This document shows, in pieces, positions 1 through 64,000 of a DNA stretch of 64,000 bases. Under the pieces are notes generated by a model that worked only from the letters and a program-made list of their open reading frames with translations, was not told the DNA's origin and ran no database searches. How positions within the stretch are numbered: the stretch's first letter is position 1; the number at the start of each line of letters is the position of its first letter. The DNA comes from Nitrosarchaeum sp. (lineage in GTDB: Archaea; Thermoproteota; Nitrososphaeria; Nitrososphaerales; Nitrosopumilaceae): the NCBI RefSeq assembly GCF_035968265.1, contig NZ_JAVYIM010000002.1, positions 62,001 through 126,000 on the forward strand, read 5' to 3'. The translations under genes and the position numbers were made by a program.

Positions 1-131
1 TGAAATTCTTCAACTGTAGTTATGATCTTCCAAATGATTCAATCTTGTAATGATCTTTTTTAAAAAGCCTGATCATATTATCCAGTTCCAAAAATATTCA
101 GAATTTCATATGGAATAAATTCTATAAATTA

Positions 132-1154
132 TTACTCATTTGTAATTATCACTTTCATCACACCATCTCCTGATCTAGCATAATTCAGAGCTTTTGTGAT
201 GTCCTGAATGGGAACTTTGTGTGTTACTAACTGTCTGACGTTGATTGATTTATTATTTATAATTTCAAATGATTCTCTTATCTCGTTTGTTGAAGCAGCA
301 TAACTTGGTATAATTGAAATCTCTTTAGAGTATATCTCACTTAAATTAGTCTTTAAATTACATTCTTTGCTAGGTTCACCAAATAAAAGAATGGTGCCTC
401 CCTTTCTTACTAAATTAATTGTACTATGAAAAACCTCTGTCTGTGAAGTGGCAATTATAATCAAATCCAAATCACTTGTATGTGTACTGATTTTTTCACT
501 AATGTTTGATTCATCTCCTTTTAATGGAATTCCAATATTTGCCTCTTTGCAGAAATTTAATCGAAATTCATTAACGTCTACACAAAAAATCTTCCCAAAA
601 CCATAGTGTTTTGCCAACATTGCGTGCATGACGCCAATCGGTCCCACCCCAAATATCAATACTGAATCATTTTTTGAGAAAGAAAGTTTCTTCCAAGCCC
701 TAATACAACATGCCAGCGGTTCAATTAGTGACGCTTCCTCAAAACTCATGGTATCTGGAATTTTAATTAAACTTTCATGTCTGATATTCCATTCAGGAAC
801 CAAAAATTTTTCAGACATCCCGCAAGGCTCTAAACATTCAATATATTTTTCACACATAGTTTGATTACCATGTTTGCAATAATGACAGTTATTGCAAGGA
901 GCATGGTGGTGTACAAACACTCTATCGTTTAATTCAAATTCTTTCACGTTACTGCCTTTTTTTACAATGATTCCTGCAACTTCATGACCAAGCTTAGATG
1001 ATGATCTGCATGAATCACCAAATATGTTTCCCAAGTCTGATCCGCAGATTCCACATGATCTCATTTTTATTAATACGTCATTATCTCCACACACTGGCTC
1101 TGTGACATCTACAAGATTAACTCCCGACGCTTGATCTTTTCTAACGCATTTCAT
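132..1154 (-). CDS. zinc-dependent medium-chain alcohol/polyol dehydrogenase
   Basis: A 340-residue MDR-superfamily dehydrogenase that should oxidise an alcohol or sugar alcohol with NAD(P). The catalytic zinc site is visible as CGICGSD (C34, C37) and GHE (H57, E58). The structural zinc lobe has C87, C90, C93 and C101. A Rossmann glycine motif GVGPIG lies near residue 170. The length is normal for the threonine/sorbitol dehydrogenase branch, but the substrate cannot be read from the sequence. It lies divergent to an unknown protein and near a sugar cupin, so a role in making an unusual sugar is possible (inference). Bases 1-131 to its 3' side hold nothing I recognise. Confidence 0.85.
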   Translation of the reverse strand: MKCVRKDQASGVNLVDVTEPVCGDNDVLIKMRSCGICGSDLGNIFGDSCRSSSKLGHEVAGIIVKKGSNVKEFELNDRVFVHHHAPCNNCHYCKHGNQTMCEKYIECLEPCGMSEKFLVPEWNIRHESLIKIPDTMSFEEASLIEPLACCIRAWKKLSFSKNDSVLIFGVGPIGVMHAMLAKHYGFGKIFCVDVNEFRLNFCKEANIGIPLKGDESNISEKISTHTSDLDLIIIATSQTEVFHSTINLVRKGGTILLFGEPSKECNLKTNLSEIYSKEISIIPSYAASTNEIRESFEIINNKSINVRQLVTHKVPIQDITKALNYARSGDGVMKVIITNE

Positions 1155-1300
1155 AATTTTATCATTAATTTTGTAAGTGTTTCATTACTTAGACATTCTG
1201 TTTAATCAATACCTGATAGAATCATAGTTATAAACATCTATGAATTTTTAAAAAAATAATCACAATATATTGTTAAATATGGATCAACTGTCAATATAAC

Positions 1301-2890
1301 ATGAAAAGCTTCTACGAGCATTTACATTCAAGACACGAGTTTGGCGAAAAGATTGATTATAATAAAAAGCCGATTTTACGAAGTTCTGGAATCTTTCCCG
1401 TAGTTAAAAATAATTCATACAGTTCAAGAATATTATTTTTGGGATACTGGGTGATAAAGCGAAAAATTCCTGAAGTAAGCTTCCTTGTAACACTAAGAAG
1501 TAATGACGGAATAATTCTCATGCGAGATTTTTTTACAATAGATAATCCAAAATCATACACAATCAACTTGGATTCTTTGTTGGAAAAAATTTCCATATCT
1601 GACAAATCAAACTTTCTAGGCTCGATAGAAGTAGAGATATTTTCCACTCAAGACATGATTTTTCCTTATCCTGCGTTAGTATTGGATTATTTCAATAATG
1701 AATTCAATACATGTGTTCACACATTGGGACGGGTCTACAACGACATCGAAGATCTAAATGAAAATGAAGCATTCATAGTGCCAGAAACTGGATTTGATAT
1801 ATACGCCAAAGATGATCTACAAGCATTCTTGTCTTTTGTTAACGGGCCACTTCCTAATCCTAATGCTATAATTAATTATACTATCACAAATAGTGAATCA
1901 AAGAAACTTACTGGAAGTTTTACACTTGATCACATAAAACCGTACCAAACTGTGTTTTTCAAATTTCAAGACCACATCTCAAATCTAAGTCAATTTCTAA
2001 ATGGTAACGCAGGTGCTATTACAATAAAGCATAACTTTGTAGGATTTTTTCCTCGCTTTCTTGTAGGAAACATCCAGAACTCACTACAAAGTGCAAGCTT
2101 TACGCATTCATACTATGACTGCACATTGTGCTCAGATCCTTTGGATTACTGGGATAGATTAAGTGAATCTCACTATGACAGTTCAGTATCAATTCCACTG
2201 TTTACTGATAATGGATTTTTTACAGAGCTTATCCTTTACCCAAATATTTCACCATCTGCTTTCAATCTGGATATCAAACTTTATGATAAGCAAGGAAGTC
2301 TTTTGTTAGACCTTCCTAATTTTATGAGGATAAGCAGTCATGATTCAAAGTTGCTTAAGATCAACTTTAACGAGTTACTTACTAAGAACAACATTGATGC
2401 AAAAAATGCCGCAACTGCACACATAATCACTAATTTTCAAGATAAAAAAATTCCTACCAGAATAAAGTTTGGTCTCAATGTGGGAAAAAAAGGAAGTAAA
2501 TCAAAATTACCATGCAACATTTGTTTTAATTCAAAGCTTGGTAATCCACTAACTGACAACAAACCTGGCTCTTTTCATTGGTGTCCTATATTTTCCACAG
2601 GTAATCCAGTAATCTCATTTGAAAACTCCTCATCTGTAAAAAATTATTCAAAGAATGCACACTTGATGCTAACCTTTTATCGAGAAAAAGATACAAATTC
2701 CATGGACAAAGAAGTTATAATACCTGCAAACGGCGAATTTAGATTTGATTTGACACAGAATCATGATATTTTACAGTTTCTGGATGGAAATGTAGGCTGG
2801 ATCACTGCCAAAGCAGACAATCCTCACATACAAGGCTATTACTTTAATTTCCATTCCTCTGGTGCAGTTGCTGGGGATCATCTCTTTTAG
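1301..2890 (+). CDS. conserved-looking protein of unknown function (529 aa)
   Basis: I do not recognise this 529-residue protein. It has no signal peptide or membrane segment and looks beta-rich, with two stretches in which short hydrophobic strands alternate with Asn/Ser-rich turns (about 55-270 and 300-520). It has a CTLC pair near residue 278 and a CNIC pair near 408, which could bind a metal or form disulfides. Codon use resembles the neighbours. It begins about 145 bp from the divergent dehydrogenase and is followed by a strong hairpin and a sugar cupin. A link to surface polysaccharide production is inferred from these neighbours only. Confidence 0.7.
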   Translation: MKSFYEHLHSRHEFGEKIDYNKKPILRSSGIFPVVKNNSYSSRILFLGYWVIKRKIPEVSFLVTLRSNDGIILMRDFFTIDNPKSYTINLDSLLEKISISDKSNFLGSIEVEIFSTQDMIFPYPALVLDYFNNEFNTCVHTLGRVYNDIEDLNENEAFIVPETGFDIYAKDDLQAFLSFVNGPLPNPNAIINYTITNSESKKLTGSFTLDHIKPYQTVFFKFQDHISNLSQFLNGNAGAITIKHNFVGFFPRFLVGNIQNSLQSASFTHSYYDCTLCSDPLDYWDRLSESHYDSSVSIPLFTDNGFFTELILYPNISPSAFNLDIKLYDKQGSLLLDLPNFMRISSHDSKLLKINFNELLTKNNIDAKNAATAHIITNFQDKKIPTRIKFGLNVGKKGSKSKLPCNICFNSKLGNPLTDNKPGSFHWCPIFSTGNPVISFENSSSVKNYSKNAHLMLTFYREKDTNSMDKEVIIPANGEFRFDLTQNHDILQFLDGNVGWITAKADNPHIQGYYFNFHSSGAVAGDHLF

Positions 2891-3032
2891 TTAGCACTTT
2901 TCGGGTTTGGTATGTCTACTTTCAAAGTTTGATTAATACATTAAACAAAATAAAATCATATCAATCGATTTAAATGGATTATCTATTGCGAATCAAAATA
3001 TTTTGAAAATTAAAAAATAAAATTGTAATCGC

Positions 3033-3071
3033 TAGAATAACAACAAGTCATCTGTGACATTTGTTATTCTA
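3033..3071. terminator. long intergenic hairpin
   Basis: An 11-bp perfect inverted repeat (TAGAATAACAA at 3033-3043, TTGTTATTCTA at 3061-3071) encloses a second short stem (GTCA 3047-3050, TGAC 3055-3058) with a 4-nt loop. It is the only clear structure in the 301-bp gap 2891-3191, which otherwise looks like AT-rich non-coding sequence. It could stop transcription of the upstream gene or be a small structured RNA; there is no strong T-run directly after it. Confidence 0.4.
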
Positions 3072-3191
3072 TCAGTGTGTTTGATTCTATGATTTAATCC
3101 AATTTCAGATACCTATAAACTCATTTGTAAATAAAAAGAATAATGATATTTCAGAAATGCTATTATCAGTTATAAATATAATTGAGATCAA

Positions 3192-3563
3192 ATGACATTA
3201 GAATTTATTAAATCTATAAATGATGTTCGTGGAACTATTTTGTTTTATTCCTTTGGAAAATTAACTATTCATTTTGTTGAAACAAAAAAAGGGTTTTCAC
3301 GTGGTGGTCATTATCATAAATTTAAAAGTGATCATATACTTTTGCAGGGCAAAATTGAATTCAGGGAATTTAATCTTAGCACAAATATGGAGCAAATTCG
3401 TATTATCTTTGCCCCTTGTACTATCTCTGTAGAACCCAATGTAGCTCATCTTTTGACTGCCTTAGATGATTCTTTATTTCTAGAATGTTTTGATGCAGAG
3501 TATTCTGCTACTGATTATTCTCCATATAGAAATATTGTAAATGAAAAAATAAAACAAAGATAG
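3192..3563 (+). CDS. cupin, sugar ketoisomerase/epimerase-like (WxcM/FdtA-like)
   Basis: A 123-residue single-domain cupin. The first cupin motif is seen as RGGHYHK around residue 37-43, and the rest is a run of beta strands ending in ECFDAEYS. Small cupins of this kind include dTDP-sugar 3,4-ketoisomerases (FdtA/WxcM type) and related enzymes that make deoxyamino sugars for surface glycans. The assignment to this branch rests on the HYHK motif and length; the exact reaction is not determinable. Neighbouring phosphoglucose/phosphomannose isomerase and dehydrogenase genes fit a sugar-nucleotide context. Confidence 0.7.
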   Translation: MTLEFIKSINDVRGTILFYSFGKLTIHFVETKKGFSRGGHYHKFKSDHILLQGKIEFREFNLSTNMEQIRIIFAPCTISVEPNVAHLLTALDDSLFLECFDAEYSATDYSPYRNIVNEKIKQR

Positions 3564-3572
3564 AATATTTAG

Positions 3573-4580
3573 CTAAATATTATTTGTGTCTAGTCTGCTT
3601 TTTATGTAATCTATTGGTAAAACAGGAGAAGGATCTGTCTTTGACAAAACTGCCTTGTAAATTGACACATAGTCAAGCATGTAAATAAGAGAAATTATTT
3701 TTGTCAAAATGTTTCCTGAAACAGAGTGAATTTCCTTAAAACCGATGTCTTTTTTCATAAAGAATTCTTTGATTATGTCAAATCTTTCTTTTGTCTTTAT
3801 GTAATCGTCTTTTCCTTGCAATAAAATTGGTTGTACTGCAGATGGCTTTTCCCATGATACCATGCCGTTATGACAAGCCTCTATGATGTCTTCTGTAATG
3901 GCATGAATCTTTGCATTTTCTTGTAAAGATGATTTGAATCTTGTTGCAGTAGATTGCAATCCATGAGGATAATAAATAATGGGAATTCCAGATATCCAAT
4001 TAGCTAAATTAATTGCAGGATTTGAGTCTGACAAGTTATGAGAAAAGATTTGTTTTTTCATAATGTCAAGTTCATCTAATGACTCTACAATATCGTTTTT
4101 CTTAATTGGAAGAACTGAATTTAATGTCTTTAGAATTGAATAAGTAAAACTGACAAGAGATGTTCTTGGTGAATGAACAAGTGGAATTTTTCTAAATATT
4201 ATTTGGTTTCTTTTACACATGTCTTCCATTTTACCTCCAGAAGAAAACGCAATCAATCTACAATCCAGTTTTGAAGCAGAATCAAGCACTGTCAAAGTCT
4301 CAGATGTATTTCCAGATATGCTTGTAGTGACTACTAGAGTGTTTTTATCAACCGTCTTTGGCAAGAGGTATCCTTTGATAAGCGATACATGAATATCACT
4401 TTTGGATAATATTGAAGAAAACAAGTCCCCAATTGTGCCAGAACCTCCCATTCCAGCAAAAACAATGTGATCAATATCGTGAAAATCTACAGGTTCATGA
4501 TTGGACTCGTATGATTTGCGTGCAATCTCTGGCCATGAATCGTAGATTTTGTACATTCCCTGAGTATCAACTTTATCCAT
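3573..4580 (-). CDS. bifunctional phosphoglucose/phosphomannose isomerase
   Basis: About 335 residues of the archaeal PGI/PMI family, which interconverts fructose-6-phosphate with glucose-6-phosphate and mannose-6-phosphate. The SIS fold is marked by GMGGSGTIGD near the N-terminus and SISGNTSETL, the phosphosugar-binding serine/threonine loop. A later SPRTSLVSF segment is also typical. An in-frame TTG at 4598 would add six residues; I prefer the ATG at 4580. The gene converges with the sugar cupin (9-bp gap) and is divergent from the mtnA-like gene. It feeds gluconeogenesis and sugar-nucleotide synthesis (family knowledge). Confidence 0.88.
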   Translation of the reverse strand: MDKVDTQGMYKIYDSWPEIARKSYESNHEPVDFHDIDHIVFAGMGGSGTIGDLFSSILSKSDIHVSLIKGYLLPKTVDKNTLVVTTSISGNTSETLTVLDSASKLDCRLIAFSSGGKMEDMCKRNQIIFRKIPLVHSPRTSLVSFTYSILKTLNSVLPIKKNDIVESLDELDIMKKQIFSHNLSDSNPAINLANWISGIPIIYYPHGLQSTATRFKSSLQENAKIHAITEDIIEACHNGMVSWEKPSAVQPILLQGKDDYIKTKERFDIIKEFFMKKDIGFKEIHSVSGNILTKIISLIYMLDYVSIYKAVLSKTDPSPVLPIDYIKSRLDTNNI

Positions 4581-4786
4581 TGTTGCAATGTCTAGCAATA
4601 TGATTTCAGATATTCAAAAACAATATAACAATTTGTAAATCCAGAAGTCCTTAAGAAATCTAGAATACATGTTTGTCAAGTTGCGTCTGCCTAATGATTT
4701 CATAGACTTTTGATATTCTTTGAGACTATCTATCTCTGCTCTTCTCGTCCAATTGATTTTTAAAAAGCCTGATTTTGATACGAATA

Positions 4787-5842
4787 ATGGACAATACTGT
4801 GATTGATTCCTCACTAAGAACAGTAGAGTGGAAAGATAACAAAGTAGTGATGATTGACCAGACCAAACTGCCAAACCATCTGGTCTTTGTAACATTTGAT
4901 GATTATAACCAAGTAGCAGATGCAATTAGGACTCTAGTTGTACGAGGCGCACCAGCTATTGGCGTGTCTGGCGCTTTTGGATTAGCATTAGCTGGACTGC
5001 AAAGTAATGCAACTACAAAAGACCAACTTATCTCTGATCTAGAAAAGGCAAGAAAAATCCTATATGAGACAAGACCAACTGCTGTAAATCTAAAATGGGG
5101 ACTAGATAAAATTATGAAGATTGCAAATTCTGGAGATGCAGTTGAGCAAATTAAACAATCAATAATAAATGAAGCAAAAAAAATGGCAGATGAAGATATT
5201 CAAATAAACAAAACCATGGGAAAATACGGTTCTGTCTTATTTGACAACAATGATACTATTATGACTCATTGCAATGCAGGAGCTCTAGCTACTGTAGCTT
5301 ATGGAACAGCACTAGGTGTAATTAGAGCTACAAGAGAGAGTGGAAAAAATATCAAAGTAATAGCTACTGAGACAAGACCAATACAACAAGGCTCCAGACT
5401 AACGGCATTTGAGCTAAAACACGATGGATTTGATGTAAGCCTAATTCCAGACACTGCGGTAGGATATTCAATGGCAAATGGACTAGTAAACAAAGTAGTT
5501 GTTGGTGCAGACAGAATTGTAAGAACTGGTCATGTCTTTAACAAAATTGGAACATATCAAGTAGCAACCATGGCAAAGCAACATGGAATCCCATTTTATG
5601 TTGCAGCACCATTATCCACTTTTGATATGACTAGTGATGCCAAAGATGTAATAATTGAAATGCGAAAGGGAACCGAAGTTACCGGAATTGGCGATAAAAA
5701 AACAGCACCTGATGATATCAACGTGATAAATCCAGCATTTGATATGACTCCGCCTGAGTTAATTTCTGGAATAATTACTGAAAAAGGCGTGGCAAAACCA
5801 CCATACGAAGAATCTATCAAAAAATTATTTCAAGCTAATTAA
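4787..5842 (+). CDS. mtnA: MtnA-like isomerase (methylthioribose-1-phosphate isomerase / eIF2B-like family)
   Basis: A 351-residue protein of the eIF2B-related sugar-phosphate isomerase family. Signature segments are RGAPAIGVSGAFG near residue 55, the catalytic cysteine in THCNAGALAT near residue 160, ETRPIQQGSRLTAFEL, and the catalytic aspartate in VVGADRI. These match MtnA, which isomerises 5-methylthioribose-1-phosphate in methionine salvage. Some archaeal relatives act instead on ribose-1,5-bisphosphate, and I cannot exclude that activity. The ATG at 4787 is preferred over the in-frame TTG at 4775. The next gene starts 38 bp downstream on the same strand. Confidence 0.85.
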   Translation: MDNTVIDSSLRTVEWKDNKVVMIDQTKLPNHLVFVTFDDYNQVADAIRTLVVRGAPAIGVSGAFGLALAGLQSNATTKDQLISDLEKARKILYETRPTAVNLKWGLDKIMKIANSGDAVEQIKQSIINEAKKMADEDIQINKTMGKYGSVLFDNNDTIMTHCNAGALATVAYGTALGVIRATRESGKNIKVIATETRPIQQGSRLTAFELKHDGFDVSLIPDTAVGYSMANGLVNKVVVGADRIVRTGHVFNKIGTYQVATMAKQHGIPFYVAAPLSTFDMTSDAKDVIIEMRKGTEVTGIGDKKTAPDDINVINPAFDMTPPELISGIITEKGVAKPPYEESIKKLFQAN

Positions 5843-5880
5843 TAGAAAGTTTTTATTGATTTTATATCGCATTAAATAGC

Positions 5881-6519
5881 ATGAGCACTGTAACTGCACA
5901 AGCCGTAAAGGAATCTCTAAAACAATGCATGGATCCTGAAGTTCCACTAAATATTGTAGAGATGGGATTAATCTATGGAATTGATGTTGTTGAAAATAAT
6001 AATGTAAATATCAAAATGACAATGACTACCCAAGGCTGTCCACTACACGAGACTCTAGTTCAAGATGTGACAAGATACGCAAAAAAAGTTCCGGGAGTAA
6101 ACAACGTCAAAGTCGATATTGTTTGGGAACCAAAATGGACAATGGATAGCATGACTGAAGAAGGAAAAGCAAAAATCAAAAACATGACCAATACAATGAC
6201 TACTCCAGCTCCAATCAATTATGAAGTTGCATTACCTCAAGGAGTTGGTAAACTAGTGCAACAAGAAGACGGTTCAATGGTACTAGCTAACGAACATGAT
6301 CAGGGGTTCATGGTAAATCAGGCCATTGTTGACTTTTGGAAGTCATGCAATGGACAACGCAAAGTTACTGAACTAGTAGAAATATTTGCACAGCAGACAG
6401 GACTGCAAAGAAATCAAGTAGAAAAAGAAGTTATGCAGTTACTTCAGCAATTACGTGAAGGTGGTTTAATTGCAATTCAAAATCAACCAGATTCACCTAA
6501 CGTTCAATTCAAAAAATAG
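5881..6519 (+). CDS. DUF59/MIP18 (SufT-like) domain fused to a PqqD-like domain
   Basis: 212 residues in two parts. Residues 1-105 are a MIP18/PaaD/SufT (DUF59) domain with the DPEVPLNIVEMGLIYG motif and the conserved cysteine C53 in TQGCPLHE; such domains help deliver iron-sulfur clusters. After a Thr/Pro linker, residues 125-205 resemble the PqqD peptide-chaperone fold (HDQGFMVNQAIVDFW followed by a helical segment ending LREGGLI). PqqD-like domains usually hold a peptide for a radical SAM enzyme. The fusion suggests a maturation factor that presents a peptide segment or client to an Fe-S delivery step (inference). Read-through from mtnA is likely. Confidence 0.8.
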   Translation: MSTVTAQAVKESLKQCMDPEVPLNIVEMGLIYGIDVVENNNVNIKMTMTTQGCPLHETLVQDVTRYAKKVPGVNNVKVDIVWEPKWTMDSMTEEGKAKIKNMTNTMTTPAPINYEVALPQGVGKLVQQEDGSMVLANEHDQGFMVNQAIVDFWKSCNGQRKVTELVEIFAQQTGLQRNQVEKEVMQLLQQLREGGLIAIQNQPDSPNVQFKK

Positions 6520-6521
6520 AC

Positions 6522-7166
6522 TTAGAAAATATAATTCGAATTTGCACCATCAAAATTAATTACAACCCCTGAAAGATACTTTATTTTATTTTCAATGATT
6601 GCTTTGACAAAGTTTCCAATCTCTTCTGGTTCTCCGAGTCTTTTCATTGGTAGTGACTTTTTGTATTCGTCAATGTTTTCTATTAGTTCTTTGGTTCTAT
6701 CTGTGTTTATTGGGCCTGGTGCAATATTGATGCAACTGATATTTTTTGCAGCATAGTCTTTGCTTAGAATCTTAAAGACTTCACTAAATGCAGCACGATA
6801 TGCTGATGAAATAATCAATTTTTTATTTGGTTCTTTGATTACGCTAGAGCTGATCAAAAATATGTAGCCACCATCATTAATCTTGATGTTTTGTAAAATC
6901 ATACAAAATCCTAAAAATAATTGGTTGTGATATTTTTTCCAGTCATCTTCTGTAATGTTTGCAAATTCTTTAGCTTCAGGTCCACCTGTGTTGAGTACTA
7001 GTATGTCTGTTTGATTATGACTTTGTACAAATTTTTTAACACTGTCCAAATTTGACGTATCTATGTCATTTTTTGATGCTGCAAAAACCTCTATCTTTAT
7101 TGATTTTAGTGATTCTGAGATTGCCTTGCCCATTCCTCTGGAACCACCAAGAACAATTGCTCTCAT
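6522..7166 (-). CDS. divergent short-chain dehydrogenase/reductase
   Basis: A 214-residue SDR with the nucleotide motif GGSRGMG at residues 8-14, NTGGP in place of NNAG, a serine in LISSSV, and PGPINTDR after the active site. The usual Y-x3-K pair is not there: the matching segment reads AYRAAF, with a lysine a few residues later. A family of bacterial SDRs with SxxxRAA in this place is known, so the enzyme may still be a reductase. The substrate is unknown. It converges on the DUF59-PqqD gene with a 2-bp gap. Confidence 0.8.
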   Translation of the reverse strand: MRAIVLGGSRGMGKAISESLKSIKIEVFAASKNDIDTSNLDSVKKFVQSHNQTDILVLNTGGPEAKEFANITEDDWKKYHNQLFLGFCMILQNIKINDGGYIFLISSSVIKEPNKKLIISSAYRAAFSEVFKILSKDYAAKNISCINIAPGPINTDRTKELIENIDEYKKSLPMKRLGEPEEIGNFVKAIIENKIKYLSGVVINFDGANSNYIF

Positions 7167-7309
7167 ACTGTTATCATTGTTATTCTGTAATTAAATTTCT
7201 TTATGAAAAGTAAACTGGATTATGCGGATCATTTCTTATAACTATTTCTTATCTTTGTTACTGATATTTCCTGCCTGCTGGTTAAATGCAATTTTGAGAT
7301 TTCTTAATC

Positions 7310-8557
7310 ATGCAAAAACTCTCAGGACTGTTTCTGTTTGCTGTTCTGATATCAGGCGCTTTTTCATCCAGTCATGCATTTGCACAAATAGGACCTGTAG
7401 CTGAAGATGATTTCTATTCAGTCAATGAGGATTCAATTCTAACTGTAACTCCTGCGGGAGTTTTGTTAAATGACACAAGTATTGACAGTGATATCTTTGC
7501 CATTATACAAACTAGTGTTGGTTTTGGAACACTTACATTGAATCTAAATGGAAGCTTTACCTACCAACCAAATCAAAATTTTGATTCTATTGATTCATTT
7601 ACCTATGTTGCAACTAATGGAACGCATAACAGTAACAATGCAACAGTTACATTATTTGTCAATCCAGTTAATGATTCACCAATAGCTCAAAATGATACTG
7701 CATCCACACCCGAAGACACTCCAGTTATAATCCAAGTACTAAACAATGATTCTGATGTTGACGATATTTCACTCACAGTTAATTCTGTAATACAAGGAGC
7801 TAACGGAATAGTCACTACAAACGGTACCATTATTACTTATACTCCAAACTTAAACTTCAACGGAATAGATTCTTTTACTTATACAATATCTGATGGAATA
7901 CTTGTTGATAACGCAACCGTATCTGTCACAGTAGGCCTAGTTAATGATTCACCAATAGCTCGAAATGATACTGCATCCACACCAGAAGACACTCCAGTAA
8001 CAATTTCAGTACTAAACAACGACTCTGACATTGACGATGATTCACTTATCATTCATTCTATAACGCAAGGTGCTAATGGAACTGTTACAACAAATAGCAC
8101 TACTGTAACTTATACTCCGCATCTAAACTTCACTGGAACCGACTCTTTTACTTATACTGTATCTGATGGAGTAAATGTTAGCAACTCAGCAACAGTTACA
8201 GTAACCGTTACTTCTGTTGATGATGGACATGATGAAAATGATGACGAACATGACGATAAAGTCAACATTTGTCATAAAGACAAGAAAACAATTTCTGTTT
8301 CAAAAAATGCCATTCCTGCACATCTAATGCATGGCGATGTACTTGGTGTCTGTAGTAATGAACACGATGACGATCACGATGATGATCATGACGAAATCAA
8401 TGATAAAAAGGCAATAAAAAATCAGATTAAGGCATTAAAGAAAGACTTCAAAGCAAAAGAAAAAGAACTCAAAGATCAACTAAAAGATTTGAAGAAAGAC
8501 AAAAAATCTAAAGATAAAGATCATGATGAAGATGATGATCATGATGAAGACGATTAA
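7310..8557 (+). CDS. secreted protein with tandem cadherin-like repeats and His/Asp-rich tail
   Basis: 415 residues. A signal peptide (about 1-25, ending SHAFA) precedes three repeats of about 90 residues of the bacterial/archaeal cadherin-like Ig type; repeats two and three share near-identical openings (NDTASTPEDTPV) and LNNDSDxDD calcium-site motifs. Next comes a short segment with two cysteines (VNICHKDKKTISVS and GVC) like a module often found in secreted proteins. It ends in a tail very rich in Asp, His and Lys with a predicted coiled coil. It is probably an extracellular calcium- or metal-binding adhesion or envelope protein. The DNA of repeats two and three is also nearly identical at their starts (about 7675-7735 and 7945-8005). 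Confidence 0.85.
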   Translation: MQKLSGLFLFAVLISGAFSSSHAFAQIGPVAEDDFYSVNEDSILTVTPAGVLLNDTSIDSDIFAIIQTSVGFGTLTLNLNGSFTYQPNQNFDSIDSFTYVATNGTHNSNNATVTLFVNPVNDSPIAQNDTASTPEDTPVIIQVLNNDSDVDDISLTVNSVIQGANGIVTTNGTIITYTPNLNFNGIDSFTYTISDGILVDNATVSVTVGLVNDSPIARNDTASTPEDTPVTISVLNNDSDIDDDSLIIHSITQGANGTVTTNSTTVTYTPHLNFTGTDSFTYTVSDGVNVSNSATVTVTVTSVDDGHDENDDEHDDKVNICHKDKKTISVSKNAIPAHLMHGDVLGVCSNEHDDDHDDDHDEINDKKAIKNQIKALKKDFKAKEKELKDQLKDLKKDKKSKDKDHDEDDDHDEDD

Positions 8558-8584
8558 TCTAAACTCATGTCTAGAATTTGCAAC

Positions 8585-8833
8585 TTAGATTTCTTTAATC
8601 TCTGTAATTGTTCCCAACACTGAATCCATCTGAATAACAGCTTTTTTCTCATCCCATCCAAGTGCAACATACCAGTCTCCTGCATCGCCATCATATTTTG
8701 TCTCCAAAGTCTTGATGTTTTCTGGTTGAATGTTGTATTTTTTTGCAATACCTGAAACAGCTAAAGAGATTGCATCTCTTTCTTTTTCCAGTCTTCTCTT
8801 CATTAATCCTATTCCTGGACTCATGACATCCAT
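8585..8833 (-). CDS. small hypothetical protein (82 aa)
   Basis: An 82-residue soluble protein with an N-terminal charged helix (KRRLEKERDAISLAV) and a C-terminal beta-rich part containing GDWYVALGWDEKKAVIQMDSV, which recalls PepSY-like or small alpha/beta folds without a firm match. The start ATG at 8833 gives a compact gene with codon use like the neighbours. It is convergent with the secreted repeat protein. The function is unknown. Confidence 0.6.
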   Translation of the reverse strand: MDVMSPGIGLMKRRLEKERDAISLAVSGIAKKYNIQPENIKTLETKYDGDAGDWYVALGWDEKKAVIQMDSVLGTITEIKEI

Positions 8834-8943
8834 GATTCTTTTGTTCTAATATAGTTAATTCTCAAAATTACCCACAATGTTTAATTTTTTTATTTGATAA
8901 ATTTACAACGCTTCAAATACCTAGTTCAAAAAGATAATCCAAA

Positions 8944-9537
8944 ATGAAATTAATCCAAAAGTTTTCAAATTCATCACTTGCAAAAACTAGCACTCTTGTA
9001 TCTCTAGTTTCAGTGCTTGCAGTTGTCGGTCCTTTTGTAGTCGTATCTGCAGGTTTTTGGGATGCAATATCTCATCTTCAAAAAGAACCTGAATTCTTTT
9101 GGAGCATACAGCATATCGTTGTGTACACCGGAGTCTCAATAACTACAAGTGCATCTATAGTTGGAACTATTCTCTTACTTAGAAACTCTACAAAAAATTC
9201 TCTTAAAAATGGAATTGTTCTAGTAATTACTGGCTCACTAATTCAAATAGTGTCAGGATATGCAGATTCGCTTTCTCATGACCTTTTTGGAATTGATGGT
9301 TTGATATCTTGGTCTCATCAATCATTAGAATTTGGTCTAGTCTTATCTGCACTGGGCGGATTTCTAATACTAAAAAACCTAGAAAAAACAAAACTCAGAG
9401 TACTTGTTCCATTCTCAATTATTTCATTTTTGTTTTTTACAACTTGGTTAGTGTTTAATCTAGTGTTTATCTTTGGCCACACAATACAATGTCTTCCAGT
9501 TTACAAGATATTCTTATCTGGTTGTTCAATCCTGTAA
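8944..9537 (+). CDS. polytopic membrane protein, unknown function
   Basis: A 197-residue protein with about five hydrophobic segments (near residues 17-38, 57-80, 88-108, 125-145 and 155-178). Conserved-looking polar residues sit at the membrane edges: DAISHL, SIQHIVVY, DSLSHDLFG and SWSHQS. This spread of histidines could bind a metal or heme, but no family match is evident. The last 37 bases overlap the end of the convergent gene. The start is the ATG at 8944. Confidence 0.7.
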   Translation: MKLIQKFSNSSLAKTSTLVSLVSVLAVVGPFVVVSAGFWDAISHLQKEPEFFWSIQHIVVYTGVSITTSASIVGTILLLRNSTKNSLKNGIVLVITGSLIQIVSGYADSLSHDLFGIDGLISWSHQSLEFGLVLSALGGFLILKNLEKTKLRVLVPFSIISFLFFTTWLVFNLVFIFGHTIQCLPVYKIFLSGCSIL

Positions 9538-9992
9538 TTTTTTAATTTCATATATGATGAAAAAATAACCATTACTGCACCTACTAGTATAATTATTCCT
9601 GGGGGTATCATGACTTCAGAGCCTGCATCTCCTAACTCAATTTGCAAACTTGTTTGTTCTTTTGAAGGATTTGTAACTTTTACTGTATAACTTCCACTTT
9701 TCTCAAAGTCAAAATATCCAACAGACATTTTTGTCTGAACACTTTCTTCAGATATTATGTTCTGATTACTATCTAAAATTTGAACAAATATCTGCTCGCC
9801 GGTAAATTCTGGCATGAATACTTTGTAATATCCTATACCTTTACCCTCCAAATTCATCTTTAGATCATACGAATTTGATGATTCAAGTACAATTTCTTCA
9901 GATGTTCTGTCTCCTTGTAGAAAAATAAACGATATCCAAATCATTCCAATTACACATAATATCACACCAATTTTGAACAAAGAGAACTTCAA
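9501..9992 (-). CDS. small membrane protein with an extracytoplasmic beta domain
   Basis: About 164 residues. An N-terminal membrane segment (KIGVILCVIGMIWISFIFL) is followed by a beta-sandwich-like part of about 90 residues (FEKSGSYTVKVTNPS is typical of GOLD/P2-like domains) and a second membrane segment (IPPGIIILVGAVMVIFSSY) near the C-terminus. The open frame runs back through tRNA-Arg, so the start must lie below 10036; I choose TTG at 9992. The function is unknown. It overlaps the convergent membrane protein by 37 bp. Confidence 0.65.
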   Translation of the reverse strand: MKFSLFKIGVILCVIGMIWISFIFLQGDRTSEEIVLESSNSYDLKMNLEGKGIGYYKVFMPEFTGEQIFVQILDSNQNIISEESVQTKMSVGYFDFEKSGSYTVKVTNPSKEQTSLQIELGDAGSEVMIPPGIIILVGAVMVIFSSYMKLKNYRIEQPDKNIL

Positions 9993-10035
9993 TTCATCAA
10001 GTATGTGGATTGTTTGTTTAATAAAATAATCTAAG

Positions 10036-10110
10036 AGGGCTCGGAGGGCTTCGATCCCTCGACCTAGCGGTTCGAAGCCGCTCGCACTATCCAGACTGTG
10101 CAACGAGTCC
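10036..10110 (-). tRNA. tRNA-Arg (anticodon UCG)
   Basis: A cloverleaf folds on the minus strand: D-stem GCAC/GTGC, anticodon stem AGCGG/CCGCT around loop CTTCGAA (anticodon TCG, reads CGA), T-stem GAGGG/CCCTC. Two features are odd. The acceptor GGACTCG/CGAGCCC has an A3-C70 mismatch. The T-loop reads ATCGAAG, lacking the usual T54 and T60. The two protein genes on either side have open frames that run through it, so both protein starts were moved out of the tRNA. Confidence 0.85.
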
Positions 10111-10154
10111 AAACAAGTAAGAATTTAACAGGCCTAAATATCTGTCTAGGTACT

Positions 10155-11327
10155 TTGAAAATATCAAAAAAAGTAGCAGGAGTTGAATATGCAATCAGGG
10201 ATATTGTTCTAGCTGCAAGAAAAGTTGAAGAAAAAGGAATGAAAGTTGATTATCTCAACATTGGTGATCCTGTACAATTTGGTTTTCAACCTCCTAATAA
10301 TGTAAAAGAGGCAATGATAAATGCAATAAGAAACGGTGAAAATTTTTATTCCTCATCAGAAGGTCTCAAAGAACTACGAGTAGAAATTGCAAAAAAAGAA
10401 AATGTAAAAGGATTATCAATTTCACATGATGACGTTTTAATCACAAATGGAGTTTCTGAAGGACTCGACATGGTCATATCATCTATTGTTGAAGAAGGCG
10501 ATGAAGTTCTCTTGCCTGGTCCATACTATCCACCATATGCCTCATACGTTAGATTACACGGTGGAATCCCCGTAGAGTTTGCAGTGGATTTGGATAACTC
10601 TACGCCTGATATTGAAGATATTAAATCAAAGATTACTTCAAAAACTATTGCTATATGCTTAATCAGCCCAAATAATCCAACAGGTGTTGTATTTAATGAA
10701 TCATCATTAAAAAAATTAGTAGAGATTGCAAATCAACATAATCTATACATCATATGTGATGAGATTTATGATCAAATAATTTTTGATCAAAAGTTTGTAG
10801 GGATTGGTAAAGTTGCCGGAGATTCACCAGTTATTGTTCTAAATGGATTCTCAAAAGTTCATCTAATGTCTGGATGGAGAATTGGATACATTGCATTTAA
10901 CCAGTCATCAAAACTTGATGCACTACGAGAAAATCTCCCAAAACTTGCACGAGTAAGAATTGCTAGCAATCTTCCAGTACAGCATGCTGCATTAGAGTCG
11001 CTGCGAGGACCACAAGGATACATCACCGAATTTGTATCTGAATTAAAAAAACGCCGAGATCTTGTTGTAAAACGACTCAATGAAATGCCTGGTTTGTCTT
11101 GTCCTAATCCAAAAGGTGCGTTCTATGCTTTTCCAAAAATTGAAGACAATAAATTTGGAACAGATAAAGAATTTGTACAAAAACTTTTAGAAACAAAAGG
11201 TGTCTTGACTGTACATGGTTCTGGATTTGGAGAAAAATATGGTAGTGGACACTTTAGATTAGTGTATTTACCAAGTCTTGAAATTTTAGATTCGGCAATG
11301 AATAAAATCGAAGATTTTGTCAGCTAA
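10155..11327 (+). CDS. class I/II PLP-dependent aminotransferase (alanine transaminase-like)
   Basis: 390 residues of a fold-type I aminotransferase. SPNNPTG near the middle, CDEIYD and the PLP-binding lysine in NGFSKVHLMSGWRIGY are all present. The N-terminal KISKKVAGVEYAIRDI and the LNIGDPVQFGFQPP segment match archaeal alanine-forming or aspartate-type transaminases. I place the start at TTG 10155, because the longer frame from 10098 would run into tRNA-Arg on the other strand. It moves amino groups between glutamate and keto acids; the exact substrate is not determined. Its end overlaps the next gene by 4 bp, tail to tail. Confidence 0.88.
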   Translation: MKISKKVAGVEYAIRDIVLAARKVEEKGMKVDYLNIGDPVQFGFQPPNNVKEAMINAIRNGENFYSSSEGLKELRVEIAKKENVKGLSISHDDVLITNGVSEGLDMVISSIVEEGDEVLLPGPYYPPYASYVRLHGGIPVEFAVDLDNSTPDIEDIKSKITSKTIAICLISPNNPTGVVFNESSLKKLVEIANQHNLYIICDEIYDQIIFDQKFVGIGKVAGDSPVIVLNGFSKVHLMSGWRIGYIAFNQSSKLDALRENLPKLARVRIASNLPVQHAALESLRGPQGYITEFVSELKKRRDLVVKRLNEMPGLSCPNPKGAFYAFPKIEDNKFGTDKEFVQKLLETKGVLTVHGSGFGEKYGSGHFRLVYLPSLEILDSAMNKIEDFVS

Positions 11328-11719
11328 TAACTCCAAATTGAAAACTTTTCTGGAATTATCTCTATAATACAATCTGTATTATCTAATAGTTCTACTGCAG
11401 ATTTGTTTTGTAAACTTTTAAAATATCTTGCAAGTATTTTTTTTGCAATTTTTTTTACTTTGTTATTTTCCAAAATGATATTTGCATTTCCATGTCCCAT
11501 CACACCAAAAATTGGAGAATTCACTCCCACATCTACACAAAATGCAACTTTGTTATTTTTTTTAATATTTTGCGCCTTTTTGGTTTTGGTGTTTGTGCCT
11601 ATGTAGATTTTTTTTGAACTATACAAATACCATACAGGTACTACATGTGGAATTTTACTTCCTATTGTTGTAAGGTGTAAAATTTTTTGGGTTTTTAAAA
11701 ATTCATCTTTGCGGTTCAT
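11324..11719 (-). CDS. pyridoxamine 5'-phosphate oxidase-like FMN-binding protein
   Basis: A 131-residue split-barrel protein. ILHLTTIGSKIPHVVPVWYLY and the later KIYIGTNTKTKKAQNIKKN and VAFCVDV strands match the PNPOx-like flavin/F420-binding family. In archaea such small proteins often use F420 or FMN to reduce small molecules. Its neighbour in the same orientation, the F420:NADP reductase, makes an F420-linked activity reasonable (inference). The start overlaps the end of the upstream two-helix membrane protein by 17 bp, so the three minus-strand genes from 12617 to 11324 probably form an operon. Confidence 0.78.
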   Translation of the reverse strand: MNRKDEFLKTQKILHLTTIGSKIPHVVPVWYLYSSKKIYIGTNTKTKKAQNIKKNNKVAFCVDVGVNSPIFGVMGHGNANIILENNKVKKIAKKILARYFKSLQNKSAVELLDNTDCIIEIIPEKFSIWSY

Positions 11720-11936
11720 GATTTCTAAATCCTAGTAGTATCATAAAAATCCCAAAGCCAATCATGCCTACTGATACTTTTTCATTGGTAAATTCCGAAT
11801 TTAAAATAAAATCTTCTACAAATTCTGGTCCCCAAAGTATTATTTGTCTAACAAGAACTATTCCTGCCATAATTAAAAACAAAGAGCCAACTGCAGTATA
11901 CCAGTTTCTTCCCCTTCGAAAATACTCGTGACTCAT
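11703..11936 (-). CDS. small two-helix membrane protein
   Basis: 77 residues with two membrane segments (YTAVGSLFLIMAGIVLVRQI and VGMIGFGIFMILLGF) joined by an acidic loop, and a basic N-terminus (YFRRGRNW). No family is recognised. It lies 9 bp downstream of the F420:NADP reductase and overlaps the flavin-type protein by 17 bp, which suggests co-expression with both. Confidence 0.6.
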   Translation of the reverse strand: MSHEYFRRGRNWYTAVGSLFLIMAGIVLVRQIILWGPEFVEDFILNSEFTNEKVSVGMIGFGIFMILLGFRNHEPQR

Positions 11937-11945
11937 TGATAATAC

Positions 11946-12617
11946 TTAGATGATTTTGATACCTGGATTTTTTATTTTATTTCGTATCATTGCATTTAGC
12001 AATAATGGTGTTGATATCTCTGCAAGATATGATAATTCTCCTGGTCCCAAATAAATTGGTCTTAACCCTTTGATTTCATTGATCAAACCATTTACCACCT
12101 CAATTGCATCTTTATCATCACCGCATACAAAAATATCATAATCAAGTACCATTGTTGGATTAACAAGCTTCTTTTCTGAAATCACATGAAATGCTGAAAC
12201 CAACTTTGATTTATTTTTCATATGTTTTAAAACAAGTTGATAAGAAAACGGTTTATTCTCTTTAATTGGAATAAACTCAAATCCTACATCTGTTTTTATC
12301 ATTGGAACAATTGGAGATACAACTACACAACTATCTTTAACTTGAGATAAAACTTCTGAGCAAACTGAATCAATGTTTTCATAAGGAATTGATAAAATCA
12401 AAACATCGCTGTCTTTTGCAACTGAGATGTTGTCATTGCCTGTAATTGTTCCATTAATCTGTCCAAATGACTCCTTTGCAATGTTTGTATATTCATTTGC
12501 AGATTCTGATGCCCTCTTGGCATCCCTTGATCCTACAATTACATTGTGATTTTGTGACCATCTGAGAGCAAATCCTTTTCCCATTCCTCCAGTTCCACCA
12601 ATAATTCCAATCTTCAT
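11946..12617 (-). CDS. npdG: F420-dependent NADP reductase
   Basis: 223 residues matching the NpdG/Fno family, which passes hydride between reduced F420 and NADP. The N-terminal Rossmann motif IGIIGGTGGMGKGFALRW is almost diagnostic, followed by VIVGSRDAKRA, where the arginine of SRD usually reads the NADP phosphate. ILSIPYENI and the C-terminal helices around GPGELSYLAEIST complete the fold. It is the first gene of a minus-strand set with a small membrane protein and a flavin-type oxidoreductase. Thaumarchaea make F420, which agrees with this assignment. Confidence 0.88.
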   Translation of the reverse strand: MKIGIIGGTGGMGKGFALRWSQNHNVIVGSRDAKRASESANEYTNIAKESFGQINGTITGNDNISVAKDSDVLILSIPYENIDSVCSEVLSQVKDSCVVVSPIVPMIKTDVGFEFIPIKENKPFSYQLVLKHMKNKSKLVSAFHVISEKKLVNPTMVLDYDIFVCGDDKDAIEVVNGLINEIKGLRPIYLGPGELSYLAEISTPLLLNAMIRNKIKNPGIKII

Positions 12618-12667
12618 GATATTCTTCTGAGAATCTTATTATTATCTTTATTTGACATCCGATCATA

Positions 12668-13291
12668 TTGGGCTCAGTTATTTTTCTACGACACGGTCAA
12701 GCTAAAAATAACATAGAAAGAATTCTTACTGGAAGAACTCCTAATATTCCATTAACTGAAAAAGGAATTGATCAGGCAGAAAAGACAGCAAAATTCTTAG
12801 AGCAAATGAACATATCTGCAATTTATTCTAGTCCTATAGAAAGAGCAAAGCACACTGCAGAAATTGTTGCTAAACATAATTCTCTTGATGTAGTAACTGA
12901 TGATAGATTAATTGAACTTGATATGGGAAAATTTACTGGTGTGCCTTACGATGATATTTTTACTAGTCATGGAAATGTTTTCATGAAATTCTATAATGGA
13001 GAATTAGAAATCGCCCATAATGGTGTTGAGACTTTCTCTGAAGTTAAAAAACGTGTACTAAGTATTGTTGATCATGTGATTGAAAAACATCCTGATCAAA
13101 ATGTTGTACTTGTAACTCATATGGACCCAATCAAAGCAATGTTAGCTACAGTAGTTGATCTTTCTCCTACAAATCTATTTGAATTAATTATTGCAAATGC
13201 CTCATTGAATATCTTTAGAGAATACAACCGTAAATTTTCAATTTCTGGAATCAATGTGATGGATCCATCTCGTTTCAATCATGATTGGTAA
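12668..13291 (+). CDS. histidine phosphatase / phosphoglycerate mutase-like protein
   Basis: 207 residues with the RHG signature (FLRHGQAKNNI) at the N-terminus, where the histidine takes the phosphate, plus the supporting ERAKHTA segment and the second histidine in VTHMDP. This is the dPGM/phosphatase superfamily; the substrate cannot be read. The start is TTG at 12668, since no ATG lies closer. It is divergent from npdG and ends 57 bp before the terminal oxidase operon. Confidence 0.82.
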   Translation: MGSVIFLRHGQAKNNIERILTGRTPNIPLTEKGIDQAEKTAKFLEQMNISAIYSSPIERAKHTAEIVAKHNSLDVVTDDRLIELDMGKFTGVPYDDIFTSHGNVFMKFYNGELEIAHNGVETFSEVKKRVLSIVDHVIEKHPDQNVVLVTHMDPIKAMLATVVDLSPTNLFELIIANASLNIFREYNRKFSISGINVMDPSRFNHDW

Positions 13292-13310
13292 CTAATAATC
13301 TTGAAAACCC

Positions 13311-13318
13311 TTAAATAG
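13311..13318 (+). promoter_or_regulatory. TATA-like box of the oxidase operon
   Basis: TTAAATAG follows an A-rich BRE-like stretch (GAAAACCC). A start site about 26 nt downstream would fall near 13340, just before the ATG at 13348, giving a very short leader as is common in archaea. Confidence 0.5.
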
Positions 13319-13347
13319 AAATTACAGACCACGTTTCTCAACCGCTA

Positions 13348-13611
13348 ATGAAGAGTATATTTGGTCTATTCTTAGTATTGGCAATTTTGGTAATCATTCC
13401 AGCAGCTGAATACGCATTTGCTGCAGGTGATGAACCAGGTGAATATCTTGATCGTAGAGTAGTAATTTGGAATTTATTTTATCGAATGATGACTGTGGCA
13501 TTTACAGTGGGCGCAGTTGTATCTGGAACTATAATTTGGCTATGCTGGAGATTTAGAGAATCAAATCCAAAAGCCACTCCAACTCCGTATGAAAAGGAAG
13601 GAGTTTGGTAA
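13348..13611 (+). CDS. terminal oxidase small membrane subunit (subunit II N-terminal part)
   Basis: 87 residues with a signal or anchor helix (about 1-25, ending EYAFA) and a second membrane helix (FTVGAVVSGTIIWLCWRF). It resembles the transmembrane hairpin of cytochrome oxidase subunit II without the CuA domain, which is encoded by the next gene starting 2 bp after this stop. It probably helps anchor the copper domain to subunit I. It is the first gene of the oxidase operon. Confidence 0.75.
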   Translation: MKSIFGLFLVLAILVIIPAAEYAFAAGDEPGEYLDRRVVIWNLFYRMMTVAFTVGAVVSGTIIWLCWRFRESNPKATPTPYEKEGVW

Positions 13612-13613
13612 AA

Positions 13614-14045
13614 ATGGGACATCATTCTAACTGGCCAGAATGGGTTTACGTTGGAGTTGTAATTGCACTAATGTGTTGGGTAGGTGCAGAAGCTTGGAAT
13701 GCAGAAAGACTTGTAGAACACGTTCCAGCAGATGCTGAAGTTATCAAAGTCACTGGACAACAATGGTTCTGGACATTTGAACATGAAGACGGAACAAAAG
13801 AAATTGGTGAATTACATGTTAAAGTCGGAAAAGCTTACAAATTTGAAATAATGTCAAAAGATGTCAATCACTCATTTAACATTCATGATTATGTTGTATT
13901 GATGGATGCAGTACCTGGTAGAGTAAATACTGTATGGTTTGCTCCAATGGAAGTTGGTGAGCATGACATTCAATGCAGAGAATATTGTGGACTAATTCAC
14001 TATAACATGCGTGGTAAACTAATCATAGAGGATGATTCATCTTGA
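13614..14045 (+). CDS. coxB: heme-copper oxidase subunit II with CuA site
   Basis: 143 residues. One membrane helix (WVYVGVVIALMCWVGAEAW) is followed by a cupredoxin domain. QQWFWTFEHEDG is the aromatic motif typical of subunit II. The CuA ligands are present: the histidine in VNHSFNIHD and the CREYCGLIHYNM cluster, which gives the two cysteines, the bridging glutamate, a histidine and a methionine. It receives electrons from a copper protein and passes them to subunit I. The ATG at 13614 is preferred over TTG 13605, which would overlap the upstream gene. Confidence 0.93.
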   Translation: MGHHSNWPEWVYVGVVIALMCWVGAEAWNAERLVEHVPADAEVIKVTGQQWFWTFEHEDGTKEIGELHVKVGKAYKFEIMSKDVNHSFNIHDYVVLMDAVPGRVNTVWFAPMEVGEHDIQCREYCGLIHYNMRGKLIIEDDSS

Positions 14046-14088
14046 TGCTAACCCTTTTATCTAAACTTTCAAGTGAGGAGAATTATCA

Positions 14089-15618
14089 ATGGTTCTAGAA
14101 TTACAAAAGCCACGTCCAATTTGGCAAATAATGTTTTCAACACATCATACTGATGTAGGTTTGCTATACCTCATTACATCACTTGCATTCTTGTTTATGG
14201 GTGGTGCATTAGCACTTGCAATTAGAGCAGAACTGTTCTTCCCAGGTTCACAAATTATTGCCGACTCTATGACCTTTAACAGAATTTTTACCGTACATGG
14301 AACAACACTGATCTTCTTGTTTATCATACCATTTGCATCTGCAGTTGGTAACTACTTTGTACCAATCATGGTACGATACAAAGACATGGCATATCCAAAA
14401 TTAAATGCAATAGCATTTTGGATGATTCCTCCTTCTGGTGCTTTAATTTGGTTAGGCTTTGCCGACTTTACTTGGTATGCAACTCCACCATATTCTATTA
14501 TCAGCGCACCTGGTCCTGCAGCAGATATGTGGATATTTGGACTAAAGATTCTGGGAGTATCTTCAGTGTTAGGAGCAATTAATTTTGTCGTTACTATTTT
14601 AAAATGTAAACATCCAGACATGTCAATTGGACAGGTACCATTACTTGCTTGGTCATTTTTAACATCATCTTTAATCATTATCGTTGCAATTCCAACATTT
14701 GCTGCAGCCTTGTTGATGTTGCTAACTGACAGATTAGGCGTCTCTGGATTCTTTAATCCAGCAATGGGTGGAGATCCAATTGCATACGCTCACTTGTTTT
14801 GGTTTACATTCCATCCTGAAGTGTATGTGCTAGTTATTCCAGCAATCGGAATGATGTATGAAATTATTCCAAGATTCTCAAGAAAACCAATCTTTAGTCA
14901 CAGTTCTGGAATCTTTGCTTTTGTATTGTTATCTGTGGTAAGTTTCTCATCTTGGGCTCATCACATGTATGCTACAGGAATGTCATTTACTGAAAAAACT
15001 GTATTTATGATTGGAACGCTAGCTGCAGTACCGGCATCTGCAATGCACGTCTTTAACTTTATTGCAACAATGTGGAATGGTAGAATAAAGTTTGCAACAC
15101 CAATGATGTGGGCAGTTGGAGGAATCGCATTATTCTTCTCAGCAGGAGCAGGTGGTGTAGTAAATGCTGCAATGCCACTTGACTTTCAGACACATGACAG
15201 CTATTGGGTAGTTGGTCACTTCCACCTATTTGTAATGGGAACAATTGCATTTGGCTCTATAGGTTATCTATACTACATGTTCCCATATGTTACCGGTAGA
15301 ATGTATAATGAAAATATGGGTAAAGTTCACTTTGTAATGTCATTTGTAGGAACAGTTTTAGTATTTTTCACACAACACGTCCTTGGTCTATATGGAATGC
15401 CAAGAAGAGTCTTCGATTATCCACCAATCCCAGAATGGATTACTATGAACCAAATTGCTTCTGTAGGTGCAATGATCATTGGTACTAGTATGGTAATATT
15501 TTTGATAAATATGATTTATAGTTCTGCAAAAGGAAAGTTAGCAGATACAGATGATCCATTCAACTTGGGTGGTAAATACTATTATCCATTTGAATCAAAG
15601 AACCCACATCATAATTAG
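14089..15618 (+). CDS. coxA: heme-copper oxidase subunit I (A-type)
   Basis: 509 residues with about 12 membrane helices. It holds the heme/CuB reaction centre that reduces oxygen to water. The cross-linked His-Tyr pair is seen in FHPEVYVLVIP near residue 243, the CuB histidine pair in SWAHHMYATG, and the heme histidines in VVGHFHLFVMG. The TVHGTTLIFLF segment carries a further heme ligand. HPEVY is the A-family pattern. It is the catalytic core of the operon and starts 43 bp after subunit II. Confidence 0.95.
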   Translation: MVLELQKPRPIWQIMFSTHHTDVGLLYLITSLAFLFMGGALALAIRAELFFPGSQIIADSMTFNRIFTVHGTTLIFLFIIPFASAVGNYFVPIMVRYKDMAYPKLNAIAFWMIPPSGALIWLGFADFTWYATPPYSIISAPGPAADMWIFGLKILGVSSVLGAINFVVTILKCKHPDMSIGQVPLLAWSFLTSSLIIIVAIPTFAAALLMLLTDRLGVSGFFNPAMGGDPIAYAHLFWFTFHPEVYVLVIPAIGMMYEIIPRFSRKPIFSHSSGIFAFVLLSVVSFSSWAHHMYATGMSFTEKTVFMIGTLAAVPASAMHVFNFIATMWNGRIKFATPMMWAVGGIALFFSAGAGGVVNAAMPLDFQTHDSYWVVGHFHLFVMGTIAFGSIGYLYYMFPYVTGRMYNENMGKVHFVMSFVGTVLVFFTQHVLGLYGMPRRVFDYPPIPEWITMNQIASVGAMIIGTSMVIFLINMIYSSAKGKLADTDDPFNLGGKYYYPFESKNPHHN

Positions 15619-15630
15619 GAGAAATATGAA

Positions 15631-16596
15631 ATGAATCAAGATAATCAAAATATTTACAGAACAACCCCTGCAAGAACTGGAAAAATGATGGCAATAATGT
15701 TGGGAATTTGTATTGTTGGCGGTGCAATATTTTTTAGCATGTGGGATTACTGGACATCTGCTCCAGCACCTGTAGTTGCACTAATGGCAGGTGAATCTGA
15801 ACATGGACTTCAACCAGGTGTAGCAACTGGAAAACACATGGAAATGTCTTTGAACTTTGTTGAATCATCTGATTTTAGAACATTGGCGTTTAACGCATTA
15901 CCTGGCGAAGAAGGACACAATCCTGTAATTAATGCAAATGTTGGCGACGAAATTGTTTTTAATGTTGCAAATGCAGGCAAATCATTTCATGCATTTGGTG
16001 TAACCAAAGCATCTGAAGGCTTTTCTGGAATTATTTCAGGAAGTGAAATCGCATCTGCAAATAATCCATTAAAACCTGGCGAAGATGGAATGTCTGAATT
16101 TATTCCAGCTGAGGAAGGAACTTACTATTACATTTGTACAGTTCCAGGTCACAGAGAACAAGGAATGGTTGGAGAGATTATAGTGAGTGCAGCAGAAGCC
16201 GGAGAAGCACCAAAAGCTGCAGCAGCCCCAACTGGCGTTCACCATGATTTTAGTGTAGACTTTGTTGAATCATCTGATTTTAGAACATTGGCGTTTAACG
16301 CATTACCTGGCGAAGAAGGACACAATCCTGAATTTCGTGTAAACTCTGGTGACGAAGTAACTTTCTCTACAGTCAATAAAGGAAAGTCATTTCATGCTTT
16401 TGGGATTGCCTCAGATCCAGAAAATTTCAATAATATACTTTGGAATTCTGCTATTGCATCTCCAAATAATCCATTAAAACCAGGTCAAGATGGTAGTGTT
16501 ACATTTACTGCAGGTGCACCAGGAACCTATTATTACATCTGTACAGTTCCAGGACATGCATTGCAAGGAATGCAAGGTTCATTCATAGTAGAATAG
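15631..16596 (+). CDS. membrane-anchored double cupredoxin (plastocyanin-like) oxidase subunit
   Basis: 321 residues: one N-terminal membrane anchor (MAIMLGICIVGGAIFFSMWDYW) and two plastocyanin-like domains, about 70-190 and 205-321. Each has a complete type 1 copper set: KSFHAFG (His) and YYYICTVPGH followed by QGM (Cys, His, Met). The two domains begin with the same 24-residue stretch, which reflects a 72-bp perfect DNA duplication. It should carry electrons to the CuA centre of the preceding subunit. Thaumarchaea rely on copper proteins rather than c-type cytochromes for this step (established knowledge). The start is ATG 15631, 12 bp after subunit I. Confidence 0.9.
   Translation: MNQDNQNIYRTTPARTGKMMAIMLGICIVGGAIFFSMWDYWTSAPAPVVALMAGESEHGLQPGVATGKHMEMSLNFVESSDFRTLAFNALPGEEGHNPVINANVGDEIVFNVANAGKSFHAFGVTKASEGFSGIISGSEIASANNPLKPGEDGMSEFIPAEEGTYYYICTVPGHREQGMVGEIIVSAAEAGEAPKAAAAPTGVHHDFSVDFVESSDFRTLAFNALPGEEGHNPEFRVNSGDEVTFSTVNKGKSFHAFGIASDPENFNNILWNSAIASPNNPLKPGQDGSVTFTAGAPGTYYYICTVPGHALQGMQGSFIVE
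15854..15925 (+). repeat. 72-bp perfect direct repeat, copy 1
   Basis: Identical to 16259-16330, with an offset of 405 bp (135 codons, in frame). It encodes the start of the first cupredoxin domain. The surrounding domain sequence is clearly more diverged, so this block has been copied recently or kept identical by gene conversion. Confidence 0.9.
16259..16330 (+). repeat. 72-bp perfect direct repeat, copy 2
   Basis: Second copy of the 15854-15925 block, at the start of the second cupredoxin domain of the same gene. Confidence 0.9.
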
Positions 16597-16597
16597 A

Positions 16598-17041
16598 TTG
16601 GCTCTAAAATATCTAGCATTAGCATCATTAATTATTTTGTATTCTCTTATGTTTATTGGTGGATACATTTCATCGGCTGGACTTGGATTAACATGTCCTG
16701 AATGGCCATTATGTCCAAATGGAATAATGCCAAATGAAGAATATTTTATTGAATGGACTCATAGATTGATTGCTGCAACTACTGGCGCTCTTGTAATTGC
16801 AACTACCGTAGGAAGCTGGATTAACAAAAATGCTGGACGAAAGATACGATTTACTAGCACTTTTGCATCTACACTTGTAGTTACTCAAATCACACTTGGT
16901 GCACTAGTAATTGATCTCAAACTACACGCCGTACTTGTTGCAATTCACTTAGGTGTTGGAATACTGTTATTTTCAATGGTTTTACTAACTACATTATTTG
17001 CATTTAGAATTGCAAAAAAACCCATTGAATCTACAGTTTAG
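16598..17041 (+). CDS. ctaA: half-length heme A synthase (CtaA/COX15-like)
   Basis: 147 residues with four membrane helices, half the size of bacterial CtaA. LGLTCPEWPLCPNG supplies the cysteine pair and acidic residue of the external loop; EWTHRL and VAIHLGVG supply the two heme-ligand histidines of one four-helix bundle. Half-length archaeal forms are known and probably act as dimers. It should oxidise heme O to heme A for subunit I, and its place at the end of the oxidase operon fits. The start is TTG at 16598, one base after the previous stop codon. Confidence 0.87.
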   Translation: MALKYLALASLIILYSLMFIGGYISSAGLGLTCPEWPLCPNGIMPNEEYFIEWTHRLIAATTGALVIATTVGSWINKNAGRKIRFTSTFASTLVVTQITLGALVIDLKLHAVLVAIHLGVGILLFSMVLLTTLFAFRIAKKPIESTV

Positions 17042-17555
17042 ATTTTAATCTTATTTTTTTTGGAATGTAGATATATGCTATAACTACTCCTAATGTAATG
17101 GCTCCAAAAGTGATTGCCATGATGAAAATATATCCAAATGGATTTTGTGTACCCATGTTAAAAGTATAAGTAAGAATTTCCGGACTGCCATCCATATCAT
17201 ATAGATCAACTTTTACAATATGATTTCCTGAATTTTTCCAAACATAATCTATTTCATAATGACCTCCTTTGTGCAACTCTGGACTGATCGCATCAATTTG
17301 TTGATCATTGTAAAAAAATCTAACACCCATCGTAAACTGCTCTACTTCATTAAATTCACTATCTCCAACTCTGAATAAAATTTGTGATCTTTCTCCTATT
17401 TGTGGAAATTCTGGTAGTGTTGCAACTTGTACCCTGTACCCACCAAGAAATTCTTCAGCAGAATTAAACATTGAATGAGCATATGCATCAGAAAATAAGG
17501 GAATAACAATTGATACTAACATAAACATAATGATGACTGATCGTACTTTTGTCAT
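17031..17555 (-). CDS. exported membrane-anchored beta protein with mature N-terminal histidine
   Basis: 174 residues. A signal peptide (about 1-26, ending SDAYA) would be cut to leave HSMFNS as the mature N-terminus. A beta-sandwich part of about 100 residues follows (FPQIGERSQILFRVGD, HYEIDYVWKNSGNHIVKVDL), then a C-terminal membrane helix (YIFIMAITFGAITLGVVIAY) and a basic tail. An N-terminal histidine in an exported beta protein is the arrangement of CopC-type copper sites, and GGHYEI adds another histidine. The gene converges on the oxidase operon with an 11-bp overlap. A copper delivery role is inference. Confidence 0.7.
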   Translation of the reverse strand: MTKVRSVIIMFMLVSIVIPLFSDAYAHSMFNSAEEFLGGYRVQVATLPEFPQIGERSQILFRVGDSEFNEVEQFTMGVRFFYNDQQIDAISPELHKGGHYEIDYVWKNSGNHIVKVDLYDMDGSPEILTYTFNMGTQNPFGYIFIMAITFGAITLGVVIAYIYIPKKIRLKSKL

Positions 17556-17620
17556 TATGAATTCTATAACTTTGCATGAATATAGTGTTAATCAATTTTT
17601 GTTGGAAAATCTTCAAAACC

Positions 17621-17627
17621 TTTAAAT
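17621..17627 (+). promoter_or_regulatory. TATA-like box, leaderless start
   Basis: TTTAAAT preceded by AAAACC is centred about 25 nt before the ATG at 17649, so transcription probably begins at or next to the start codon. Confidence 0.5.
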
Positions 17628-17648
17628 CCTTATTGGCAAGACACTGAA

Positions 17649-18254
17649 ATGTTGACTATCGTAAGCAAATCAATCGATATTAAAACACCTATAGAAAACA
17701 TATTTACCTATTTTGCAAGACCGGAACACGTTTCTGATCAAATCAAAAATGATGCAGTAGGCATGACTGTAATTCCTATGGACATTAAAGAAGGAATGGG
17801 TGTAGGAACAACATTTAGAATAATTGGTGACTTTAATGGTAAACGATTAGAATGGGATTGTGAAACAACTGAATTTGTAAGAAATGAAAGAATATCTGCA
17901 AAACAAATTACAGGACCATTTAAGCACTGGAAAATCACTAATGAATTCAAATCATTAGGTGATAATTTAACCAAAGTAACAATGTCTGTAGATTATGCAA
18001 TGCCATTTGGTCCATTAGGAGCAATTTTGGATAAAGCAAAGTTTGCAAAATCTGCTGAACGGGGAATGGAAACAGCACTTTACAATGTTAGAGGACTACT
18101 TGAAGGAAATGGTTCAATTCCAGTATACATCACATTAGATGCATACCAAAAATTACTTGCCGAAAAGAAAAAAATGAACGACGTTCCAGTCTCAACAGCA
18201 CTTACAGCAATTCTTGAAAAATATGCTGAAATCGAAGCAAAAGCTCAAAATTAA
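17649..18254 (+). CDS. SRPBCC (START-like) lipid/ligand-binding domain protein
   Basis: 201 residues. Residues 1-150 form an SRPBCC/polyketide-cyclase-like domain (IDIKTPIENIFTYFARPEH at the start, LEWDCETTEF and LTKVTMSVDYAMPFGPLG later). An added helical C-terminus of about 50 residues ends in EKYAEIEAKAQ. Such domains bind hydrophobic ligands; the ligand is unknown. A leaderless promoter is visible upstream. It is followed by tRNA-Lys. Confidence 0.8.
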   Translation: MLTIVSKSIDIKTPIENIFTYFARPEHVSDQIKNDAVGMTVIPMDIKEGMGVGTTFRIIGDFNGKRLEWDCETTEFVRNERISAKQITGPFKHWKITNEFKSLGDNLTKVTMSVDYAMPFGPLGAILDKAKFAKSAERGMETALYNVRGLLEGNGSIPVYITLDAYQKLLAEKKKMNDVPVSTALTAILEKYAEIEAKAQN

Positions 18255-18313
18255 ATTTTCACTTCTATAACAATCTTAAGATTAATAACAACTCGAGGAT
18301 TTTCTATTTTTGT

Positions 18314-18387
18314 GGGTCTATGGCGCAGCCAGGTAGCGCACCGGACTCTTAATCCGGTTGTCGTGGGTCCGAATCCCACTAGACCCG
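18314..18387 (+). tRNA. tRNA-Lys (anticodon CUU)
   Basis: Acceptor GGGTCTA/TAGACCC, D-stem GCGC/GCGC, anticodon stem CCGGA/TCCGG with loop CTCTTAA (anticodon CTT), T-stem GTGGG/CCCAC. The T-loop reads TCCGAAT, so position 55 is C rather than the usual T. A run of six T follows 2 nt after the tRNA and probably ends transcription. Confidence 0.95.
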
Positions 18388-18538
18388 CTTTTTTGTTAAA
18401 TTAACTTCAATATGAAAATAAAAATTTTATAATAATTCTAATTTTATAAATCTGATAATAATTCTAAATCTAATTCAAACTCTTTTGGTAATCCATTCCA
18501 CCAATTATTATCTGACATTCAAAATGTTTTGCGATGTG

Positions 18539-18952
18539 TTAACTTATAGATCTTTCTAAATTTGGATTAGATGTTAAATTTTTATCCCCTGAACGTTCAC
18601 AATATCTTTTTGCCAAGTTTAATAGCTCATCTACTCCAATCGGTTTAGCAATTACAGAAATCAAACCTTGTTCAAGAGCTAGTTTATTTCTTGCATTAAA
18701 TTCAGAATATCCTGTGACTATCACCACTTTTGCATTTTTATCAAATTCTATAATTTGAGAAAATGCTTCATATCCATCTATCTTTGGCAGGATTCCATCC
18801 ATCACTACTAAATCGGGATGTATTTGCTTGTATTTTGATATGGCCTCCTCACCGTTAATGGCTCTTTGGACATCAAATTTATTGATCTCCAGTATTTCTA
18901 CATACAAATTTAATAGTTCTTCATCATCTTCAACGATTAAAATTACTGTCAT
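18539..18952 (-). CDS. CheY-like response regulator
   Basis: A 137-residue stand-alone receiver domain. Acidic pocket E8-D9-D10, phosphorylation site D52 in LVVMDGILP, T80 in VIVTGYS and K103 in IAKPIG are all present. There is no output domain, so it should act by protein contact. It is divergent from the histidine kinase at 19113, about 160 bp away, and the two are likely partners (inference). A Ser/Asn-rich tail of about 15 residues follows the domain. Confidence 0.9.
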   Translation of the reverse strand: MTVILIVEDDEELLNLYVEILEINKFDVQRAINGEEAISKYKQIHPDLVVMDGILPKIDGYEAFSQIIEFDKNAKVVIVTGYSEFNARNKLALEQGLISVIAKPIGVDELLNLAKRYCERSGDKNLTSNPNLERSIS

Positions 18953-19112
18953 ATTATTAGTATGATATTCTTAAGTTGTTAATTAAATTTAGGTTTGTAA
19001 ACTTTAATACAAATAATGATTCTACCACCAATAACCAATTAACGCATAACTCTCACAAAAACATATTATCTAATTAATACTCTAATCTATGTGAAATTAA
19101 GAGGTTCCATTT

Positions 19113-20906
19113 ATGGATAATTTAGAATATAAACACAATGAAAGTAAAAAAGACCATAATCGCATTATTTTTCTAGTATCCGTTCTATTGGGGATAACTT
19201 TACTTTATCAAGTAAGGCCATTTTTAGAAGACTCGCAATTTATCTTGATTTCTATTCCTGCGTACGCAATTATTGTTGTGATATTGCTTCTATTTTCATT
19301 ACTTCTTACAATCAAATTGTACAAACAGAATCATTTCCAATCAAAGGCATTTATGCTCTTTACAATAGGTGTTTCATTTTGGTTTGTAGCAGATCAGATT
19401 TGGGTAATATATGAAAATATCTATGATGTAGATCCTTTTCCATCAATTGCTGATGTTTTTTATATTGGTGCATATCTTTTTTTTGTTGGATTTCTTTTAT
19501 TATCGTTAAAGCCAATCAAAAAATTAATAACAAAAAAGATTTGGTTATTTGCATTTTTGTTGTCACTTTCATTAGTAATTCCATCTGTGATGGGATATTC
19601 AAATTCATTTGATAAAGAGGGAGAATTGGATGTTTTTTCTAAATCTATTTTATTATCATATCCTATCATGTCTGGATTCCAATTAGCTCCTGCTATTGTT
19701 GGAATTTTGTTTATGGTAAAAAAGGGTGTTAGCTATTCATGGATGTTAATGTTGTTTGCATTTCTGATTTATAGCATCTCTGATACATTCTATCTTTTTT
19801 CATCGTTAGATAATACGTATCATGATGGACATCCTGTAGATCTAATGTATCTGTATAGTTATATTTTGTTAATATTTTCTGTTCATAATCGTATAAAAAT
19901 TTCCAATAATTCTAATATTCGTAGTAATGAAATATTTTTTAACGAAGATATAAAATTTGAAACTATTACAAAGTACGGTATTCCGCTTACACTGCTAATA
20001 TTTTCAATGATTGTTGTTATCTCTATGATCAGCATATTGTACTTAAATCCTGAAGAGGGATTTTCATTTGAACATATTGTATTTGGAGTTTCTGCCATAC
20101 TTATCGTATTTTCTGTAATAATTATCACAATTAACCGAAATCTCACAAAATTTGTTAGAATGAAGACTATAGATCTTGAAAAACAACGAAGTAGTTTAGA
20201 AGAGCTAATTGAAGAAAAAACACAAGCAGTACTCAAAGCAGAAAGATTATCTGCTATTGGAGAACTATCTGGTCGTTTAGCACACGATTTAAGAAATCCA
20301 TTATCTGTAATGAAATTGTCTGTTGATTTAATTAAACAACATCCTGCAGATACAAAAATTTCTGATACTATCATTACCAAAAGACTCGAATTAATCGAAA
20401 AAAGTATTGATAGAATATCTCATCAAGTAGATGATGTGTTAGATTATGTTCGAAATTCTCCCTTAAAGCCTACTTCTGTATCTCTTAGGACATTAATTTT
20501 AGCATCAATTGACAAGGTCCATGTTCCACATGATGTTATAATTACTGTTTCAGATGCTGATGTAATTGTAACTTGTGATACAGTGAAAATTGACGCAGTT
20601 TTCATTAATCTTATCATAAATGCAATTCAGGCAATGAATCAAGGAGGTACACTTGAAATAAATATTAAAACGCATGGTGATTATGCTGTTATTGATTTTA
20701 TTGATTCAGGTTTAGGTATTCCTGAAGATTTTATTAATAAAATATTTGAACCTCTATTTACTACAAAACAAAAAGGAACCGGACTGGGTCTAGCTAGCTG
20801 TAAAAATATTATCGAACAACACAATGGAAGTATCACAGTAAAAAACAACCCAACTACATTTACAATCAAAATACCAAAAACCTATGATGGATTAGGTAGG
20901 CAATAG
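19113..20906 (+). CDS. membrane sensor histidine kinase
   Basis: 597 residues. The N-terminal half has about eight membrane helices in two blocks (18-66, 80-260), then two more helices (288-312, 322-342). A coiled linker (350-375) leads to a HisKA domain with phospho-acceptor H391 in LAHDLRNPLS, and an ATPase domain with NLIINAIQAM (N box), DSGLGIP and GTGLGLA. The membrane part resembles bacterial MASE-like sensor regions but I cannot name it. It is divergent from a CheY-like regulator, its probable target. Confidence 0.9.
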   Translation: MDNLEYKHNESKKDHNRIIFLVSVLLGITLLYQVRPFLEDSQFILISIPAYAIIVVILLLFSLLLTIKLYKQNHFQSKAFMLFTIGVSFWFVADQIWVIYENIYDVDPFPSIADVFYIGAYLFFVGFLLLSLKPIKKLITKKIWLFAFLLSLSLVIPSVMGYSNSFDKEGELDVFSKSILLSYPIMSGFQLAPAIVGILFMVKKGVSYSWMLMLFAFLIYSISDTFYLFSSLDNTYHDGHPVDLMYLYSYILLIFSVHNRIKISNNSNIRSNEIFFNEDIKFETITKYGIPLTLLIFSMIVVISMISILYLNPEEGFSFEHIVFGVSAILIVFSVIIITINRNLTKFVRMKTIDLEKQRSSLEELIEEKTQAVLKAERLSAIGELSGRLAHDLRNPLSVMKLSVDLIKQHPADTKISDTIITKRLELIEKSIDRISHQVDDVLDYVRNSPLKPTSVSLRTLILASIDKVHVPHDVIITVSDADVIVTCDTVKIDAVFINLIINAIQAMNQGGTLEINIKTHGDYAVIDFIDSGLGIPEDFINKIFEPLFTTKQKGTGLGLASCKNIIEQHNGSITVKNNPTTFTIKIPKTYDGLGRQ

Positions 20907-20917
20907 CCTCTATATTT

Positions 20918-21472
20918 CTAAAGTTTTCTTAGAAGCGTAAATCTGCTTTTATCTGGTTCTATTTCTTCGTGCATATCCACATTACTGATTATTTTGACAT
21001 TATACTCTAACCATCTTTTTTGCATATTTCTAAATTTAGAATTACTGTTGATTTGTTTTTCTGATTCATCATATCTTTCACAGTTCATAATGTATTTTCC
21101 AGATACACGGTGCATTTCAGAAATTCCTTTCTCTAAAACATCGTCTTCTAGATAATTCAATAGCTGGTGAGTGAATACAAAATCAACTGATGCATTTTCA
21201 AAAGGCAAATCTGTAATTGATGCTTTTTTAAAATTAAACATCGGGCTTTTTGCTTTTGCAATATCTAATGCTGTATCATTTAAATCTGCACCATAAACAT
21301 CAAATGATTCAGGAAATAATCGTAAATCAATTCCAGTACCGCATCCTATTTCTAATACACTTGTACAACGCAATGAAACTACCAAATCCCTGACAAATTT
21401 TGCAAATTCTTCATTGAATTTAGATTCATTTTCAATTGCATATTTATCCCAAAACTCTTTATCGTAATTCAT
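20918..21472 (-). CDS. SAM-dependent methyltransferase (class I)
   Basis: 184 residues with the SAM-binding motif VLEIGCGTGIDL, the acidic residue in VYGADLNDTA, and the post-motif segments ASITDLPFENASVDFVFT and ISEMHRVSGKYIM. The opening EFWDKYA and the order of motifs match small methyltransferases of the UbiE/methyltransf_11 type, some of which sit in sugar-modification loci. The substrate is unknown. It converges with the histidine kinase (11-bp gap). Confidence 0.83.
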   Translation of the reverse strand: MNYDKEFWDKYAIENESKFNEEFAKFVRDLVVSLRCTSVLEIGCGTGIDLRLFPESFDVYGADLNDTALDIAKAKSPMFNFKKASITDLPFENASVDFVFTHQLLNYLEDDVLEKGISEMHRVSGKYIMNCERYDESEKQINSNSKFRNMQKRWLEYNVKIISNVDMHEEIEPDKSRFTLLRKL

Positions 21473-21510
21473 AAAATATTTTCATTTGTCTTGTATTTGA
21501 TATTATTTGT

Positions 21511-21672
21511 TTAATGTTGACACTTACATGGGACAAGTTTTGTATCAAATGTACAATCGTGAGGTCCATCTGATCTGTTATCCATTGGAATCTCTTTCAT
21601 GCAATCATCATGGCGACCTTTTCTGCAAAACCAGCAGATCTCCTCTGTATTTCCAGTTGAGCAATATTCCAT
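21511..21672 (-). CDS. small cysteine-rich protein (53 aa), probable zinc binder
   Basis: An ATG at 21672 opens a 53-residue frame ending at TAA 21511. It has eight cysteines in the order YCSTG, ICWFCRKGRHDDC, HDCTF and LVPCKCQH, plus histidines that could complete one or two zinc sites. The even Cys spacing and the clean frame make this more likely than the competing frame on the plus strand (21507-21698), which has no recognisable features. It sits between the methyltransferase and ilvE on the same strand. The function is unknown; a small zinc knuckle that binds RNA or protein is possible. Confidence 0.65.
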   Translation of the reverse strand: MEYCSTGNTEEICWFCRKGRHDDCMKEIPMDNRSDGPHDCTFDTKLVPCKCQH

Positions 21673-21714
21673 ACTTGTATTACTATATTTGTGGGTAAAA
21701 AACTTCTTGGAATA

Positions 21715-22629
21715 TTAGATAAAAGTTAACCACGGTAAAAATCTCTCATCTTTTCCCATCGTAACGTCTGAAAATAATTTCTGTAATTCTTTTGTGGTCT
21801 TTCCCATCTTTGCATTTCCAATAACTACTTTATCGATTTGTGTGACTGATTTTACTTCAGCAGCGGTTCCTGTCATAAATATCTCATCAGCAGAATACAA
21901 ATCTCCTCTTTCAAGATCTCTTTCTATCACATATCCGCCATTTTCTTCAATGATTTGGATTACACTATCTCGTGTAATTCCTTCTAAACCTCCTGCTGAA
22001 AGTGGGGGAGTTTGAATTGTATCGTCTTTTACGATGAAAATATTCTCTGCGCTACCTTCTGCAACTTTTCCGTTTATGTTTAGCATAATTGCTTCATCAT
22101 ACCCGTTCTCTAGTGCCTCAACTCTTGCTAGTGCTGCGTTTGCATAGTTTGAAGCTGCTTTTGCCTGCATCGGTTGTGATCTGGAATCTATCTTTATCCA
22201 ACTTGAAACTTTGCATTTTGCACCAGAGAATTTTCCAGCTTTTCCTTCTCCCATATTCCATTCCCAACAAGCAATTGATACATCAACTTTATTTGGAGTT
22301 GGTGTAAGACCCATTGTACCAAAACCATAGTATGCCAATGGTCTGATGTAGCATTCTTTTAGTCCGTTAGCTTTTACTGTTTTAATTATTGCATCTGTTA
22401 TCTCTTTTTTTGAATATTGCATCTTCATCGAATATAATTTTGCTGAATTAAACAATCTGTCTACATGTTCTTCTAATCTAAAAATTGCTGATCCCTTTGG
22501 TGTGTTATAACATCTAATCCCTTCAAAGATTGATGTTGAATAATGTAAGGCATGAGTAAGTACGTGTACTTTGGCATCTTTGAATGGTACTAACTTTCTA
22601 TTCATCCAAATTTTGCCAATTTCCTTCAT
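21715..22629 (-). CDS. ilvE: branched-chain amino acid aminotransferase
   Basis: 304 residues of a fold-type IV PLP transaminase, which forms valine, leucine and isoleucine from their keto acids. The N-terminal VHVLTHALHYSTSIFEGIR motif is typical, ASNYANAALARVEAL holds the PLP region lysine just before it (MQAKAASNY), and VAEGSAENIFIV and DEIFMTGTAAEV are diagnostic. The length is normal. The start is ATG at 22629 (MKEIGKIWMN). Confidence 0.93.
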   Translation of the reverse strand: MKEIGKIWMNRKLVPFKDAKVHVLTHALHYSTSIFEGIRCYNTPKGSAIFRLEEHVDRLFNSAKLYSMKMQYSKKEITDAIIKTVKANGLKECYIRPLAYYGFGTMGLTPTPNKVDVSIACWEWNMGEGKAGKFSGAKCKVSSWIKIDSRSQPMQAKAASNYANAALARVEALENGYDEAIMLNINGKVAEGSAENIFIVKDDTIQTPPLSAGGLEGITRDSVIQIIEENGGYVIERDLERGDLYSADEIFMTGTAAEVKSVTQIDKVVIGNAKMGKTTKELQKLFSDVTMGKDERFLPWLTFI

Positions 22630-22752
22630 AGGAGAGGGAAAATACTATGCCAATTTAAAGAATATCTTTGGGATTGGTAGAATAAATTCTAATTTGTTTA
22701 TGTTTTTAATTACTCGGCAAGTGCCTAAATACATCATAAATCAATTTAGGTT

Positions 22753-22956
22753 ATGGAATGGATTTTAGGTTTTTCTGCAATTATTCTTTTAATAATAGGT
22801 CTGATTGGTCAGGCATTTGAATTAAGAAAAATTAGAATTGATTCTACTCAAGATCAACTAGGCTCAGCTAATATTTTTCTTAACAAGAAAAATTTCAAGT
22901 GGTATGCAATTATTATTGTAGGCATGATTATTTGGTATGTAGCTGAGCGTATGTGA
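22753..22956 (+). CDS. small membrane protein (67 aa)
   Basis: 67 residues with two membrane helices (ILGFSAIILLIIGLIGQAF and WYAIIIVGMIIWYVAE) joined by a polar loop of about 25 residues. No family is recognised. It is divergent from ilvE and directly upstream of the candidate structured RNA promoter. Confidence 0.55.
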   Translation: MEWILGFSAIILLIIGLIGQAFELRKIRIDSTQDQLGSANIFLNKKNFKWYAIIIVGMIIWYVAERM

Positions 22957-22976
22957 AGATTCTATATAGATCACAT

Positions 22977-22985
22977 CTATATACT
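22977..22985 (+). promoter_or_regulatory. TATA-like box upstream of candidate ncRNA
   Basis: CTATATACT is centred about 26 nt before 23007, the point at which the paired region of the candidate RNA begins. A near copy (TCTATATAGA) lies 19 nt further upstream. Confidence 0.45.
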
Positions 22986-23007
22986 TGAAAATGCTAGTAT
23001 TATTATC

Positions 23008-23093
23008 GCGTGTTTAGGGTAACGCCGGACTAAATCTAGATAAGGTCCAAGAACAAACCCTTATTGGCGGTAAAGGTGAAAACCCTTAACGCC
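23008..23093 (+). ncRNA. candidate structured small RNA (about 86 nt)
   Basis: No protein frame fits here. A closing helix pairs 23010-23020 (GTGTTTAGGGT) with 23082-23092 (ACCCTTAACGC), with one T-T mismatch and one G-U pair. Inside it, CGCC 23023-23026 pairs with GGCG 23066-23069, and GGAC 23027-23030 pairs with GTCC 23045-23048. AAACCCTTA occurs twice (23055-23063, 23080-23088), so AGGGT could pair with either copy, giving two alternative folds. A promoter-like box is at the right distance. It does not match SRP, RNase P, 5S or tRNA. The type is unknown. Confidence 0.55.
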
Positions 23094-23105
23094 TCTTTAA
23101 CTCAA

Positions 23106-24521
23106 TTAAATAAAATTAATTTTTGAAATTTCTTGGTGAATCACGTTTATAGCTTTTCTGATACTGTCTTTAGAATCTTCAATAACAATAATTATTCTTG
23201 AAGTCTCTTCTTGTGCATCCATATTCAAAATGTTTAGTCCCACCTCACCAATCTTTGCACTAGTTCTTGATGCTACCTGCTGTACTCTCCACATCTCATC
23301 TCCAATTAGTGTGATTACTCCTCGGTTGTATGTAATTGATGCAAGTGGATCAAATCCAAGAAAATATTTTTCATTTCTTTTAACGTAATCTGCATCTAAA
23401 AATAATATTCTTGAAAATTCAACACCGTCTTTAGTAAATGGTGATAAAATTATGTATTCGCTGTACCGTTTGTCTTTTTCTAATGATACTAGTAATTTTT
23501 GGGCTGCATTTGTTTCAATTTTAAAAATTGCACAATTTTCTTTTCCGGTTACAATCTTAATTGGATGACCATTTTTGCTATTTGGTACTCGTTTTATAGT
23601 AGTAGTTTTTGACGGTTCTTTCATATTTGTAACAATAATTGGCATATCCACTCCATTCTCTACAATCTCTTTGATTGCAATAGGATCCAAAATTTTCATT
23701 CCAAACATTCCTGCTAGTCTTGCCTCATTGTATGATAATTCATCTACTTCAGTCAATCCATTTTCAACAATTTTTGGATCTGCAGACACTACAGAACTAT
23801 CTTTTTCAAAATCTATTCTGGTTTCATATTTTTTATGAAATAGTATTCCCAGATCAGCTGCTGTTCTATCGGAACCTCCTCGTTCATATGTAGTAATTAC
23901 TCCCTCTGGAGTTTTTCCTATGAATCCTCCGATTGCAACTACCTCATTTTCATCTACCAATTTAGCTGTTTTTCCGAGATTTTCTCTTGATTTAGATGCA
24001 AGAAAATTAGTTGATTCTATATTATGATCTGTAATTATTGGCCAGTCATCATAACTTACTGCATTTGATTTTATCCCATTACTTTTAAGAATGTAATTCA
24101 TTACATGTGAAATCAGAATCTCTCCTGAAAACGCCAATGATCGTGAACGTACCTCATTTACAAATTCTTTTTTTAGTAATGCTTCATCTAATGCCATTTC
24201 AGCTTTTTTTAGGAACAAATCTATGCTTTTTTGACAATCTTCTTTATTTTCAGAATTTACAAATTTTATGATCTTTTCGTAACATGATTTTATAGCATCC
24301 AAATTTGCTTTTTCACCGTTTTCGACATTTCTTCCCTGCTCTAAGATTACATCTGTAAGCGAGCATTTTTTTCCATTTTGAATTGTTAGCGGTGCTGAAA
24401 ATACTGCAATAATTTTGGAATCTTTCTTTAAATCATTAATTCTATCTATAACTAATGGTATTGAAATACCATCAATACCAATGGCACTACCACCAAATTT
24501 GGCTACGACTAACTTTATCAT
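23106..24521 (-). CDS. lysC: aspartate kinase
   Basis: 471 residues. The N-terminal kinase part has VVAKFGGSAI, the GFIGKTPEGVITTYERGGSDRT segment in two pieces (residues near 200-222) and the ADLG loop. The C-terminal part has two ACT-like domains (about 320-471), with SRTSAKIGEVGLNILNM and the final ISIIRKA-type helix. It phosphorylates aspartate as the first step to lysine, threonine and methionine, and the ACT domains suggest feedback control by amino acids. It is followed downstream (lower coordinates) by the structured-RNA candidate on the opposite strand. Confidence 0.9.
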   Translation of the reverse strand: MIKLVVAKFGGSAIGIDGISIPLVIDRINDLKKDSKIIAVFSAPLTIQNGKKCSLTDVILEQGRNVENGEKANLDAIKSCYEKIIKFVNSENKEDCQKSIDLFLKKAEMALDEALLKKEFVNEVRSRSLAFSGEILISHVMNYILKSNGIKSNAVSYDDWPIITDHNIESTNFLASKSRENLGKTAKLVDENEVVAIGGFIGKTPEGVITTYERGGSDRTAADLGILFHKKYETRIDFEKDSSVVSADPKIVENGLTEVDELSYNEARLAGMFGMKILDPIAIKEIVENGVDMPIIVTNMKEPSKTTTIKRVPNSKNGHPIKIVTGKENCAIFKIETNAAQKLLVSLEKDKRYSEYIILSPFTKDGVEFSRILFLDADYVKRNEKYFLGFDPLASITYNRGVITLIGDEMWRVQQVASRTSAKIGEVGLNILNMDAQEETSRIIIVIEDSKDSIRKAINVIHQEISKINFI

Positions 24522-24569
24522 GATACTTTAACAAAAATAATCGGTTATCTATTAAGGATTGGATCAATA

Positions 24570-25586
24570 TTACATCAATTTTTTGATTATGTTGTATGCA
24601 TTAATTGCTCCGTTACTATGTACTGGATTTCTCTTCTGCTCTAGTTTTTCAATGATTAATTCGTCGATTTTGTAAATATCTTCAAAAACAAACCCTTCTT
24701 CTTTTGCATTATCTTCTTGTTCAAAATGCCCCTTTATTGGAATAAAAATTCCAGGCGTACCATACACTTTTGATTCATCTATAGTTGATTTCCCTGCAAG
24801 CGATACTATCACATCAGCTGCAAAAATTATCTCATGGAGGTTATCTACAAATCCAAAATTTCTTACAGTTTCTTCAAACTCTTTACTCAAAGATGGACCT
24901 GAAACTACTATCACATCAATATCTTTTTTTATTTTTGAAATTGATTCTATTGTTTTTTCAATTAGATACAAGCCAGCATCTGTCCCTCCTACCGAAATGA
25001 CTATGGTTTTTTTATCAAATGAAAACTTTTTCCGAAGTTCATCTCTAGAAAATCTTGTTTGTCTTACAATTGGTCCAACCCTTTTGATATTTCCTTCATC
25101 AACTCCATTTTCAGGAATAATAACAGTATCACAATTTTTCATAATTTTCTGCATAGATTTATTCATCATTTTTTCAATAAACGATGTTATGCCATTTACA
25201 AAATTAGTTTGTACAATATCTGTGATCAAGACAGTCGGTATTTTTTTATTTTGAGCTATAGTAAGTGAAGCAAAGTCTTCATCACTTACAATAAATTTAG
25301 GCTTGTCTTTTTGTATAATTTCTTCAGAAATTTTTTTACATCTTTTATAATATTGATAATAATTCCAAAGCCATCTAGTTGAATTTTTTAGCTTTCCATT
25401 TTCTATAATAAATGATGGTGGAATGTATACATCTTCAACTTTAAAATCTAAATTTTTTAGAATTTTTGCAGCATTACTTCCCGTGATAAATTTAGTAGAA
25501 ATGTTTTCAAAATTATTTGCGATAGCTATGTCTCTTGTAACATGACCTAATCCTATTGGACTAGAAAAAAAATCTAAATCTATCAT
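24570..25586 (-). CDS. GT-B glycosyltransferase (MurG/GT28-like)
   Basis: 338 residues. The N-terminus (SSPIGLGHVTRDIAIA) and the C-terminal VISVGGTDAGLY, AADVIVSLAGKSTIDES and PGIFIPIKGHFEQEDNA are the marks of GT-B enzymes of the MurG/GT28 type that use UDP-sugars. Archaeal members act in glycolipid or glycoprotein synthesis. The acceptor is unknown. There is no membrane segment. Its start is about 80 bp from tRNA-Val. Confidence 0.8.
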   Translation of the reverse strand: MIDLDFFSSPIGLGHVTRDIAIANNFENISTKFITGSNAAKILKNLDFKVEDVYIPPSFIIENGKLKNSTRWLWNYYQYYKRCKKISEEIIQKDKPKFIVSDEDFASLTIAQNKKIPTVLITDIVQTNFVNGITSFIEKMMNKSMQKIMKNCDTVIIPENGVDEGNIKRVGPIVRQTRFSRDELRKKFSFDKKTIVISVGGTDAGLYLIEKTIESISKIKKDIDVIVVSGPSLSKEFEETVRNFGFVDNLHEIIFAADVIVSLAGKSTIDESKVYGTPGIFIPIKGHFEQEDNAKEEGFVFEDIYKIDELIIEKLEQKRNPVHSNGAINAYNIIKKLM

Positions 25587-25665
25587 ATTTGTATGAAATT
25601 CTGATCAAATTTCTAGATTGTTACTTGTCTCAAAGTTTAAATGGTTTTTAACAAGGTAAGTTTTC

Positions 25666-25740
25666 GGGCTCATGGTCCAGATCGGTTATGACGTCGCCCT
25701 TACACGGCGAAAATCCAGGGTTCAAATCCCTGTGGGCCCA
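25666..25740 (+). tRNA. tRNA-Val (anticodon UAC), integration site
   Basis: Acceptor GGGCTCA/TGGGCCC with an A discriminator, anticodon stem TCGCC/GGCGA around loop CTTACAC (anticodon TAC), T-stem CAGGG/CCCTG with a normal loop TTCAAAT. The tRNA is intact. Its last 12 bases and one following base recur at 32841-32853 as the far end of an integrated element, and the integrase gene lies 9 bp downstream. Confidence 0.96.
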
Positions 25741-25741
25741 T
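25729..25741. repeat. att site, tRNA-proximal end
   Basis: CCTGTGGGCCCAT, the last 12 bases of tRNA-Val plus one. It is identical to 32841-32853, and the identity stops on both sides. Confidence 0.8.
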
Positions 25742-25749
25742 ACTATCTG

Positions 25750-27042
25750 TTAGTTCAAGCCCTGCCTATTTTTGATAACAATTTTACCATTTGGCAATGT
25801 TCCAAGAAACTGCCAACCTTCTATCACTAATTTTTCAAACTCTTCTGGTGTCACAACTCGCTGACTTGTGATCTCTTCGTCTTGTTTTGTGTTGGTCTCA
25901 TAGTCCAAAAACTCTTGACATTTTTTAAAAGACTCGTACATCTCATCAGTCAGTGCTTTTGGGAGTATGCTCTTGTTTGTAGTGTATTTTGCCTCCATGG
26001 AACCAGTGTGTCCCATAAAGAAAACACGAAAGTCATGAGCTATTTTTCCTCTGGATTCTGCAATCAGCAACTGTGTGTCAAAGAACGCTCTTAGCACATA
26101 CGGTCTCCACTTGAATCGTGGTCTCATTGCATCTCGTACGTCTCTTTCAATTATTGCAGTACAAAGAAACTTTTTCTCTTCGTTTTTTCCGCGGAATCTT
26201 TTGTACTTTGAAAAAGGTACTATCACAGGGCTCTCAGGACTGAGAACTTCACCGTCAATCATTCTTTGATTGAGGTATGCAAGTATTTTTTCTGCTCCAG
26301 TTTCTGTAATGAAACTAAAGTACTTGTGTCCTGCCTTTGAGAGTGTTCTTCTTACTACAACTCTTGCAGGTGTTTTTGTAAACCTTGCAATGCCGTGTAT
26401 CACTTCAAGTTCTGGCAGATCCTGTATCATCAGCCCGTCTGTTGCATTGTGATTGCCCAGTACTTGCGGTCGCAGTCCAGCTTTTCCCATCAGTGCCATT
26501 ACTGCACCCGATCTTAGATTTGCTCTGTTGAACAGTTCTGTCAGCTCTGATGCCTCTGGAACTCGCTCATCTACAAGCGATGGAGTTGCATCAACATTTG
26601 CAATTCGTATTCTTCTCTTTACCTCAATGTCAAAGTGATGTAACCATGACTTGACTGATGTAACTATAGTCTTGATGTACTGAGGTGCATATCTTTTTCT
26701 CTCAAGCGTTGTGATGTTATCTTCTAGAAGATCTGCTACTGCTCTTGGGTCTTTGAGTCCTAACTCGATTAACTCCTTTGGAGTTATTTTGTTGTTCTCG
26801 CAGAATTTTCCGAGTTTTCGCAGTCTTACCTCTGCTGTTACGATACTGCTTCTTGCTAGGTTGTCATACCAGCGTCGTATGTCTTGGTTTGAAAGAAGGC
26901 TGTCTTTTTTTGTGATTCTTTTTTGTTTTGCAGTTGTTATTTGGCTTTGTTCTTGCGTCAATTTTTTTCCCACATCAGACTGCACATTTGTGCAGACCTC
27001 ATCAGTAATTGTAAGTGGATTTATCGTATTTACTGTTTTCAT
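25750..27042 (-). CDS. tyrosine recombinase / archaeal integrase
   Basis: 430 residues. An N-terminal core-binding part (about 50-150, RRWYDNLARSSIVTAEVRL) precedes the catalytic domain. Likely catalytic residues are R191 (KAGLRPQVLG), R318 (YVLRAFFDTQL), H345 (FMGHTG) and Y353 (AKYTTNK). This pattern is that of archaeal element integrases, in which the R-box histidine is replaced. It should catalyse insertion and excision at tRNA-Val. The gene is unbroken, which differs from SSV-type integrases that are split on integration. Its ATG overlaps the stop codon of the AbrB-like gene (TAATG), so translation is probably coupled. Confidence 0.93.
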   Translation of the reverse strand: MKTVNTINPLTITDEVCTNVQSDVGKKLTQEQSQITTAKQKRITKKDSLLSNQDIRRWYDNLARSSIVTAEVRLRKLGKFCENNKITPKELIELGLKDPRAVADLLEDNITTLERKRYAPQYIKTIVTSVKSWLHHFDIEVKRRIRIANVDATPSLVDERVPEASELTELFNRANLRSGAVMALMGKAGLRPQVLGNHNATDGLMIQDLPELEVIHGIARFTKTPARVVVRRTLSKAGHKYFSFITETGAEKILAYLNQRMIDGEVLSPESPVIVPFSKYKRFRGKNEEKKFLCTAIIERDVRDAMRPRFKWRPYVLRAFFDTQLLIAESRGKIAHDFRVFFMGHTGSMEAKYTTNKSILPKALTDEMYESFKKCQEFLDYETNTKQDEEITSQRVVTPEEFEKLVIEGWQFLGTLPNGKIVIKNRQGLN

Positions 27043-27257
27043 TATAGATCTATTTCCTCATCTCCGTTCTTTGCACGTACAGGTACAAGTTTTAGACAAT
27101 TATCTGCCATGATTAGTCTCACTGTTGTGATTTTCTCATATCTTGTGCTCTGAATGAATCTCTTTGGAATGGTTACAATATGGCTAAAATTCATTTTTGA
27201 AATCTTTCTCTCACCAAAATCGATCTCTTTCTCTGAATCTTTTGATTCTTTTCTCAT
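27042..27257 (-). CDS. AbrB/SpoVT-like DNA-binding protein
   Basis: 71 residues from ATG 27257. KISKMNFSHIVTIPKRFIQ and VRLIMADNCLKLVPV form the swapped-hairpin AbrB pattern seen in many archaeal regulators and antitoxins. Its stop codon overlaps the integrase start by 1 base (TAATG). It probably controls this operon and perhaps the divergent gene at 27307, which lies 50 bp away. No toxin partner is next to it. Confidence 0.72.
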   Translation of the reverse strand: MRKESKDSEKEIDFGERKISKMNFSHIVTIPKRFIQSTRYEKITTVRLIMADNCLKLVPVRAKNGDEEIDL

Positions 27258-27306
27258 ATTATACAATAATAACAGAAATTAATATCGAAATTTGTATACA
27301 CATTAA

Positions 27307-27708
27307 ATGACGGAATGGCATACTATATCTGCAAAATTTACATCAAGAGAAAAGAAAATTTTAGATATTTTGCGTGATGAATATGGTTTGAGTCATAATC
27401 AATCACTTAGAGGGGGATTGGAATTATTTGTCAGAATACTTGCAATGTGTGAATACTATGTCATGTCAGATAGCAAAATTATGAAAAAAATAAGTCGAGT
27501 TGGTGAAAAATCTATAAAACAAATGGATGCTGATGTTAAAAAAATTCTAGAGAACATACCACGCAAACAACAAGATGAAGAATATGAAAAATTTGCAAAT
27601 GATTCTGCTCGAATACTTTCTAATTTTGATAAAGTTTTTGTTAAAAATAGAAAACGAGGAAGAAAATCATTAAAAACAAAACGTGGAAGACCCAGTACTA
27701 AGCTCTAG
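27307..27708 (+). CDS. putative ribbon-helix-helix protein with AT-hook-like tail
   Basis: 133 residues. The N-terminus has a strand followed by two helices (TISAKFTSREKKILDILRDEYG, then SHNQSLRGGLELFVRIL), which fits a ribbon-helix-helix DNA-binding fold. A charged helical middle follows. The end carries two AT-hook-like motifs, NRKRGRKS and KTKRGRPST. It is divergent from the AbrB-integrase operon with a 50-bp shared promoter region, so it could be the element's second regulator or a chromatin-like protein. The assignment is by pattern only. Confidence 0.62.
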   Translation: MTEWHTISAKFTSREKKILDILRDEYGLSHNQSLRGGLELFVRILAMCEYYVMSDSKIMKKISRVGEKSIKQMDADVKKILENIPRKQQDEEYEKFANDSARILSNFDKVFVKNRKRGRKSLKTKRGRPSTKL

Positions 27709-27729
27709 ATTCAAAAATTATTTTTACAT

Positions 27730-28656
27730 TCATCTTAAGAGAAATATTCTTAATCCTACTCTTATGAATAATGCTATAATTATTGCAGCAATAGTAAAGA
27801 AAACAATATCAGTTAGAGTTACAAAAATGGAATCTAATCCAAATATTAACACCACAAACATAATAGGAATAATTAAGGCTGTAATCACTAAAAGCGGAGT
27901 AATTCTAAAGCGGAATCTAAATCCTAACGTTGTTGTAACAACTGCTATGATTGCTAATACAATAGTTAGTTTGATCACATCTATTGAAGTATCAAAAGTA
28001 AATCTGCCAAATGTATTGAATAATTGTGTCATTACTATGATGGCACAAGTTATTGCTATTGGTAATTGGATTGTCGGAATGTTTAATCTAAAACGTGTTT
28101 TATCAGCTAATGTAACTACATATTCTGGATAAGGAGAAACTCCAAATTTTTTAATACCATAATTTTTTGCTTGTTCATTAACTATTGATGTCATTTGTTT
28201 AATAATTTCATTATTTTTATTTAATTCCTCAGGATTTTCTGGAATGATCAGAGATTGATTAAATTCAGTAAGCTTTCTTATTGCTTCTACTAATTCAGGT
28301 GCTATATCCTTATGTTTTTCTAGAATTTTTTCCATTTCAGAAAAAATTTCTGAATTAAGATAAAGAATTTTTTTAGCCTGATCTAATTTATTATTTTTAA
28401 TATAAGTCTGAATATTCACTAAACCTTGTTGTATCCAATGAATCTTGTTTATTGATTCTTTTACTATGTAATCAAATTGTTTTTGTAACATCTTATTGAT
28501 CAATTTGGTGTTTTTGTGTTGGATGTAAAAGAAAATTATTGCAAACATTGCACCAGCACCTAATTCAATAACGAGCGTATCCCAATTAGTAAAATTACAA
28601 GTTGAGAAATTTTCAAGTGTTATACAGGGAATAAGGTTAGCTTGATTGTCAATCAA
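27730..28656 (-). CDS. membrane protein with large cytoplasmic coiled coil
   Basis: 308 residues. One membrane segment near residue 28-46 (TLVIELGAGAMFAIIFFYI), a helical, partly coiled-coil region of about 130 residues (50-180), and a C-terminal block of three or four membrane helices (about 200-305). No catalytic motif is seen. This build (anchor, coil, helix bundle) occurs in membrane effectors of some defence systems and in element-encoded surface-exclusion proteins, but neither role can be claimed. It faces the regulator at 27307, end to end. Confidence 0.62.
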   Translation of the reverse strand: MIDNQANLIPCITLENFSTCNFTNWDTLVIELGAGAMFAIIFFYIQHKNTKLINKMLQKQFDYIVKESINKIHWIQQGLVNIQTYIKNNKLDQAKKILYLNSEIFSEMEKILEKHKDIAPELVEAIRKLTEFNQSLIIPENPEELNKNNEIIKQMTSIVNEQAKNYGIKKFGVSPYPEYVVTLADKTRFRLNIPTIQLPIAITCAIIVMTQLFNTFGRFTFDTSIDVIKLTIVLAIIAVVTTTLGFRFRFRITPLLVITALIIPIMFVVLIFGLDSIFVTLTDIVFFTIAAIIIALFIRVGLRIFLLR

Positions 28657-28825
28657 TCAACATTGTGTAAAAATACAACTTAATAAGAAATTATTTAAAA
28701 CTGTCTAGAATTTCTTTCATTTCATAGTTTCTACTAATGAAATAACATATTCCTAAAATATTCAAAATAAACGTCATAATCTGTCTTTATTATCTGTCAA
28801 ATCTGATAGCTCAGTGATAGCTCAA

Positions 28826-29110
28826 ATGGAATACGTAATTTCAATAGCAAAAAGATACAATCATGCAAGAACTCACTACAAAGATCCTCGAAATCGTGGG
28901 ATAAAAGGCGCAAAACAAATCCTTGGAATCTATTTTATTAACGAAGATGGAAAACTACGCTTTAGAAAAATATCTAGATTGATGGTTCCATATTATCGTG
29001 CTAGGCTTTGGAAGAGAAGAAAATTTGTCTGTCTTGAATGTGGTTATACATTTGCAGGTCTGGTAAAGAAAGAGACTGATAGTCTTGATTGTCCTAATTG
29101 TGATATCTAA
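28826..29110 (+). CDS. small zinc-ribbon protein
   Basis: 94 residues from ATG 28826 (an in-frame GTG lies at 28814). A basic N-terminal part (AKRYNHARTHYKDPRNRGIKG) leads to a C-terminal zinc ribbon: CLECGYTF and CPNC. The basic residues suggest nucleic acid binding. It is unlike any family I can name and stands alone on the plus strand inside the element. Confidence 0.6.
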   Translation: MEYVISIAKRYNHARTHYKDPRNRGIKGAKQILGIYFINEDGKLRFRKISRLMVPYYRARLWKRRKFVCLECGYTFAGLVKKETDSLDCPNCDI

Positions 29111-29224
29111 ACAATTCCATAATATTGCACGAGATCAATATTCATAGAAAGTAGTTTCTATGTGCTTATTTTGCCATATAAACAGAAATTTCAGTATGAA
29201 ATTAACAAATTCTATAGAATACTG

Positions 29225-29674
29225 TTATTTTTTAGAAAGTTCAGATAATATTTTGTTTAATTTTATTTTTCCAACATCCGTTAATTTCCAAGCTTTTTTT
29301 CCATTTATTGTAGTTTTTGCATCTGTGAGCATTCTATCTTCTTTTACTATTCTATTTTTAAAATTACCCCCAACACTTGGTAACCAGCTTGAATTCAAAA
29401 GAAATCCCTTTTCACCACAACTCTGAATAAAACCTTCTATATTCATAATTGGATTAGAACTGAATGACCATAAAATAGGAATCAATTGACGTTCATCTAA
29501 TTTCATTAAAGATTCGATTAAATTTTCAGGTATGTTTATTGAAATTTCATTATTTGATAATACTTCAGGTTTATTTTTAATTGAAATTTTAGGATTTTTT
29601 ATCGTTTTTTCAAAGTTTAAAGTTCCATCATGTGTTTTTCCATCATCATCTGTAATTGTTATGTGGACTTTCAT
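29225..29674 (-). CDS. hypothetical protein with C-terminal winged-helix-like segment
   Basis: 149 residues. The N-terminal third is beta-rich (KVHITITDDDGKTHDGTLNF). The C-terminal third (NGKKAWKLTDVGKIKLNKIL) resembles the last helix and wing of winged-helix domains that end in LTDxG, as in many archaeal element proteins. It lies 60 bp downstream of the HEPN-like gene in the same direction and may be the last gene of that operon. The function is unknown. Confidence 0.55.
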   Translation of the reverse strand: MKVHITITDDDGKTHDGTLNFEKTIKNPKISIKNKPEVLSNNEISINIPENLIESLMKLDERQLIPILWSFSSNPIMNIEGFIQSCGEKGFLLNSSWLPSVGGNFKNRIVKEDRMLTDAKTTINGKKAWKLTDVGKIKLNKILSELSKK

Positions 29675-29734
29675 TTATTTTTAATTGTAATTGAAGTTTA
29701 AATGCATTATCTAATGATGAAATAAAGATAAATT

Positions 29735-30493
29735 CTATAATATTTTTGTTTTGGAATAAATTAATTTCAGAAGTATAGCAGTGTTCTGAATTTGAGATCT
29801 TGCTATATCGGAGTCTCTAGGAAATTCTGATAATAATGAAGGATGAGCACCTCCTGCTCCTAAATCAGCAATAAGAATTCCTAATGATTTGTATTTATCA
29901 GGATACAATTCTTCTTTTAGTGCCCATTTGTGAAGAGATGTTATTCCCATATACAAAGTCCCAATTTTCTTTTGACATTTAGGACAAATATTATCTCGAA
30001 TTGGTTCAGTTTTTGTAATTTTTTTGTAACAAGAGACTAATGCACCTTCAAAAGATCTTCTACACATAACCAAACATGCAAGGTATGAATTAGTATTGTA
30101 ACAATCTATGGCTTCCAATAGATCTTTTTTATGTTCATTATTAGGAATAATTTCAGATATTTGAAAATCATTATTTTGTTTAATTGTTTCAAATTCATTT
30201 TCAATTTCTGGCCAAAACATTTCTAAATTTTTTAATGTATTTAATTTGACATCTGTATTATTTTCATCAAGTAAAATTGAAATTTGTGAATCAAAATTTT
30301 TCATTATTTTCTTAGAGATATTAGAGTTTTTTATAACTGCTTGAAAATTAAGATTTTTCTTTTTTAATTCAATAAGAGTTTTTTGTAGATTATTTTTATA
30401 ATGACTATGTCTAGGATATTTTTTTAAATTTATTAAAGAACTTTTGACATTTTTTAATGAATATTCTAATTCTGTTAGTGATTCCTTAGTCAT
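29735..30493 (-). CDS. HEPN/DUF4145-like protein with zinc-ribbon insert
   Basis: 252 residues. A helical N-terminal half (1-130) is followed by EAIDCYNTNSYLACLVMCR and RSFEGALVSCYKK, which fit the helix pair of DUF4145/HEPN-type domains found near restriction and other defence genes. A CPKCQKK half-ribbon is inserted after it, then ADLGAGGAHPSLLSEFPRD, also typical of this family's end. The R-x4-6-H motif of active HEPN ribonucleases is not clear, so it may be a sensor or scaffold rather than a nuclease. Its start overlaps the upstream stop (ATGA), so it is the third gene of an operon from 31409. Confidence 0.62.
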   Translation of the reverse strand: MTKESLTELEYSLKNVKSSLINLKKYPRHSHYKNNLQKTLIELKKKNLNFQAVIKNSNISKKIMKNFDSQISILLDENNTDVKLNTLKNLEMFWPEIENEFETIKQNNDFQISEIIPNNEHKKDLLEAIDCYNTNSYLACLVMCRRSFEGALVSCYKKITKTEPIRDNICPKCQKKIGTLYMGITSLHKWALKEELYPDKYKSLGILIADLGAGGAHPSLLSEFPRDSDIARSQIQNTAILLKLIYSKTKIL

Positions 30494-31077
30494 TGATTAT
30501 TTTTTGAGCCAGCTGCTAATTCTTTAATTGTTTCGTATGCTTTTGTACGACCTATACCTGTTGTAAGTTTGTACTCTGTACCTTTTCCAGAACCTCGTGC
30601 TCTAAATAAATCAGGATTTTGTTTAAGATATGTAGATAAATTATATCCATGATCTTGAATTCCTATTTCTCGTAGATGTTGAGTTAATTGTTGAGTTTTC
30701 ATCCAATCAACACCAAAAATTTGTTCATATGTTATCATAATGCATAAAGCTCCTTTAATCATTTTCTGAGAATCATTTTTTTCATTAATAGGTACTACTA
30801 ATTCAAATTTATTTTCTTTAATACTAATAATATCAGTTAATTGTTCTACAGTTATTCCACATGAATTTGCAAATTTATTGATTGTATCACCTGTTTTTAT
30901 AGGATCTTGTTTTTCGTGCTGTGTTATTATTGATTTTGGATTTATAGTAACTTCATGATCTGATAAAATAAGATAATTTAGAATTACCTTAAATGCTTCA
31001 ATTTTATAAGGATCTGGCTGATTACTAACTATTTTTTTGGCAAGTTCAATTTTATCTTTTAATTTATCTTCATTCAT
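30490..31077 (-). CDS. hypothetical protein with C-terminal winged-helix-like domain
   Basis: 195 residues from ATG 31077 (MNEDKLKDK), which overlaps the upstream stop codon as ATGA. The N-terminal 100 residues are mostly helical. The C-terminal part (WMKTQQLTQHLREIGIQDHG through RARGSGKGTEYKLTTGIGRT) looks like a winged-helix domain with a glycine-rich wing. Its own stop overlaps the start of the HEPN-like gene (ATGA). The strict double overlap implies that the three products are made together. The function is unknown. Confidence 0.62.
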   Translation of the reverse strand: MNEDKLKDKIELAKKIVSNQPDPYKIEAFKVILNYLILSDHEVTINPKSIITQHEKQDPIKTGDTINKFANSCGITVEQLTDIISIKENKFELVVPINEKNDSQKMIKGALCIMITYEQIFGVDWMKTQQLTQHLREIGIQDHGYNLSTYLKQNPDLFRARGSGKGTEYKLTTGIGRTKAYETIKELAAGSKNNQ

Positions 31078-31409
31078 TTTCGTACAACATATTTCCATTT
31101 CCCTTCTTCTTTAATTCGTTCTAAAATTCTTTTTTTAACAAATACATTTCTTAATGCACTATCAACACTTTGTGGAGATTTATAATATCCATTTTTTTTC
31201 ATTTCATCATAAACTTCTGCCGATAATTTTGGGTTACTCAAGAAATTATTATCGATTAACATTTGTATTCCTCCACTTCTTCCTGAATAATCATCTTTTC
31301 CATTTTTTATTTTATTAGATTTAATTGGTTTTAGTGTAAGTTTTTCTAACTTAGATATACGATCTTCATGACCTTCAATAATTTTTTTCAATTTTTCAAT
31401 CTCTTCCAT
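31074..31409 (-). CDS. coiled coil plus winged-helix-like protein
   Basis: 111 residues: an N-terminal coiled coil (KLKKIIEGHEDRISKLEKL), a linker, then a helical domain (GGIQMLIDNNFLSNPKLSAE and later GKWKYVVRK) of a type common in archaeal element proteins, which looks like a winged helix. It is the first gene of the operon that also encodes the second winged-helix-like protein and the HEPN-like protein. The coil suggests a dimer that recruits the partners (inference). Confidence 0.62.
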   Translation of the reverse strand: MEEIEKLKKIIEGHEDRISKLEKLTLKPIKSNKIKNGKDDYSGRSGGIQMLIDNNFLSNPKLSAEVYDEMKKNGYYKSPQSVDSALRNVFVKKRILERIKEEGKWKYVVRK

Positions 31410-31486
31410 AAAAATTTGTATATGGAAACTACTTTAAAAATACGTTAATTAATAAATTTCAATAATAAGTTAATGTCAATTTTATG

Positions 31487-31508
31487 AGCGATCAACATTA
31501 TGATCGCT
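31487..31508. repeat. 8-bp inverted repeat hairpin
   Basis: AGCGATCA (31487-31494) and TGATCGCT (31501-31508) around a 6-nt loop. It overlaps the last codons of the broken zinc gene and lies in the 430-bp gap 31410-31839, which otherwise holds that pseudogene and AT-rich sequence. Confidence 0.45.
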
Positions 31509-31669
31509 TAGTTTTTGCTTTATCGTCGCATTTTGCCCTAACTTTGATGTATTCTTCAATGACATCATGAGTCTCTACAAATCATGACTTTAACTTTCAA
31601 TTCTTTATCATGATGTTCTGTAAGATCTGTCCATTCCTTACAGCAAGGACAAGTTCCTAATCCGCCCAT
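31498..31669 (-). pseudogene. frameshifted small zinc protein (HNH-like)
   Basis: An ATG at 31669 opens a frame with CPCCKEWTDLTEHHDKELK and then VKVMICRDS, where it stops at 31565. The next frame on the same strand continues HDVIEEYIKVRAKCDDKAK to a TAA at 31498-31500. If two bases are restored after the GAC codon, the join reads ICRDCHDVIEEYI. That supplies the missing second CxxC and gives a layout like small HNH-type zinc domains (CPxC, then HH, then CxDCHD). The most likely reading is a gene broken by a 2-nt deletion, or a sequencing error. Confidence 0.6.
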
Positions 31670-31839
31670 AGTTATGAGTAGAGGAAGAAACTAATAGGAT
31701 TTTCTTAATTTATGATTTTTATTCTTTATGTATGAAAGATGTCAAATTTGAGCCTAAATTATCAATTCACAATTAATTCAAGATACAGTAATGATGATGA
31801 GATCATGTTTATATTGAAAATAAGATGTTATGATTTTCA

Positions 31840-32685
31840 TTGAGTCAAGTAGATCCTAGAAGATCAACCGTAGCATTACGCCTATTACTCAGAACAATAA
31901 GAATGAGAAGAGAAGTCACAGTAAGTAAACAAATTTCTGAACGAATGAAAGAAGAGATACGTGAAATAATTGATTTATTGACGACTGACCCAATATTACG
32001 AGGTTATCAAACCATATCAGATGTAAAATATTTCAGATATTTAACATCCAAAAAAATATCATCTCGTAGTTCTTTGTTGATGATGATTGCGAATATTGAA
32101 AGTAGATTAAGAGAAATTAGAAGTAGAGAGATGAATATGCGAGGACAACAAATTCCATATACGATTCCAAACATGCTTGAATCACAAATACAGAATGAAA
32201 CACAGATTAGAGAGTCAAAAATACAAGAAGATATTTCAGATGTAGAACTCGAAGAAATTACACTGGATTCGTTAAAAGGAAAAAAGGTTTTGTTTGGAAT
32301 AATGCCATTTGATAGTGAGTTTATTGATGTCTGGGATGGAGCAATTAAACGAGCTGCAAAAAATACTGGATTTTATCCATTAAGAATAGACATGATTACA
32401 AAATCAAGTGATATTACAGATGACATAATTGAAGTCATAAGACAGTCTAAAATTGTAGTTATAGATGTCACAAAAAATAATCCTAATGTGATGTTTGAAT
32501 TTGGTTATGCATTAGCATTAAAAAAAACACCCGTGGTCATTAGTCAATCTACAGATTACCTTTCTTTTGATATTAAAAATATGAGAACAATAGTTTATCA
32601 GAATTCATGGAAAGGAATTGAAAAACTAAATGGAGAATTACAGAAATTTATCAAAAGTTCCGATAAGAAAACATCCAAAAAATGA
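31840..32685 (+). CDS. TIR-like / deoxyribosyltransferase-like effector candidate
   Basis: 281 residues from TTG 31840. The N-terminal 130 residues are basic and helical with no known domain. Residues 148-265 form an alpha/beta domain of the TIR-like (CAP12/DUF1863-like) and nucleoside deoxyribosyltransferase superfamily: LFGIMPFDSEF at 151-161, SKIVVIDVTKNNPNVMFEFG at 203-222 with candidate catalytic E220, then PVVISQS. Proteins of this group cleave NAD or nucleotide N-glycosidic bonds, and many act in antiviral defence (family knowledge). It is the last cargo gene before the distal att repeat. No cyclase or SAVED partner is present. Confidence 0.7.
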   Translation: MSQVDPRRSTVALRLLLRTIRMRREVTVSKQISERMKEEIREIIDLLTTDPILRGYQTISDVKYFRYLTSKKISSRSSLLMMIANIESRLREIRSREMNMRGQQIPYTIPNMLESQIQNETQIRESKIQEDISDVELEEITLDSLKGKKVLFGIMPFDSEFIDVWDGAIKRAAKNTGFYPLRIDMITKSSDITDDIIEVIRQSKIVVIDVTKNNPNVMFEFGYALALKKTPVVISQSTDYLSFDIKNMRTIVYQNSWKGIEKLNGELQKFIKSSDKKTSKK

Positions 32686-32992
32686 ATCTAAATCAATACT
32701 GAAACCTCTAAATCTTAATTTAGTATCTTAAGAGAAAAAAATAGAAAAGGAGTTTGAGCTACTCCGATAAGCTTACTGCATTTTTTGTCAACTTTTACTC
32801 ACAAAATTCCTTGGACTCGTACTAACTGATAGTGAGAGAACCTGTGGGCCCATTTTTGTTCCTAAAATAGATGGGAAAGTCACTATGATGCAAAAATTAA
32901 ATAATTTCAGAAGAAAAAGTATACTATCATTAACCAATTAAATCATAATTTTACATTGATTGTTTCATCAATGAATATGAACATAATACCAT
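32686..32992. other. junction region of the integrative element
   Basis: No gene is seen in this 307-bp gap. It holds a 5-bp hairpin (GGAGT 32749-32753, ACTCC 32761-32765) with a T-rich stretch shortly after, which may end transcription of the TIR-like gene, and the distal att repeat at 32841-32853. Confidence 0.5.
32841..32853. repeat. att site, distal end
   Basis: CCTGTGGGCCCAT, an exact copy of the 3' end of tRNA-Val. No tRNA can be folded around it, so it is the remnant left by integration. Confidence 0.78.
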
Positions 32993-34486
32993 ATGCAATT
33001 TTCACACAGTCTAATCTTGGGATTTCTTATAATTACCGCAATATCGGGAGTCATTGGAATAATTTCACTATATCAGTTTGTTACAATTGTAGATTCACTC
33101 AAAACTGCAGTACCAGAATCAATTGAGGACTTTAAAACAAAAGCATCGATTCTGGAAAGTGATAGATTGATAATATATTATGATGAAGTTTTAACACAAT
33201 CCGCAAGAAATTATGCTTTTACTCATGATGAAAAATGGAAATTAAGATATTTTCAAATTGAGCCCGCGTTAGACAAATTGATCAAAGAGCCATATAGTAA
33301 TGCAAATAACAGCATTTTTTTGGAATTAAATAAAATAAACGTTCAGCTTGTCAACATGGAAAAAGAGGCAATAAAGTTAACAGATGACGGAGAATATGAA
33401 CAAGCCATATCAATTTTGGAAAGCGATGAATACACAGAGCTAAAATCACTATACACGGATTCGTTGAAGCTTCACGCAGAAAATAACAATTTAGAATATG
33501 ATGATGGTATCAAATCACTAGAAAATACATCATTGTTACTTTCTTCAAACATAGATCGAGTGACAAAAGAAGGTACGATAGTCTTGGAGATTATTTTTCC
33601 AATTTTGGTGTCTCTGTCTATTTTTCTAGGAATATTTTTTTCAAAAAGATTAGCAACACCAATCAACGATTTAAAAAAATCAGTAAAACAGATTGCCGCA
33701 GGGAATTTTGATGTAAACATTGTAGTACATGGACCAGATGAGATCAAGGAATTGATACATGATTTTAAGACAATGGTGATAGAGCTGAATAAAATCGATA
33801 TCATGAAAAATGATTTTTCAGCCATGATCACGCATGAGTTAAAAACACCACTAGTTCCAATAATTGGATATGTAGATTTACTTTTATCAAAACACTTTGG
33901 GGACTTGAATCAAAATCAAATAGAACGACTACTGAGGATAAAGAATAGCTGCATAAAGATGCAAAATATAGTCACTGACATTCTTGACATTAATGGAATA
34001 GGGACGAATCAATTGAAATTCAACATGGAAATAAATGACATATCATTAATCGTCAAGGATGGTATAGAGCAATTGAAAGATGAATTCAGTAAGAAGAAAA
34101 TTACAATTGCAGAGTCGCTGGAAAAAAATCTGATGTGTAATTGTGATAAAGGTAGAATAAACCAAGTCATAATCAACGTATTAAGCAATGCAATTGACTT
34201 TTGTCCAAAGCAAGAAGGTAGAATTGAGATAATAACAAACAGGATTAGAAACAACATTCACATTATTATCAAAGATAATGGAATAGGTATTTCAAAAGAA
34301 AACATAAACAAAATATTTGTAAAGTATTACCAAGTAGACACCACATCAATTAGGGAGCATGGGGGAACAGGCATAGGTTTGTCATTGTCTAAGATTATCG
34401 TAGAAAAGCATAATGGCAAAATTTGGGCAGAATCAAATGGAAAAGACAAAGGTTCAGAAATTCACATTCAGATACCAACTATATGA
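32993..34486 (+). CDS. sensor histidine kinase with HAMP domain
   Basis: 497 residues. Two membrane helices (about 8-30 and 196-216) flank a helical extracytoplasmic sensor of about 165 residues. A HAMP domain follows (residues 217-268), then HisKA with H281 in MITHELKTPLVP, and an ATPase domain with NVLSNAIDFC, DNGIGIS and GTGIGLSLSK. All catalytic boxes look intact. No response regulator is next to it. It lies just outside the integrated element, 140 bp after the distal att site. Confidence 0.92.
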   Translation: MQFSHSLILGFLIITAISGVIGIISLYQFVTIVDSLKTAVPESIEDFKTKASILESDRLIIYYDEVLTQSARNYAFTHDEKWKLRYFQIEPALDKLIKEPYSNANNSIFLELNKINVQLVNMEKEAIKLTDDGEYEQAISILESDEYTELKSLYTDSLKLHAENNNLEYDDGIKSLENTSLLLSSNIDRVTKEGTIVLEIIFPILVSLSIFLGIFFSKRLATPINDLKKSVKQIAAGNFDVNIVVHGPDEIKELIHDFKTMVIELNKIDIMKNDFSAMITHELKTPLVPIIGYVDLLLSKHFGDLNQNQIERLLRIKNSCIKMQNIVTDILDINGIGTNQLKFNMEINDISLIVKDGIEQLKDEFSKKKITIAESLEKNLMCNCDKGRINQVIINVLSNAIDFCPKQEGRIEIITNRIRNNIHIIIKDNGIGISKENINKIFVKYYQVDTTSIREHGGTGIGLSLSKIIVEKHNGKIWAESNGKDKGSEIHIQIPTI

Positions 34487-34595
34487 GAATTTAATCTGCG
34501 TCCCATTTATTGTCAATAATGGTGGTAGAGTCCAAAATGACTATGCATTTGTTATATGCGTTGCCAGTGGAACTTGTGTTAAAACTGCAATGGGA

Positions 34596-34712
34596 TTATT
34601 GACTTTCAATCTTGAAATGTTCACAACTGTCAAAATTATAAAAACTAACATATCTACTCATGTAATGTTTGATGCATCCATTTTCATCCCCCGAAATGCT
34701 AGACGAGTCCAT
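34596..34712 (-). CDS. possible small protein (38 aa)
   Basis: An ATG at 34712 opens a 38-residue frame with NGCIKHYMSRYVSFY and DSCEHFK, ending at TAA 34596-34598. The paired Cys/His residues suggest a metal site, and the frame looks more protein-like than the overlapping plus-strand frame. The promoter spacing is not ideal (a TTAAAAT box centred about 18 nt upstream). It occupies part of the 313-bp gap 34487-34799, in which nothing else is seen apart from the promoter of the next gene. Confidence 0.35.
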   Translation of the reverse strand: MDSSSISGDENGCIKHYMSRYVSFYNFDSCEHFKIESQ

Positions 34713-34775
34713 GTCAACCCATTTAGATTTTAACCTTGAAATGATTCAATATCATAATTAAAAATCACATGTTTG

Positions 34776-34782
34776 TTTATAT
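34776..34782 (+). promoter_or_regulatory. TATA-like box, near-leaderless start
   Basis: TTTATAT lies 18-24 nt before the ATG at 34800. This supports that ATG as the start, rather than the earlier in-frame ATG at 34773, which would place the box inside the gene. Confidence 0.45.
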
Positions 34783-34799
34783 GTCGAATTTTTCCAATA

Positions 34800-35495
34800 A
34801 TGTCATTGGTTAATCAATACGTTTGGATAGGAATTGTAGTTGCAGCGTTTTTTGTAGGGGTTGGTGCTAGTTATGCTCATTTTGCAAATACATATGATCC
34901 AATGTCTATGAAATTTCAAAATCAAGATTTGTTTAATCAAATGATGTCTAATAATCCTAAAATGTCTCAACAATGGATGGATTCAGGCATGATGAATCAA
35001 CAACAAATTATGCAAGATCCAAAACAAATGATGGAATGGATGGTAAACGATCCAAAACATATTGAACAAATGTCAACTATCATGAAAGAAGATCATGTAT
35101 TTATGTCAAAAATGATGTCTGTCATGATGAATGATCCTGATTTGAGGTTACAGCTGATGGGTCATATGTCTGAAAATTCAGAATCATTCAAAGAAATGAT
35201 GAATATGATGGGTTATGCTAACATAACAGATCCCAAAGATTATGGAATGATGATGGGTAATATGACAGGAATACATGATAATATGATGTTGGAGTTGATG
35301 AAAGACCCTGAAACAAGAGAAAAAATGATTGAGTTAATGAAAGAACACATTTCAGAAATGAATGACTTATTTTCTTCTAATTTACCATATGATGAGTTTA
35401 ATATGAAAATGGATGATTTAATGCAAGAACACATGCAATCAATGCAAGAGTTAATTCCTAATCATCAAATGACAGGAACTATGCATCACCCTTAA
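34800..35495 (+). CDS. membrane-anchored methionine-rich protein, probable copper binder
   Basis: 231 residues from ATG 34800. An N-terminal membrane anchor (YVWIGIVVAAFFVGVGASYA) places the rest outside the cell. The mature part is helical and very rich in Met with scattered His: MMSNNPKMSQQWM, DSGMMNQQQIMQ, MGYANITD, DYGMMMGNMTG and a final MTGTMHHP. A Met-rich exported domain commonly binds Cu(I). It resembles no enzyme. It precedes the convergent TRASH-domain regulator, and a joint copper role fits (inference). Confidence 0.75.
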   Translation: MSLVNQYVWIGIVVAAFFVGVGASYAHFANTYDPMSMKFQNQDLFNQMMSNNPKMSQQWMDSGMMNQQQIMQDPKQMMEWMVNDPKHIEQMSTIMKEDHVFMSKMMSVMMNDPDLRLQLMGHMSENSESFKEMMNMMGYANITDPKDYGMMMGNMTGIHDNMMLELMKDPETREKMIELMKEHISEMNDLFSSNLPYDEFNMKMDDLMQEHMQSMQELIPNHQMTGTMHHP

Positions 35496-35537
35496 AAATT
35501 TAGTTTCAAATTTTGTTAATTTATTTTGGTATTGATT

Positions 35538-35969
35538 TTATATTTTATGATTAAGCGTTTCAATTCGTCCTCTGTACTTTTCCTTGTACAAAGTTCTACA
35601 AGATGTACAACAAAAGAATCTTTCAAAATCTGCAATTTTAAGAACATGTGGTTTGTCAGAAATTGGACCCTTGCACAAATCACATATCATTTTTAAAATC
35701 ATATCTTTTGTGATTTTCACATCATGTTTTTTTGGTGATTTTACTTTTATGCTCTCAAAATGCTTCTCCGTCTTGTTTTCAAGCATTCCAAGATCAATAA
35801 TAGGAGATATGGATTTTATCAATCCCACATTTACCAATCTCTCGTATCTAGCTTGAACCGTAGGTGTGCTTACTTTGATCTCTCGGGATATCTGTCGAAA
35901 TGATTTTCTCCCATCTTTAATCAATGATTCAATAATTGCAATATCGATTTCATCAGGCTGAAATGGCAT
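35538..35969 (-). CDS. Lrp/AsnC-type HTH fused to TRASH metal-sensing domain
   Basis: 143 residues. Residues 1-60 are an Lrp/AsnC winged helix (DEIDIAIIESLIKDGRKSF, STPTVQARYERLVNVGLIKS). Residues 90-135 are a TRASH domain with C96, C99, C120, C121 and C124 in CDLCKG and RFFCCTSC. Known archaeal proteins with this build (CopT/CopR type) sense copper and control its export. The RAM ligand domain of ordinary Lrp is missing. It is divergent from the CcdA operon, and a palindrome lies between them. No P-type ATPase gene is in the window. Confidence 0.85.
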   Translation of the reverse strand: MPFQPDEIDIAIIESLIKDGRKSFRQISREIKVSTPTVQARYERLVNVGLIKSISPIIDLGMLENKTEKHFESIKVKSPKKHDVKITKDMILKMICDLCKGPISDKPHVLKIADFERFFCCTSCRTLYKEKYRGRIETLNHKI

Positions 35970-36000
35970 ATGGCTAATTCCAGTTTAGAATATTTATCGT

Positions 36001-36014
36001 TTTACAATTGTAAA
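36001..36014. promoter_or_regulatory. palindromic operator candidate
   Basis: TTTACAATTGTAAA, a perfect 14-bp palindrome in the 83-bp region between the TRASH regulator (start 35969) and the CcdA gene (ATG 36053). On the plus side it lies just upstream of a TATA-like box (TGTATATGTA, about 36027-36036). It is well placed to bind the dimeric regulator and control both directions. Confidence 0.5.
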
Positions 36015-36052
36015 GTACACTATTATTGTATATGTAGAATTATACATTGTTC

Positions 36053-37039
36053 ATGTCAAATCAAATTGCAGTAAAAAAATCTCTTATTCTTACTTTGTTT
36101 GTATTATTTTCACTAATTTTTGTTGGGGGTGTATTTGCAGCTACAAGTGAAATTGCAGTCGGTGCTGGAAATGAATTATCTTATCCTTCATGGCTAGTAA
36201 TTGCATACCTAGCAGGCTTGTCGATGATAATTTTGCCGTGTACACTTCCATTAGTATTCATCATAATTCCACTTAGCATGGGTAAGGGTGCAAAAAAAGG
36301 ACTTGGTATGGCCATGTTGTTTGGGGCAGGTCTTACAATAACAATTGCATTTTATGGATTTGGAATTGGTGCACTTGGTCAAACAGCAGATTTAGATCGC
36401 ATTTCAGTTTTCATGTTTTTAATTGCTGGTATTGCAGCATTTCTTTTTGGTTTGTCACAACTAAAATTATTTGAATTAAAACTACCTACGTATTCTGGCA
36501 CTCCTAACTTTATTCAAAAACGTGGAGATTACTCAAAATCATTTTTTATGGGATTATTATTAGGAAATGCAGGCGTTGGTTGTCCCAATCCAATGTTTTA
36601 TTGGCTGTTAATTTACATCGCGGGAACTGGTAATATGGAGATAGGTGCAAGTCTAGGTGCAGTACATGGAGTAGGGAGAGCAATCCCATTAATTCTTTTA
36701 TCTGTCTTGGCAATCATTGGCGTAAATGCTACAAAAGGAATTACTGCAAACAAAATAACAATTGAAAAACTTACTGGATGGATGTTGATAGTACTTGGAG
36801 CATTTTTAATAATTAATGGAATACCTGGTGGTCATGAATGGTATGAAACCACATTTGTCCACATTGCATGGAATAATTTTGTTACCACATTATCTCTTCC
36901 TCCTGAATTTCATATTGGCCAGCATACTCATCACTATGATGTTCAAATGCCACAAGAATTCGCTCCAGTTTTATTTAGTGCGCTACTTGTATTTCCAATC
37001 ATATGGTATTTTACTCGAAAAAAGGAGATAACACCATGA
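36053..37039 (+). CDS. CcdA/DsbD-like thiol-disulfide membrane transporter
   Basis: About 328 residues from ATG 36053 (an in-frame TTG lies two codons earlier). A signal-like first helix is followed by six to eight membrane helices. The paired redox cysteines are in IILPCTLPLVF and GNAGVGCPNPMF, which match the CcdA/DsbD core that carries reducing power across the membrane. A loop near residue 260-310 has several histidines (FHIGQHTHHYD), which could bind copper. Its stop overlaps the start of the YHS gene (ATGA). It is the first gene of a metal/thiol operon. Confidence 0.85.
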   Translation: MSNQIAVKKSLILTLFVLFSLIFVGGVFAATSEIAVGAGNELSYPSWLVIAYLAGLSMIILPCTLPLVFIIIPLSMGKGAKKGLGMAMLFGAGLTITIAFYGFGIGALGQTADLDRISVFMFLIAGIAAFLFGLSQLKLFELKLPTYSGTPNFIQKRGDYSKSFFMGLLLGNAGVGCPNPMFYWLLIYIAGTGNMEIGASLGAVHGVGRAIPLILLSVLAIIGVNATKGITANKITIEKLTGWMLIVLGAFLIINGIPGGHEWYETTFVHIAWNNFVTTLSLPPEFHIGQHTHHYDVQMPQEFAPVLFSALLVFPIIWYFTRKKEITP

Positions 37040-37173
37040 AAGATCCTGTCTGCGGAATGGATGTTGGAGAAAAAGGTGATTTGTTAGAACATGAAGGAAT
37101 ACAATATCGATTTTGTTGCGCTAGTTGTAAATGGGCTTTTGAGCAGAATCCTAAACAATTCATAAAATCATGA
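37036..37173 (+). CDS. small YHS/TRASH-like metal-binding protein (45 aa)
   Basis: A 45-residue frame whose ATG overlaps the CcdA stop (ATGA), and whose stop overlaps the next start in the same way. MKDPVCGMDVG and YRFCCASCKWAFEQNP are the YHS-domain pattern: DPVCGM, then FCCxxC. Such domains are found alone or attached to copper ATPases and bind copper or zinc. As the middle gene of a strictly overlapping trio, it may hand metal or electrons between the membrane CcdA protein and the glutaredoxin-like protein (inference). Confidence 0.82.
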   Translation: MKDPVCGMDVGEKGDLLEHEGIQYRFCCASCKWAFEQNPKQFIKS

Positions 37174-37391
37174 CTGTCCTAGTTCTCACCACACCTGGAT
37201 GCTCTAATTGTAATGTTCTTGAAAAAATGTTAGATAAACTAGGCATAAAATATGATGTTATTGATGTAACTGAAAAACCAGAATATTTGGAAAAATACCC
37301 AATATTTATGGCACCTGGTTTAGTGATTAATGGAAAACTAGAGTTTACTGGTATTCCAAAAAAAGAAGATTTGGAAAAGAAATTCTCTTAG
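37170..37391 (+). CDS. glutaredoxin/thioredoxin-like protein
   Basis: A 73-residue minimal thioredoxin fold. The active site is CSNC (C11, C14) in TTPGCSNCNVLEK, and the cis-proline region reads FMAPGLVINGK. This small form is typical of archaeal glutaredoxin-like proteins (TlpA/MtGrx type). Start overlap with the YHS gene implies one operon with CcdA, for which it could be the soluble partner. Confidence 0.85.
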   Translation: MTVLVLTTPGCSNCNVLEKMLDKLGIKYDVIDVTEKPEYLEKYPIFMAPGLVINGKLEFTGIPKKEDLEKKFS

Positions 37392-37433
37392 ACTCGCTAA
37401 TGTTTTTTACTCTGTTTGTGATGGGATTTTCAA

Positions 37434-37685
37434 ATGACTGATTATTCTATGAATGAAAAAATGATCCTTGTCCAATATGCTATTAAAAAATATGAAAATG
37501 AAGAGACTGTAATTGAAAAATTAAAGACTATTTTAAGTGAAAAGGACATTCAAAGAAATATTGACACTTTAATTGGAACTCAGAGAGTAAGAAGGATAGG
37601 ACCTGAAATTCTTCAAAACAATGAAAGTCATACTGAAATTCCTGATCTGCCAGATAATCTAAAGCCAATAGTTGACCAACTCTAG
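37434..37685 (+). CDS. small hypothetical protein (83 aa)
   Basis: 83 mostly helical residues, with no cysteines and no membrane part. It has a helix rich in Lys/Glu (KKYENEETVIEKLKTILSEKD) and a Pro-rich end (IPDLPDNLKP). It lies 42 bp after the glutaredoxin-like gene and 50 bp before the NiCoT gene on the same strand, so it is probably part of the same transcript. The function is unknown. Confidence 0.6.
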   Translation: MTDYSMNEKMILVQYAIKKYENEETVIEKLKTILSEKDIQRNIDTLIGTQRVRRIGPEILQNNESHTEIPDLPDNLKPIVDQL

Positions 37686-37735
37686 CGTTTGGAAATTCTT
37701 TTTACCATGGTATCAAGAAGCCATATGAGGTAAAA

Positions 37736-38485
37736 TTGTTAGAAGAAATATTTGGTCAAATTGGCAATTTTACTCCAGCTATTATTGCAGGACTTGGACT
37801 GACATTAGGAATACAACACGCATTTGAAGCAGATCATATCGCCGCTGTTTCTACGCAACTGACAAATTCTAATACGATTCAATCAAAAAAACAACTTTTC
37901 AAAACAAGTTTAACAAAATCTTCTTTACTTGGAGCAATTTGGGGAGCAGGACATACTACTACTTTGATACTAGTTGGTTTGATAGTTTATGGTTTTACAC
38001 TTACAATAAATAAAGAAATTTTTTCTGGATTTGAATTTTTAGTTGGTCTGATGTTAATTTTATTAGCGATTACAAGAATATCAAATAAAAATTTTCTAAA
38101 AATCAAACATAGACATCCACACACACATAATGACGGTTCGATTCATTTTGATGAACATAATCATCATGACAATAATCATTCTCATAATCATAAATCATAT
38201 CTAATTGGAATGATTCACGGTCTTGCTGGAAGTGGAACACTAATTGTTATGACCTCAGGCATGCTTCTTAGTCTCCCTTCAGTATTGACATTCATTGGAA
38301 TATTTGGATTAGGTTCTATTATTGGAATGTCTTTAATTGGAGGTTTGTTAGGCATTCCATTTGGTTTATCAAATAATACTAGAGCTAAAGCAATAATGAA
38401 GTACTTGACATGTTCTCTTAGCTTTGTTTTAGGCTTGTCTATTGTTTATCAAATAGGCATTATAGATAATTTATTTGGATTTTAA
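37736..38485 (+). CDS. NiCoT/NicO family nickel-cobalt transporter
   Basis: 249 residues from TTG 37736 with about six membrane helices. The family signature HAFEADHI is at residues 28-35. A histidine-rich loop (HRHPHTHNDG, then DEHNHHDNNHSHNH) lies near the middle, and a second family motif, HGLAGSGTLIV, follows. It should import or export Ni2+ or Co2+; cobalt for cobalamin or nickel for urease are both plausible in ammonia oxidisers. Its end overlaps the convergent radical SAM gene by 4 bp. Confidence 0.85.
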   Translation: MLEEIFGQIGNFTPAIIAGLGLTLGIQHAFEADHIAAVSTQLTNSNTIQSKKQLFKTSLTKSSLLGAIWGAGHTTTLILVGLIVYGFTLTINKEIFSGFEFLVGLMLILLAITRISNKNFLKIKHRHPHTHNDGSIHFDEHNHHDNNHSHNHKSYLIGMIHGLAGSGTLIVMTSGMLLSLPSVLTFIGIFGLGSIIGMSLIGGLLGIPFGLSNNTRAKAIMKYLTCSLSFVLGLSIVYQIGIIDNLFGF

Positions 38486-39363
38486 AAGCCACGCAGTCCT
38501 TCTGGACGCATAATTTCTGGATGCTGTTTCATCCAATTTATTTTATCTAACATAGTCTGTTTGTCTTGTGGAAATGTACCCTTAATTGTATATGCGTTTG
38601 AACCATGGTTTGCTCTAAAAATTATCTCTTCTTTAGTTTCTATCTGATTGATTAAATCATACAACTCTTCAAGTGATTCATCATCACTAATTCGAATAAA
38701 TGGTTCTCCAAATTTTTCCAAAAATTCCTGTTTGATTCCGTTTTCTAAATAGAGAGTTAAGGCTCCTACATAATTAGGAGAACAAGCACTAATCACTTCT
38801 GCGGTTCCTCTAATGTGTTCTTTTGAATATGTTTTTCCACCTAATCCTAGAATAATCATGCATGACATTATGTAACCTGCATCTTTTGCTTTGTTTACAG
38901 ATTTGATAATTGTTTTTGCAATTGCTCCTTTTGTTACTTTTTTTAAAACTATGTCAGAACCACTTTCAATTCCCAAATATAGCATATCTAATCCCGCATC
39001 GTGCATTTTCTTTAGCTCCTCCGGAGTTTTCTTTAAAATATTCATTGGCATTGCATAGCATGAAATTCTCTCAAGATTAGAAAATTTTTCATAAAGATAT
39101 TTTACAATTTTAACAATGTATTCTGAATCAAGATTCAGAGCATCACCATCTGCCAAAAATATTTTTCTGGTGTCTGGTAGTTGTTTTGCCATTAGATCAA
39201 TTTCCATTTTTACTTCATCCCATGGTTTTTCTGAATATTGTTTTGATCTATACATATCACAAAAAGAGCATTCATTAAAGGAACATCCTAGAGTTACTTG
39301 AAAAATTAACGATCTTGCCTCCGAAGGAGGTCTGTACAAAGGAGCATCATAGTTTAACATCAT
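38482..39363 (-). CDS. radical SAM protein with C-x4-C-x2-C cluster motif
   Basis: 293 residues. The cluster motif is TLGCSFNECSFCDMY (C27, C32, C35), spaced C-x4-C-x2-C rather than the usual C-x3-C-x2-C; a known family with GCSxNxCxFCxMY shares this spacing. A TIM-barrel follows, with IFLADGDAL, YLGIESGSD and MSCMIILGLGGKTY. The substrate is unknown; these proteins are often labelled HemN-like or Elp3-like. It stands alone on the minus strand. Confidence 0.82.
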   Translation of the reverse strand: MMLNYDAPLYRPPSEARSLIFQVTLGCSFNECSFCDMYRSKQYSEKPWDEVKMEIDLMAKQLPDTRKIFLADGDALNLDSEYIVKIVKYLYEKFSNLERISCYAMPMNILKKTPEELKKMHDAGLDMLYLGIESGSDIVLKKVTKGAIAKTIIKSVNKAKDAGYIMSCMIILGLGGKTYSKEHIRGTAEVISACSPNYVGALTLYLENGIKQEFLEKFGEPFIRISDDESLEELYDLINQIETKEEIIFRANHGSNAYTIKGTFPQDKQTMLDKINWMKQHPEIMRPEGLRGF

Positions 39364-39464
39364 TCACAAGAATTGCTTGATTATGTTTTTTATACTTTCT
39401 AATATTTAACAGAAAATAAAACCCATAACGCCTTTTAATTGATGAACACAAGAATTCATAGATT

Positions 39465-39767
39465 ATGGCAAACGATCCAGAATCAAAAAGACTAATGTGG
39501 TTTATTTTTGCAGGCTCAAGGGGTGGACTAACCCGTCTACGCATCATATCTATGCTTAAAAAAACACCACTTAACACAAATCAATTATCTAAGGAACTGG
39601 GCTTTGATTACAAGGCTATTCAGCATCATATCAAAGTTCTTGAAAAAAATAACATGATTACAAAAGTTGGAGAAAAATATAGTGTTATGTATTTTATATC
39701 TACATTTCTAGAAATCAATATGGAGACATTTGAAGAAATTGAAGGAAAACTGGATAAAAGTAAATAA
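39465..39767 (+). CDS. ArsR-like winged-helix regulator
   Basis: 100 residues: AGSRGGLTRLRIISMLKKTP, then NQLSKELGFDYKAIQHHIKV and NMITKVGEKY form a full winged helix of the archaeal ArsR type. There are no metal-binding cysteines. The gene is followed 25 bp later by a three-helix membrane protein, an arrangement common in archaea in which regulator and membrane protein are paired. The signal is unknown. Confidence 0.82.
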   Translation: MANDPESKRLMWFIFAGSRGGLTRLRIISMLKKTPLNTNQLSKELGFDYKAIQHHIKVLEKNNMITKVGEKYSVMYFISTFLEINMETFEEIEGKLDKSK

Positions 39768-39792
39768 AAGATTAGGAGATGCTTCTCTCTAA

Positions 39793-40077
39793 ATGGAATC
39801 CAATTCTCTACTGTTATCTATCGTTTCCATCGCTAATATGGTAGTACTTGTAGTCTTAATTTGCATTTTTGGAAAAATATACTCAAAGACCAGAGCTCAG
39901 CTTCCTTTAGGTATGATTGTAGTTGCAGGTATGTTATTCCTTCATAATGTTATTGGGGCATTTGCATATTTCTCAATGGATGAGCTTTTTTCACATGAAA
40001 TATTTCCTTACATGTTAGGAGTTGGTATTGCTGAACTATCCGGATTGCTGATTTTCTTAAAAATTACTTTAGACTAG
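39793..40077 (+). CDS. three-helix membrane protein
   Basis: 94 residues with three membrane helices (about 5-27, 37-58, 70-92). ARAQLPLGMI and LHNVIGAFAYF resemble small membrane proteins that accompany ArsR-like regulators in archaea. It lies 25 bp after such a regulator and 29 bp before the next membrane protein; the three probably form an operon. It may act as a membrane sensor for the regulator (inference). Confidence 0.65.
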   Translation: MESNSLLLSIVSIANMVVLVVLICIFGKIYSKTRAQLPLGMIVVAGMLFLHNVIGAFAYFSMDELFSHEIFPYMLGVGIAELSGLLIFLKITLD

Positions 40078-40106
40078 TTTAATTGTAGAGTAAAACTAAT
40101 AATTTT

Positions 40107-40559
40107 ATGTTAAAAAAATATAGCAAATATTTTTCACTAAACAAAAATATTCTTATCGCTTTTGCAGCGTCAATTATAATTTCTGCAATCGTTGCTCAAA
40201 TATTATCTGAACAAGCAGCTTATCTTAATACTAGTTATACACTTCTGGTTGATTATGTAGTTTATTTTTCTACGTTTGGTAGTTTGTATTATTTAGATAA
40301 CAGAAAAAAATATTTGCTTGAATCTGGTAAAACTGATAAAGTAAGATTAAAACATGATCTAATTAAAATTGTCACATCACTTGGAATAGGTGAAATTATC
40401 TACACCATAGTGAGATGGTTCTTACAATATTATTTCTTAACAATAAATTACGATGCATATCTTGCTTCTATAGTATCGCAAGTTATATCTACAATAGTTT
40501 ACATGATAGTGATTAATTTGAGTGTAAAAATGACGAGGTTGTATAAAGATGGGAATTAG
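40107..40559 (+). CDS. four-helix membrane protein
   Basis: 150 residues with about four membrane helices and a charged loop of 25 residues (DNRKKYLLESGKTDKVRLKHD). No family match. It overlaps the RNase H-like gene by 11 bp, suggesting translation coupling. Confidence 0.65.
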   Translation: MLKKYSKYFSLNKNILIAFAASIIISAIVAQILSEQAAYLNTSYTLLVDYVVYFSTFGSLYYLDNRKKYLLESGKTDKVRLKHDLIKIVTSLGIGEIIYTIVRWFLQYYFLTINYDAYLASIVSQVISTIVYMIVINLSVKMTRLYKDGN

Positions 40560-40905
40560 TGTTTATGTTGATGGATCAGGTGGTCCTAATGGAGGATTTG
40601 GTTATTTTGTAAAAGAGACAGGTGACTCTTTTTATGAAAAAAAACCTGAAATAACTAATAATCAGGCTGAATACATGGCAATAATTGCGGCACTCAAAAA
40701 TTTTTCAAATTCTACTGAGGAAATTACTATTTTTAGCGATTCAAAAAATACTATATCTCAACTAAATCATGAATTTGCAATAAATAATGAAAAATTACGA
40801 GAACTTGCACGTGAGGCATGGACTCTGATAGGAAACTTTTCTAAAATTACACTTTTGTGGGTTCCAAGAAAAGAAAATCTAGCAGGAAAGATGTTAGGAA
40901 GCTAA
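40549..40905 (+). CDS. RNase H-like protein
   Basis: 118 residues of the type 1 RNase H fold, which cuts the RNA strand of RNA-DNA hybrids. Catalytic residues seen are D8 (VYVDGSGG), E41 (NNQAEYMAI) and D64 (IFSDSKN). The end reads WVPRKENLAGKMLGS; in active relatives this segment (NxxAD.LA) gives the fourth acidic residue, which is absent here. It may use another residue, be weakly active, or only bind hybrids. Its start overlaps the upstream membrane gene by 11 bp. Confidence 0.8.
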   Translation: MGISVYVDGSGGPNGGFGYFVKETGDSFYEKKPEITNNQAEYMAIIAALKNFSNSTEEITIFSDSKNTISQLNHEFAINNEKLRELAREAWTLIGNFSKITLLWVPRKENLAGKMLGS

Positions 40906-40967
40906 AAAACGAGATCAAAAATTTCCATGAATAACTTTATTATACAAAATCTTTAGTCCAAATTAAC

Positions 40968-43064
40968 GTGGCTGAATCTGTTTTTCTCTCACCAAAATCA
41001 ATAGCAATCATTGGTGCATCTGATAAACGAGGTAGTGTTGGAGCTACAATCACTTCAAATATTATGAATGGATTCAAAGGCATTGTTTATCCTGTTAGTC
41101 CTTCAAGACCAACTGTATTTTATAAAACAGCTTACAAGAGTGTAATGGATATCCCTAAGCCTGTTGATCTTGCAGTAATTGTCATCAACAATCTTTTGGT
41201 TGCAGATGTGTTGGAAGAATGTGGCAAGAAGAAAGTTAAAGGTGTAATCATCATCACAGCAGGTTTTAAAGAAGTTGATGAAGAAGGTGCAAAAAGAGAA
41301 CAAAAACTAAAAGATATTGCTAAAAAATACAAAATACAAATCATTGGACCAAATTGTCTTGGTGTCATGAATCTTGATCCAAAGACAATGATGAATTCTA
41401 CTTTCCTTAAGGTAACACCAAAGTCAGGTAAAATTGCACTTGTATCGCAAAGTGGTGCAATATGTGCTGCACTTGTTGAAGATGCTAGTGCACAGGGAAT
41501 TGGTTTTTCTGCAGTAGTTAGTATGGGAAACAAAGCTGCAATGAGCGAAGTTGACATTCTTAAGATGCTTGCTAACCACAATCAAACCAAAGTTATTGTA
41601 ATGTATCTAGAAGACATGGGAGATGGTCAGGAATTTCTTAAAGTTTGTAAAAACATTACTAAAAAACTCAAAAAACCAGTCCTTGTTCTAAAATCTGGAC
41701 GCAGTCCTGAAGGTGCAAAGGCTGCAATGTCTCATACTGGTGCTTTAATGGGCTCAGATGAAATCTATGATGCACTACTAAAACAATCAGGTGCTATTCG
41801 TGTTGATACAATGGAAGAACTATTTGATTACGCAACAGCTTTTTCAAAACAACCACTTCCTTCTAAAGGAGAACTTGTAATTGTATCAAATGCAGGAGGG
41901 CCTGCAATTATCTCAACTGATGCATGCTCTCGACTAGGAATTAAAATGGCAAATATTGAAAGTATTCGTCCAAAGATTAACGCTGTAATTCCTCCTTGGG
42001 GAAGCTCACGTAATCCTGTAGATATTGTAGGCGATGCTGATTTTAATAGATTTAACAATGTATTGGATCGTGTTTTAGCACATCCTAATGTTGGCTCTGT
42101 AATTTCAATGTGTACTCCATCTGGAACTTTGAACTATGATAAACTAGCACAAGTAATTGTTTCAATGTCAAAAAAACACAAAAAGACAATGCTTGCAAGT
42201 TTGATGGGACTAGATGAAGGAATTACTAATAGAGAAATTCTAGCTGCAGGTGATGTTCCATATTACACATATGCAGAAGGAGCAATTAGAACACTAGCTG
42301 CAATGCTCAAATTTGCAAATTGGATTAAAACACCAGAAGGAAGAATTCCTAAATTCAAAGTTGACAAATTAAAAGCAAAGAAAATTTTTGATAAAGTAAA
42401 AAAAGAGAAACGACCTAATCTATTAGAAGAAGAAGGACAAGAAGTTCTTAAAGCATATGGATTACCTTTACCAAAAAGCGCACTTGCAAAAACAGAAGCA
42501 GATGCAATAAAGATTGCAAAGCAGATAGGTTATCCTGTAGTAATGAAAATTGCATCACCACAAATTATTCATAAATCAGATGCTGGTGGCGTTAAAGTAA
42601 ATCTCACAAATGATTCAGAAATTCAAGAAGCATTTAAGACAATCATTGCAAATGCCAAAAAATATAATAAAAATGCAGAGATAAAAGGTGTTCTTATAGT
42701 AGAGATGGTAAAAGGAGGTAAAGAATTGATTATTGGTTCTAAACTAGAACCTGGATTTGGTCCTGTTATCATGCTAGGAATGGGTGGTATCTATGTTGAA
42801 GTTTTAAAAGATGTTACGTTCAAACTTGCACCAGTAACAGACAAAGAAGCAGATGATATGATAGCATCTATTAAAACTCAAAAACTATTACAGGGTGTCA
42901 GAGGAGAAAAACCATCTGATATTACAAAACTATCTGAATGTATTCAAAGATTATCTCAATTAGTTACTGATTTTAAGGAAATAAAGGAGCTTGACATGAA
43001 TCCAGTTTTAGTAATGGAGAAAGGCAAAGGATGTAAAATTCTTGATGTTAGAATTGGTCTTTAA
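40968..43064 (+). CDS. ADP-forming acyl-CoA synthetase (4-hydroxybutyryl/3-hydroxypropionyl-CoA synthetase)
   Basis: 698 residues from GTG 40968. The N-terminal CoA-binding domain (SIAIIGASDKRGSVG), the succinyl-CoA-ligase-like middle with phospho-histidine H256 (AAMSHTGALMGSDE), and a C-terminal ATP-grasp domain (about 470-698, YPVVMKIASPQIIHKSDAGG) are all present in one chain. In Nitrosopumilus maritimus, ADP-forming synthetases of this type activate 4-hydroxybutyrate or 3-hydroxypropionate in the carbon-fixation cycle. Location next to the 4-hydroxybutyryl-CoA dehydratase gene points to 4-hydroxybutyrate as substrate. ADP rather than AMP formation makes the thaumarchaeal cycle energy-saving. 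Confidence 0.9.
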   Translation: MAESVFLSPKSIAIIGASDKRGSVGATITSNIMNGFKGIVYPVSPSRPTVFYKTAYKSVMDIPKPVDLAVIVINNLLVADVLEECGKKKVKGVIIITAGFKEVDEEGAKREQKLKDIAKKYKIQIIGPNCLGVMNLDPKTMMNSTFLKVTPKSGKIALVSQSGAICAALVEDASAQGIGFSAVVSMGNKAAMSEVDILKMLANHNQTKVIVMYLEDMGDGQEFLKVCKNITKKLKKPVLVLKSGRSPEGAKAAMSHTGALMGSDEIYDALLKQSGAIRVDTMEELFDYATAFSKQPLPSKGELVIVSNAGGPAIISTDACSRLGIKMANIESIRPKINAVIPPWGSSRNPVDIVGDADFNRFNNVLDRVLAHPNVGSVISMCTPSGTLNYDKLAQVIVSMSKKHKKTMLASLMGLDEGITNREILAAGDVPYYTYAEGAIRTLAAMLKFANWIKTPEGRIPKFKVDKLKAKKIFDKVKKEKRPNLLEEEGQEVLKAYGLPLPKSALAKTEADAIKIAKQIGYPVVMKIASPQIIHKSDAGGVKVNLTNDSEIQEAFKTIIANAKKYNKNAEIKGVLIVEMVKGGKELIIGSKLEPGFGPVIMLGMGGIYVEVLKDVTFKLAPVTDKEADDMIASIKTQKLLQGVRGEKPSDITKLSECIQRLSQLVTDFKEIKELDMNPVLVMEKGKGCKILDVRIGL

Positions 43065-43106
43065 TCATAATTTACTCGTAAAATTTGATTTGTATAGTTT
43101 TAGAAT

Positions 43107-43116
43107 ATTTATACAA
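43107..43116 (+). promoter_or_regulatory. TATA-like box of 4-hydroxybutyryl-CoA dehydratase
   Basis: ATTTATACAA is centred about 26 nt before the ATG at 43138, so a leaderless transcript is expected. A GGAG at 43121-43124 is too far upstream of the start to serve as a normal ribosome site. Confidence 0.5.
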
Positions 43117-43137
43117 CATAGGAGTAAATAAAATTAC

Positions 43138-44664
43138 ATGGCTAATGTCCTAAAGACAATTAGAACTGGTAATGATTACATTGAAAGTCTTAGAGGTCGT
43201 GATATCAAAGTTTACCTATTTGGAGAATTAGTTAAAGAACCAGTAGATCATCCAATGATCAGACCATCAATTAACGCCGTTGCAGAGACATATGATTTGG
43301 CTGTACGTGACGAGGCACTTGCTTCAGCACATTCATCTCTTACTGGATTAACAGTAAATCGATTTTTACATATTGCAGAAAGTGCACAAGATTTAGTTTT
43401 ACAAAACAAAATGCAAAGAAAACTAGGACAAAACACTGGAACATGTTTTCAGAGATGCGTCGGAATGGATGCACTAAATTCTTTACATTCAACTACATTT
43501 GAAATTGATGAGAAACATAAGACAAACTATCATAAACGATTTTTAGAATTTGTAAAAATGGTTCAAAAAGAAAATCTTGTAATTGGTGGTGCCATGACAG
43601 ATCCAAAAGGAGATCGAAGTAAGGGACCCGCAGAACAAGATGATCCTGACTTGTTTACCAGAATAGTTGACCGAGATGAAAAAGGAATCTATGTCTCAGG
43701 TGCTAAAGCACATCAAACTGGTTGTATCAATTCTCATTGGATAATTCTCATGCCTACTGTGAGATTAACTGAAAATGACAAAGATTGGGCAGTTGTTGGC
43801 GCAATTCCAGCTGATGCAAAAGGTGTAACTTACATCTATGGAAGACAATCATGTGACACAAGAAGTATGGAAGAGGGTGATATTGATTCTGGTAATGCAA
43901 AGTACGGTGGACAAGAAGCACTAATGATTTTAGACAGAGTATTCATTCCATGGGATAAAGTGTTCATGCATGGTGAATATGAATTTGCATCAATGTTGAT
44001 TGAACGTTTTACTTGTTACCACAGACGTAGTTACGTTTGCAAAACAGGATTAGGTGATGTCCTAATTGGTGCAGCAGCTACAATAGCTGATTACAATGGA
44101 GTTCCAAATGTATCTCATATCAAAGATAAAATTATTGAGATGACTCATCTCAATGAAACAATTTTTGCTGCCGGAATTGCATCATCACATCAAGGTCACA
44201 AAATGAAATCAGGTGTATATCTAAACGAAGATGTATTGGCACAAGTTTGTAAACACAATGTAACCCGTTTTCCATATGAAATTAGTAGACTTGCACAAGA
44301 TATTGCTGGCGGTTTAGTTGTAACCCTACCATCTGAGAAAGATTTTAGACATCCTGTTGCAGGTCCATTACTCAAAAAATATCTTAAAGGACGTAAAGGG
44401 GCAGATGTTGAAAATAGAATGAGAATTCTTAGACTAATCGAAAATATGACATTGGGACGAAACGCTGTTGGTTATCTTACTGAATCAATGCATGGAGCTG
44501 GTTCTCCACAAGCACAGAGAATACAAATTCAGAGACAGATGCAAATTGGATATAAAAAGAATCTTGCCAAAAACCTTGCAGGAATTACAAACGATGTTGA
44601 AGAACCAAACGAACTATCTGACTATTTTAATCGTATATTCAAGACTAAAGATTCAATTCTTTAG
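43138..44664 (+). CDS. abfD: 4-hydroxybutyryl-CoA dehydratase
   Basis: 508 residues of the [4Fe-4S]/FAD dehydratase that converts 4-hydroxybutyryl-CoA to crotonyl-CoA. The cluster ligands are C103 and C107 (TGTCFQRCVG), and H295 and C301 (CYHRRSYVCKTG). In the clostridial enzyme the matching residues are C99, C103, H292 and C299. The flavin region (GGAMTDPKGDRSKGP) is intact. This is a key enzyme of the 3-hydroxypropionate/4-hydroxybutyrate cycle. It follows the synthetase by 73 bp but has its own promoter. Confidence 0.95.
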   Translation: MANVLKTIRTGNDYIESLRGRDIKVYLFGELVKEPVDHPMIRPSINAVAETYDLAVRDEALASAHSSLTGLTVNRFLHIAESAQDLVLQNKMQRKLGQNTGTCFQRCVGMDALNSLHSTTFEIDEKHKTNYHKRFLEFVKMVQKENLVIGGAMTDPKGDRSKGPAEQDDPDLFTRIVDRDEKGIYVSGAKAHQTGCINSHWIILMPTVRLTENDKDWAVVGAIPADAKGVTYIYGRQSCDTRSMEEGDIDSGNAKYGGQEALMILDRVFIPWDKVFMHGEYEFASMLIERFTCYHRRSYVCKTGLGDVLIGAAATIADYNGVPNVSHIKDKIIEMTHLNETIFAAGIASSHQGHKMKSGVYLNEDVLAQVCKHNVTRFPYEISRLAQDIAGGLVVTLPSEKDFRHPVAGPLLKKYLKGRKGADVENRMRILRLIENMTLGRNAVGYLTESMHGAGSPQAQRIQIQRQMQIGYKKNLAKNLAGITNDVEEPNELSDYFNRIFKTKDSIL

Positions 44665-44718
44665 GCTTGAATATTTTTACTAGATAATTCAAAAACAATC
44701 TTTGATTATTGTGAAAAA

Positions 44719-45399
44719 TTATTTTTGTTCTTTCTCTGAATCTTGCTTTTCAGCTTCAGTAGAACTGTCATTGTCGTGATTTGAATAAGCTTTATCTTTT
44801 TCAAGATTGTCTAATTCAGGAATATCTGCTGTTGATTCTGTATTAGTATCACTTTTCTTAAATGGCTCCTGCAAACCAATCTCTTTTTCATTTTTCTTTT
44901 TAGTTATTTGCTTTACAACCATAATTCCTACGACAATTACAATAATTACATAATTAATTGGAGGTTTTAGTAGTTGAGTGACATAACCCACTTGAGGAAT
45001 TACATAGGCTACTTTACCGATATACTCTTCTTGAGTAATTGGAAAGTCAGTTCCTGGAATTGACGCAGGATTGGCATCTCCTTTTGTTCTGATAGTTTTT
45101 GGTTCATCGTCTATAATTGATGCAACTCTATGAACAATTACTCTGTCATGTCCAGAGGGACGATTAAAGACAATGATATCTCCAACTTCAATGTCTTCAA
45201 ACGGTACATGTCCTTGAACAATCAATACATCATAAACTTCTAAAACTGGTATCATACTTCCACTTGCAACTACATAAAATGGATTTTGTGTTCCAAACAC
45301 AACTTGTAGACCAATCCAGATCACAAGTACTCCTATAGCTACAATCAAAATATCTTTGAGTATTCCTTTTGACATTAATTTTTTGTTCAACATTTGCAT
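44719..45399 (-). CDS. sec11: signal peptidase I (ER/archaeal type)
   Basis: 226 residues. A first membrane helix (16-36) leads to the catalytic serine S48 in VVASGSMIPVL; H90 in RVIVHRVAS replaces the bacterial lysine, as in archaeal and ER peptidases. The GDANPASIPGTDFPI segment is typical. A second membrane helix (YVIIVIVVGIMVV) and an acidic tail of about 65 residues complete it. It cuts signal peptides from secreted proteins, including several in this window. Confidence 0.92.
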   Translation of the reverse strand: MQMLNKKLMSKGILKDILIVAIGVLVIWIGLQVVFGTQNPFYVVASGSMIPVLEVYDVLIVQGHVPFEDIEVGDIIVFNRPSGHDRVIVHRVASIIDDEPKTIRTKGDANPASIPGTDFPITQEEYIGKVAYVIPQVGYVTQLLKPPINYVIIVIVVGIMVVKQITKKKNEKEIGLQEPFKKSDTNTESTADIPELDNLEKDKAYSNHDNDSSTEAEKQDSEKEQK

Positions 45400-45434
45400 T
45401 TCCTATTTGATTAACTGATTAGATTTATCGACAC

Positions 45435-46187
45435 TTATTGTAGCTTACTGCCACATTCTTCACAGAATTTGGAACCTTCCTTATTTGAAAATCCACATTT
45501 TGCACATTTTCCTGGTTGTAGAGCTTGATATACAGCAGTTGGATTTCCTAAAAGAATTACATCTCCTACTTTTCTTATGCTATTCCATGGGATATTTCCC
45601 TCGGTTCCATCATTTTTTATAATTAACAATACTACTGACTGATTAGAATCAATTCCAACTTGTTTTGCATTACCAATTTTTTTAGCATTTTCATCATACA
45701 CTACTAATCCTTCAATTGAACTAACTGCAGTAGATGAACTTGGTTGAGTAGATGATTGTGCAATAGTTTCTATTTTTATTTGGGTTTGTGCTGGTTCTGG
45801 AACTTTTGGTGCGACAGTTTGACTAGAAGGCTCTAATGGTTTTGCACTTCCTACATCTACTGTTTCATTTTGTTTTTTAAATTCTCTATATTCTGCTATT
45901 ACTGCTTTACAAGAATTACAAATGTATTGGCCTTTTTCTGCAAGAATTAAATTTTCTGCGACCTCTTCATTTGGATTTTCATATTCTATTTTTGGAGAAC
46001 CTTCAAATTCTTTTTCACATGTATTGCAAAAATGTTTAGTGATTCTTTGACTATCTAATCTGCCGATAGGTGCTAAAAATAGATCTGGACCTCCCAGGTT
46101 GCCTTTCATTTGCTGTTGGTCATTTACAGTTGCCATAACGTAACCCCCAGATCCTCTTAATTTTTTAAGTCTAAGTTCAGCACTCAT
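45435..46187 (-). CDS. double zinc-ribbon protein with PRC-barrel domain
   Basis: 250 residues. An N-terminal zinc site (FCNTCEKEF and ICNSCKAV), a Pro/Ser-rich linker, a PRC-barrel-like beta domain (about 160-220, SIEGLVVYDENAKKIGNAK), and a C-terminal zinc ribbon (CAKCGFSN and FCEECGSKL). PRC barrels bind protein or RNA partners. A first in-frame ATG at 46187 is used; an internal Met at residue 18 is also possible. It belongs to a local group of zinc-ribbon genes around a thioredoxin. Confidence 0.72.
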   Translation of the reverse strand: MSAELRLKKLRGSGGYVMATVNDQQQMKGNLGGPDLFLAPIGRLDSQRITKHFCNTCEKEFEGSPKIEYENPNEEVAENLILAEKGQYICNSCKAVIAEYREFKKQNETVDVGSAKPLEPSSQTVAPKVPEPAQTQIKIETIAQSSTQPSSSTAVSSIEGLVVYDENAKKIGNAKQVGIDSNQSVVLLIIKNDGTEGNIPWNSIRKVGDVILLGNPTAVYQALQPGKCAKCGFSNKEGSKFCEECGSKLQ

Positions 46188-46318
46188 GTCTCAGTTTTAT
46201 TGAAACGACATTTAAGTATATATCATTAAATTAGATTTTTTGATTTTCTAATCCAACAAAAAATATGGTGTAAACTCTTGTGAACATTTTTAGGGATGTT
46301 CAATAAATTATAATTATT

Positions 46319-46648
46319 ATGGGAATAACAGAAGTTTCAGATGTAAAGTCTTGGGAAATCAATGTGATTAACTCTGATATACCAGTGTTTGTTGACTTTT
46401 GGGCTCAATGGTGTGGCCCATGTAGAATGGTAAGTCCTGTAGTTGAAGAATTGGCAAATGATTATCAAGGTAAAGTAAAATTTGTCAAAGTCAACGTTGA
46501 TGAGGCTAATGAATTAGCATCCAAATACAATGTCTTTAGCATTCCAACCTTGATTCTCCTTAACAAAGGTGAAATAGTTAGTCAGCAAGTTGGTGCTGCA
46601 TCAAAAGAATCATACAAAAATATGATTGATAGAGCGTTACAAGCATAA
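46319..46648 (+). CDS. trxA: thioredoxin
   Basis: 109 residues with the classical active site WAQWCGPCRM (C32, C35), the cis-proline in VFSIPTLIL and the usual helix order. It reduces disulfides in the cytoplasm. It is divergent from a zinc-ribbon/PRC gene and upstream of another zinc-ribbon gene. The window has a second, longer thioredoxin at 59291. Confidence 0.94.
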   Translation: MGITEVSDVKSWEINVINSDIPVFVDFWAQWCGPCRMVSPVVEELANDYQGKVKFVKVNVDEANELASKYNVFSIPTLILLNKGEIVSQQVGAASKESYKNMIDRALQA

Positions 46649-46707
46649 ATCATTACACACTTTTCTATTTTTTGATCCTAAAGTAATTAATATTCCAAAA
46701 ATAAAGC

Positions 46708-47235
46708 ATGAATATGTCATTTGGTGAAGTAGATACTCTTAACATGCTTTTTGACAAACTACAAAGTTTGTTTGATGAATCTCAAGGTTACTATGAATCA
46801 TTTCTTGACACAAATAACATGTACAAAAAAGGTCTGCTAAGTGACAAAGAATTCTTTCAAAAATTAGGTGATTATGTTGTAGCTTATTCTGCACTGGAAT
46901 TTTTAGCAATCAAAGTAATTTTTGAGCTAAAAAAATCTCGGGGTACAGGCATTGGTAATACTCAATCACCTGGATTGATGCCGGGAATGGGACAACCTGG
47001 AATGATGAGTGGAATGGGCATGCCAAGATCAGGTTCTGCCCAAAATCCTGTTGGTGGTCCTCCTGGAATTGTATCTGCAAAAGAAGCCTTTGGCGATGTT
47101 GGAACTTTACCATCTCCAGATCCATCATTAATGCCAAGAAGAACTGTTGAATCTAGTGGAAATGGATGCAAATCATGTGGCGCATCATTAAGACCAAACG
47201 CAAAGTTTTGCACAAAATGTGGAACTAAGGCCTAA
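46708..47235 (+). CDS. zinc-ribbon protein with helical N-terminus and Gly/Met/Pro linker
   Basis: 175 residues. A helical N-terminal domain (1-85, VDTLNMLFDKLQSLFDESQ) is followed by a flexible linker (LMPGMGQPGMMSGMGMPRSG) and a C-terminal zinc ribbon (CKSCGASLRPNAKFCTKCG). The layout resembles archaeal proteins in which the ribbon recruits a helical domain to a complex. The function is unknown. It converges on another zinc-ribbon gene (15-bp gap). Confidence 0.7.
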   Translation: MNMSFGEVDTLNMLFDKLQSLFDESQGYYESFLDTNNMYKKGLLSDKEFFQKLGDYVVAYSALEFLAIKVIFELKKSRGTGIGNTQSPGLMPGMGQPGMMSGMGMPRSGSAQNPVGGPPGIVSAKEAFGDVGTLPSPDPSLMPRRTVESSGNGCKSCGASLRPNAKFCTKCGTKA

Positions 47236-47250
47236 AATTATTTTTAAAAG

Positions 47251-47610
47251 TTAATCTTGTGTTGTACCGCATTCAGGACAGAATTTTGCTGTATTTGATA
47301 AAGTTGCACCACATTCAGAACAGAATTTTCCATCTTGAGTAGTTTTTGAAAATGCATTTCCATAAACATTTGAGCTTTTTACAGCACCAGATGGTTCGTA
47401 TTTGTCATCATCAATTAAGATTGGTGCAAAGTCTTGTTCTACCATAAATGTTAGCATTCGTGGAAGTGAATTTTCTTTATTTTCAGGATCTGGAACTGTA
47501 TCTCCTAACCAAAATGCAAATCTCATAAGAGTTAGTTCTGGAGTAGAAAACGCAAGAGTGTGTTTTGACATGTATTCTTGTGCTGCTTTTTTTCCATCAA
47601 AAACCTTCAT
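47251..47610 (-). CDS. small zinc-ribbon protein (119 aa)
   Basis: 119 residues. The N-terminal 70 residues form a helix-strand domain (GKKAAQEYMSKHTLAF, TLMRFAFWLGDTVPD). The C-terminal zinc ribbon reads FCSECGATLSNTAKFCPECG. The ribbon is close to those of the two neighbouring proteins, so the three may share a partner. Its start is about 50 bp from tRNA-Ala. Confidence 0.68.
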   Translation of the reverse strand: MKVFDGKKAAQEYMSKHTLAFSTPELTLMRFAFWLGDTVPDPENKENSLPRMLTFMVEQDFAPILIDDDKYEPSGAVKSSNVYGNAFSKTTQDGKFCSECGATLSNTAKFCPECGTTQD

Positions 47611-47662
47611 GGAAGATTATAATCATTGTTTATGTATAATAGTTTCTGGAAACTATTTTTAA

Positions 47663-47734
47663 TGGACCGGGGGGGAATTGAACCCCCGACATCCTCGTTG
47701 CGAACGAGGCATTATACCACTAAACCACCGGCCC
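47663..47734 (-). tRNA. tRNA-Ala (anticodon CGC)
   Basis: Acceptor GGGCCGG/CCGGTCC contains the G3-U70 pair that marks alanine tRNAs. The anticodon stem CCTCG/CGAGG surrounds loop TTCGCAA (anticodon CGC), and the T-stem GGGGG/CCCCC has loop TTCAATT. The discriminator base is A. Confidence 0.95.
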
Positions 47735-47832
47735 GTGCATTACCTCTAAGAGATGTGTTTTTATTCATTTTCTAAAGAAAGTACTCAAATATGCATAAAA
47801 ATTAATTTTAATTATTTTTTTATATGTAAACC

Positions 47833-47838
47833 ATATAT
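47833..47838 (+). promoter_or_regulatory. TATA-like box, leaderless GTG start
   Basis: ATATAT is centred 25 nt before the GTG at 47861. It supports a leaderless start there rather than at the ATG at 47753. Confidence 0.45.
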
Positions 47839-47860
47839 CTCAAATTATGTTTGTATAGTA

Positions 47861-48214
47861 GTGGGAAAATCCATCAAAGAAAGAATCAAAGAGTCAGTCT
47901 CAGACGTTGAAAAAGACATAGTGGATATTAGCAAAGAACAACGTGGAGGAATAAAAAAAGAGTACAAGGACATTGAAAAGATAAGGCACCATAAAGAATT
48001 AATTTATTATAAAACAGATGCTCTTGCCATAGTCAGTCGTAAACTAGGAGGATTTGATGAATTTCTTAAAATTGTTGATGAGTTGACTCGAGAAGGATAT
48101 TGGATGATGAACTCTGAAGATGTAAAAAACATATTGGCAAATTTTGGAATAAGTGCGCCTGGACAAAATAGAGGAACTTTATATTATTTTCAAAACAAAA
48201 AATACATCAACTAA
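47861..48214 (+). CDS. hypothetical protein (117 aa)
   Basis: 117 residues from GTG 47861 (GKSIKERIKESVSDVEKD). The first 50 residues are a highly charged helix, probably a coiled coil. The rest (GGFDEFLKIVDELTREGYWMM, ILANFGISAPGQNRGTLYYFQNKKYIN) looks like a small helical or winged domain. A longer frame from ATG 47753 adds an unlikely Phe/Ile/Asn-rich lead and lacks promoter support. The function is unknown. Confidence 0.6.
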   Translation: MGKSIKERIKESVSDVEKDIVDISKEQRGGIKKEYKDIEKIRHHKELIYYKTDALAIVSRKLGGFDEFLKIVDELTREGYWMMNSEDVKNILANFGISAPGQNRGTLYYFQNKKYIN

Positions 48215-48232
48215 TATTTCATTTGTTTATCT

Positions 48233-48922
48233 CTAAGGAATTACCAAGTGAACACCAACACAGCTAAAGTTGGTTCTGTCTCTAATTTCAGAATCCTGAG
48301 ATTTAGAAAATTGATATATGAAAACTGTATCTTGTAGATATGTACCATAACTAGTAATCTCACATTTGTCAAATTTCCAAGTTTGAATTGTGGTACCTTT
48401 TCCATCTAATACATCAATGTCAATGTTAAATTTGTTAAGAAGATTTCCTCTATCCATCCAATCACTTACAAATCTGTAAAATTGTTTTTTGTCAGCACTT
48501 GGCAAAGATTCTAAAAAGAATTTTGGGTTAATATCTCTAAATTCATACATTCTACCACGAGGATCATCTGCTGTACCTGATTTGGAGGTAGTTATTTCAA
48601 ATTTTTCAAAATATGTTGATGAAATTGGAGCTACAATGTTGGAAATAGTTACTTTAAAACTCTGAGCACGTTCTTCATTTGTTATTGATGTTTGTGCTGC
48701 AGTTACTTCAGTAATTGGAATTTGGATAATTCCATTTGTAATAAGATATTGTAATGATTTGATATAGTCTGATTCACTAATTGTTCCTTCAGACCACCAT
48801 TTTGCATTATTTTTAATCCAATCAGGAATATTTGAATTATTTGCAAAAGCAAGAGTGGAAAACCCAAAGACAGGTAAAACTGTAAAACCAAATAAGAGTA
48901 AAACAAGTAATTTTTTATTCAT
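48233..48922 (-). CDS. secreted protein with thaumarchaeal WW-type helical motif
   Basis: 229 residues from ATG 48922. A signal peptide (about 1-27, ending STLAFA) precedes a motif common in exported thaumarchaeal proteins: IPDWIKNNAKWWSEGTIS followed by YIKSLQYLITNGIIQIP (about 30-72). The remaining 150 residues form an unknown beta-rich domain with two cysteines (DKCEITSY and FSCVGVH) that could form a disulfide. The longer frame from 48982 would push the signal peptide inside the protein. The role outside the cell is unknown. Confidence 0.75.
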   Translation of the reverse strand: MNKKLLVLLLFGFTVLPVFGFSTLAFANNSNIPDWIKNNAKWWSEGTISESDYIKSLQYLITNGIIQIPITEVTAAQTSITNEERAQSFKVTISNIVAPISSTYFEKFEITTSKSGTADDPRGRMYEFRDINPKFFLESLPSADKKQFYRFVSDWMDRGNLLNKFNIDIDVLDGKGTTIQTWKFDKCEITSYGTYLQDTVFIYQFSKSQDSEIRDRTNFSCVGVHLVIP

Positions 48923-49151
48923 AATGAATTTTTCACTACTTGAAAGTAAGATAAATACTTTGAAGTGAATTTTCATAATCAAATAAAAAATGAATGGCTA
49001 TATTTGAGCAATGTGTATCTGAAAATGATGAATCTTACTATGGTCTAATTTTTACTATTATTATGAATAATTTATCAAATTTTATCCAAAAATTATCTAA
49101 ATCTAAGTTTATCTCAACGCATAATAGACTGCAAGACATGAAAATTTTCTG

Positions 49152-50543
49152 ATGACGTATGATACCGTGATCACAAATTCACACATAATTTTACCTCAAG
49201 GGATGCTTGACAAAAATATCATAATTGATGAAGGAAAAATTGTTGGTTTCACAAACGATATTCCTGCATGTGATCACAAAATAAATGGAAATGGTCTAAT
49301 CTCAATACCTGGACCAATAGATACCCATGTTCATTATGGAGTATACTCATCAATAGATCAGGCTGCAAAAACAGAGTCACATGCTGCAGCTATTGGCGGA
49401 ATTACAACGATGATGAGAATGTTACGACTTGGAAGTTCATTTAAAACTTCTTTACAAGATCAACTAGAAGCTGCATCAAAAAATCACTATGTTGACTATA
49501 CAATACATGCATCTGTTTTTACTCCACAACAAATCAAAGAAATGTCTTACTGTATTGAAAAAGGAATCACTTCGTTTAAAATTTACATGAATCTTGGTGG
49601 TGATGTAGGTCATGTGTATATGGATATGGCACCATATTCAACTCAATTATCAGAAGCGACAGTAAATGTAACTGATGAAATAGTAGAAGAAATTGTAAAA
49701 AACGCTGCATCACTTGGTTGTCCTGTCTTAGTTCATGCAGAAGATTATGAATCATGTGCATGTGGAATAAAGACAGCTAAAGAGAAAAAACGTGATGGAC
49801 TTCCTGCATGGTCTGAAAGTCGTTCACCAGAATTTGAAGCAAAGGCAATAAAAACAATTTCAAAATTTGGAAGAGACTATGACTGTATAATCTATTTTGT
49901 TCATATTGGTTCTCAAAAAGCATTAGAGCAAATTAAAGAAGAACGAAAACTTGGAACTAAAATTTTTGTTGAAACTTGTCCGCATTATCTCACGCTATCT
50001 TATGAAAACCAACAAGGATATCTTGCCAAAGTCATGCCTCCAATTAGAACTGCTCAAGATAATGTAGCAGTTTGGGATGCATTATCTCATAATCTAATTG
50101 ATACTATAGGTACAGATCATGTTGCCAATCAATTAAAACTAAAACTTGATGGTACTGATGTTTGGGGCGCTCTTGCTGGATTTCCAGGTATAGGTACTGT
50201 AATTCCAATTTTATTAAGTGAAGGTGTAAATAAAAATAGAATCTCTCTTGAACAATTTGTAAAATTTACTAGTACTAATGCTGCCAAAATATTTGGAATG
50301 TATCCAACAAAAGGAACGCTGGATAAAGGTGCTGATGCTGATATTGCAATGATAAATTTAAAAAAAGAAAATAAGGTTTCCTCAGAATTATTTGGTGGCT
50401 TTTCTGATTATATTGTATATGAAGGAATGTCACTGAAAGGATGGCCTGTTAAAACAATAGTGAGAGGTCAACTTGTAGCTGAAGATTTTCAAGTTGTTGG
50501 AAAATTAGGACATGGAAAGTTTGTTAAACGATCTGTTTCCTGA
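49152..50543 (+). CDS. cyclic amidohydrolase (dihydroorotase/hydantoinase/allantoinase-like)
   Basis: 463 residues of the metal-dependent amidohydrolase superfamily. Metal-site motifs: DTHVHYG near residue 58, the carboxylated lysine in TSFKIYMNLG near 145, the histidines in VLVHAEDYE and VHIGS, and the aspartate in IGTDHVANQ. The length is that of dihydropyrimidinases and allantoinases rather than short dihydroorotases. The substrate is uncertain: pyrimidine synthesis or ring-opening of a nitrogen heterocycle are both possible. It is monocistronic, with a long non-coding stretch on each side. Confidence 0.85.
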   Translation: MTYDTVITNSHIILPQGMLDKNIIIDEGKIVGFTNDIPACDHKINGNGLISIPGPIDTHVHYGVYSSIDQAAKTESHAAAIGGITTMMRMLRLGSSFKTSLQDQLEAASKNHYVDYTIHASVFTPQQIKEMSYCIEKGITSFKIYMNLGGDVGHVYMDMAPYSTQLSEATVNVTDEIVEEIVKNAASLGCPVLVHAEDYESCACGIKTAKEKKRDGLPAWSESRSPEFEAKAIKTISKFGRDYDCIIYFVHIGSQKALEQIKEERKLGTKIFVETCPHYLTLSYENQQGYLAKVMPPIRTAQDNVAVWDALSHNLIDTIGTDHVANQLKLKLDGTDVWGALAGFPGIGTVIPILLSEGVNKNRISLEQFVKFTSTNAAKIFGMYPTKGTLDKGADADIAMINLKKENKVSSELFGGFSDYIVYEGMSLKGWPVKTIVRGQLVAEDFQVVGKLGHGKFVKRSVS

Positions 50544-50620
50544 AAACTCATCATCCTTAGATGAACGAACTGTTAATTATGAAATAAAATATTGAATTGG
50601 ATCTTAAGACCATCAACGGT

Positions 50621-50646
50621 TAGTTGTTTGGTGAGAGACCCAACTA
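50621..50646. other. intergenic hairpin with bulge
   Basis: TAGTTG (50621-50626) pairs with CAACTA (50641-50646), and GGT (50630-50632) with ACC (50638-50640), leaving a TTT bulge and a 5-nt loop. It lies in the 497-bp gap 50544-51040, which also holds a stronger hairpin, a palindrome and a small ORF. Confidence 0.35.
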
Positions 50647-50781
50647 CTCATGTTTTATCAAAATAGTATTTAGATCCTACTGATAATTTCTACGTGAATC
50701 TTTTAAGGAAAATTTCTAAACTCACTATGGTTATCATACGCTAATGGAGTCATTCGCCTGCTGTGACCAAACCATCGTCCA

Positions 50782-50807
50782 AGACTTGGGCACTTTGGCC
50801 CAAGTCT
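50782..50807. terminator. strong GC-rich hairpin
   Basis: A 10-bp perfect stem (AGACTTGGGC 50782-50791, GCCCAAGTCT 50798-50807) with a 6-nt loop. It is unusually GC-rich for this genome. It could end a transcript or be part of a small RNA; it is too far from the amidohydrolase stop (240 bp) to be its simple terminator. Confidence 0.45.
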
Positions 50808-50832
50808 ATTCATTAATTATGGATCATTGATC

Positions 50833-50861
50833 TGAACAAATTGTTCATGGATCTTTTAAAC
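50833..50861 (+). promoter_or_regulatory. palindrome plus TATA-like box upstream of a small ORF
   Basis: TGAACAA-A-TTGTTCA (50833-50847) is a 15-bp palindrome. Five bases later comes a TATA-like box, CTTTTAAAC (50853-50861), centred 26 nt before an ATG at 50883. This is the layout of an operator next to a leaderless promoter. Confidence 0.45.
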
Positions 50862-50882
50862 TAATTTTCATTATGCTATGAT

Positions 50883-50963
50883 ATGTTAGAAAATACTACT
50901 GAACAAAAACATGCTTGGGAAGAAGTCAGAGGCTTATCATGGCTAATTTCTGATGATGAATAA
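50883..50963 (+). CDS. possible 26-residue leaderless protein
   Basis: An ATG at 50883 opens a 26-codon frame: MLENTTEQKHAWEEVRGL, then SWLISDDE and stop. It is acidic, with two tryptophans. A TATA-like box lies at the exact distance for a leaderless transcript, with a palindrome just upstream, which is the main support. No family is known to me. Chance occurrence of such a short frame is quite possible. Confidence 0.4.
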   Translation: MLENTTEQKHAWEEVRGLSWLISDDE

Positions 50964-51040
50964 TTCAAAAAACCATCTATACTCTCAAATCCTCAAATTG
51001 TAATGATTTAACAATAAACTGTTTTTCCGTAAAATAATTT

Positions 51041-51715
51041 CTAAATTATATCAAATTTACCGCCTGTTTTGGCTCTGTAAATGACATCAGGTTTTCTGAT
51101 AAATATTCCAGATTCTACCACTCCTGCCACTTGTTTTATTTTTTGAGATAGAATTTTTGGATTTTTTATTACTCCAAAATCACAATCTAGAATAATATTT
51201 CCATTCTCTGTAAAGAATGGATAACCTCTATCAATCAAACGTAGTTCTGCTTTTCCTCCTAATTTTTTGATTTCATAAGTAACTAAATTCCTTGCTTGAG
51301 GATTAACTTCAACTGGAACTGATCTTGTAAAGTTTTTAACAAATTTTGATTTATCTGCCATGACTACTACTTTTTTTGCAAGATTAAACAAAATATTTTC
51401 TCGCAATAAAGCTCCACCACCACCCTTGATGACAAATTTTTGTGAATCGATTTGATCAGCACCATCAAAAACAACATCAATGTGATCAACTTGATCAGCT
51501 TCAACTAATGGAATTCCTCCTTTTTCAGCAATCAATTTAATTTGTAATGACGTTGGAACTCCTTTGATGTTGTAATTTTTTATTTTTATAAATGATGAAA
51601 GAGATTTAACAAATGCAGTAGCTGCTCTACCGCTCCCTAATCCAATTACAAAACCATCTTTTACAAATTTTAATGCATCAGTTGATAATGCCTCAATGGC
51701 ACCATCATAGGACAA
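51041..51715 (-). CDS. rpiA: ribose-5-phosphate isomerase A
   Basis: 224 residues matching RpiA, which interconverts ribose-5-phosphate and ribulose-5-phosphate. Motifs: GLGSGRAATAFVKSL near the N-terminus, FDGADQID, KGGGGALLREN with the catalytic region, and a final VVESGIF. Length is normal. The start is TTG 51715, directly after the stop of the upstream gene (TAATTG), so the two are probably co-translated. Confidence 0.94.
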   Translation of the reverse strand: MSYDGAIEALSTDALKFVKDGFVIGLGSGRAATAFVKSLSSFIKIKNYNIKGVPTSLQIKLIAEKGGIPLVEADQVDHIDVVFDGADQIDSQKFVIKGGGGALLRENILFNLAKKVVVMADKSKFVKNFTRSVPVEVNPQARNLVTYEIKKLGGKAELRLIDRGYPFFTENGNIILDCDFGVIKNPKILSQKIKQVAGVVESGIFIRKPDVIYRAKTGGKFDII

Positions 51716-52645
51716 TTATTCTACCTCGGCTTGTTCAATCTTTGAGAGTACTTTCATTATTTCGCCTTTGATCTTATCTAAATCATCTGAATTATCTTCA
51801 TCAAAGTCATCATCTAATACTGTAGTTGGATTTGATTTCTTTGGTTCTGGAAGAGCCTTATGCTCCGTTATTTTTGCAATTTCTTTGTTTATGTCTGGTT
51901 TTGTTTCGAATTTGATCTCTGGCTTTGTACTAATTTCTTGTATAATCTCAATTTTATCTTCTATTTTTGGTTGAACTACTTTGATCTCTTCTTTTGGTTT
52001 GATCATTTCTTGAATGATCTCTTCTTTTGGTTCAATTGCTTTTTCAAACAACGGGAATTTTGGTTCCTTATTTGAAAATCTAGTTAATGTAGTTAATTCA
52101 AATGATTGTCTAGAATTTGGTTGTGGTATTATGATAGAATCTATTTTTGCTTCTTTTGGTTTTTCAAAATTAAATATTTTCTTATTTTGTTTTGCTTCCG
52201 GCTTTGTTTCCACAACCTCTTCTTTTATTTCTGTAGTTGGATTTGCAGCTATGATCTTTGATGATAATTCATATAATCTATCATCTAATCTTGATAGCTT
52301 TTGATCCATTAATGTAATTAATCCGTCACCGATAGGTCCTAGATCTGGATGGTGGCTTGCATCTTCAAGCTTTTCTAATTTTGCAAGTACAATTCCTAAT
52401 TGGTGTTGATACTTTAGCAATAGCTTGTCTTTTTGAATTTTTGGAAAATCATAATCTGTTTGATATAATCTAGAAATTGTTTTTGTTAGAATATCTTTCT
52501 CAATTTTTAAAGAATTGATTTGAGTTCTAATATGTGAACTAGCACCTAAACTAAGTAACTGTGTTTTGTTTTTTGGCATTTTTCTTGCAGCAGCTGCTGT
52601 AGCAACACCAGCTATAGAACTAAGAATTATTGCAATCTCTTGCAT
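51716..52645 (-). CDS. coiled-coil protein with long acidic/Pro-Lys linker
   Basis: 309 residues. A short hydrophobic N-terminus (IAIILSSIAGVATAAAAR) could anchor it to the membrane. A helical region follows (30-140, coiled coil LGIVLAKLEKLEDA, LMDQKLSRLDDRLYELSSKI), then a long low-complexity Lys/Glu/Pro/Ile part (150-270), and a final Asp-rich helix (DEDNSDDLDKIKGEIMKVL). No known family. It sits between L37e and rpiA with no gaps, so it is part of the same transcript. The function is unknown. Confidence 0.7.
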   Translation of the reverse strand: MQEIAIILSSIAGVATAAAARKMPKNKTQLLSLGASSHIRTQINSLKIEKDILTKTISRLYQTDYDFPKIQKDKLLLKYQHQLGIVLAKLEKLEDASHHPDLGPIGDGLITLMDQKLSRLDDRLYELSSKIIAANPTTEIKEEVVETKPEAKQNKKIFNFEKPKEAKIDSIIIPQPNSRQSFELTTLTRFSNKEPKFPLFEKAIEPKEEIIQEMIKPKEEIKVVQPKIEDKIEIIQEISTKPEIKFETKPDINKEIAKITEHKALPEPKKSNPTTVLDDDFDEDNSDDLDKIKGEIMKVLSKIEQAEVE

Positions 52646-52813
52646 CTACGTATACCATTTAATCCAGGAATACTTTCTGCGTTTAGCCTCTGGGAATCCA
52701 CAACTTGCACATTGGTGGTGTCTCTTATGAAACGCATTATTACCACATCTTCTACATCTAATGTGTACTTTTTTCTTTGTAAAACCACCCATAGAAGTTG
52801 TGCCGCGTGTCAT
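52646..52813 (-). CDS. rpl37e: ribosomal protein L37e
   Basis: A 55-residue frame: [18 protein letters not shown], then CRRCG and [12 protein letters not shown], ending KYSWIKWYT. The four cysteines form the zinc site of L37e, and the basic ends bind 23S rRNA. The LSm gene lies 10 bp upstream on the same strand, the conserved archaeal LSm-L37e pair. The next gene starts at once after its stop codon (TAG then ATG). Confidence 0.96.
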
Positions 52814-52823
52814 CTCAATTCAC

Positions 52824-53060
52824 CTAATTTGCTGCTGGTGGAGGAGATATCATTACAACATTGTCTCCTCTTACAACAATGGTGCCTAGGCTTTTTGAAT
52901 TGCCCTCAGTAGGAATTTCCTCTGATGAGTCAAGTAGCAGGTTCATGTGCTGATCAAAACCAAGTAAATTACCCCTAATGGTTTTGCCGCCTTTGAGCTT
53001 TATCAATACTATTTGATTGATACTCTCATCCAATACTTTTACTGCCATATCAACGGACAT
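52824..53060 (-). CDS. archaeal Sm-like (LSm) RNA-binding protein
   Basis: 78 residues. Sm1 motif around VLIKLKGGKTIRGNLLGFDQHMN and Sm2 motif in GTIVVRGDNVVMI form the Sm fold, which assembles as a heptamer ring and binds U-rich RNA. The length is that of archaeal SmAP1. It is cotranscribed with rpl37e, 10 bp downstream. Confidence 0.95.
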   Translation of the reverse strand: MSVDMAVKVLDESINQIVLIKLKGGKTIRGNLLGFDQHMNLLLDSSEEIPTEGNSKSLGTIVVRGDNVVMISPPPAAN

Positions 53061-53104
53061 TATATCACTTATTGGCTTTGATATTGAGGGATTATATTAA
53101 AATT

Positions 53105-53839
53105 TCATTGGTGTAACTTTGAACTATGCTCAGTAAGGCAAGTTTGACACTTTTTTCCAAGATTTCTCATGATTTCGTCTAAAATCAACAATCCATCTCT
53201 CTTTGTTGCTTTTCTTGGATCTCCCCAAATTCCATTTTTTGTAACTTTTGGAAATGATTTTGATGCTAACAGTCCTAACTTTTTGATTTGCTGTTGTTTC
53301 ATTCCATCTGTTACAAGTCCTTTTTTGACCAATTTCATTTTGATATTTTTTGAAATTGCAAGCATCAGTGAGGTCTCCACAAATCCTGCATGATCAAATT
53401 CTCTTTGCATAAAATGCCAATATGAAAGTGAAAAAATTCTGAGTTTGTTTTTTGATAATTTTCTGAATTTTTCATCGATGTTTTTTAATGATTTTTGATT
53501 TCCATGATGTCCATTAATAATAAAAACTGTTTTGATGTTATTTGCAAGAAGTGATCTACACAAATCAATCATGATAGTATGAAGTGTTGTTTCTTTAATA
53601 CTGATGTTAAAAAACGGTGAATGTTCAAACGAAACTCCATATGTTAATGTAGGTAAAAGTAAATAATTCATTTTTTCTGATAATCTTTTTGCTATTTCTG
53701 TAACAATATCAGAATCAGTAGAAATTGGTAGATGTGGACCATGTTGTTCTATTGAGCCTACGGGAATAATTGCAATCGGTTTTTTCTTTTTAATGATTTT
53801 CCTTAGTTCGGGATCAAATTGGGATTTAATTTCTACCAT
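53105..53839 (-). CDS. creatininase-family amidohydrolase (ArfB/MftE-like)
   Basis: 244 residues of the creatininase family. Metal-site motifs: IIPVGSIEQHGPHLPISTD near residue 24, FEHSPFF near 72, VFIINGHHGNQKSL near 110 and DHAGFVETSLML near 150. Archaeal members include ArfB, a formamide hydrolase in the riboflavin/F420 pathway, and peptide hydrolases. F420 use is evident in this genome, but the substrate is not proven. It starts 5 bp after the PurU-like gene and is probably cotranscribed with it. Confidence 0.82.
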   Translation of the reverse strand: MVEIKSQFDPELRKIIKKKKPIAIIPVGSIEQHGPHLPISTDSDIVTEIAKRLSEKMNYLLLPTLTYGVSFEHSPFFNISIKETTLHTIMIDLCRSLLANNIKTVFIINGHHGNQKSLKNIDEKFRKLSKNKLRIFSLSYWHFMQREFDHAGFVETSLMLAISKNIKMKLVKKGLVTDGMKQQQIKKLGLLASKSFPKVTKNGIWGDPRKATKRDGLLILDEIMRNLGKKCQTCLTEHSSKLHQ

Positions 53840-53844
53840 TTATT

Positions 53845-54693
53845 TCACTTTGACTTGACATGAACCTTTCTCCAACGAACCTCAAGTTTGTTTTCTAGGT
53901 GCATCTTTGTGGCTTTAAGCAAAGTATCTGCTTCTAATTTTTGACCTTCGGATTTAATTTCTTCTAAAGAATCATCTGGATCAACTTTAAAAGAATCTTG
54001 GAAAATTATTGGTCCTTGATCCAAGTTTTCCGTCACATAATGCGCAGTTACCCCAACTATTTTTGTTCCTCTCTCAAAAGCTTGTGCATATGCAAGTGCA
54101 CCTGGAAACGCAGGTAAAAGTGATGGGTGGATATTGATTATTCTATTTGGATACCTCCACACAAAATTTGGGCTAAGTATTTTCATATATCTTGCAAGAA
54201 CAATCAGATCAATCTCATATTTTTTACAAATTTCTAATATTTTTTCTTCAGCTTTTTCTTGATTTGATTCTGAGATTGTAATAAATGGAATTTTTGCTTT
54301 TTTTGCTATTGGTTCTAATGTTTTTTCAGTGCCTATTATTACTGAAATGCATCCTTTCAATGATTTCTTTTTAGCAGCATCGAGTATTGTTTCTAGACAT
54401 CGTGGTTCTTTTGTAACTAGTATTGCAATATTTTTTTCAGAATTTGTTTCATGATGTGTACTTACATCCATTTTTTCTTTTTTTGATAATAATTGAATCC
54501 CTGAATCAAACTTTTTTACATTTACCATCTTTGTAAATGATGCTTCCAAATACATTCCAAAAAGACCTTTGACAACATTTTGATTTACTTTTTCAATGTT
54601 TCCACCGTTTTCAAATACAAAATTAGTAAATGCTGCAACTATTCCTTCTCTATCTTTTCCAACTACTGTAATGCCAATCACTGTCTTTTTCAT
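53845..54693 (-). CDS. formyltetrahydrofolate deformylase-like (PurU-type) protein
   Basis: 282 residues. N-terminal ACT domains (1-85, ITVVGKDREGIVAAFTNFVF) precede a formyltransferase-fold hydrolase domain (about 95-270). The catalytic asparagine-histidine-aspartate set is in RIINIHPSLLPAFPGA (Asn, His) and TENLDQGPII (Asp). PurU releases formate from 10-formyl-tetrahydrofolate; the sequence does not exclude a transferase such as PurN. The next gene, of the creatininase family, hydrolyses C-N bonds, and the pair may act on related formyl compounds (inference). Confidence 0.83.
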   Translation of the reverse strand: MKKTVIGITVVGKDREGIVAAFTNFVFENGGNIEKVNQNVVKGLFGMYLEASFTKMVNVKKFDSGIQLLSKKEKMDVSTHHETNSEKNIAILVTKEPRCLETILDAAKKKSLKGCISVIIGTEKTLEPIAKKAKIPFITISESNQEKAEEKILEICKKYEIDLIVLARYMKILSPNFVWRYPNRIINIHPSLLPAFPGALAYAQAFERGTKIVGVTAHYVTENLDQGPIIFQDSFKVDPDDSLEEIKSEGQKLEADTLLKATKMHLENKLEVRWRKVHVKSK

Positions 54694-54750
54694 AACTTTT
54701 TTTGATCACTATTTTCTCATTATTAATCATTCACAGAAATAGACAACCAA

Positions 54751-54835
54751 TGCGGGAGGTGGGATTTGAACCCACGAACTCCTAAGAGATAGGGTCCTAA
54801 GCCCTACGCCTTTGACCAGGCTGGGCGACTCCCGC
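54751..54835 (-). tRNA. tRNA-Leu (anticodon UAG)
   Basis: A class II tRNA of 85 nt with an extended variable arm. Acceptor GCGGGAG/CTCCCGC and discriminator A, anticodon stem TAGGG/CCCTA around loop CTTAGGA (anticodon TAG), T-stem GTGGG/CCCAC with loop TTCAAAT. Confidence 0.95.
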
Positions 54836-54882
54836 ATCGGACTTGCCATTAAACACAAATTTATCTATTATTGAAGTGAACT

Positions 54883-56253
54883 ATGGCAAAATTTTTTGGA
54901 ACAAATGGTATTCGTGGTGTTTTTTCTGAAGATTTTAGCTTAGAATTTGTACATGATATGACATTGGCAATTGCAACTTATTTCAAATCAGGACCAATAT
55001 TGGTTGGATACGATGGAAGAGAATCAAGTCAAATAATTGCAAAAGTTGTATGTTCTGCAATAAATTATACCGGACTTGATTGCAATAATGCAGGACTTGT
55101 ACCAACTCCCTGTCTTGAATATGCTGTGAAAAAACTTGGATATTCTGGTGGAATTATGATTACAGCTTCTCATAATCCTCCACAATATAATGGAATTAAA
55201 CCCGCTGCAAAAGACGGCGTAGAAATACCGCGAGAAGATGAATTGGTAATAGAAGATATTTTTTTGAATAAACATTGGATAAAAAATCCAATTAAATTTG
55301 GAACTACAGGTAAAGAAAATAGAGCAACTGATGTTTATGTTAATGGAATAATTTCACATATAGATTTACAGAAGATAAAATCAAAACATCTGAAAGTTGT
55401 TTTGGATTTAGGAAATGGAGCGCAGGCAATTACTGCCCCGATATTTTGTAAATCAGTAGGATGTGAAATATTTTTAATTAATGATAAAATTGATGGACAA
55501 TTTCCTGGACGTGGTTCTGAACCAACTCCTCAAAATCTTTCTGAACTTTCCAAATCTGTTAAAGAAAACAATGCAGATTTTGGAATTGCATTTGATGGTG
55601 ATGGAGATCGAAGTATATTTTGTGATAATAATGGAGAGATTCTTACTGGTGATAAATCTGCTCTGGTGCTTACAAAATTTATTTTGCAAAAAAATCCTAA
55701 TTCTCTAGTTGTTACTTGTTTGAATTCTGGTTCAAATATAGAACTTGTTGCAAATGAATTTAATTCAAAAGTAATTCGAACTAAAGTTGGAAGCGTAGAA
55801 GTATCGCGAAAGATGGTGCCTACAAATGCATTAATTGGTTTTGAAGAAAATGGAGGATTTATGTTTGGAAAACATAATGAGGTAAGAGATGGCTGTATGA
55901 CTTTAGCTTTAATGATAGATCTTTTAGTAAAATCTGAAAAAACACTATCTGAATTAATTTCTGATCTTCCTCCCTCTTTTACAACAAAAGATAAAGTTGC
56001 ATGTTCTCAAGATGATTCTAAAAAACTAATAAAATTATTAAAAGAAGAATTTCCTAATTCTGATATAACTGACGGAATCAAAATTACAATAGATTCTAAA
56101 AACTGGGTTATGATAAGACCTAGTGGTACTGAACCCATAGTTAGAATATATGGGGAATCTGAAAGTCAGCAAAAATTAGACACTTTGATGTCAAAATACA
56201 TTCAAAAAGTCAAGTCTGTCATTTCCGATAACACTTTTAAAACCAATCCATAG
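54883..56253 (+). CDS. glmM: phosphoglucosamine/phosphohexose mutase
   Basis: 456 residues of the alpha-D-phosphohexomutase family. FFGTNGIRGVF at the start, phosphoserine S96 in TASHNPPQYNG, the magnesium loop DGDGDRS near 240, the sugar-binding FEENGGFMFG loop and the C-terminal RPSGTEPIVRIY phosphate loop are all intact. Archaeal members serve as GlmM, making glucosamine-1-phosphate for UDP-GlcNAc, or as phosphomannomutase. It follows tRNA-Leu head to head. Confidence 0.9.
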   Translation: MAKFFGTNGIRGVFSEDFSLEFVHDMTLAIATYFKSGPILVGYDGRESSQIIAKVVCSAINYTGLDCNNAGLVPTPCLEYAVKKLGYSGGIMITASHNPPQYNGIKPAAKDGVEIPREDELVIEDIFLNKHWIKNPIKFGTTGKENRATDVYVNGIISHIDLQKIKSKHLKVVLDLGNGAQAITAPIFCKSVGCEIFLINDKIDGQFPGRGSEPTPQNLSELSKSVKENNADFGIAFDGDGDRSIFCDNNGEILTGDKSALVLTKFILQKNPNSLVVTCLNSGSNIELVANEFNSKVIRTKVGSVEVSRKMVPTNALIGFEENGGFMFGKHNEVRDGCMTLALMIDLLVKSEKTLSELISDLPPSFTTKDKVACSQDDSKKLIKLLKEEFPNSDITDGIKITIDSKNWVMIRPSGTEPIVRIYGESESQQKLDTLMSKYIQKVKSVISDNTFKTNP

Positions 56254-56294
56254 CATGATGGGAATGGAGAATGATCCCTAAAGGGTGACATAGT

Positions 56295-56681
56295 ATGGGT
56301 AAAGCTTATTATGTAAAATTTGAGACGCCAGAAGAACTGGTAAATCCAATCTTGGAAGCTGTTAGAGTTGCATCTACCAGTGGTAAAGTAAAGAAAGGAA
56401 CCAATGAGGCAACAAAAGCCATTGAACGAGGTACAAGCAAACTTATCGTTATCGCTGAAGATGTTGAACCACCAGAAGTAGTAGCACATCTTCCTATCTT
56501 ATGTGAAGAGCAAGGTGCAGCATATGCATTTGTTCCAAGCAAACAAGAATTAGGAAAGTCTTTAGGCATTGACATTACTTCTGCCGCTGCAGCAATTTTA
56601 GATGCTGGTGATGCACAACACATAGTTGACCAAGTTGTCTCAGCAATTGCTAAAATTAAAGGTGGAAAGTCTAGCAAATGA
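56295..56681 (+). CDS. rpl7ae: ribosomal protein L7Ae
   Basis: 128 residues. The L7Ae core [20 protein letters not shown] and [22 protein letters not shown] are textbook. It binds kink-turns in 23S rRNA, box C/D and H/ACA guide RNAs and RNase P. It is the first gene of a translation operon; its stop overlaps the S28e start (ATGA). Confidence 0.97.
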
Positions 56682-56890
56682 GTACTACAACTGATGACGT
56701 AACTCAATCTGAAATTATTCAAATTGTTGGTAGAACTGGTATTGCAGGTGAAGTTATTCAAGTTAGAGTAAAAGTTCTTTCTGGTAAGGATAAAGGTAGA
56801 ATTCTTACAAGAAATGTTAAAGGTTCTGTTAGAATAGGAGAGATTCTTATGTTAAGAGAAACCGAGAGAGAAGCAAAGAAAATTCATTAG
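56678..56890 (+). CDS. rps28e: ribosomal protein S28e
   Basis: 70 residues with an OB fold: [20 protein letters not shown], then [17 protein letters not shown] and the ending LRETEREA. These are diagnostic for S28e. The start overlaps the L7Ae stop by 4 bp; L24e follows after 9 bp. Confidence 0.97.
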
Positions 56891-56899
56891 GTGAAATAG

Positions 56900-57103
56900 A
56901 TGAGTCTTTTAGTTAAACCCTGCAGTTTTTGTGCTAGACCTGTTGCAAAAGGTTCAGGTACAATGCTTGCAAAAAATGATGGAACTGTTTTATGGTTTTG
57001 TTCTGCAAAATGCAAGAAAAATGCTCTAGAACTAAAACGTGATCCAAGAAAATTAAAGTGGACCAAAAAATACGTTAAAGGCGGAATTCAACACAAGAAA
57101 TAA
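56900..57103 (+). CDS. rpl24e: ribosomal protein L24e
   Basis: 67 residues with the zinc-binding CSFCARPVAKGSG and FCSAKCKKNALELKRDPRK segments of L24e. It binds the large subunit. The 2-bp gap to ndk and 9-bp gap to S28e mark one operon. Confidence 0.96.
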   Translation: MSLLVKPCSFCARPVAKGSGTMLAKNDGTVLWFCSAKCKKNALELKRDPRKLKWTKKYVKGGIQHKK

Positions 57104-57105
57104 AA

Positions 57106-57507
57106 TTGACTGAACAAACTCTTTTCATTGTAAAACCGGATGCAGTAGCTAGAAAACTTACTGGTGAAGTTATTGCAAGATTTGAAAGAAAGGGATTCAA
57201 ACTTTTAAAATTAAAGATGTTTACATTCACACAAAAACAAGCTGAAAATTTTTATGGCGTACATAAAGATAAACCGTTTTTTGGCGAGCTCACATCTTTT
57301 ATTACATCTGGACCTGTAGTTGCAGCAATAATCGAAGGAAACAATGCAATTACAACCACACGAATTATGATTGGTGCAACAAAATCATTTGAAGCAGCAC
57401 CTGGTTCTATTCGTGGAGATTTTGGATTAGGATTTAGTGACAATATCATTCATGCATCTGATTCACAAGAAAGTTTTGATCACGAATCGAGGGTAGCATT
57501 TGAGTGA
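57106..57507 (+). CDS. ndk: nucleoside diphosphate kinase
   Basis: 133 residues from TTG 57106. The N-terminal LFIVKPDAVARKLTGEV and the phospho-histidine H116 in SDNIIHASDSQES are intact. It moves the gamma phosphate of ATP to other NDPs. In archaea the gene is often placed in this ribosomal-infB operon, as here. The infB start is 5 bp after its stop. Confidence 0.95.
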   Translation: MTEQTLFIVKPDAVARKLTGEVIARFERKGFKLLKLKMFTFTQKQAENFYGVHKDKPFFGELTSFITSGPVVAAIIEGNNAITTTRIMIGATKSFEAAPGSIRGDFGLGFSDNIIHASDSQESFDHESRVAFE

Positions 57508-57512
57508 TCTGA

Positions 57513-59294
57513 TTGCAAATTCGTCAACCCATAGTGGTAGTTTTAGGTCACGTAGACTCTGGTAAAACATCTCTCTTAGATAGAATTAGAGGCACTGGTG
57601 TTCAAGGTAGAGAAGCCGGTGGAATTACTCAACATATAGGAGCAAGTTTTCTTCCTACTGAAACAATTAAAGAAACATGTGGACCATTATACAAAAAATT
57701 ACAAGAATCAGAAAATCAGGTTCCTGGAATTCTAGTTATTGACACACCTGGACATGAAGTTTTTACAAATCTTAGAGCGCGAGGTGGCTCTGCAGCTGAT
57801 ATTGCTATACTTGTAGTTGATGTTAACAGAGGATTTCAACCTCAAACAAATGAAAGTCTAAAAATTCTACAAAATAGAAAAGTTCCATTTGTTGTTGCAC
57901 TAAACAAATGTGATCAAATATCTGGATGGAGAAAATCAGACACTACATTTATCACACAAGCAATCAAAGAACAAGATCAGTTTATTCAAACAGATCTTGA
58001 TCAAAAAATATATGATGTTGTGGGAACTCTATCTGTTTTGGGATATCAATCTGAAGCATTTTATCGAGTTAAAGATTTTAAATCTGAAATTGCGATTGTG
58101 CCAATTTCTGCAAGATCTGGAGTTGGAATACCTGAATTACTTGCAGTATTAGTTGGATTAACTCAGCAATACTTGCAAAAAAGATTAGATCAGAAAGAAA
58201 AAGAATCAAGGGGAATTGTACTTGAAGTTAATGAGGAGATAGGACTAGGACATACCGCAAATATAATTTTGATTGATGGAAGTATAAAAAAAACTGATAC
58301 TATTGTGGTTGCAAAAAGAGATTCTGTTATTATAACAAAACCAAAAGCAATTCTTTTACCAAAACCACTTGATGAAATGAGAGATCCTAGAGATAAATTC
58401 AAACCAGTTCAAAGTGTAGATGCAGCTGCAGGACTCAAAATTGCATCCCCTGACCTTGAAGGAGTTTTACCAGGCAGTACACTTTATGTTGCATCAAATG
58501 AAGATGATGTAAAAAAATATACCAAACTAATTGAATCTGAAATGAAATCAGTGTTTATTGATACTGAGACTAATGGCGTTGTTTTAAAATGTGACACCAT
58601 AGGCTCGCTTGAGGCAATAGTTGAGATGCTACGACGTTCTCAAGTACCGATATCAAAAGCCGACATTGGACCTGTTAATCGTCGTGACATAATGGAAACT
58701 AGAGCAATTAAAGAAAATGATCGACATTTGGGAGTTATTTTGGCATTTAATGTGAAAATTCTTCCTGATGCAAAAGAAGAAGCTGAAAGTGGTCATATCA
58801 AAATTTTTGAGGACAAAATAATCTACAGCTTGATTGATAATTATAATGCATGGGTAAGTGAAGATACCGCAAATGAAGATGATGCAATATTTGCAGAACT
58901 GACTCCAATCTCTAAATTCACATTTCTCAAAGGATATGTTTTTAGAAATACTGACCCTGCTGTATTTGGAATCCGAGTTGATGTTGGAACATTAAAACAA
59001 AAAGTTCCCTTTATGAATAAAGATGGAAGAAAAATTGGTTTAGTACATCAGCTTCAATTAGATAAAAAAACTGTAACTTCTGCAAAATCTGGACAAGAGG
59101 TTGCATGTTCAGTTCAAGGTATAACAATTGGCAGACAAATTTTTGAAGAAGAAGTATTCTATACTTTTCCTCCTTCACATGAAGCAAAAAAAATTCTTGC
59201 TAAATTTATGCATAAACTAAGCTTAGAAGAACAAGAAATTTTTAATGAAATTATAGAAATTCAACGTAAAAAAGATGCAGCTTACGCTTACTAG
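57513..59294 (+). CDS. infB: translation initiation factor aIF5B/IF-2
   Basis: 593 residues from TTG 57513. The GTPase motifs are VLGHVDSGKTSLLD (G1), GGITQHIGAS (switch 1 region), DTPGHE (G3) and LNKCDQ (G4). Domains II-IV follow (LEVNEEIGLGHTANI; SQVPISKADIGPVNRRD). There is no long N-terminal extension, as usual in archaea. It assists subunit joining and binds initiator tRNA. It is the last gene of the L7Ae operon, and its end overlaps the convergent thioredoxin gene by 4 bp. Confidence 0.96.
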   Translation: MQIRQPIVVVLGHVDSGKTSLLDRIRGTGVQGREAGGITQHIGASFLPTETIKETCGPLYKKLQESENQVPGILVIDTPGHEVFTNLRARGGSAADIAILVVDVNRGFQPQTNESLKILQNRKVPFVVALNKCDQISGWRKSDTTFITQAIKEQDQFIQTDLDQKIYDVVGTLSVLGYQSEAFYRVKDFKSEIAIVPISARSGVGIPELLAVLVGLTQQYLQKRLDQKEKESRGIVLEVNEEIGLGHTANIILIDGSIKKTDTIVVAKRDSVIITKPKAILLPKPLDEMRDPRDKFKPVQSVDAAAGLKIASPDLEGVLPGSTLYVASNEDDVKKYTKLIESEMKSVFIDTETNGVVLKCDTIGSLEAIVEMLRRSQVPISKADIGPVNRRDIMETRAIKENDRHLGVILAFNVKILPDAKEEAESGHIKIFEDKIIYSLIDNYNAWVSEDTANEDDAIFAELTPISKFTFLKGYVFRNTDPAVFGIRVDVGTLKQKVPFMNKDGRKIGLVHQLQLDKKTVTSAKSGQEVACSVQGITIGRQIFEEEVFYTFPPSHEAKKILAKFMHKLSLEEQEIFNEIIEIQRKKDAAYAY

Positions 59295-59692
59295 TTTGAA
59301 TGTTTTTTACAAATCATATGTATTCCAGGAGCACCGACTGCACCCATCATTTTATCCACAATTTGTCCCGATTTGAACATGATAAACATGGGAATTGACT
59401 GCACTGAAAATTTCATTGCAATATTTTGATTTTGATCTACATTAACTCGTGCAAATTTTATGTTTGTATATTTTTTTGAAAGACTTTCAAATATTGGATG
59501 CATGCTTTTACATGGACCACACCAATCTGCCCAAAAATCAACTAGCGTAGGATTGTCAGCAGAAACTATTTGATTAAAATTTGTACTATTTAGATCAATT
59601 ATTCCTGGTTGAATATGAGGCTGATCTTGTTGTTTAAGCATCTCTTCTAGCTTTCTTTGTTTTATTTTCTCAATTTCAGGATCATCTGACAA
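59291..59692 (-). CDS. thioredoxin-like protein with N-terminal extension
   Basis: 133 residues. A charged N-terminal extension of about 35 residues (EIEKIKQRKLEEMLKQQ) precedes a thioredoxin domain with WADWCGPCKS (C58, C61) and the cis-proline segment VQSIPMFIMF. Thioredoxins with this helical lead occur in archaea; the lead may direct partner choice. Convergent with infB. Confidence 0.9.
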   Translation of the reverse strand: MSDDPEIEKIKQRKLEEMLKQQDQPHIQPGIIDLNSTNFNQIVSADNPTLVDFWADWCGPCKSMHPIFESLSKKYTNIKFARVNVDQNQNIAMKFSVQSIPMFIMFKSGQIVDKMMGAVGAPGIHMICKKHSN

Positions 59693-59737
59693 TAATTCTC
59701 AACAGTTTGTTTCTATTAAAAAATCTATATTGAATAT

Positions 59738-59884
59738 TTAATCCACATCTGATTTAATTGGCATTGCTTCGTATCTTTTGGACTGACATACTGGGCATTG
59801 ATCAATGTATTTTGTCATACTTACAGAAGTGTAAACAACTCCGCAATCTCCACAAATTCTAAGATTTCTACTTAGTTTGCCCAT
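59738..59884 (-). CDS. small zinc-ribbon protein (48 aa)
   Basis: A 48-residue frame (MGKLSRNLRICGDCGVVY, then YIDQCPVCQSKRYE) ending at TAA 59738-59740. CGDC and CPVC give a complete four-Cys zinc ribbon. It lies about 45 bp upstream of the thioredoxin on the same strand and could share its promoter. The function is unknown; small ribbons like this often belong to transcription or translation complexes. Confidence 0.72.
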   Translation of the reverse strand: MGKLSRNLRICGDCGVVYTSVSMTKYIDQCPVCQSKRYEAMPIKSDVD

Positions 59885-59907
59885 GTTAATAATCGTGTTC
59901 ATTATGA

Positions 59908-61395
59908 TTAAAAACTTAGTCGTGTTTTTACCTTTTTAATACCGAAAAACAACATAACTGGTGCTACAAAATACATTCCAATATTCATTAGAATTACACC
60001 GATTCCATATCCTACTATTTCTTGTTCTGTATCAGCTGCTGACATTATGGATAGTGATGCTAACATTGGCGTAATCCCAATTTTTACCATTTCTTTAAAC
60101 ACTGGGTTTTCTCTTTCCATATCTGCAATTGTAGGTGAAAAGGAATAGTAAAACTGGTTAAATCCAGTCATAAATGAAACTCCGGATGATGTACTCATCA
60201 CTTTGCTATCTCTAATTTCTCTGAGGAATTGTACTTGTGGTGCCATCTCAGAACCATATGCTGCAGTAGCAATTAGACATCCTCCTCCTTGTGAATTATC
60301 AACTATTGTACATATGCCATCAACTAGATCTGTTCCTGGCCCACATTGTCCACTTTCCGGTTCTTTGATTTCAGATTCCTCTAATCCTACAGCATCATAA
60401 ATTGTCATATCTGGAAAGTTTTCATCAAACCATTTCTTGTAACTTGGTTCATTATTGTATCTGTCAATGTAATATTGTGGATCTAGGTTTGGATCAACAA
60501 AAGGAGCTATCTCTTTTGGTTCTTCTAAACCTACGGCTTGATAAATTGAGGAATATTCTGGAAAGTTTTCATCAAACCATTTCTTGTAACTTGGTTCATT
60601 ATTGTATCTGTCAACATATGACTGTGGATCTCTTGTAGGATCAACAAAAGATGCTAATCCAATTTCTGTTGGTTCGGGTTCCTTTATTTCTGGTTCAGGT
60701 TCTGGCTCACTTTTTGGTTCTGGTTGTGATATTGGAGTAACCGGTTCAGTTACAGTAATTTTCAAAGTTTTTCTATCTTCAACTGCTCCTTTTTTTACTA
60801 CAATATCAAAAACATATGTTGCAGGGCCCTGAGCTTCAGTAGGAGTCCACAAGAATTTTCCGGTTTTACTATCAATTGATGCACCAACAGGCGGATTTTT
60901 TTCAAGACTAAAAACTACATCTGTAAGTGATTCAGTTAATGTTGCAGTAAAAGTTACTGTCTTTTTCTCTTCAACTATTTGATCTGTGATTGTGTTTAGT
61001 TTTAGTACAAAATCTGGCACTACAAAAATCTTATCTCCATCATATTCTATCTTAATTGTAATTCCATTTTCTTCTTTTTGATTATCCGTAAATGCCGTCG
61101 CATTGAAAAATCCTTTTGATTTGAAGAATTGTGATACGTCTCTTGGTAGAGTTGAATATGTTCCATCACTATCTGATGATGGATCAGATTGCATTCCAAT
61201 GAAATCACCTATCGAGTCTCTTATAATTACAAAAACTGAAGTACTTCCCTCATCTTCATTTCCAATAAATAGGAATTTTCCATCCTTTGGGTATGTATTT
61301 TCACCCAACGATAATGTAGTAACGTCTGCATAAGCTGGAACAACTATGATAATACTCAATAAAAACACGAAAAATACAGCTAATTCTATACGCAT
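59908..61395 (-). CDS. secreted repeat protein with Ig-like domain and CFI-box membrane anchor
   Basis: 495 residues. A signal peptide (about 1-23, ending VPAYA) is followed by a beta-rich region, an Ig-like/putative Ig domain (about 130-215, VTFTATLTESLTDVVFSLE), a Pro/Glu linker (PEPKSEPEPEPEIKEPEP), and two near-identical 49-residue repeats containing YNNEPSYKKWFDENFP. Next comes GGCLIATAAYGSEMAP, the motif of a widespread C-terminal module, then FNQFYYSFSPTIAD and two membrane helices. It is probably an envelope protein anchored at its C-terminus. The start is ATG 61395. Confidence 0.82.
   Translation of the reverse strand: MRIELAVFFVFLLSIIIVVPAYADVTTLSLGENTYPKDGKFLFIGNEDEGSTSVFVIIRDSIGDFIGMQSDPSSDSDGTYSTLPRDVSQFFKSKGFFNATAFTDNQKEENGITIKIEYDGDKIFVVPDFVLKLNTITDQIVEEKKTVTFTATLTESLTDVVFSLEKNPPVGASIDSKTGKFLWTPTEAQGPATYVFDIVVKKGAVEDRKTLKITVTEPVTPISQPEPKSEPEPEPEIKEPEPTEIGLASFVDPTRDPQSYVDRYNNEPSYKKWFDENFPEYSSIYQAVGLEEPKEIAPFVDPNLDPQYYIDRYNNEPSYKKWFDENFPDMTIYDAVGLEESEIKEPESGQCGPGTDLVDGICTIVDNSQGGGCLIATAAYGSEMAPQVQFLREIRDSKVMSTSSGVSFMTGFNQFYYSFSPTIADMERENPVFKEMVKIGITPMLASLSIMSAADTEQEIVGYGIGVILMNIGMYFVAPVMLFFGIKKVKTRLSF
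60410..60467 (-). repeat. 58-bp perfect direct repeat, copy 1
   Basis: Identical to 60557-60614, offset 147 bp (49 codons). It encodes the YNNEPSYKKWFDENFP part of the secreted protein. Confidence 0.88.
60557..60614 (-). repeat. 58-bp perfect direct repeat, copy 2
   Basis: Second copy of the 60410-60467 block in the same gene. Flanking bases of the two 49-residue units have diverged. Confidence 0.88.
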
Positions 61396-61473
61396 AATAT
61401 GAAATGTATATCTTTGCTTTTAAAAAACGCGGATAATTTCTTCTATGGATTTGATAATAAAATTTCACCAAAT

Positions 61474-61890
61474 TCAAAGATCAAGTAGAAATCTCATAAA
61501 CACACCATTTTTTTGTTCAATTTTCATTTCATAAAATGTGGGTGCTTTAATCTCTACCTTGAAATTGTGTTTTAGAAAATCAAGTGGTTCGCCATAAGCT
61601 TTGGCATTAATTTTATAGTCTTTATCTTCTTTAATCTCAAGTTCTATTCTTTTAATTGCAAAACCTTCAGTGATTAAAACAAAGGTAACTTCTTCTAACC
61701 AACTAAATAAAAGATAGTTTAGATCTTTTCCATGTGCAGTGATTTCTTTTTGTTCAATCTCATTTACTTTATCTTGATCTAATGTGATGTTAATTACAGC
61801 ATTTGCAGAAACTAAAAATGCTTCTTTGAGATCTTTTGCAGTTACTTCGATAAAGGCATCTGTTGCATGTTCTAAAAATTTGTAACTCAA
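61474..61890 (-). CDS. archease
   Basis: 138 residues from TTG 61890. FLEHATDAFIEVTAKDLKEAF, the LLFSWLEEVTFVL helix, AKAYGEPLD and the acidic C-terminal residues typical of archease are present. Archease activates the RNA ligase RtcB in tRNA splicing and RNA repair. No rtcB gene is in the window. The 392-bp gap to hisS follows on its upstream side. Confidence 0.92.
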   Translation of the reverse strand: MSYKFLEHATDAFIEVTAKDLKEAFLVSANAVINITLDQDKVNEIEQKEITAHGKDLNYLLFSWLEEVTFVLITEGFAIKRIELEIKEDKDYKINAKAYGEPLDFLKHNFKVEIKAPTFYEMKIEQKNGVFMRFLLDL

Positions 61891-62015
61891 TCATATTTTT
61901 GGTATCTTGCTAATTATTAATTTAAATGGTCATTAAATTACATGCTAGTGACTTATTTCATAATGGTTTGACCAAATTTATGTGATTTTCTAATATTTAG
62001 TTTTAAAATTAAATC

Positions 62016-62078
62016 TAACATAAGGAAGATGACTTCAAGGAATTTGCAATTAATTGAAATTAAATCTACCTTATGTTA
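62016..62078. other. nested palindrome upstream of hisS
   Basis: TAACATAAGG (62016-62025) pairs with CCTTATGTTA (62069-62078), then AGAT pairs with ATCT, and the core contains AATTTG-CAATTAATTG-AAATT, itself largely palindromic. It lies 205 bp before the hisS start, in the 392-bp gap 61891-62282. Nothing else is recognised in that gap, which is very AT-rich. Confidence 0.4.
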
Positions 62079-62282
62079 AACATGTGAAAATATTATTCTA
62101 ATATATATTGTAGCAAAAATTATAAAAATAAACAAACTTGAATTTTTAGTTTTAATTTTATTTACATGTTAATACAGTCTGATTAATTATATCGTTTTTA
62201 GAAGAAAGATTTGAGAAACTGCCTAGTTTTGCATAGTTGTTACAGAAATATCTAAATTCACATTATTAACAACACAATTACC

Positions 62283-63563
62283 TTGGAATTACCACGTGGA
62301 ATGAAAGATTTTGAGTATCAAGAAAATGCAAATATTGAACACATCAGAAGTCATTTTAAAAAATTATCTGATCTTTATGGATTTTCATTTATGGATCCAT
62401 CTCCAATAGAATTGTTATCTATTCTAGAAACAAAGTCAGGACCTGCAATTAGAGATGAAATTTACTATTTTAAAGATAAAGGAGATCGAGAAGTGGCATT
62501 ACGTTTTGATTTTACAGTAGGTTTGACAAGATATGCTTCTATGCAAAAATCAATGAGATTACCTGCAAAAATATCTGCTTTTGGTGGAGTATTTCGATAT
62601 GATGAACCTCAAAAGGGACGTTATCGCTATTTTCATCAATGGGATGTAGAAATTTATGGAAAACCTGGATTGGAATCTGATGCTGAAATTATTGAATTAA
62701 CATCTAGATTATTTGATTCATTATTGCTCAAAAATATTACAATTGATATCAATCATAGAAATTTAGTTGAATCATTTATCAATCAAATATTTGATTCAAA
62801 AGATACTGTTTTAGTATCTGATATGCTCAGAGCAATTGATAAAATACAAAAGAAATCAAAGCAAGACATTCTAAATGAATTTAAGGACAGATACGATGAA
62901 GGTAAATTAGAAAAAATTTTAGAATTTTCACAAATCAAAGGAAATATTTTGGAAGTAGAATCAAAAATTGATACAACAAATTTAGAATCATGGGATGAAT
63001 TAAAGCAATTATTTTCTTCTTTAGAAAACAGAGGAGTTGCAAATATACGCATAAATTTTGGAATAGTTAGAGGACTGGATTACTATTCTGGAATGGTCTT
63101 TGAGGTATTTGACAAAAATTCAAAATTGGGTGCTTTAGCTGGTGGAGGTCGTTATGACTCATTGACAAAAGCATTTGGAAGAGATGACATTGGAGCTGCA
63201 GGTGTTGCAGGAGGTGTAGAACGCATAATGCTTACAATGCAAGAACAAGGAATTATTGCAGAAACAAAACAAAAACGTATTTCAGTTTTGTACATTAATG
63301 AAGATATGCAAAAAGTAGCAATGAGTATTGCATCTTTACTAAGATTAAACAATATTTCTACTGATATTGATCTATCTGGTAAAAATCTAAAAAAACAAAT
63401 CGAGCAAGCATCTGAATCAAAATATTGTATTATAGTAGCTCCTAAAGAACTCGAACAGAGTAAAGTTGTTCTACGAAATATGCAAGATGGAACAGAAATT
63501 CAAATTGAAATTGAAAAGCTCACAGATGATCCAAAATCAATTCTTAATTTAGAAATGCTCTAG
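62283..63563 (+). CDS. hisS: histidyl-tRNA synthetase
   Basis: 426 residues from TTG 62283 (ELPRGMKDF). Class II motif 2 lies in FRYDEPQKGRYRYFHQWDVE. The histidine-binding RGLDYYSGMVFEVF and motif 3 GGRYDSLTKAFG with GVAGGVERI are intact. The C-terminal anticodon-binding domain (about 335-426) starts at ISVLYINEDM. It charges tRNA-His. Its end overlaps the convergent aIF6 gene by 20 bp. Confidence 0.95.
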   Translation: MELPRGMKDFEYQENANIEHIRSHFKKLSDLYGFSFMDPSPIELLSILETKSGPAIRDEIYYFKDKGDREVALRFDFTVGLTRYASMQKSMRLPAKISAFGGVFRYDEPQKGRYRYFHQWDVEIYGKPGLESDAEIIELTSRLFDSLLLKNITIDINHRNLVESFINQIFDSKDTVLVSDMLRAIDKIQKKSKQDILNEFKDRYDEGKLEKILEFSQIKGNILEVESKIDTTNLESWDELKQLFSSLENRGVANIRINFGIVRGLDYYSGMVFEVFDKNSKLGALAGGGRYDSLTKAFGRDDIGAAGVAGGVERIMLTMQEQGIIAETKQKRISVLYINEDMQKVAMSIASLLRLNNISTDIDLSGKNLKKQIEQASESKYCIIVAPKELEQSKVVLRNMQDGTEIQIEIEKLTDDPKSILNLEML

Positions 63564-64000
63564 TTAACATCATAATTTCAGGACCGCTAGTCATGGATCC
63601 AACAACTACGGTATGATTATTCGCAACAATTCCTGACATGACATATGGAATACCATTATTGATGGTGGTTTGCTCTATTTTTACGCCCATTATATTTGCA
63701 AATGTCTTCATGTCTTCTTCATCAGCTTCTGGGTGAATTGCAGCACCTGAATTATTTGCAACCATTACTGCTCCTGTTTGATTAAATCCAGCGATTCTTT
63801 TTTGCAAAACTTCTACTCCTAATACCTGTTCAATTGTCTTACAATCATCTTTTGATAACCATGGTGATACAACAGCTCCTTTATCATTAGCACAAATCAC
63901 ATTACCAAGTGCAGAGTATTTTGAATCCAATACACCAATTTCCATCTTTGTTTCTTTTTTTAGAAATTCATATTCATCCATATACGCAGTCTTTGGAAGT
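63544..64000 (-). CDS. eif6: translation initiation factor aIF6 (partial, N-terminus beyond window)
   Basis: At least 152 residues of the C-terminal part of aIF6, an anti-association factor of the large ribosomal subunit. The repeated pentein pattern is seen in IGVLDSKYSALGNVICANDKG and GAVMVANNSGAAIHPEA, and MSGIVANNHTVVVGSMTSGP ends the fold. A Met lies at 63981, but the frame is open to the window edge and codes for LPKTAYMDEYE, which fits the normal aIF6 sequence. About 70 N-terminal residues therefore lie outside. Confidence 0.93.
   Translation of the reverse strand, partial: LPKTAYMDEYEFLKKETKMEIGVLDSKYSALGNVICANDKGAVVSPWLSKDDCKTIEQVLGVEVLQKRIAGFNQTGAVMVANNSGAAIHPEADEEDMKTFANIMGVKIEQTTINNGIPYVMSGIVANNHTVVVGSMTSGPEIMMLTRAFLN

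Follow-up and report, generated by a model that had tools for sequence, protein, structure and literature searches.

The analyzed window, a stretch of 64,000 nucleotides from Nitrosarchaeum sp., harbors at positions 23008-23093 of the + strand a putative non-coding RNA gene of approximately 86 nt, whose 5′ end was assigned on the basis of the promoter spacing and the onset of conservation. Upstream of this gene and on the same strand, a predicted membrane protein of 67 amino acids is encoded (22753-22956), for which no Pfam family match was obtained. An aspartokinase gene on the − strand (23106-24521) is located downstream of the RNA, and no co-directional gene follows the RNA in the window. 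Between the 67-aa gene and the RNA, a separate promoter element and a TATA box are situated. A small protein gene was rejected as an explanation of the locus, since most relatives have an early stop codon in every frame; among 137 sequences, the first 90 nt were interrupted in 137 (frame 0), 109 (frame 1) and 136 (frame 2).

The arrangement of the neighbouring genes is widely conserved. After removal of L142 from the 113 loci examined, 109 of the 112 loci revealed a downstream aspartokinase match on the opposite strand (exceptions: L091, L092 and L097), and in most loci the RNA abuts the aspartokinase stop codon. This orientation speaks against a cis-acting riboswitch, the exception being a same-strand ORF of 174 amino acids in L091 and L097. 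Most loci with enough flanking sequence also contain the 67-aa gene upstream on the same strand and, beyond it, a branched-chain aminotransferase-like gene (Aminotran_4). In two genomes lacking the RNA (G027 and G072), the 67-aa gene lies only about 17 and 23 nt, respectively, from the aspartokinase gene, and in G023, G021 and G272 as well as in three outgroup families (G037, G038, G043) the aminotransferase gene adjoins it. Since the flanking genes are direct neighbours in all these genomes, the RNA site is empty there. Conversely, L091, L092 and L097 (genus g19) possess variant copies with a long T-rich 3′ hairpin loop at another locus, where neither the 67-aa gene nor aspartokinase was found in L091, L097 or, within a shorter flank, L092. 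The RNA of L091 and L097 is positioned between a pyridoxamine-oxidase-like gene (named by eye) and the 174-aa ORF, which follows directly behind it on the same strand. Thus, the RNA and its TATA box can occur at another place. Together, the empty sites and the other surroundings in these three loci suggest that the RNA is a gene of its own rather than an element of a neighbour.

In L083 (G032), two ORFs at 5084-6056, which by eye we take to resemble an IS630-type transposase, were detected approximately 2 kb from the RNA, which in this locus abuts aspartokinase. In the window, a tRNA-Val (TAC) gene (25666-25740, + strand) directly borders on a 430-aa ORF (25750-27042, − strand) that looks integrase-like by eye, and relatives of this ORF also occur near the RNA in L163, L166 and L168. 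It is possible that the junction of the tRNA gene and the ORF is an integration site.

Fold of the RNA

In the proposed fold, helix P1 is predicted to form between GCGU (23008-23011) and ACGC (23022-23025). The P1 loop contains the sequence AGGGU (23016-23020), which pairs with ACCCU (23057-23061) to form helix Pk. P2, a hairpin of GGACU (23027-23031) and GGUCC (23044-23048), is separated from the 3′ strand of Pk by the A-rich single strand AAGAACAA (23049-23056). The 3′ end is formed by hairpin P3 (23066-23093) with a GAAA loop (23078-23081).

Compensatory changes were counted in several alignments. In alignment A1, comprising 24 relatives, the proposed helices were paired in 89.5% of the cells, and 13 pairs revealed changes on both sides compared to 5.1 after shuffling. 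Alignment A3 contained 137 distinct sequences aligned by plain MAFFT, blind to structure. Its cells were paired to 98.5% in P1, Pk and P2 taken together, to 24-48% in slid versions of these helices, and 64 cells exhibited two-sided changes versus 15.6 in shuffled alignments; the A-rich strand was near-invariant. For the full nested structure, 208 two-sided cells (58.5 shuffled) were counted in A2 and 125 (39.9 shuffled) in A4, two alignments which were fitted to the model and for this reason lean towards its structure. None of 500 shuffles reached the observed number of two-sided pairs or cells in A1, A2, A3 or A4. Compensatory changes exceeding both shuffled and slid controls argue for a new conserved structured RNA, and their occurrence in three helices (Pk, P2 and P3) of family-wide alignments agrees with the structured RNA proposed in the first-pass annotation of this DNA, in which covariation analysis had been suggested as a check.

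Pk occurred in the versions UGGGU/ACCCA, AGGGU/ACCCU and UAGGU/ACCUA. In A3, pair 10-62 of this helix was UA in 94 and AU in 17 sequences and pair 11-61 GC in 132 and AU in five, while the outermost pair was missing in 24 of the 137 sequences. For P2, at least five versions were detected (GGACU/GGUCC, GGGCU/GGCCC, GAGCU/GGCUC, GAACU/GGUUC and GGAUU/GAUCC). The wobble cells of this helix comprised 140 G-U and one A-C, therefore the RNA is read on the + strand. P3 showed two-sided changes at all of its 13 pairs, in A2 as well as in A4. Its wobbles depended on the surroundings, which were grouped by hand: where aspartokinase abuts, 42 G-U and 50 A-C cells were found, where it is distant or absent 48 G-U and four A-C cells. 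Because A-C on this strand corresponds to G-U on the other one, P3 may at the same time end the aspartokinase transcript as its 3′ hairpin, and it is possible that the hairpin is common to two converging transcripts, those of the RNA and of aspartokinase.

P1 was paired in all 137 sequences of A3, yet it is invariant and did not reveal any covariation. The A3 rows and the loci used for the hexamer and promoter counts (see below) were gathered by a search pattern in which some of the 5′ bases are prescribed. As this pattern includes the bases in question, the invariance of the 5′ end and of P1 is partly due to selection of the rows; among covariance-model matches above 35 bits, 97 of 98 carried the fixed 5′ pattern. 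The fold comprising Pk, P2 and P3 can, on the strength of covariation, be regarded as almost certain. It is also probable that P1 and Pk constitute a classical pseudoknot with a one-base junction, crossed by the A-rich strand, P1 having been placed by geometric reasoning. The single sequence folded little better than expected by chance (z -1.8), being equalled by 13 of 200 shuffles, so that energy alone would not carry the claim of a structured RNA; conservation does. The element is very probably a non-coding RNA gene that is presumably transcribed.

The first-pass annotation had further claimed that the RNA has two exchangeable pairing partners. The repeat AAACCCTTA is indeed present exactly twice (23055-23063 and 23080-23088, the second copy within P3), AGGGT at 23016-23020 is able to pair with either copy, and the minimum-energy fold of 23008-23093 (-24.2 kcal/mol) contains the closing helix described, with 5 + 5 pairs around a mismatch, i.e. 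10 pairs over 11 positions. In a switch, AGGGU would alternate between the inner partner at 23057-23061 and the outer partner at 23082-23086. This matches the finding that the minimum-energy fold in the window makes use of the outer partner, the conserved fold without P1 reaching -21.4 kcal/mol, and that the outer helix was paired in 90.2% of the A3 cells (slid versions at most 58.8%). However, covariation was confined to the inner partner. The outer helix showed two-sided changes in A3 at one pair and in four cells (shuffled means 1.8 and 3.5), and its 3′ strand belongs to P3, a competitor which covaries in every pair. Moreover, in the minimum-energy folds of the 137 distinct relatives, GGGU was paired with the inner partner in 86 and with the 3′ strand in only 19 cases; it was unpaired in 20 and paired otherwise in 12. 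The sequence at the position of the second copy differs in most relatives, for which reason the exact duplication of AAACCCTTA is considered a local coincidence. We interpret the retained outer pairing as resulting from a 5′ strand that does not vary and from constraint acting on P3, aided by many G-U pairs. Of the two pairings, the inner one was thus borne out and the competing fold was not. We conclude that a two-state switch, to which we assign a very low probability, is not supported, whereas a transient alternative fold is possible.

Distribution and family membership

A first search with a 156-base query against 61 genomes yielded clear homologues, with E-values of 4.5e-11 or lower, in 29 genomes including the source genome, all of which fall among the 37 searched genomes of its family. 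Covariance model R1, built from 24 homologues, matched 192 of 250 Nitrosopumilaceae genomes and 120 of 131 good genomes (at least 90% complete, at most 5% contaminated), with matches in 17 of the 22 genera of the family. When 400 genomes of the order were searched with this model, 180 matched, all of them listed as Nitrosopumilaceae, and under strict filters no homologue outside this family was detected. A broader model (R2), applied with laxer filters to 37 genomes (24 of other families and 13 Nitrosopumilaceae without R1 match), did not reveal any distant homologue either. Likewise, the search for diverged copies beside aspartokinase in RNA-less genomes gave a best score of 10.4 bits (E 0.5), that is, nothing. 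Within the own genus, one genome (G010, 91% complete) had no RNA match, but since the aspartokinase match was missing too, this absence may be an assembly gap. Genomes containing the RNA include those which we take to be N. maritimus (G118), Cenarchaeum symbiosum (G018) and Nitrosopelagicus brevis (G035), and presumably also N. zosterae (G206).

Prior to counting, the degenerate rows L109 and L142 (15.5 and 20.6 bits) were dropped, as were secondary opposite-strand or weak matches in L071, L083, L085 and L168. L119, which reached 39.3 bits and fails the 5′ pattern, was dropped as well. This copy (G124:C6, approximately 2036-2124) is decayed with a broken P1, and the loop hexamer TCTAGA (by eye) and the upstream near-palindrome, both described below, are retained.

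A scan of the whole window against Rfam 15 at the gathering score detected only five tRNAs, and ARAGORN likewise reported tRNAs only. A permissive Rfam scan of the locus gave matches at chance level; the best ones scored 14.9 and 15.2 bits, the respective families having gathering scores of 53 and 45. The RNA is outside the Rfam 15 families, and the first-pass statement that it does not match known RNA families was confirmed by these covariance-model searches. A phage origin was rejected as there was no match in a phage collection. The literature searched yielded no description of the RNA; in the available text of PMC3043068, N. limnia and N. maritimus are said to share "a conserved noncoding RNA with 93% identity", which is not named further. 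It is possible that this RNA is the same as the present one and that the paper is a prior notice of it. For N. zosterae, two noncoding RNA genes are listed without names in the text available of PMC13248708.

Promoter element and loop hexamer

The upstream promoter element (22958-22973, + strand) has the consensus TGATCTATATAGATCA, a 16-nt palindrome, and is followed by the TATA box. In the window, the full palindrome is not kept, though its conserved right part CTATATAGATCA (22962-22973) is. The TATA box reads TCTATATA in the window (22976-22983, + strand), whereas most relatives have TCTAAATA. In the window, the first T of the box (22978) lies 30 nt before the RNA start, in line with the promoter-like box that had been noted at the right distance. 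Among 161 distinct upstream regions, the first T was found at -30 (before GCGTG) in 111 and at -28 to -31 in 155. The palindrome was exact in 41 of these regions, had one mismatch in 51 and two or more in 69, and its right part is far better conserved than the left TGAT. The perfect 14-mer GATCTATATAGATC was present in 42 of 121 genomes, at a single place in each. The place was checked in 30 of these 42 cases, those available as fetched loci, and was always located within 60 nt upstream of the RNA. In the own genome, a 12-mer search allowing one mismatch gave nine matches versus 12 with the reversed control, i.e. neither enrichment nor a regulon was detected. From its sequence the element looks like a candidate site of a regulator that has hardly any targets elsewhere, or none, and the existence of such a dedicated regulator is put forward tentatively.

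In the P2 loop, the self-complementary hexamer UCUAGA (23035-23040) is the proposed contact of a kissing-loop dimer. Among 159 distinct loci, each taken from -40 to +90, the hexamer was TCTAGA in 150, TCATGA in eight and TCGCGA in one. Thus, it was self-complementary in all of them with three different centres, and both central bases always changed together. In the search, the outer letters were fixed and the centre was free; no locus failed, and the count covers the R1-matched genomes except for approximately 40 to 50. When the hexamer states, available for 107 of 108 rows, were mapped onto an aspartokinase FastTree, at least six changes were required, five of which (TCTAGA versus the rest) are forced by well supported branches. 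By rough arithmetic, which is not a formal test, an unconstrained central change would be self-complementary in three of 15 cases, and five to six such changes in a row would have a probability of about 3e-4 to 6e-5. Since a loop of two bases is too small for a hairpin, pairing between two molecules is the simplest reading. On the other hand, isolated (UCUAGA)2, calculated as a simple duplex, is weak at -5.2 kcal/mol, and purines conserved on both sides of the hexamer, which characterize the HIV-1 DIS, were not found, the 5′ base being A, U, C or G and the 3′ base U in 120 of 137 sequences. In view of these sequence data, the chances of a kissing-loop homodimer through the P2 loops are rated as about even.

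It is conceivable that the hexamer and the upstream element are instead recognized in DNA by dimeric binding proteins, either one or two of them, and that the RNA is monomeric. Both elements are symmetric in DNA, TCTAGA alone is an ordinary palindrome and the changes of the hexamer are few. However, the position of the hexamer coincides precisely with the loop of a hairpin that covaries, and the observed changes altered both central bases together while self-complementarity was kept. We therefore consider sites in DNA rather unlikely.

Proposed mode of action and relation to known systems

According to the proposed mechanism, transcription would start at approximately 23008 and proceed rightwards from the RNA's own TATA promoter, the near-palindrome just upstream of the TATA box serving as the putative binding site of a regulator that has this gene as its main target. 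In the transcript, the P1 loop would pair downstream as Pk, with the A-rich strand crossing back and P2 inserted, and P3 would protect or define the 3′ end. P2 loops of two molecules may then pair via the hexamer, resulting in a homodimer. The dimer would act in trans, and binding of a protein or ligand is more likely here than antisense pairing, because each strongly conserved stretch except the A-rich strand is already part of a helix or of the dimer loop. A search of the own genome for antisense targets of the 5′ 19 nt with up to three mismatches found only the gene itself. We assign a probability of roughly 0.55 to the main reading, a regulated, stand-alone and probably dimer-forming structured RNA of approximately 86 nt that is specific to the Nitrosopumilaceae, not every step being included jointly. 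What comparison of sequences has established of it are the conservation of the gene, helices Pk, P2 and P3, the strand, the promoter element and the self-complementarity of the hexamer. Action in trans is likely. A more far-reaching version, in which the RNA is an obligate homodimer, its two pseudoknotted protomers being held together by a helix between their loops, and offers two copies of an invariant core to one protein or ligand, with the regulator having its strongest or only site here, is speculative and appears unlikely at present.

Two further explanations have to be weighed against a stand-alone RNA. The element might act in cis and bind a ligand or protein, either as an aptamer or as a 3′ processing element of the 67-aa gene or of the opposing aspartokinase gene. 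Its position directly behind the 67-aa gene and, in most loci, at the stop codon of aspartokinase would fit such a role, as would the tolerance of P3 for pairing on both strands only where aspartokinase abuts. By contrast, the RNA possesses its own conserved promoter element and TATA box after the 67-aa gene, P2 points to the + strand, the window contains no co-directional gene behind it, and the g19 copies lack both neighbours in the flanks available. A role in cis is therefore improbable. Modification guides of the C/D and H/ACA types are common small RNAs of archaea, and the length and hairpins of the RNA are compatible with an unrecognized guide. However, there was no Rfam match at the gathering score (snoRNA-named matches reached 14.8 and 15.2 bits against 39 and 45), C, D or terminal ACA boxes were not seen by eye at the expected places, and the complement of the 5′ 19 nt does not occur elsewhere in the genome with up to three mismatches. 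That the RNA is a guide is thus extremely unlikely.

The stand-alone RNA favored here can be compared with several known systems. The preQ1-II and SAM-II riboswitches are H-type pseudoknots, in which a loop pairs downstream and an A-rich strand crosses, and preQ1-II contains an inserted hairpin in addition. In contrast to them, the present RNA has no co-directional downstream gene in the window and no Rfam match. The kissing-loop dimers of the HIV-1 DIS and the oskar 3′ UTR are, in the accessible part of PMC7357161, formed by a self-complementary hairpin loop sequence of six nucleotides, as proposed here. The loop of the present RNA is longer (approximately 12 nt), its hexamer is richer in A/U and has variable flanks, and its dimer is a prediction. 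The non-coding RNAs GOLLD, ROOL and OLE are reported as homo-oligomeric in the text available of PMC12286853; they are large and bacterial, whereas the RNA described here, for which dimerization is predicted, is small (approximately 86 nt) and archaeal. sRNA154 of Methanosarcina mazei has a promoter element which, as given in the portion of PMC3177094 at hand, differs in sequence from the one found here. Tan1, a 229-nt RNA of Thalassoarchaea, is, as far as the available text of PMC5069720 describes it, also a marine archaeal non-coding RNA without a family, identified by metatranscriptomics, but it originates from marine group II Euryarchaeota and is longer.

Little seems to be known about regulation at the RNA level in the Nitrosopumilaceae. 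This family is among the main ammonia oxidizers of the ocean. The RNA is near-universal in the family and short, and its helices, hexamer and promoter element give precise predictions that can be tested, with the RNA-less lineages in which the flanking genes directly adjoin providing natural controls. It would be a rare case of a small non-coding RNA whose self-pairing can be read from loop bases that change together, and it offers access to a regulator that may have a single dedicated site. If the more far-reaching version were true, some of the most abundant archaea of the ocean would possess a private circuit of a regulator and its RNA.

Follow-up and report, generated by a model that had tools for sequence, protein, structure and literature searches.

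What could a set of small, overlapping genes for winged-helix-like proteins and a HEPN-like protein do on a mobile element of an ammonia-oxidizing archaeon, a group in which little is known about defence? We analysed such a locus in a 64,000-nt stretch of Nitrosarchaeum DNA (in the following called the window) and compared it with other genomes.

Gene arrangement and carrier element

The three reading frames described in an earlier note between positions 29735 and 31409 are present on the minus strand. Gene A (31074-31409), the variable first gene of the operon, encodes a protein of 111 amino acids (aa) with a coiled-coil N-terminus and a winged-helix-like domain. It is followed by gene B (30490-31077, minus strand; 195 aa), encoding a helical N-domain, a linker, a middle domain and a C-terminal winged helix, and by gene C (29735-30493, minus strand; 252 aa), encoding a helical N-terminal region and a HEPN fold with a CxxC insertion. 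The tight overlap of A, B and C was described correctly, but the operon extends beyond the range first noted: a fourth gene, D (29225-29674; 149 aa), follows C on the same strand after a gap of 60 bp and encodes a wHTH protein with the motif SWLPSxGGNF.

A mechanical list of reading frames placed the start of B at 31098 (202 aa). We adopted the start at 31077 because all B homologues begin at the methionine encoded there. With this start, both joints are 4-base ATGA overlaps as claimed before (AAATGAATG for A/B, CAATGACT for B/C). The reading frame is maintained across homologues with 27–48% identity, and codon position 2 was the best conserved one in every comparison of A, B, C and D (for C versus L033, conservation at the three codon positions was 0.58/0.74/0.48). 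We therefore regard the genes as real, all four of them evolving as proteins according to these alignments. Upstream of A lies a perfect inverted repeat, AGCGATCA-N6-TGATCGCT (31487-31508), with one site in the window compared to 0.01 expected for the pattern, which is a candidate operator.

The operon is carried by an integrative element of 7.1 kb (25729-32853) located at a tRNA-Val gene. The left attachment site attL (CCTGTGGGCCCAT, 25729-25741, plus strand) comprises 13 bp at the 3′ end of this tRNA gene, and the same 13-bp repeat forms attR at the right end (32841-32853, plus strand). A tyrosine-recombinase-like integrase is encoded next to attL on the minus strand (25750-27042). Its R..GH..Y residues were recognized by alignment alone, with no Pfam match, and we based its identity on this motif and on a sister element, whose integrase is 90% identical. 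The sister element, found in G007 (L094, reverse complement of 1332-8455), has the integrase, the left-end genes and the right end in common with the window element, the right end being 93% identical over 119 bp. Its middle contains genes for exported or membrane proteins where the window has A-D and a TIR-like gene, a swap of cargo.

The two closest relatives (G006 and G014; a neighbouring protein is 92–94% identical) do not have the element: window bases 25742 to ~35524 are almost wholly missing there. The segment adjoining the element (32854-35523), with a histidine kinase gene (32993-34486) and a gene for a Met-rich exported protein, is likewise nearly absent from both and perhaps represents a second insertion, or else a deletion in the relatives. 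The integrase, the tRNA target, the flanking att repeat and the empty site in relatives characterize a cryptic integrated element. Elements of this kind in thaumarchaea often target tRNA genes and mostly have att repeats of <26 bp (Krupovic 2019, PMC6563490). The window element resembles them in its tRNA-side integrase, short att (13 bp), size of <20 kb and membership in a class with varied cargo (PMC6563490). It differs in the cargo A-D itself: a limited literature search yielded no description of this operon, either as cargo of such elements or elsewhere.

The operon is neighboured by a TIR-like or nucleoside-deoxyribosyltransferase-like gene (31840-32685, plus strand), whose product matched a TIR effector model (3e-10) and, under the cut-off, the nucleoside-deoxyribosyltransferase fold family. 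A link between this gene and the operon had been suggested, and both are indeed cargo of the same element. The gene is not a conserved partner, however. Of 150 relatives, 5 have a homologue, and in the loci examined no such homologue adjoins B or C. We rejected the gene as a fifth component on grounds of synteny, as it is absent from both other operon loci.

Conservation of the operon and the company of B

Searching 400 genomes of the class with the single C sequence identified one clear relative, in G272 (47% identity, e-value 1.5e-65). Scanning 84,980 species with a pattern returned the same G272 contig (L063) and a second locus in Ca. Nitrosotalea nzgw10 (L064, 38%); the known copies of C are three in total, from few genomes. 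Weak matches to C in other genomes (e-values 0.001–0.1) were discarded as noise, being short, interrupted by stops or due to coiled coils. Plasmids and phages yielded no copy of C, and scans of IMG/VR using the alignments A1, A3 and A4 as well as B and C gave no relatives.

At the G272 locus, which adjoins HsdS/HsdM and lacks A, B is followed after 40 bp by C and then by D. The Nitrosotalea locus begins with a wHTH gene, followed by B, by C overlapping the end of B, and by D 50 bp downstream; its first gene encodes an unrelated TrmB/MarR-type wHTH protein in place of A. The homology of C in this MAG starts from an ATA, with the first ATG 60 bases further. The D protein of the window is 48% identical to that of Nitrosotalea over 110 aa and shows a weak likeness to that of G272 (e-value 3e-4 over 32 aa, with SW..GGNFKNR in common). 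G238 has one additional D homologue, but its contig ends there, leaving the upstream genes out of view.

Because B-C-D recurs in the same order in these two other Nitrososphaeria genomes, with A swapped or absent, the sequence comparison indicates B-C-D to be the conserved core and A to be exchangeable. The earlier expectation of a conserved three-gene order thus applies to B-C(-D), whereas A is replaced in one genome and absent from the other. Similarly, the objection that the genes might occur separately fails for the core, but it does describe A, a member of a large wHTH family of thaumarchaea that mostly occurs without the operon.

In Nitrosotalea, the operon and a Cdc6/Orc1-like gene fill a 4.0-kb insert between a corrinoid-binding-protein-like gene and prs, two core genes that are 66 bp apart in G071. 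This insert and the window element differ, so the same module moves in more than one carrier. The inter-domain linker of the Nitrosotalea B (L064 7525-7620) contains an in-frame 15-base tandem repeat, (VGTQP)n.

The model of B consists of a 45-aa helical N-domain, a linker, a small helix/hairpin middle domain and the C-terminal winged helix. The latter matched many wHTH structures (prob 0.97–1.00, with TMt ~0.68 at prob 1.00), and B is accordingly modelled with a winged-helix fold; among solved structures, it has no convincing sequence relative. We rejected a LysM match to B (e-value 0.0023, under the cut-off), as the model shows no more there than a short helix and hairpin of a generic kind.

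A profile search found B-type proteins in few of 400 genomes. The matches in G074 and G228 covered the N-domain region alone, as in a host protein discussed below. Using B as the only query, we identified three further loci, all with an adjacent defence-type effector. In G034 (L020), B lies beside a gene encoding an A-type wHTH-HEPN protein. On contig 46 of G272 (L072), a run of wHTH genes is associated with B, A and a HEPN of the type found in L020, and adjoins an AbiV HEPN; the A homologue at this locus (L072:10307-10630; 46% identity) overlaps the B homologue. The locus in G008 (L019) has, in this order on one strand, genes for a TIR, a small protein and the C-terminal half of B. The HEPNs of L020 and L072 matched the PADLOC model PD-Lambda-3_B (2e-19 and 5e-18) as well as Aga_HEPN and have an intact RNPRxH (RNPRAH/RNPRGH), and the TIR of L019, in the same operon as the B half, matched ThsB (5e-8). 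Hypoth_Ymh HEPNs were found in just 4 of 200 genomes, a rarity that makes a chance adjacency to B very unlikely. Other loci with such HEPNs (in G064, G200 and G208) have no B partner; hence, association with B is not a general feature of this HEPN family.

Domain fusions connect several of these parts. The A-type wHTH is fused to the Hypoth_Ymh HEPN in L020 and L072 (e-values 2e-7 and 7.6e-6). A conserved, chromosomal but uncharacterized thaumarchaeal protein, encoded beside ctaB and asd (L021:12694-13152, L022:14906-15382), combines the N-domain of B (49% identity over 47 aa, P 1.8e-12) with a D-type wHTH (P 2.2e-7 to the C-domain of D). The C-domain of D is probably wHTH-like itself, because it is related to this host fusion protein and has a wing-like ending, Y/W..LTD.G. 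These B-N/D and A/HEPN fusions suggest a physical association of the parts.

Fold and motifs of C in relation to known systems

The AlphaFold model of C, built with three sequences, is all-helical (pLDDT 79.9), with N-terminal helices of ~105–110 residues preceding a HEPN domain. In a Foldseek search, C matched 2hsb (prob 1.00, TMt 0.74), 1ufb and 1wol (TMt 0.68 each), 1o3u (0.63) and sacsin (0.62), with 3o10 among the HEPN matches. These matches had prob values of 0.96–1.00 and weak e-values of ~0.5–1.6, and we based the assignment on prob, TM and a profile match to a canonical archaeal DUF4145 protein (e-value 9e-7) rather than on the Foldseek e-values. In the model, C has a HEPN fold, consistent with what had been proposed for the third protein. 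Among solved structures, there was no convincing sequence relative.

The label DUF4145 proved too specific. C scored 15.4 bits against PF13643, below the curated cut-off of 23.1, and the model matched one of the three C homologues. The R..GN...H motif is degenerate: residues 209–217 (29843-29869, minus strand) read A-D-L-G-A-G-G-A-H. Where a canonical DUF4145 protein has VRIFGNYGAHP, the C copies have IADLGAGGAHP, TADLGAGGAHP and VSDIGAGGAHP; Arg is replaced by A/S and Asn by A, and the His (H217) is kept in all three. An Rx4-6H catalytic motif was not found, as an R is absent from the 4–7 residues before the H in the three homologues. Residues R145, R146, R226 and H217 are invariant. C further resembles DUF4145 in the fold, a conserved double Arg in the HEPN helix (..CRRS..E) and the terminal GAHP, but it has an insertion of ~25 aa with a CxxC, a helical N-terminus of 110 aa and wHTH operon partners. 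The claimed zinc half-ribbon could be located in this insertion as CPKC (residues 170–173; 29975-29986, minus strand), a position occupied by CxxC in all three homologues. In DUF4145, the HEPN motif is ~80% conserved, but certain HEPN families retain the H without the R, and motif-less HEPNs are possibly RNA binders, or toxic still (Anantharaman 2013, PMC3710099).

Among the four proteins, C alone gave a PADLOC hit, a partial and weak one to TIR-TM (e-value 0.0015) that spans residues 47–129 and lies outside the HEPN part; A, B and D had no defence match. The operon is thus not a member of the known anti-phage systems covered by PADLOC, whereas the partners of B homologues do match. In the PD-Lambda-3_B/Aga_HEPN type (Hypoth_Ymh, PF09509), the HEPN effector likewise adjoins a B-type protein and is fused to an A-type wHTH (L020, L072), but it belongs to another HEPN family with the RNPRxH intact, and C does not match its models. 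As in MNT-HEPN (HepT/MntA) systems, C is a HEPN protein whose gene adjoins that of a small partner and is carried by mobile DNA, and MntA-HepT structures appeared in the fold search with C (prob 0.63–0.75). The operon differs from them in its four genes and its wHTH partners, and none of A, B and D matched a nucleotidyltransferase. HEPN effectors accompanied by helper proteins are already known; the gene set with the putative B adaptor is a new variant.

Possible functions of the module

We consider A-B-C-D best explained as a nucleic-acid-sensing conflict or defence module borne by mobile genetic elements, with the HEPN protein as a non-canonical effector, and assign this reading a probability of roughly 0.45. 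The four proteins would form one complex. Its winged-helix subunits, of which B and D are constant and A can be exchanged, would recognize nucleic acid (DNA of foreign origin or of an element being the likeliest target) and would restrain C until sensing. C would then act on RNA, either by cleaving it with a substitute for the lost Arg (candidates are R145, R146, R226 and H217) or by binding it non-catalytically and blocking translation. We favour this explanation because the order B-C-D is kept at three unrelated sites, because the model gives C a HEPN fold, and because the genes are mobile, as seen from the element missing in the closest relatives, the Nitrosotalea insert and the sister element with other cargo. 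It is further favoured by the HEPN and TIR defence effectors next to B homologues, by the fusions linking the parts, and by the neighbouring HsdS/HsdM in G272 and AbiV HEPN in L072. Against it stand the HEPN Arg, which is lost in all three copies of C, the PADLOC results for the four proteins, and the small number of C copies together with the weakly similar D of G272.

Plain transcription regulation would account for the wHTH proteins equally well. A, B and D might be transcription regulators that, together with C as an inactive HEPN acting as a scaffold or binding RNA, form a regulatory complex controlling the expression of the element or the operon. C would then act as proposed for MtlR-like inactive HEPNs, regarded as RNA-binding regulators (Anantharaman 2013, PMC3710099). 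The presence of three wHTH proteins, the lost Arg and the inverted repeat upstream of A fit this explanation, as does the host protein joining B-N and D-C, which is chromosomal and of a housekeeping type. We find it less likely, since the Nitrosotalea module comes without an integrase or element backbone and is therefore independent of any single element, and since B homologues accompany intact HEPN and TIR effectors.

A toxin-antitoxin (addiction) operon, with C as a toxin held by the DNA-binding antitoxins B, A and D, is unlikely. Small overlapping genes on a mobile element, a HEPN toxin fold, wHTH partners and an upstream inverted repeat would agree with it, and HEPN toxins can remain toxic without the motif (PMC3710099). 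However, four genes are many for such a system, an MNT antitoxin is lacking, C is without the canonical catalytic Arg, and the antitoxin-toxin order is matched in part, as D comes after C. The least likely reading is an accessory module for replication or segregation, suggested by the Cdc6-like gene inside the Nitrosotalea insert and the resemblance of the modelled B winged helix to those of Orc2, because Cdc6 is absent from both other loci, wHTH-Orc similarity is generic, and the Nitrosotalea gene, the one Cdc6 found in a partial MAG of 0.7 Mb, could be a core gene.

Returning to the defence module, we tentatively propose that B-type proteins might be modular archaeal sensors or adaptors with interchangeable effectors, namely the non-canonical HEPN C, a Hypoth_Ymh HEPN with intact motif, or a TIR. 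If true, this would be a thaumarchaeal immune architecture so far undescribed, and the shared B adaptor would provide a searchable handle on a whole class of archaeal systems. The domain sharing between B and the host protein would then suggest that B arose from a host factor or monitors one. A HEPN family with the His kept and the Arg consistently lost is also a direct test case for alternative or non-catalytic HEPN action.

Further genes were noticed around the B homologues. In L072, five small wHTH-type genes in one operon (a paralogue of the B N-domain, B and three of A-type; 9226-12090) face the wHTH-HEPN gene, on an integrase-bearing stretch with the AbiV HEPN. The candidate TIR operon of G008 (L019 9701-11018) adjoins tRNA-Val(gac) and DNA methylase genes. 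The B/HEPN pair of G034 is flanked by two uncharacterized genes (L020 7418-8287 and 9991-10269) that may belong to the module.
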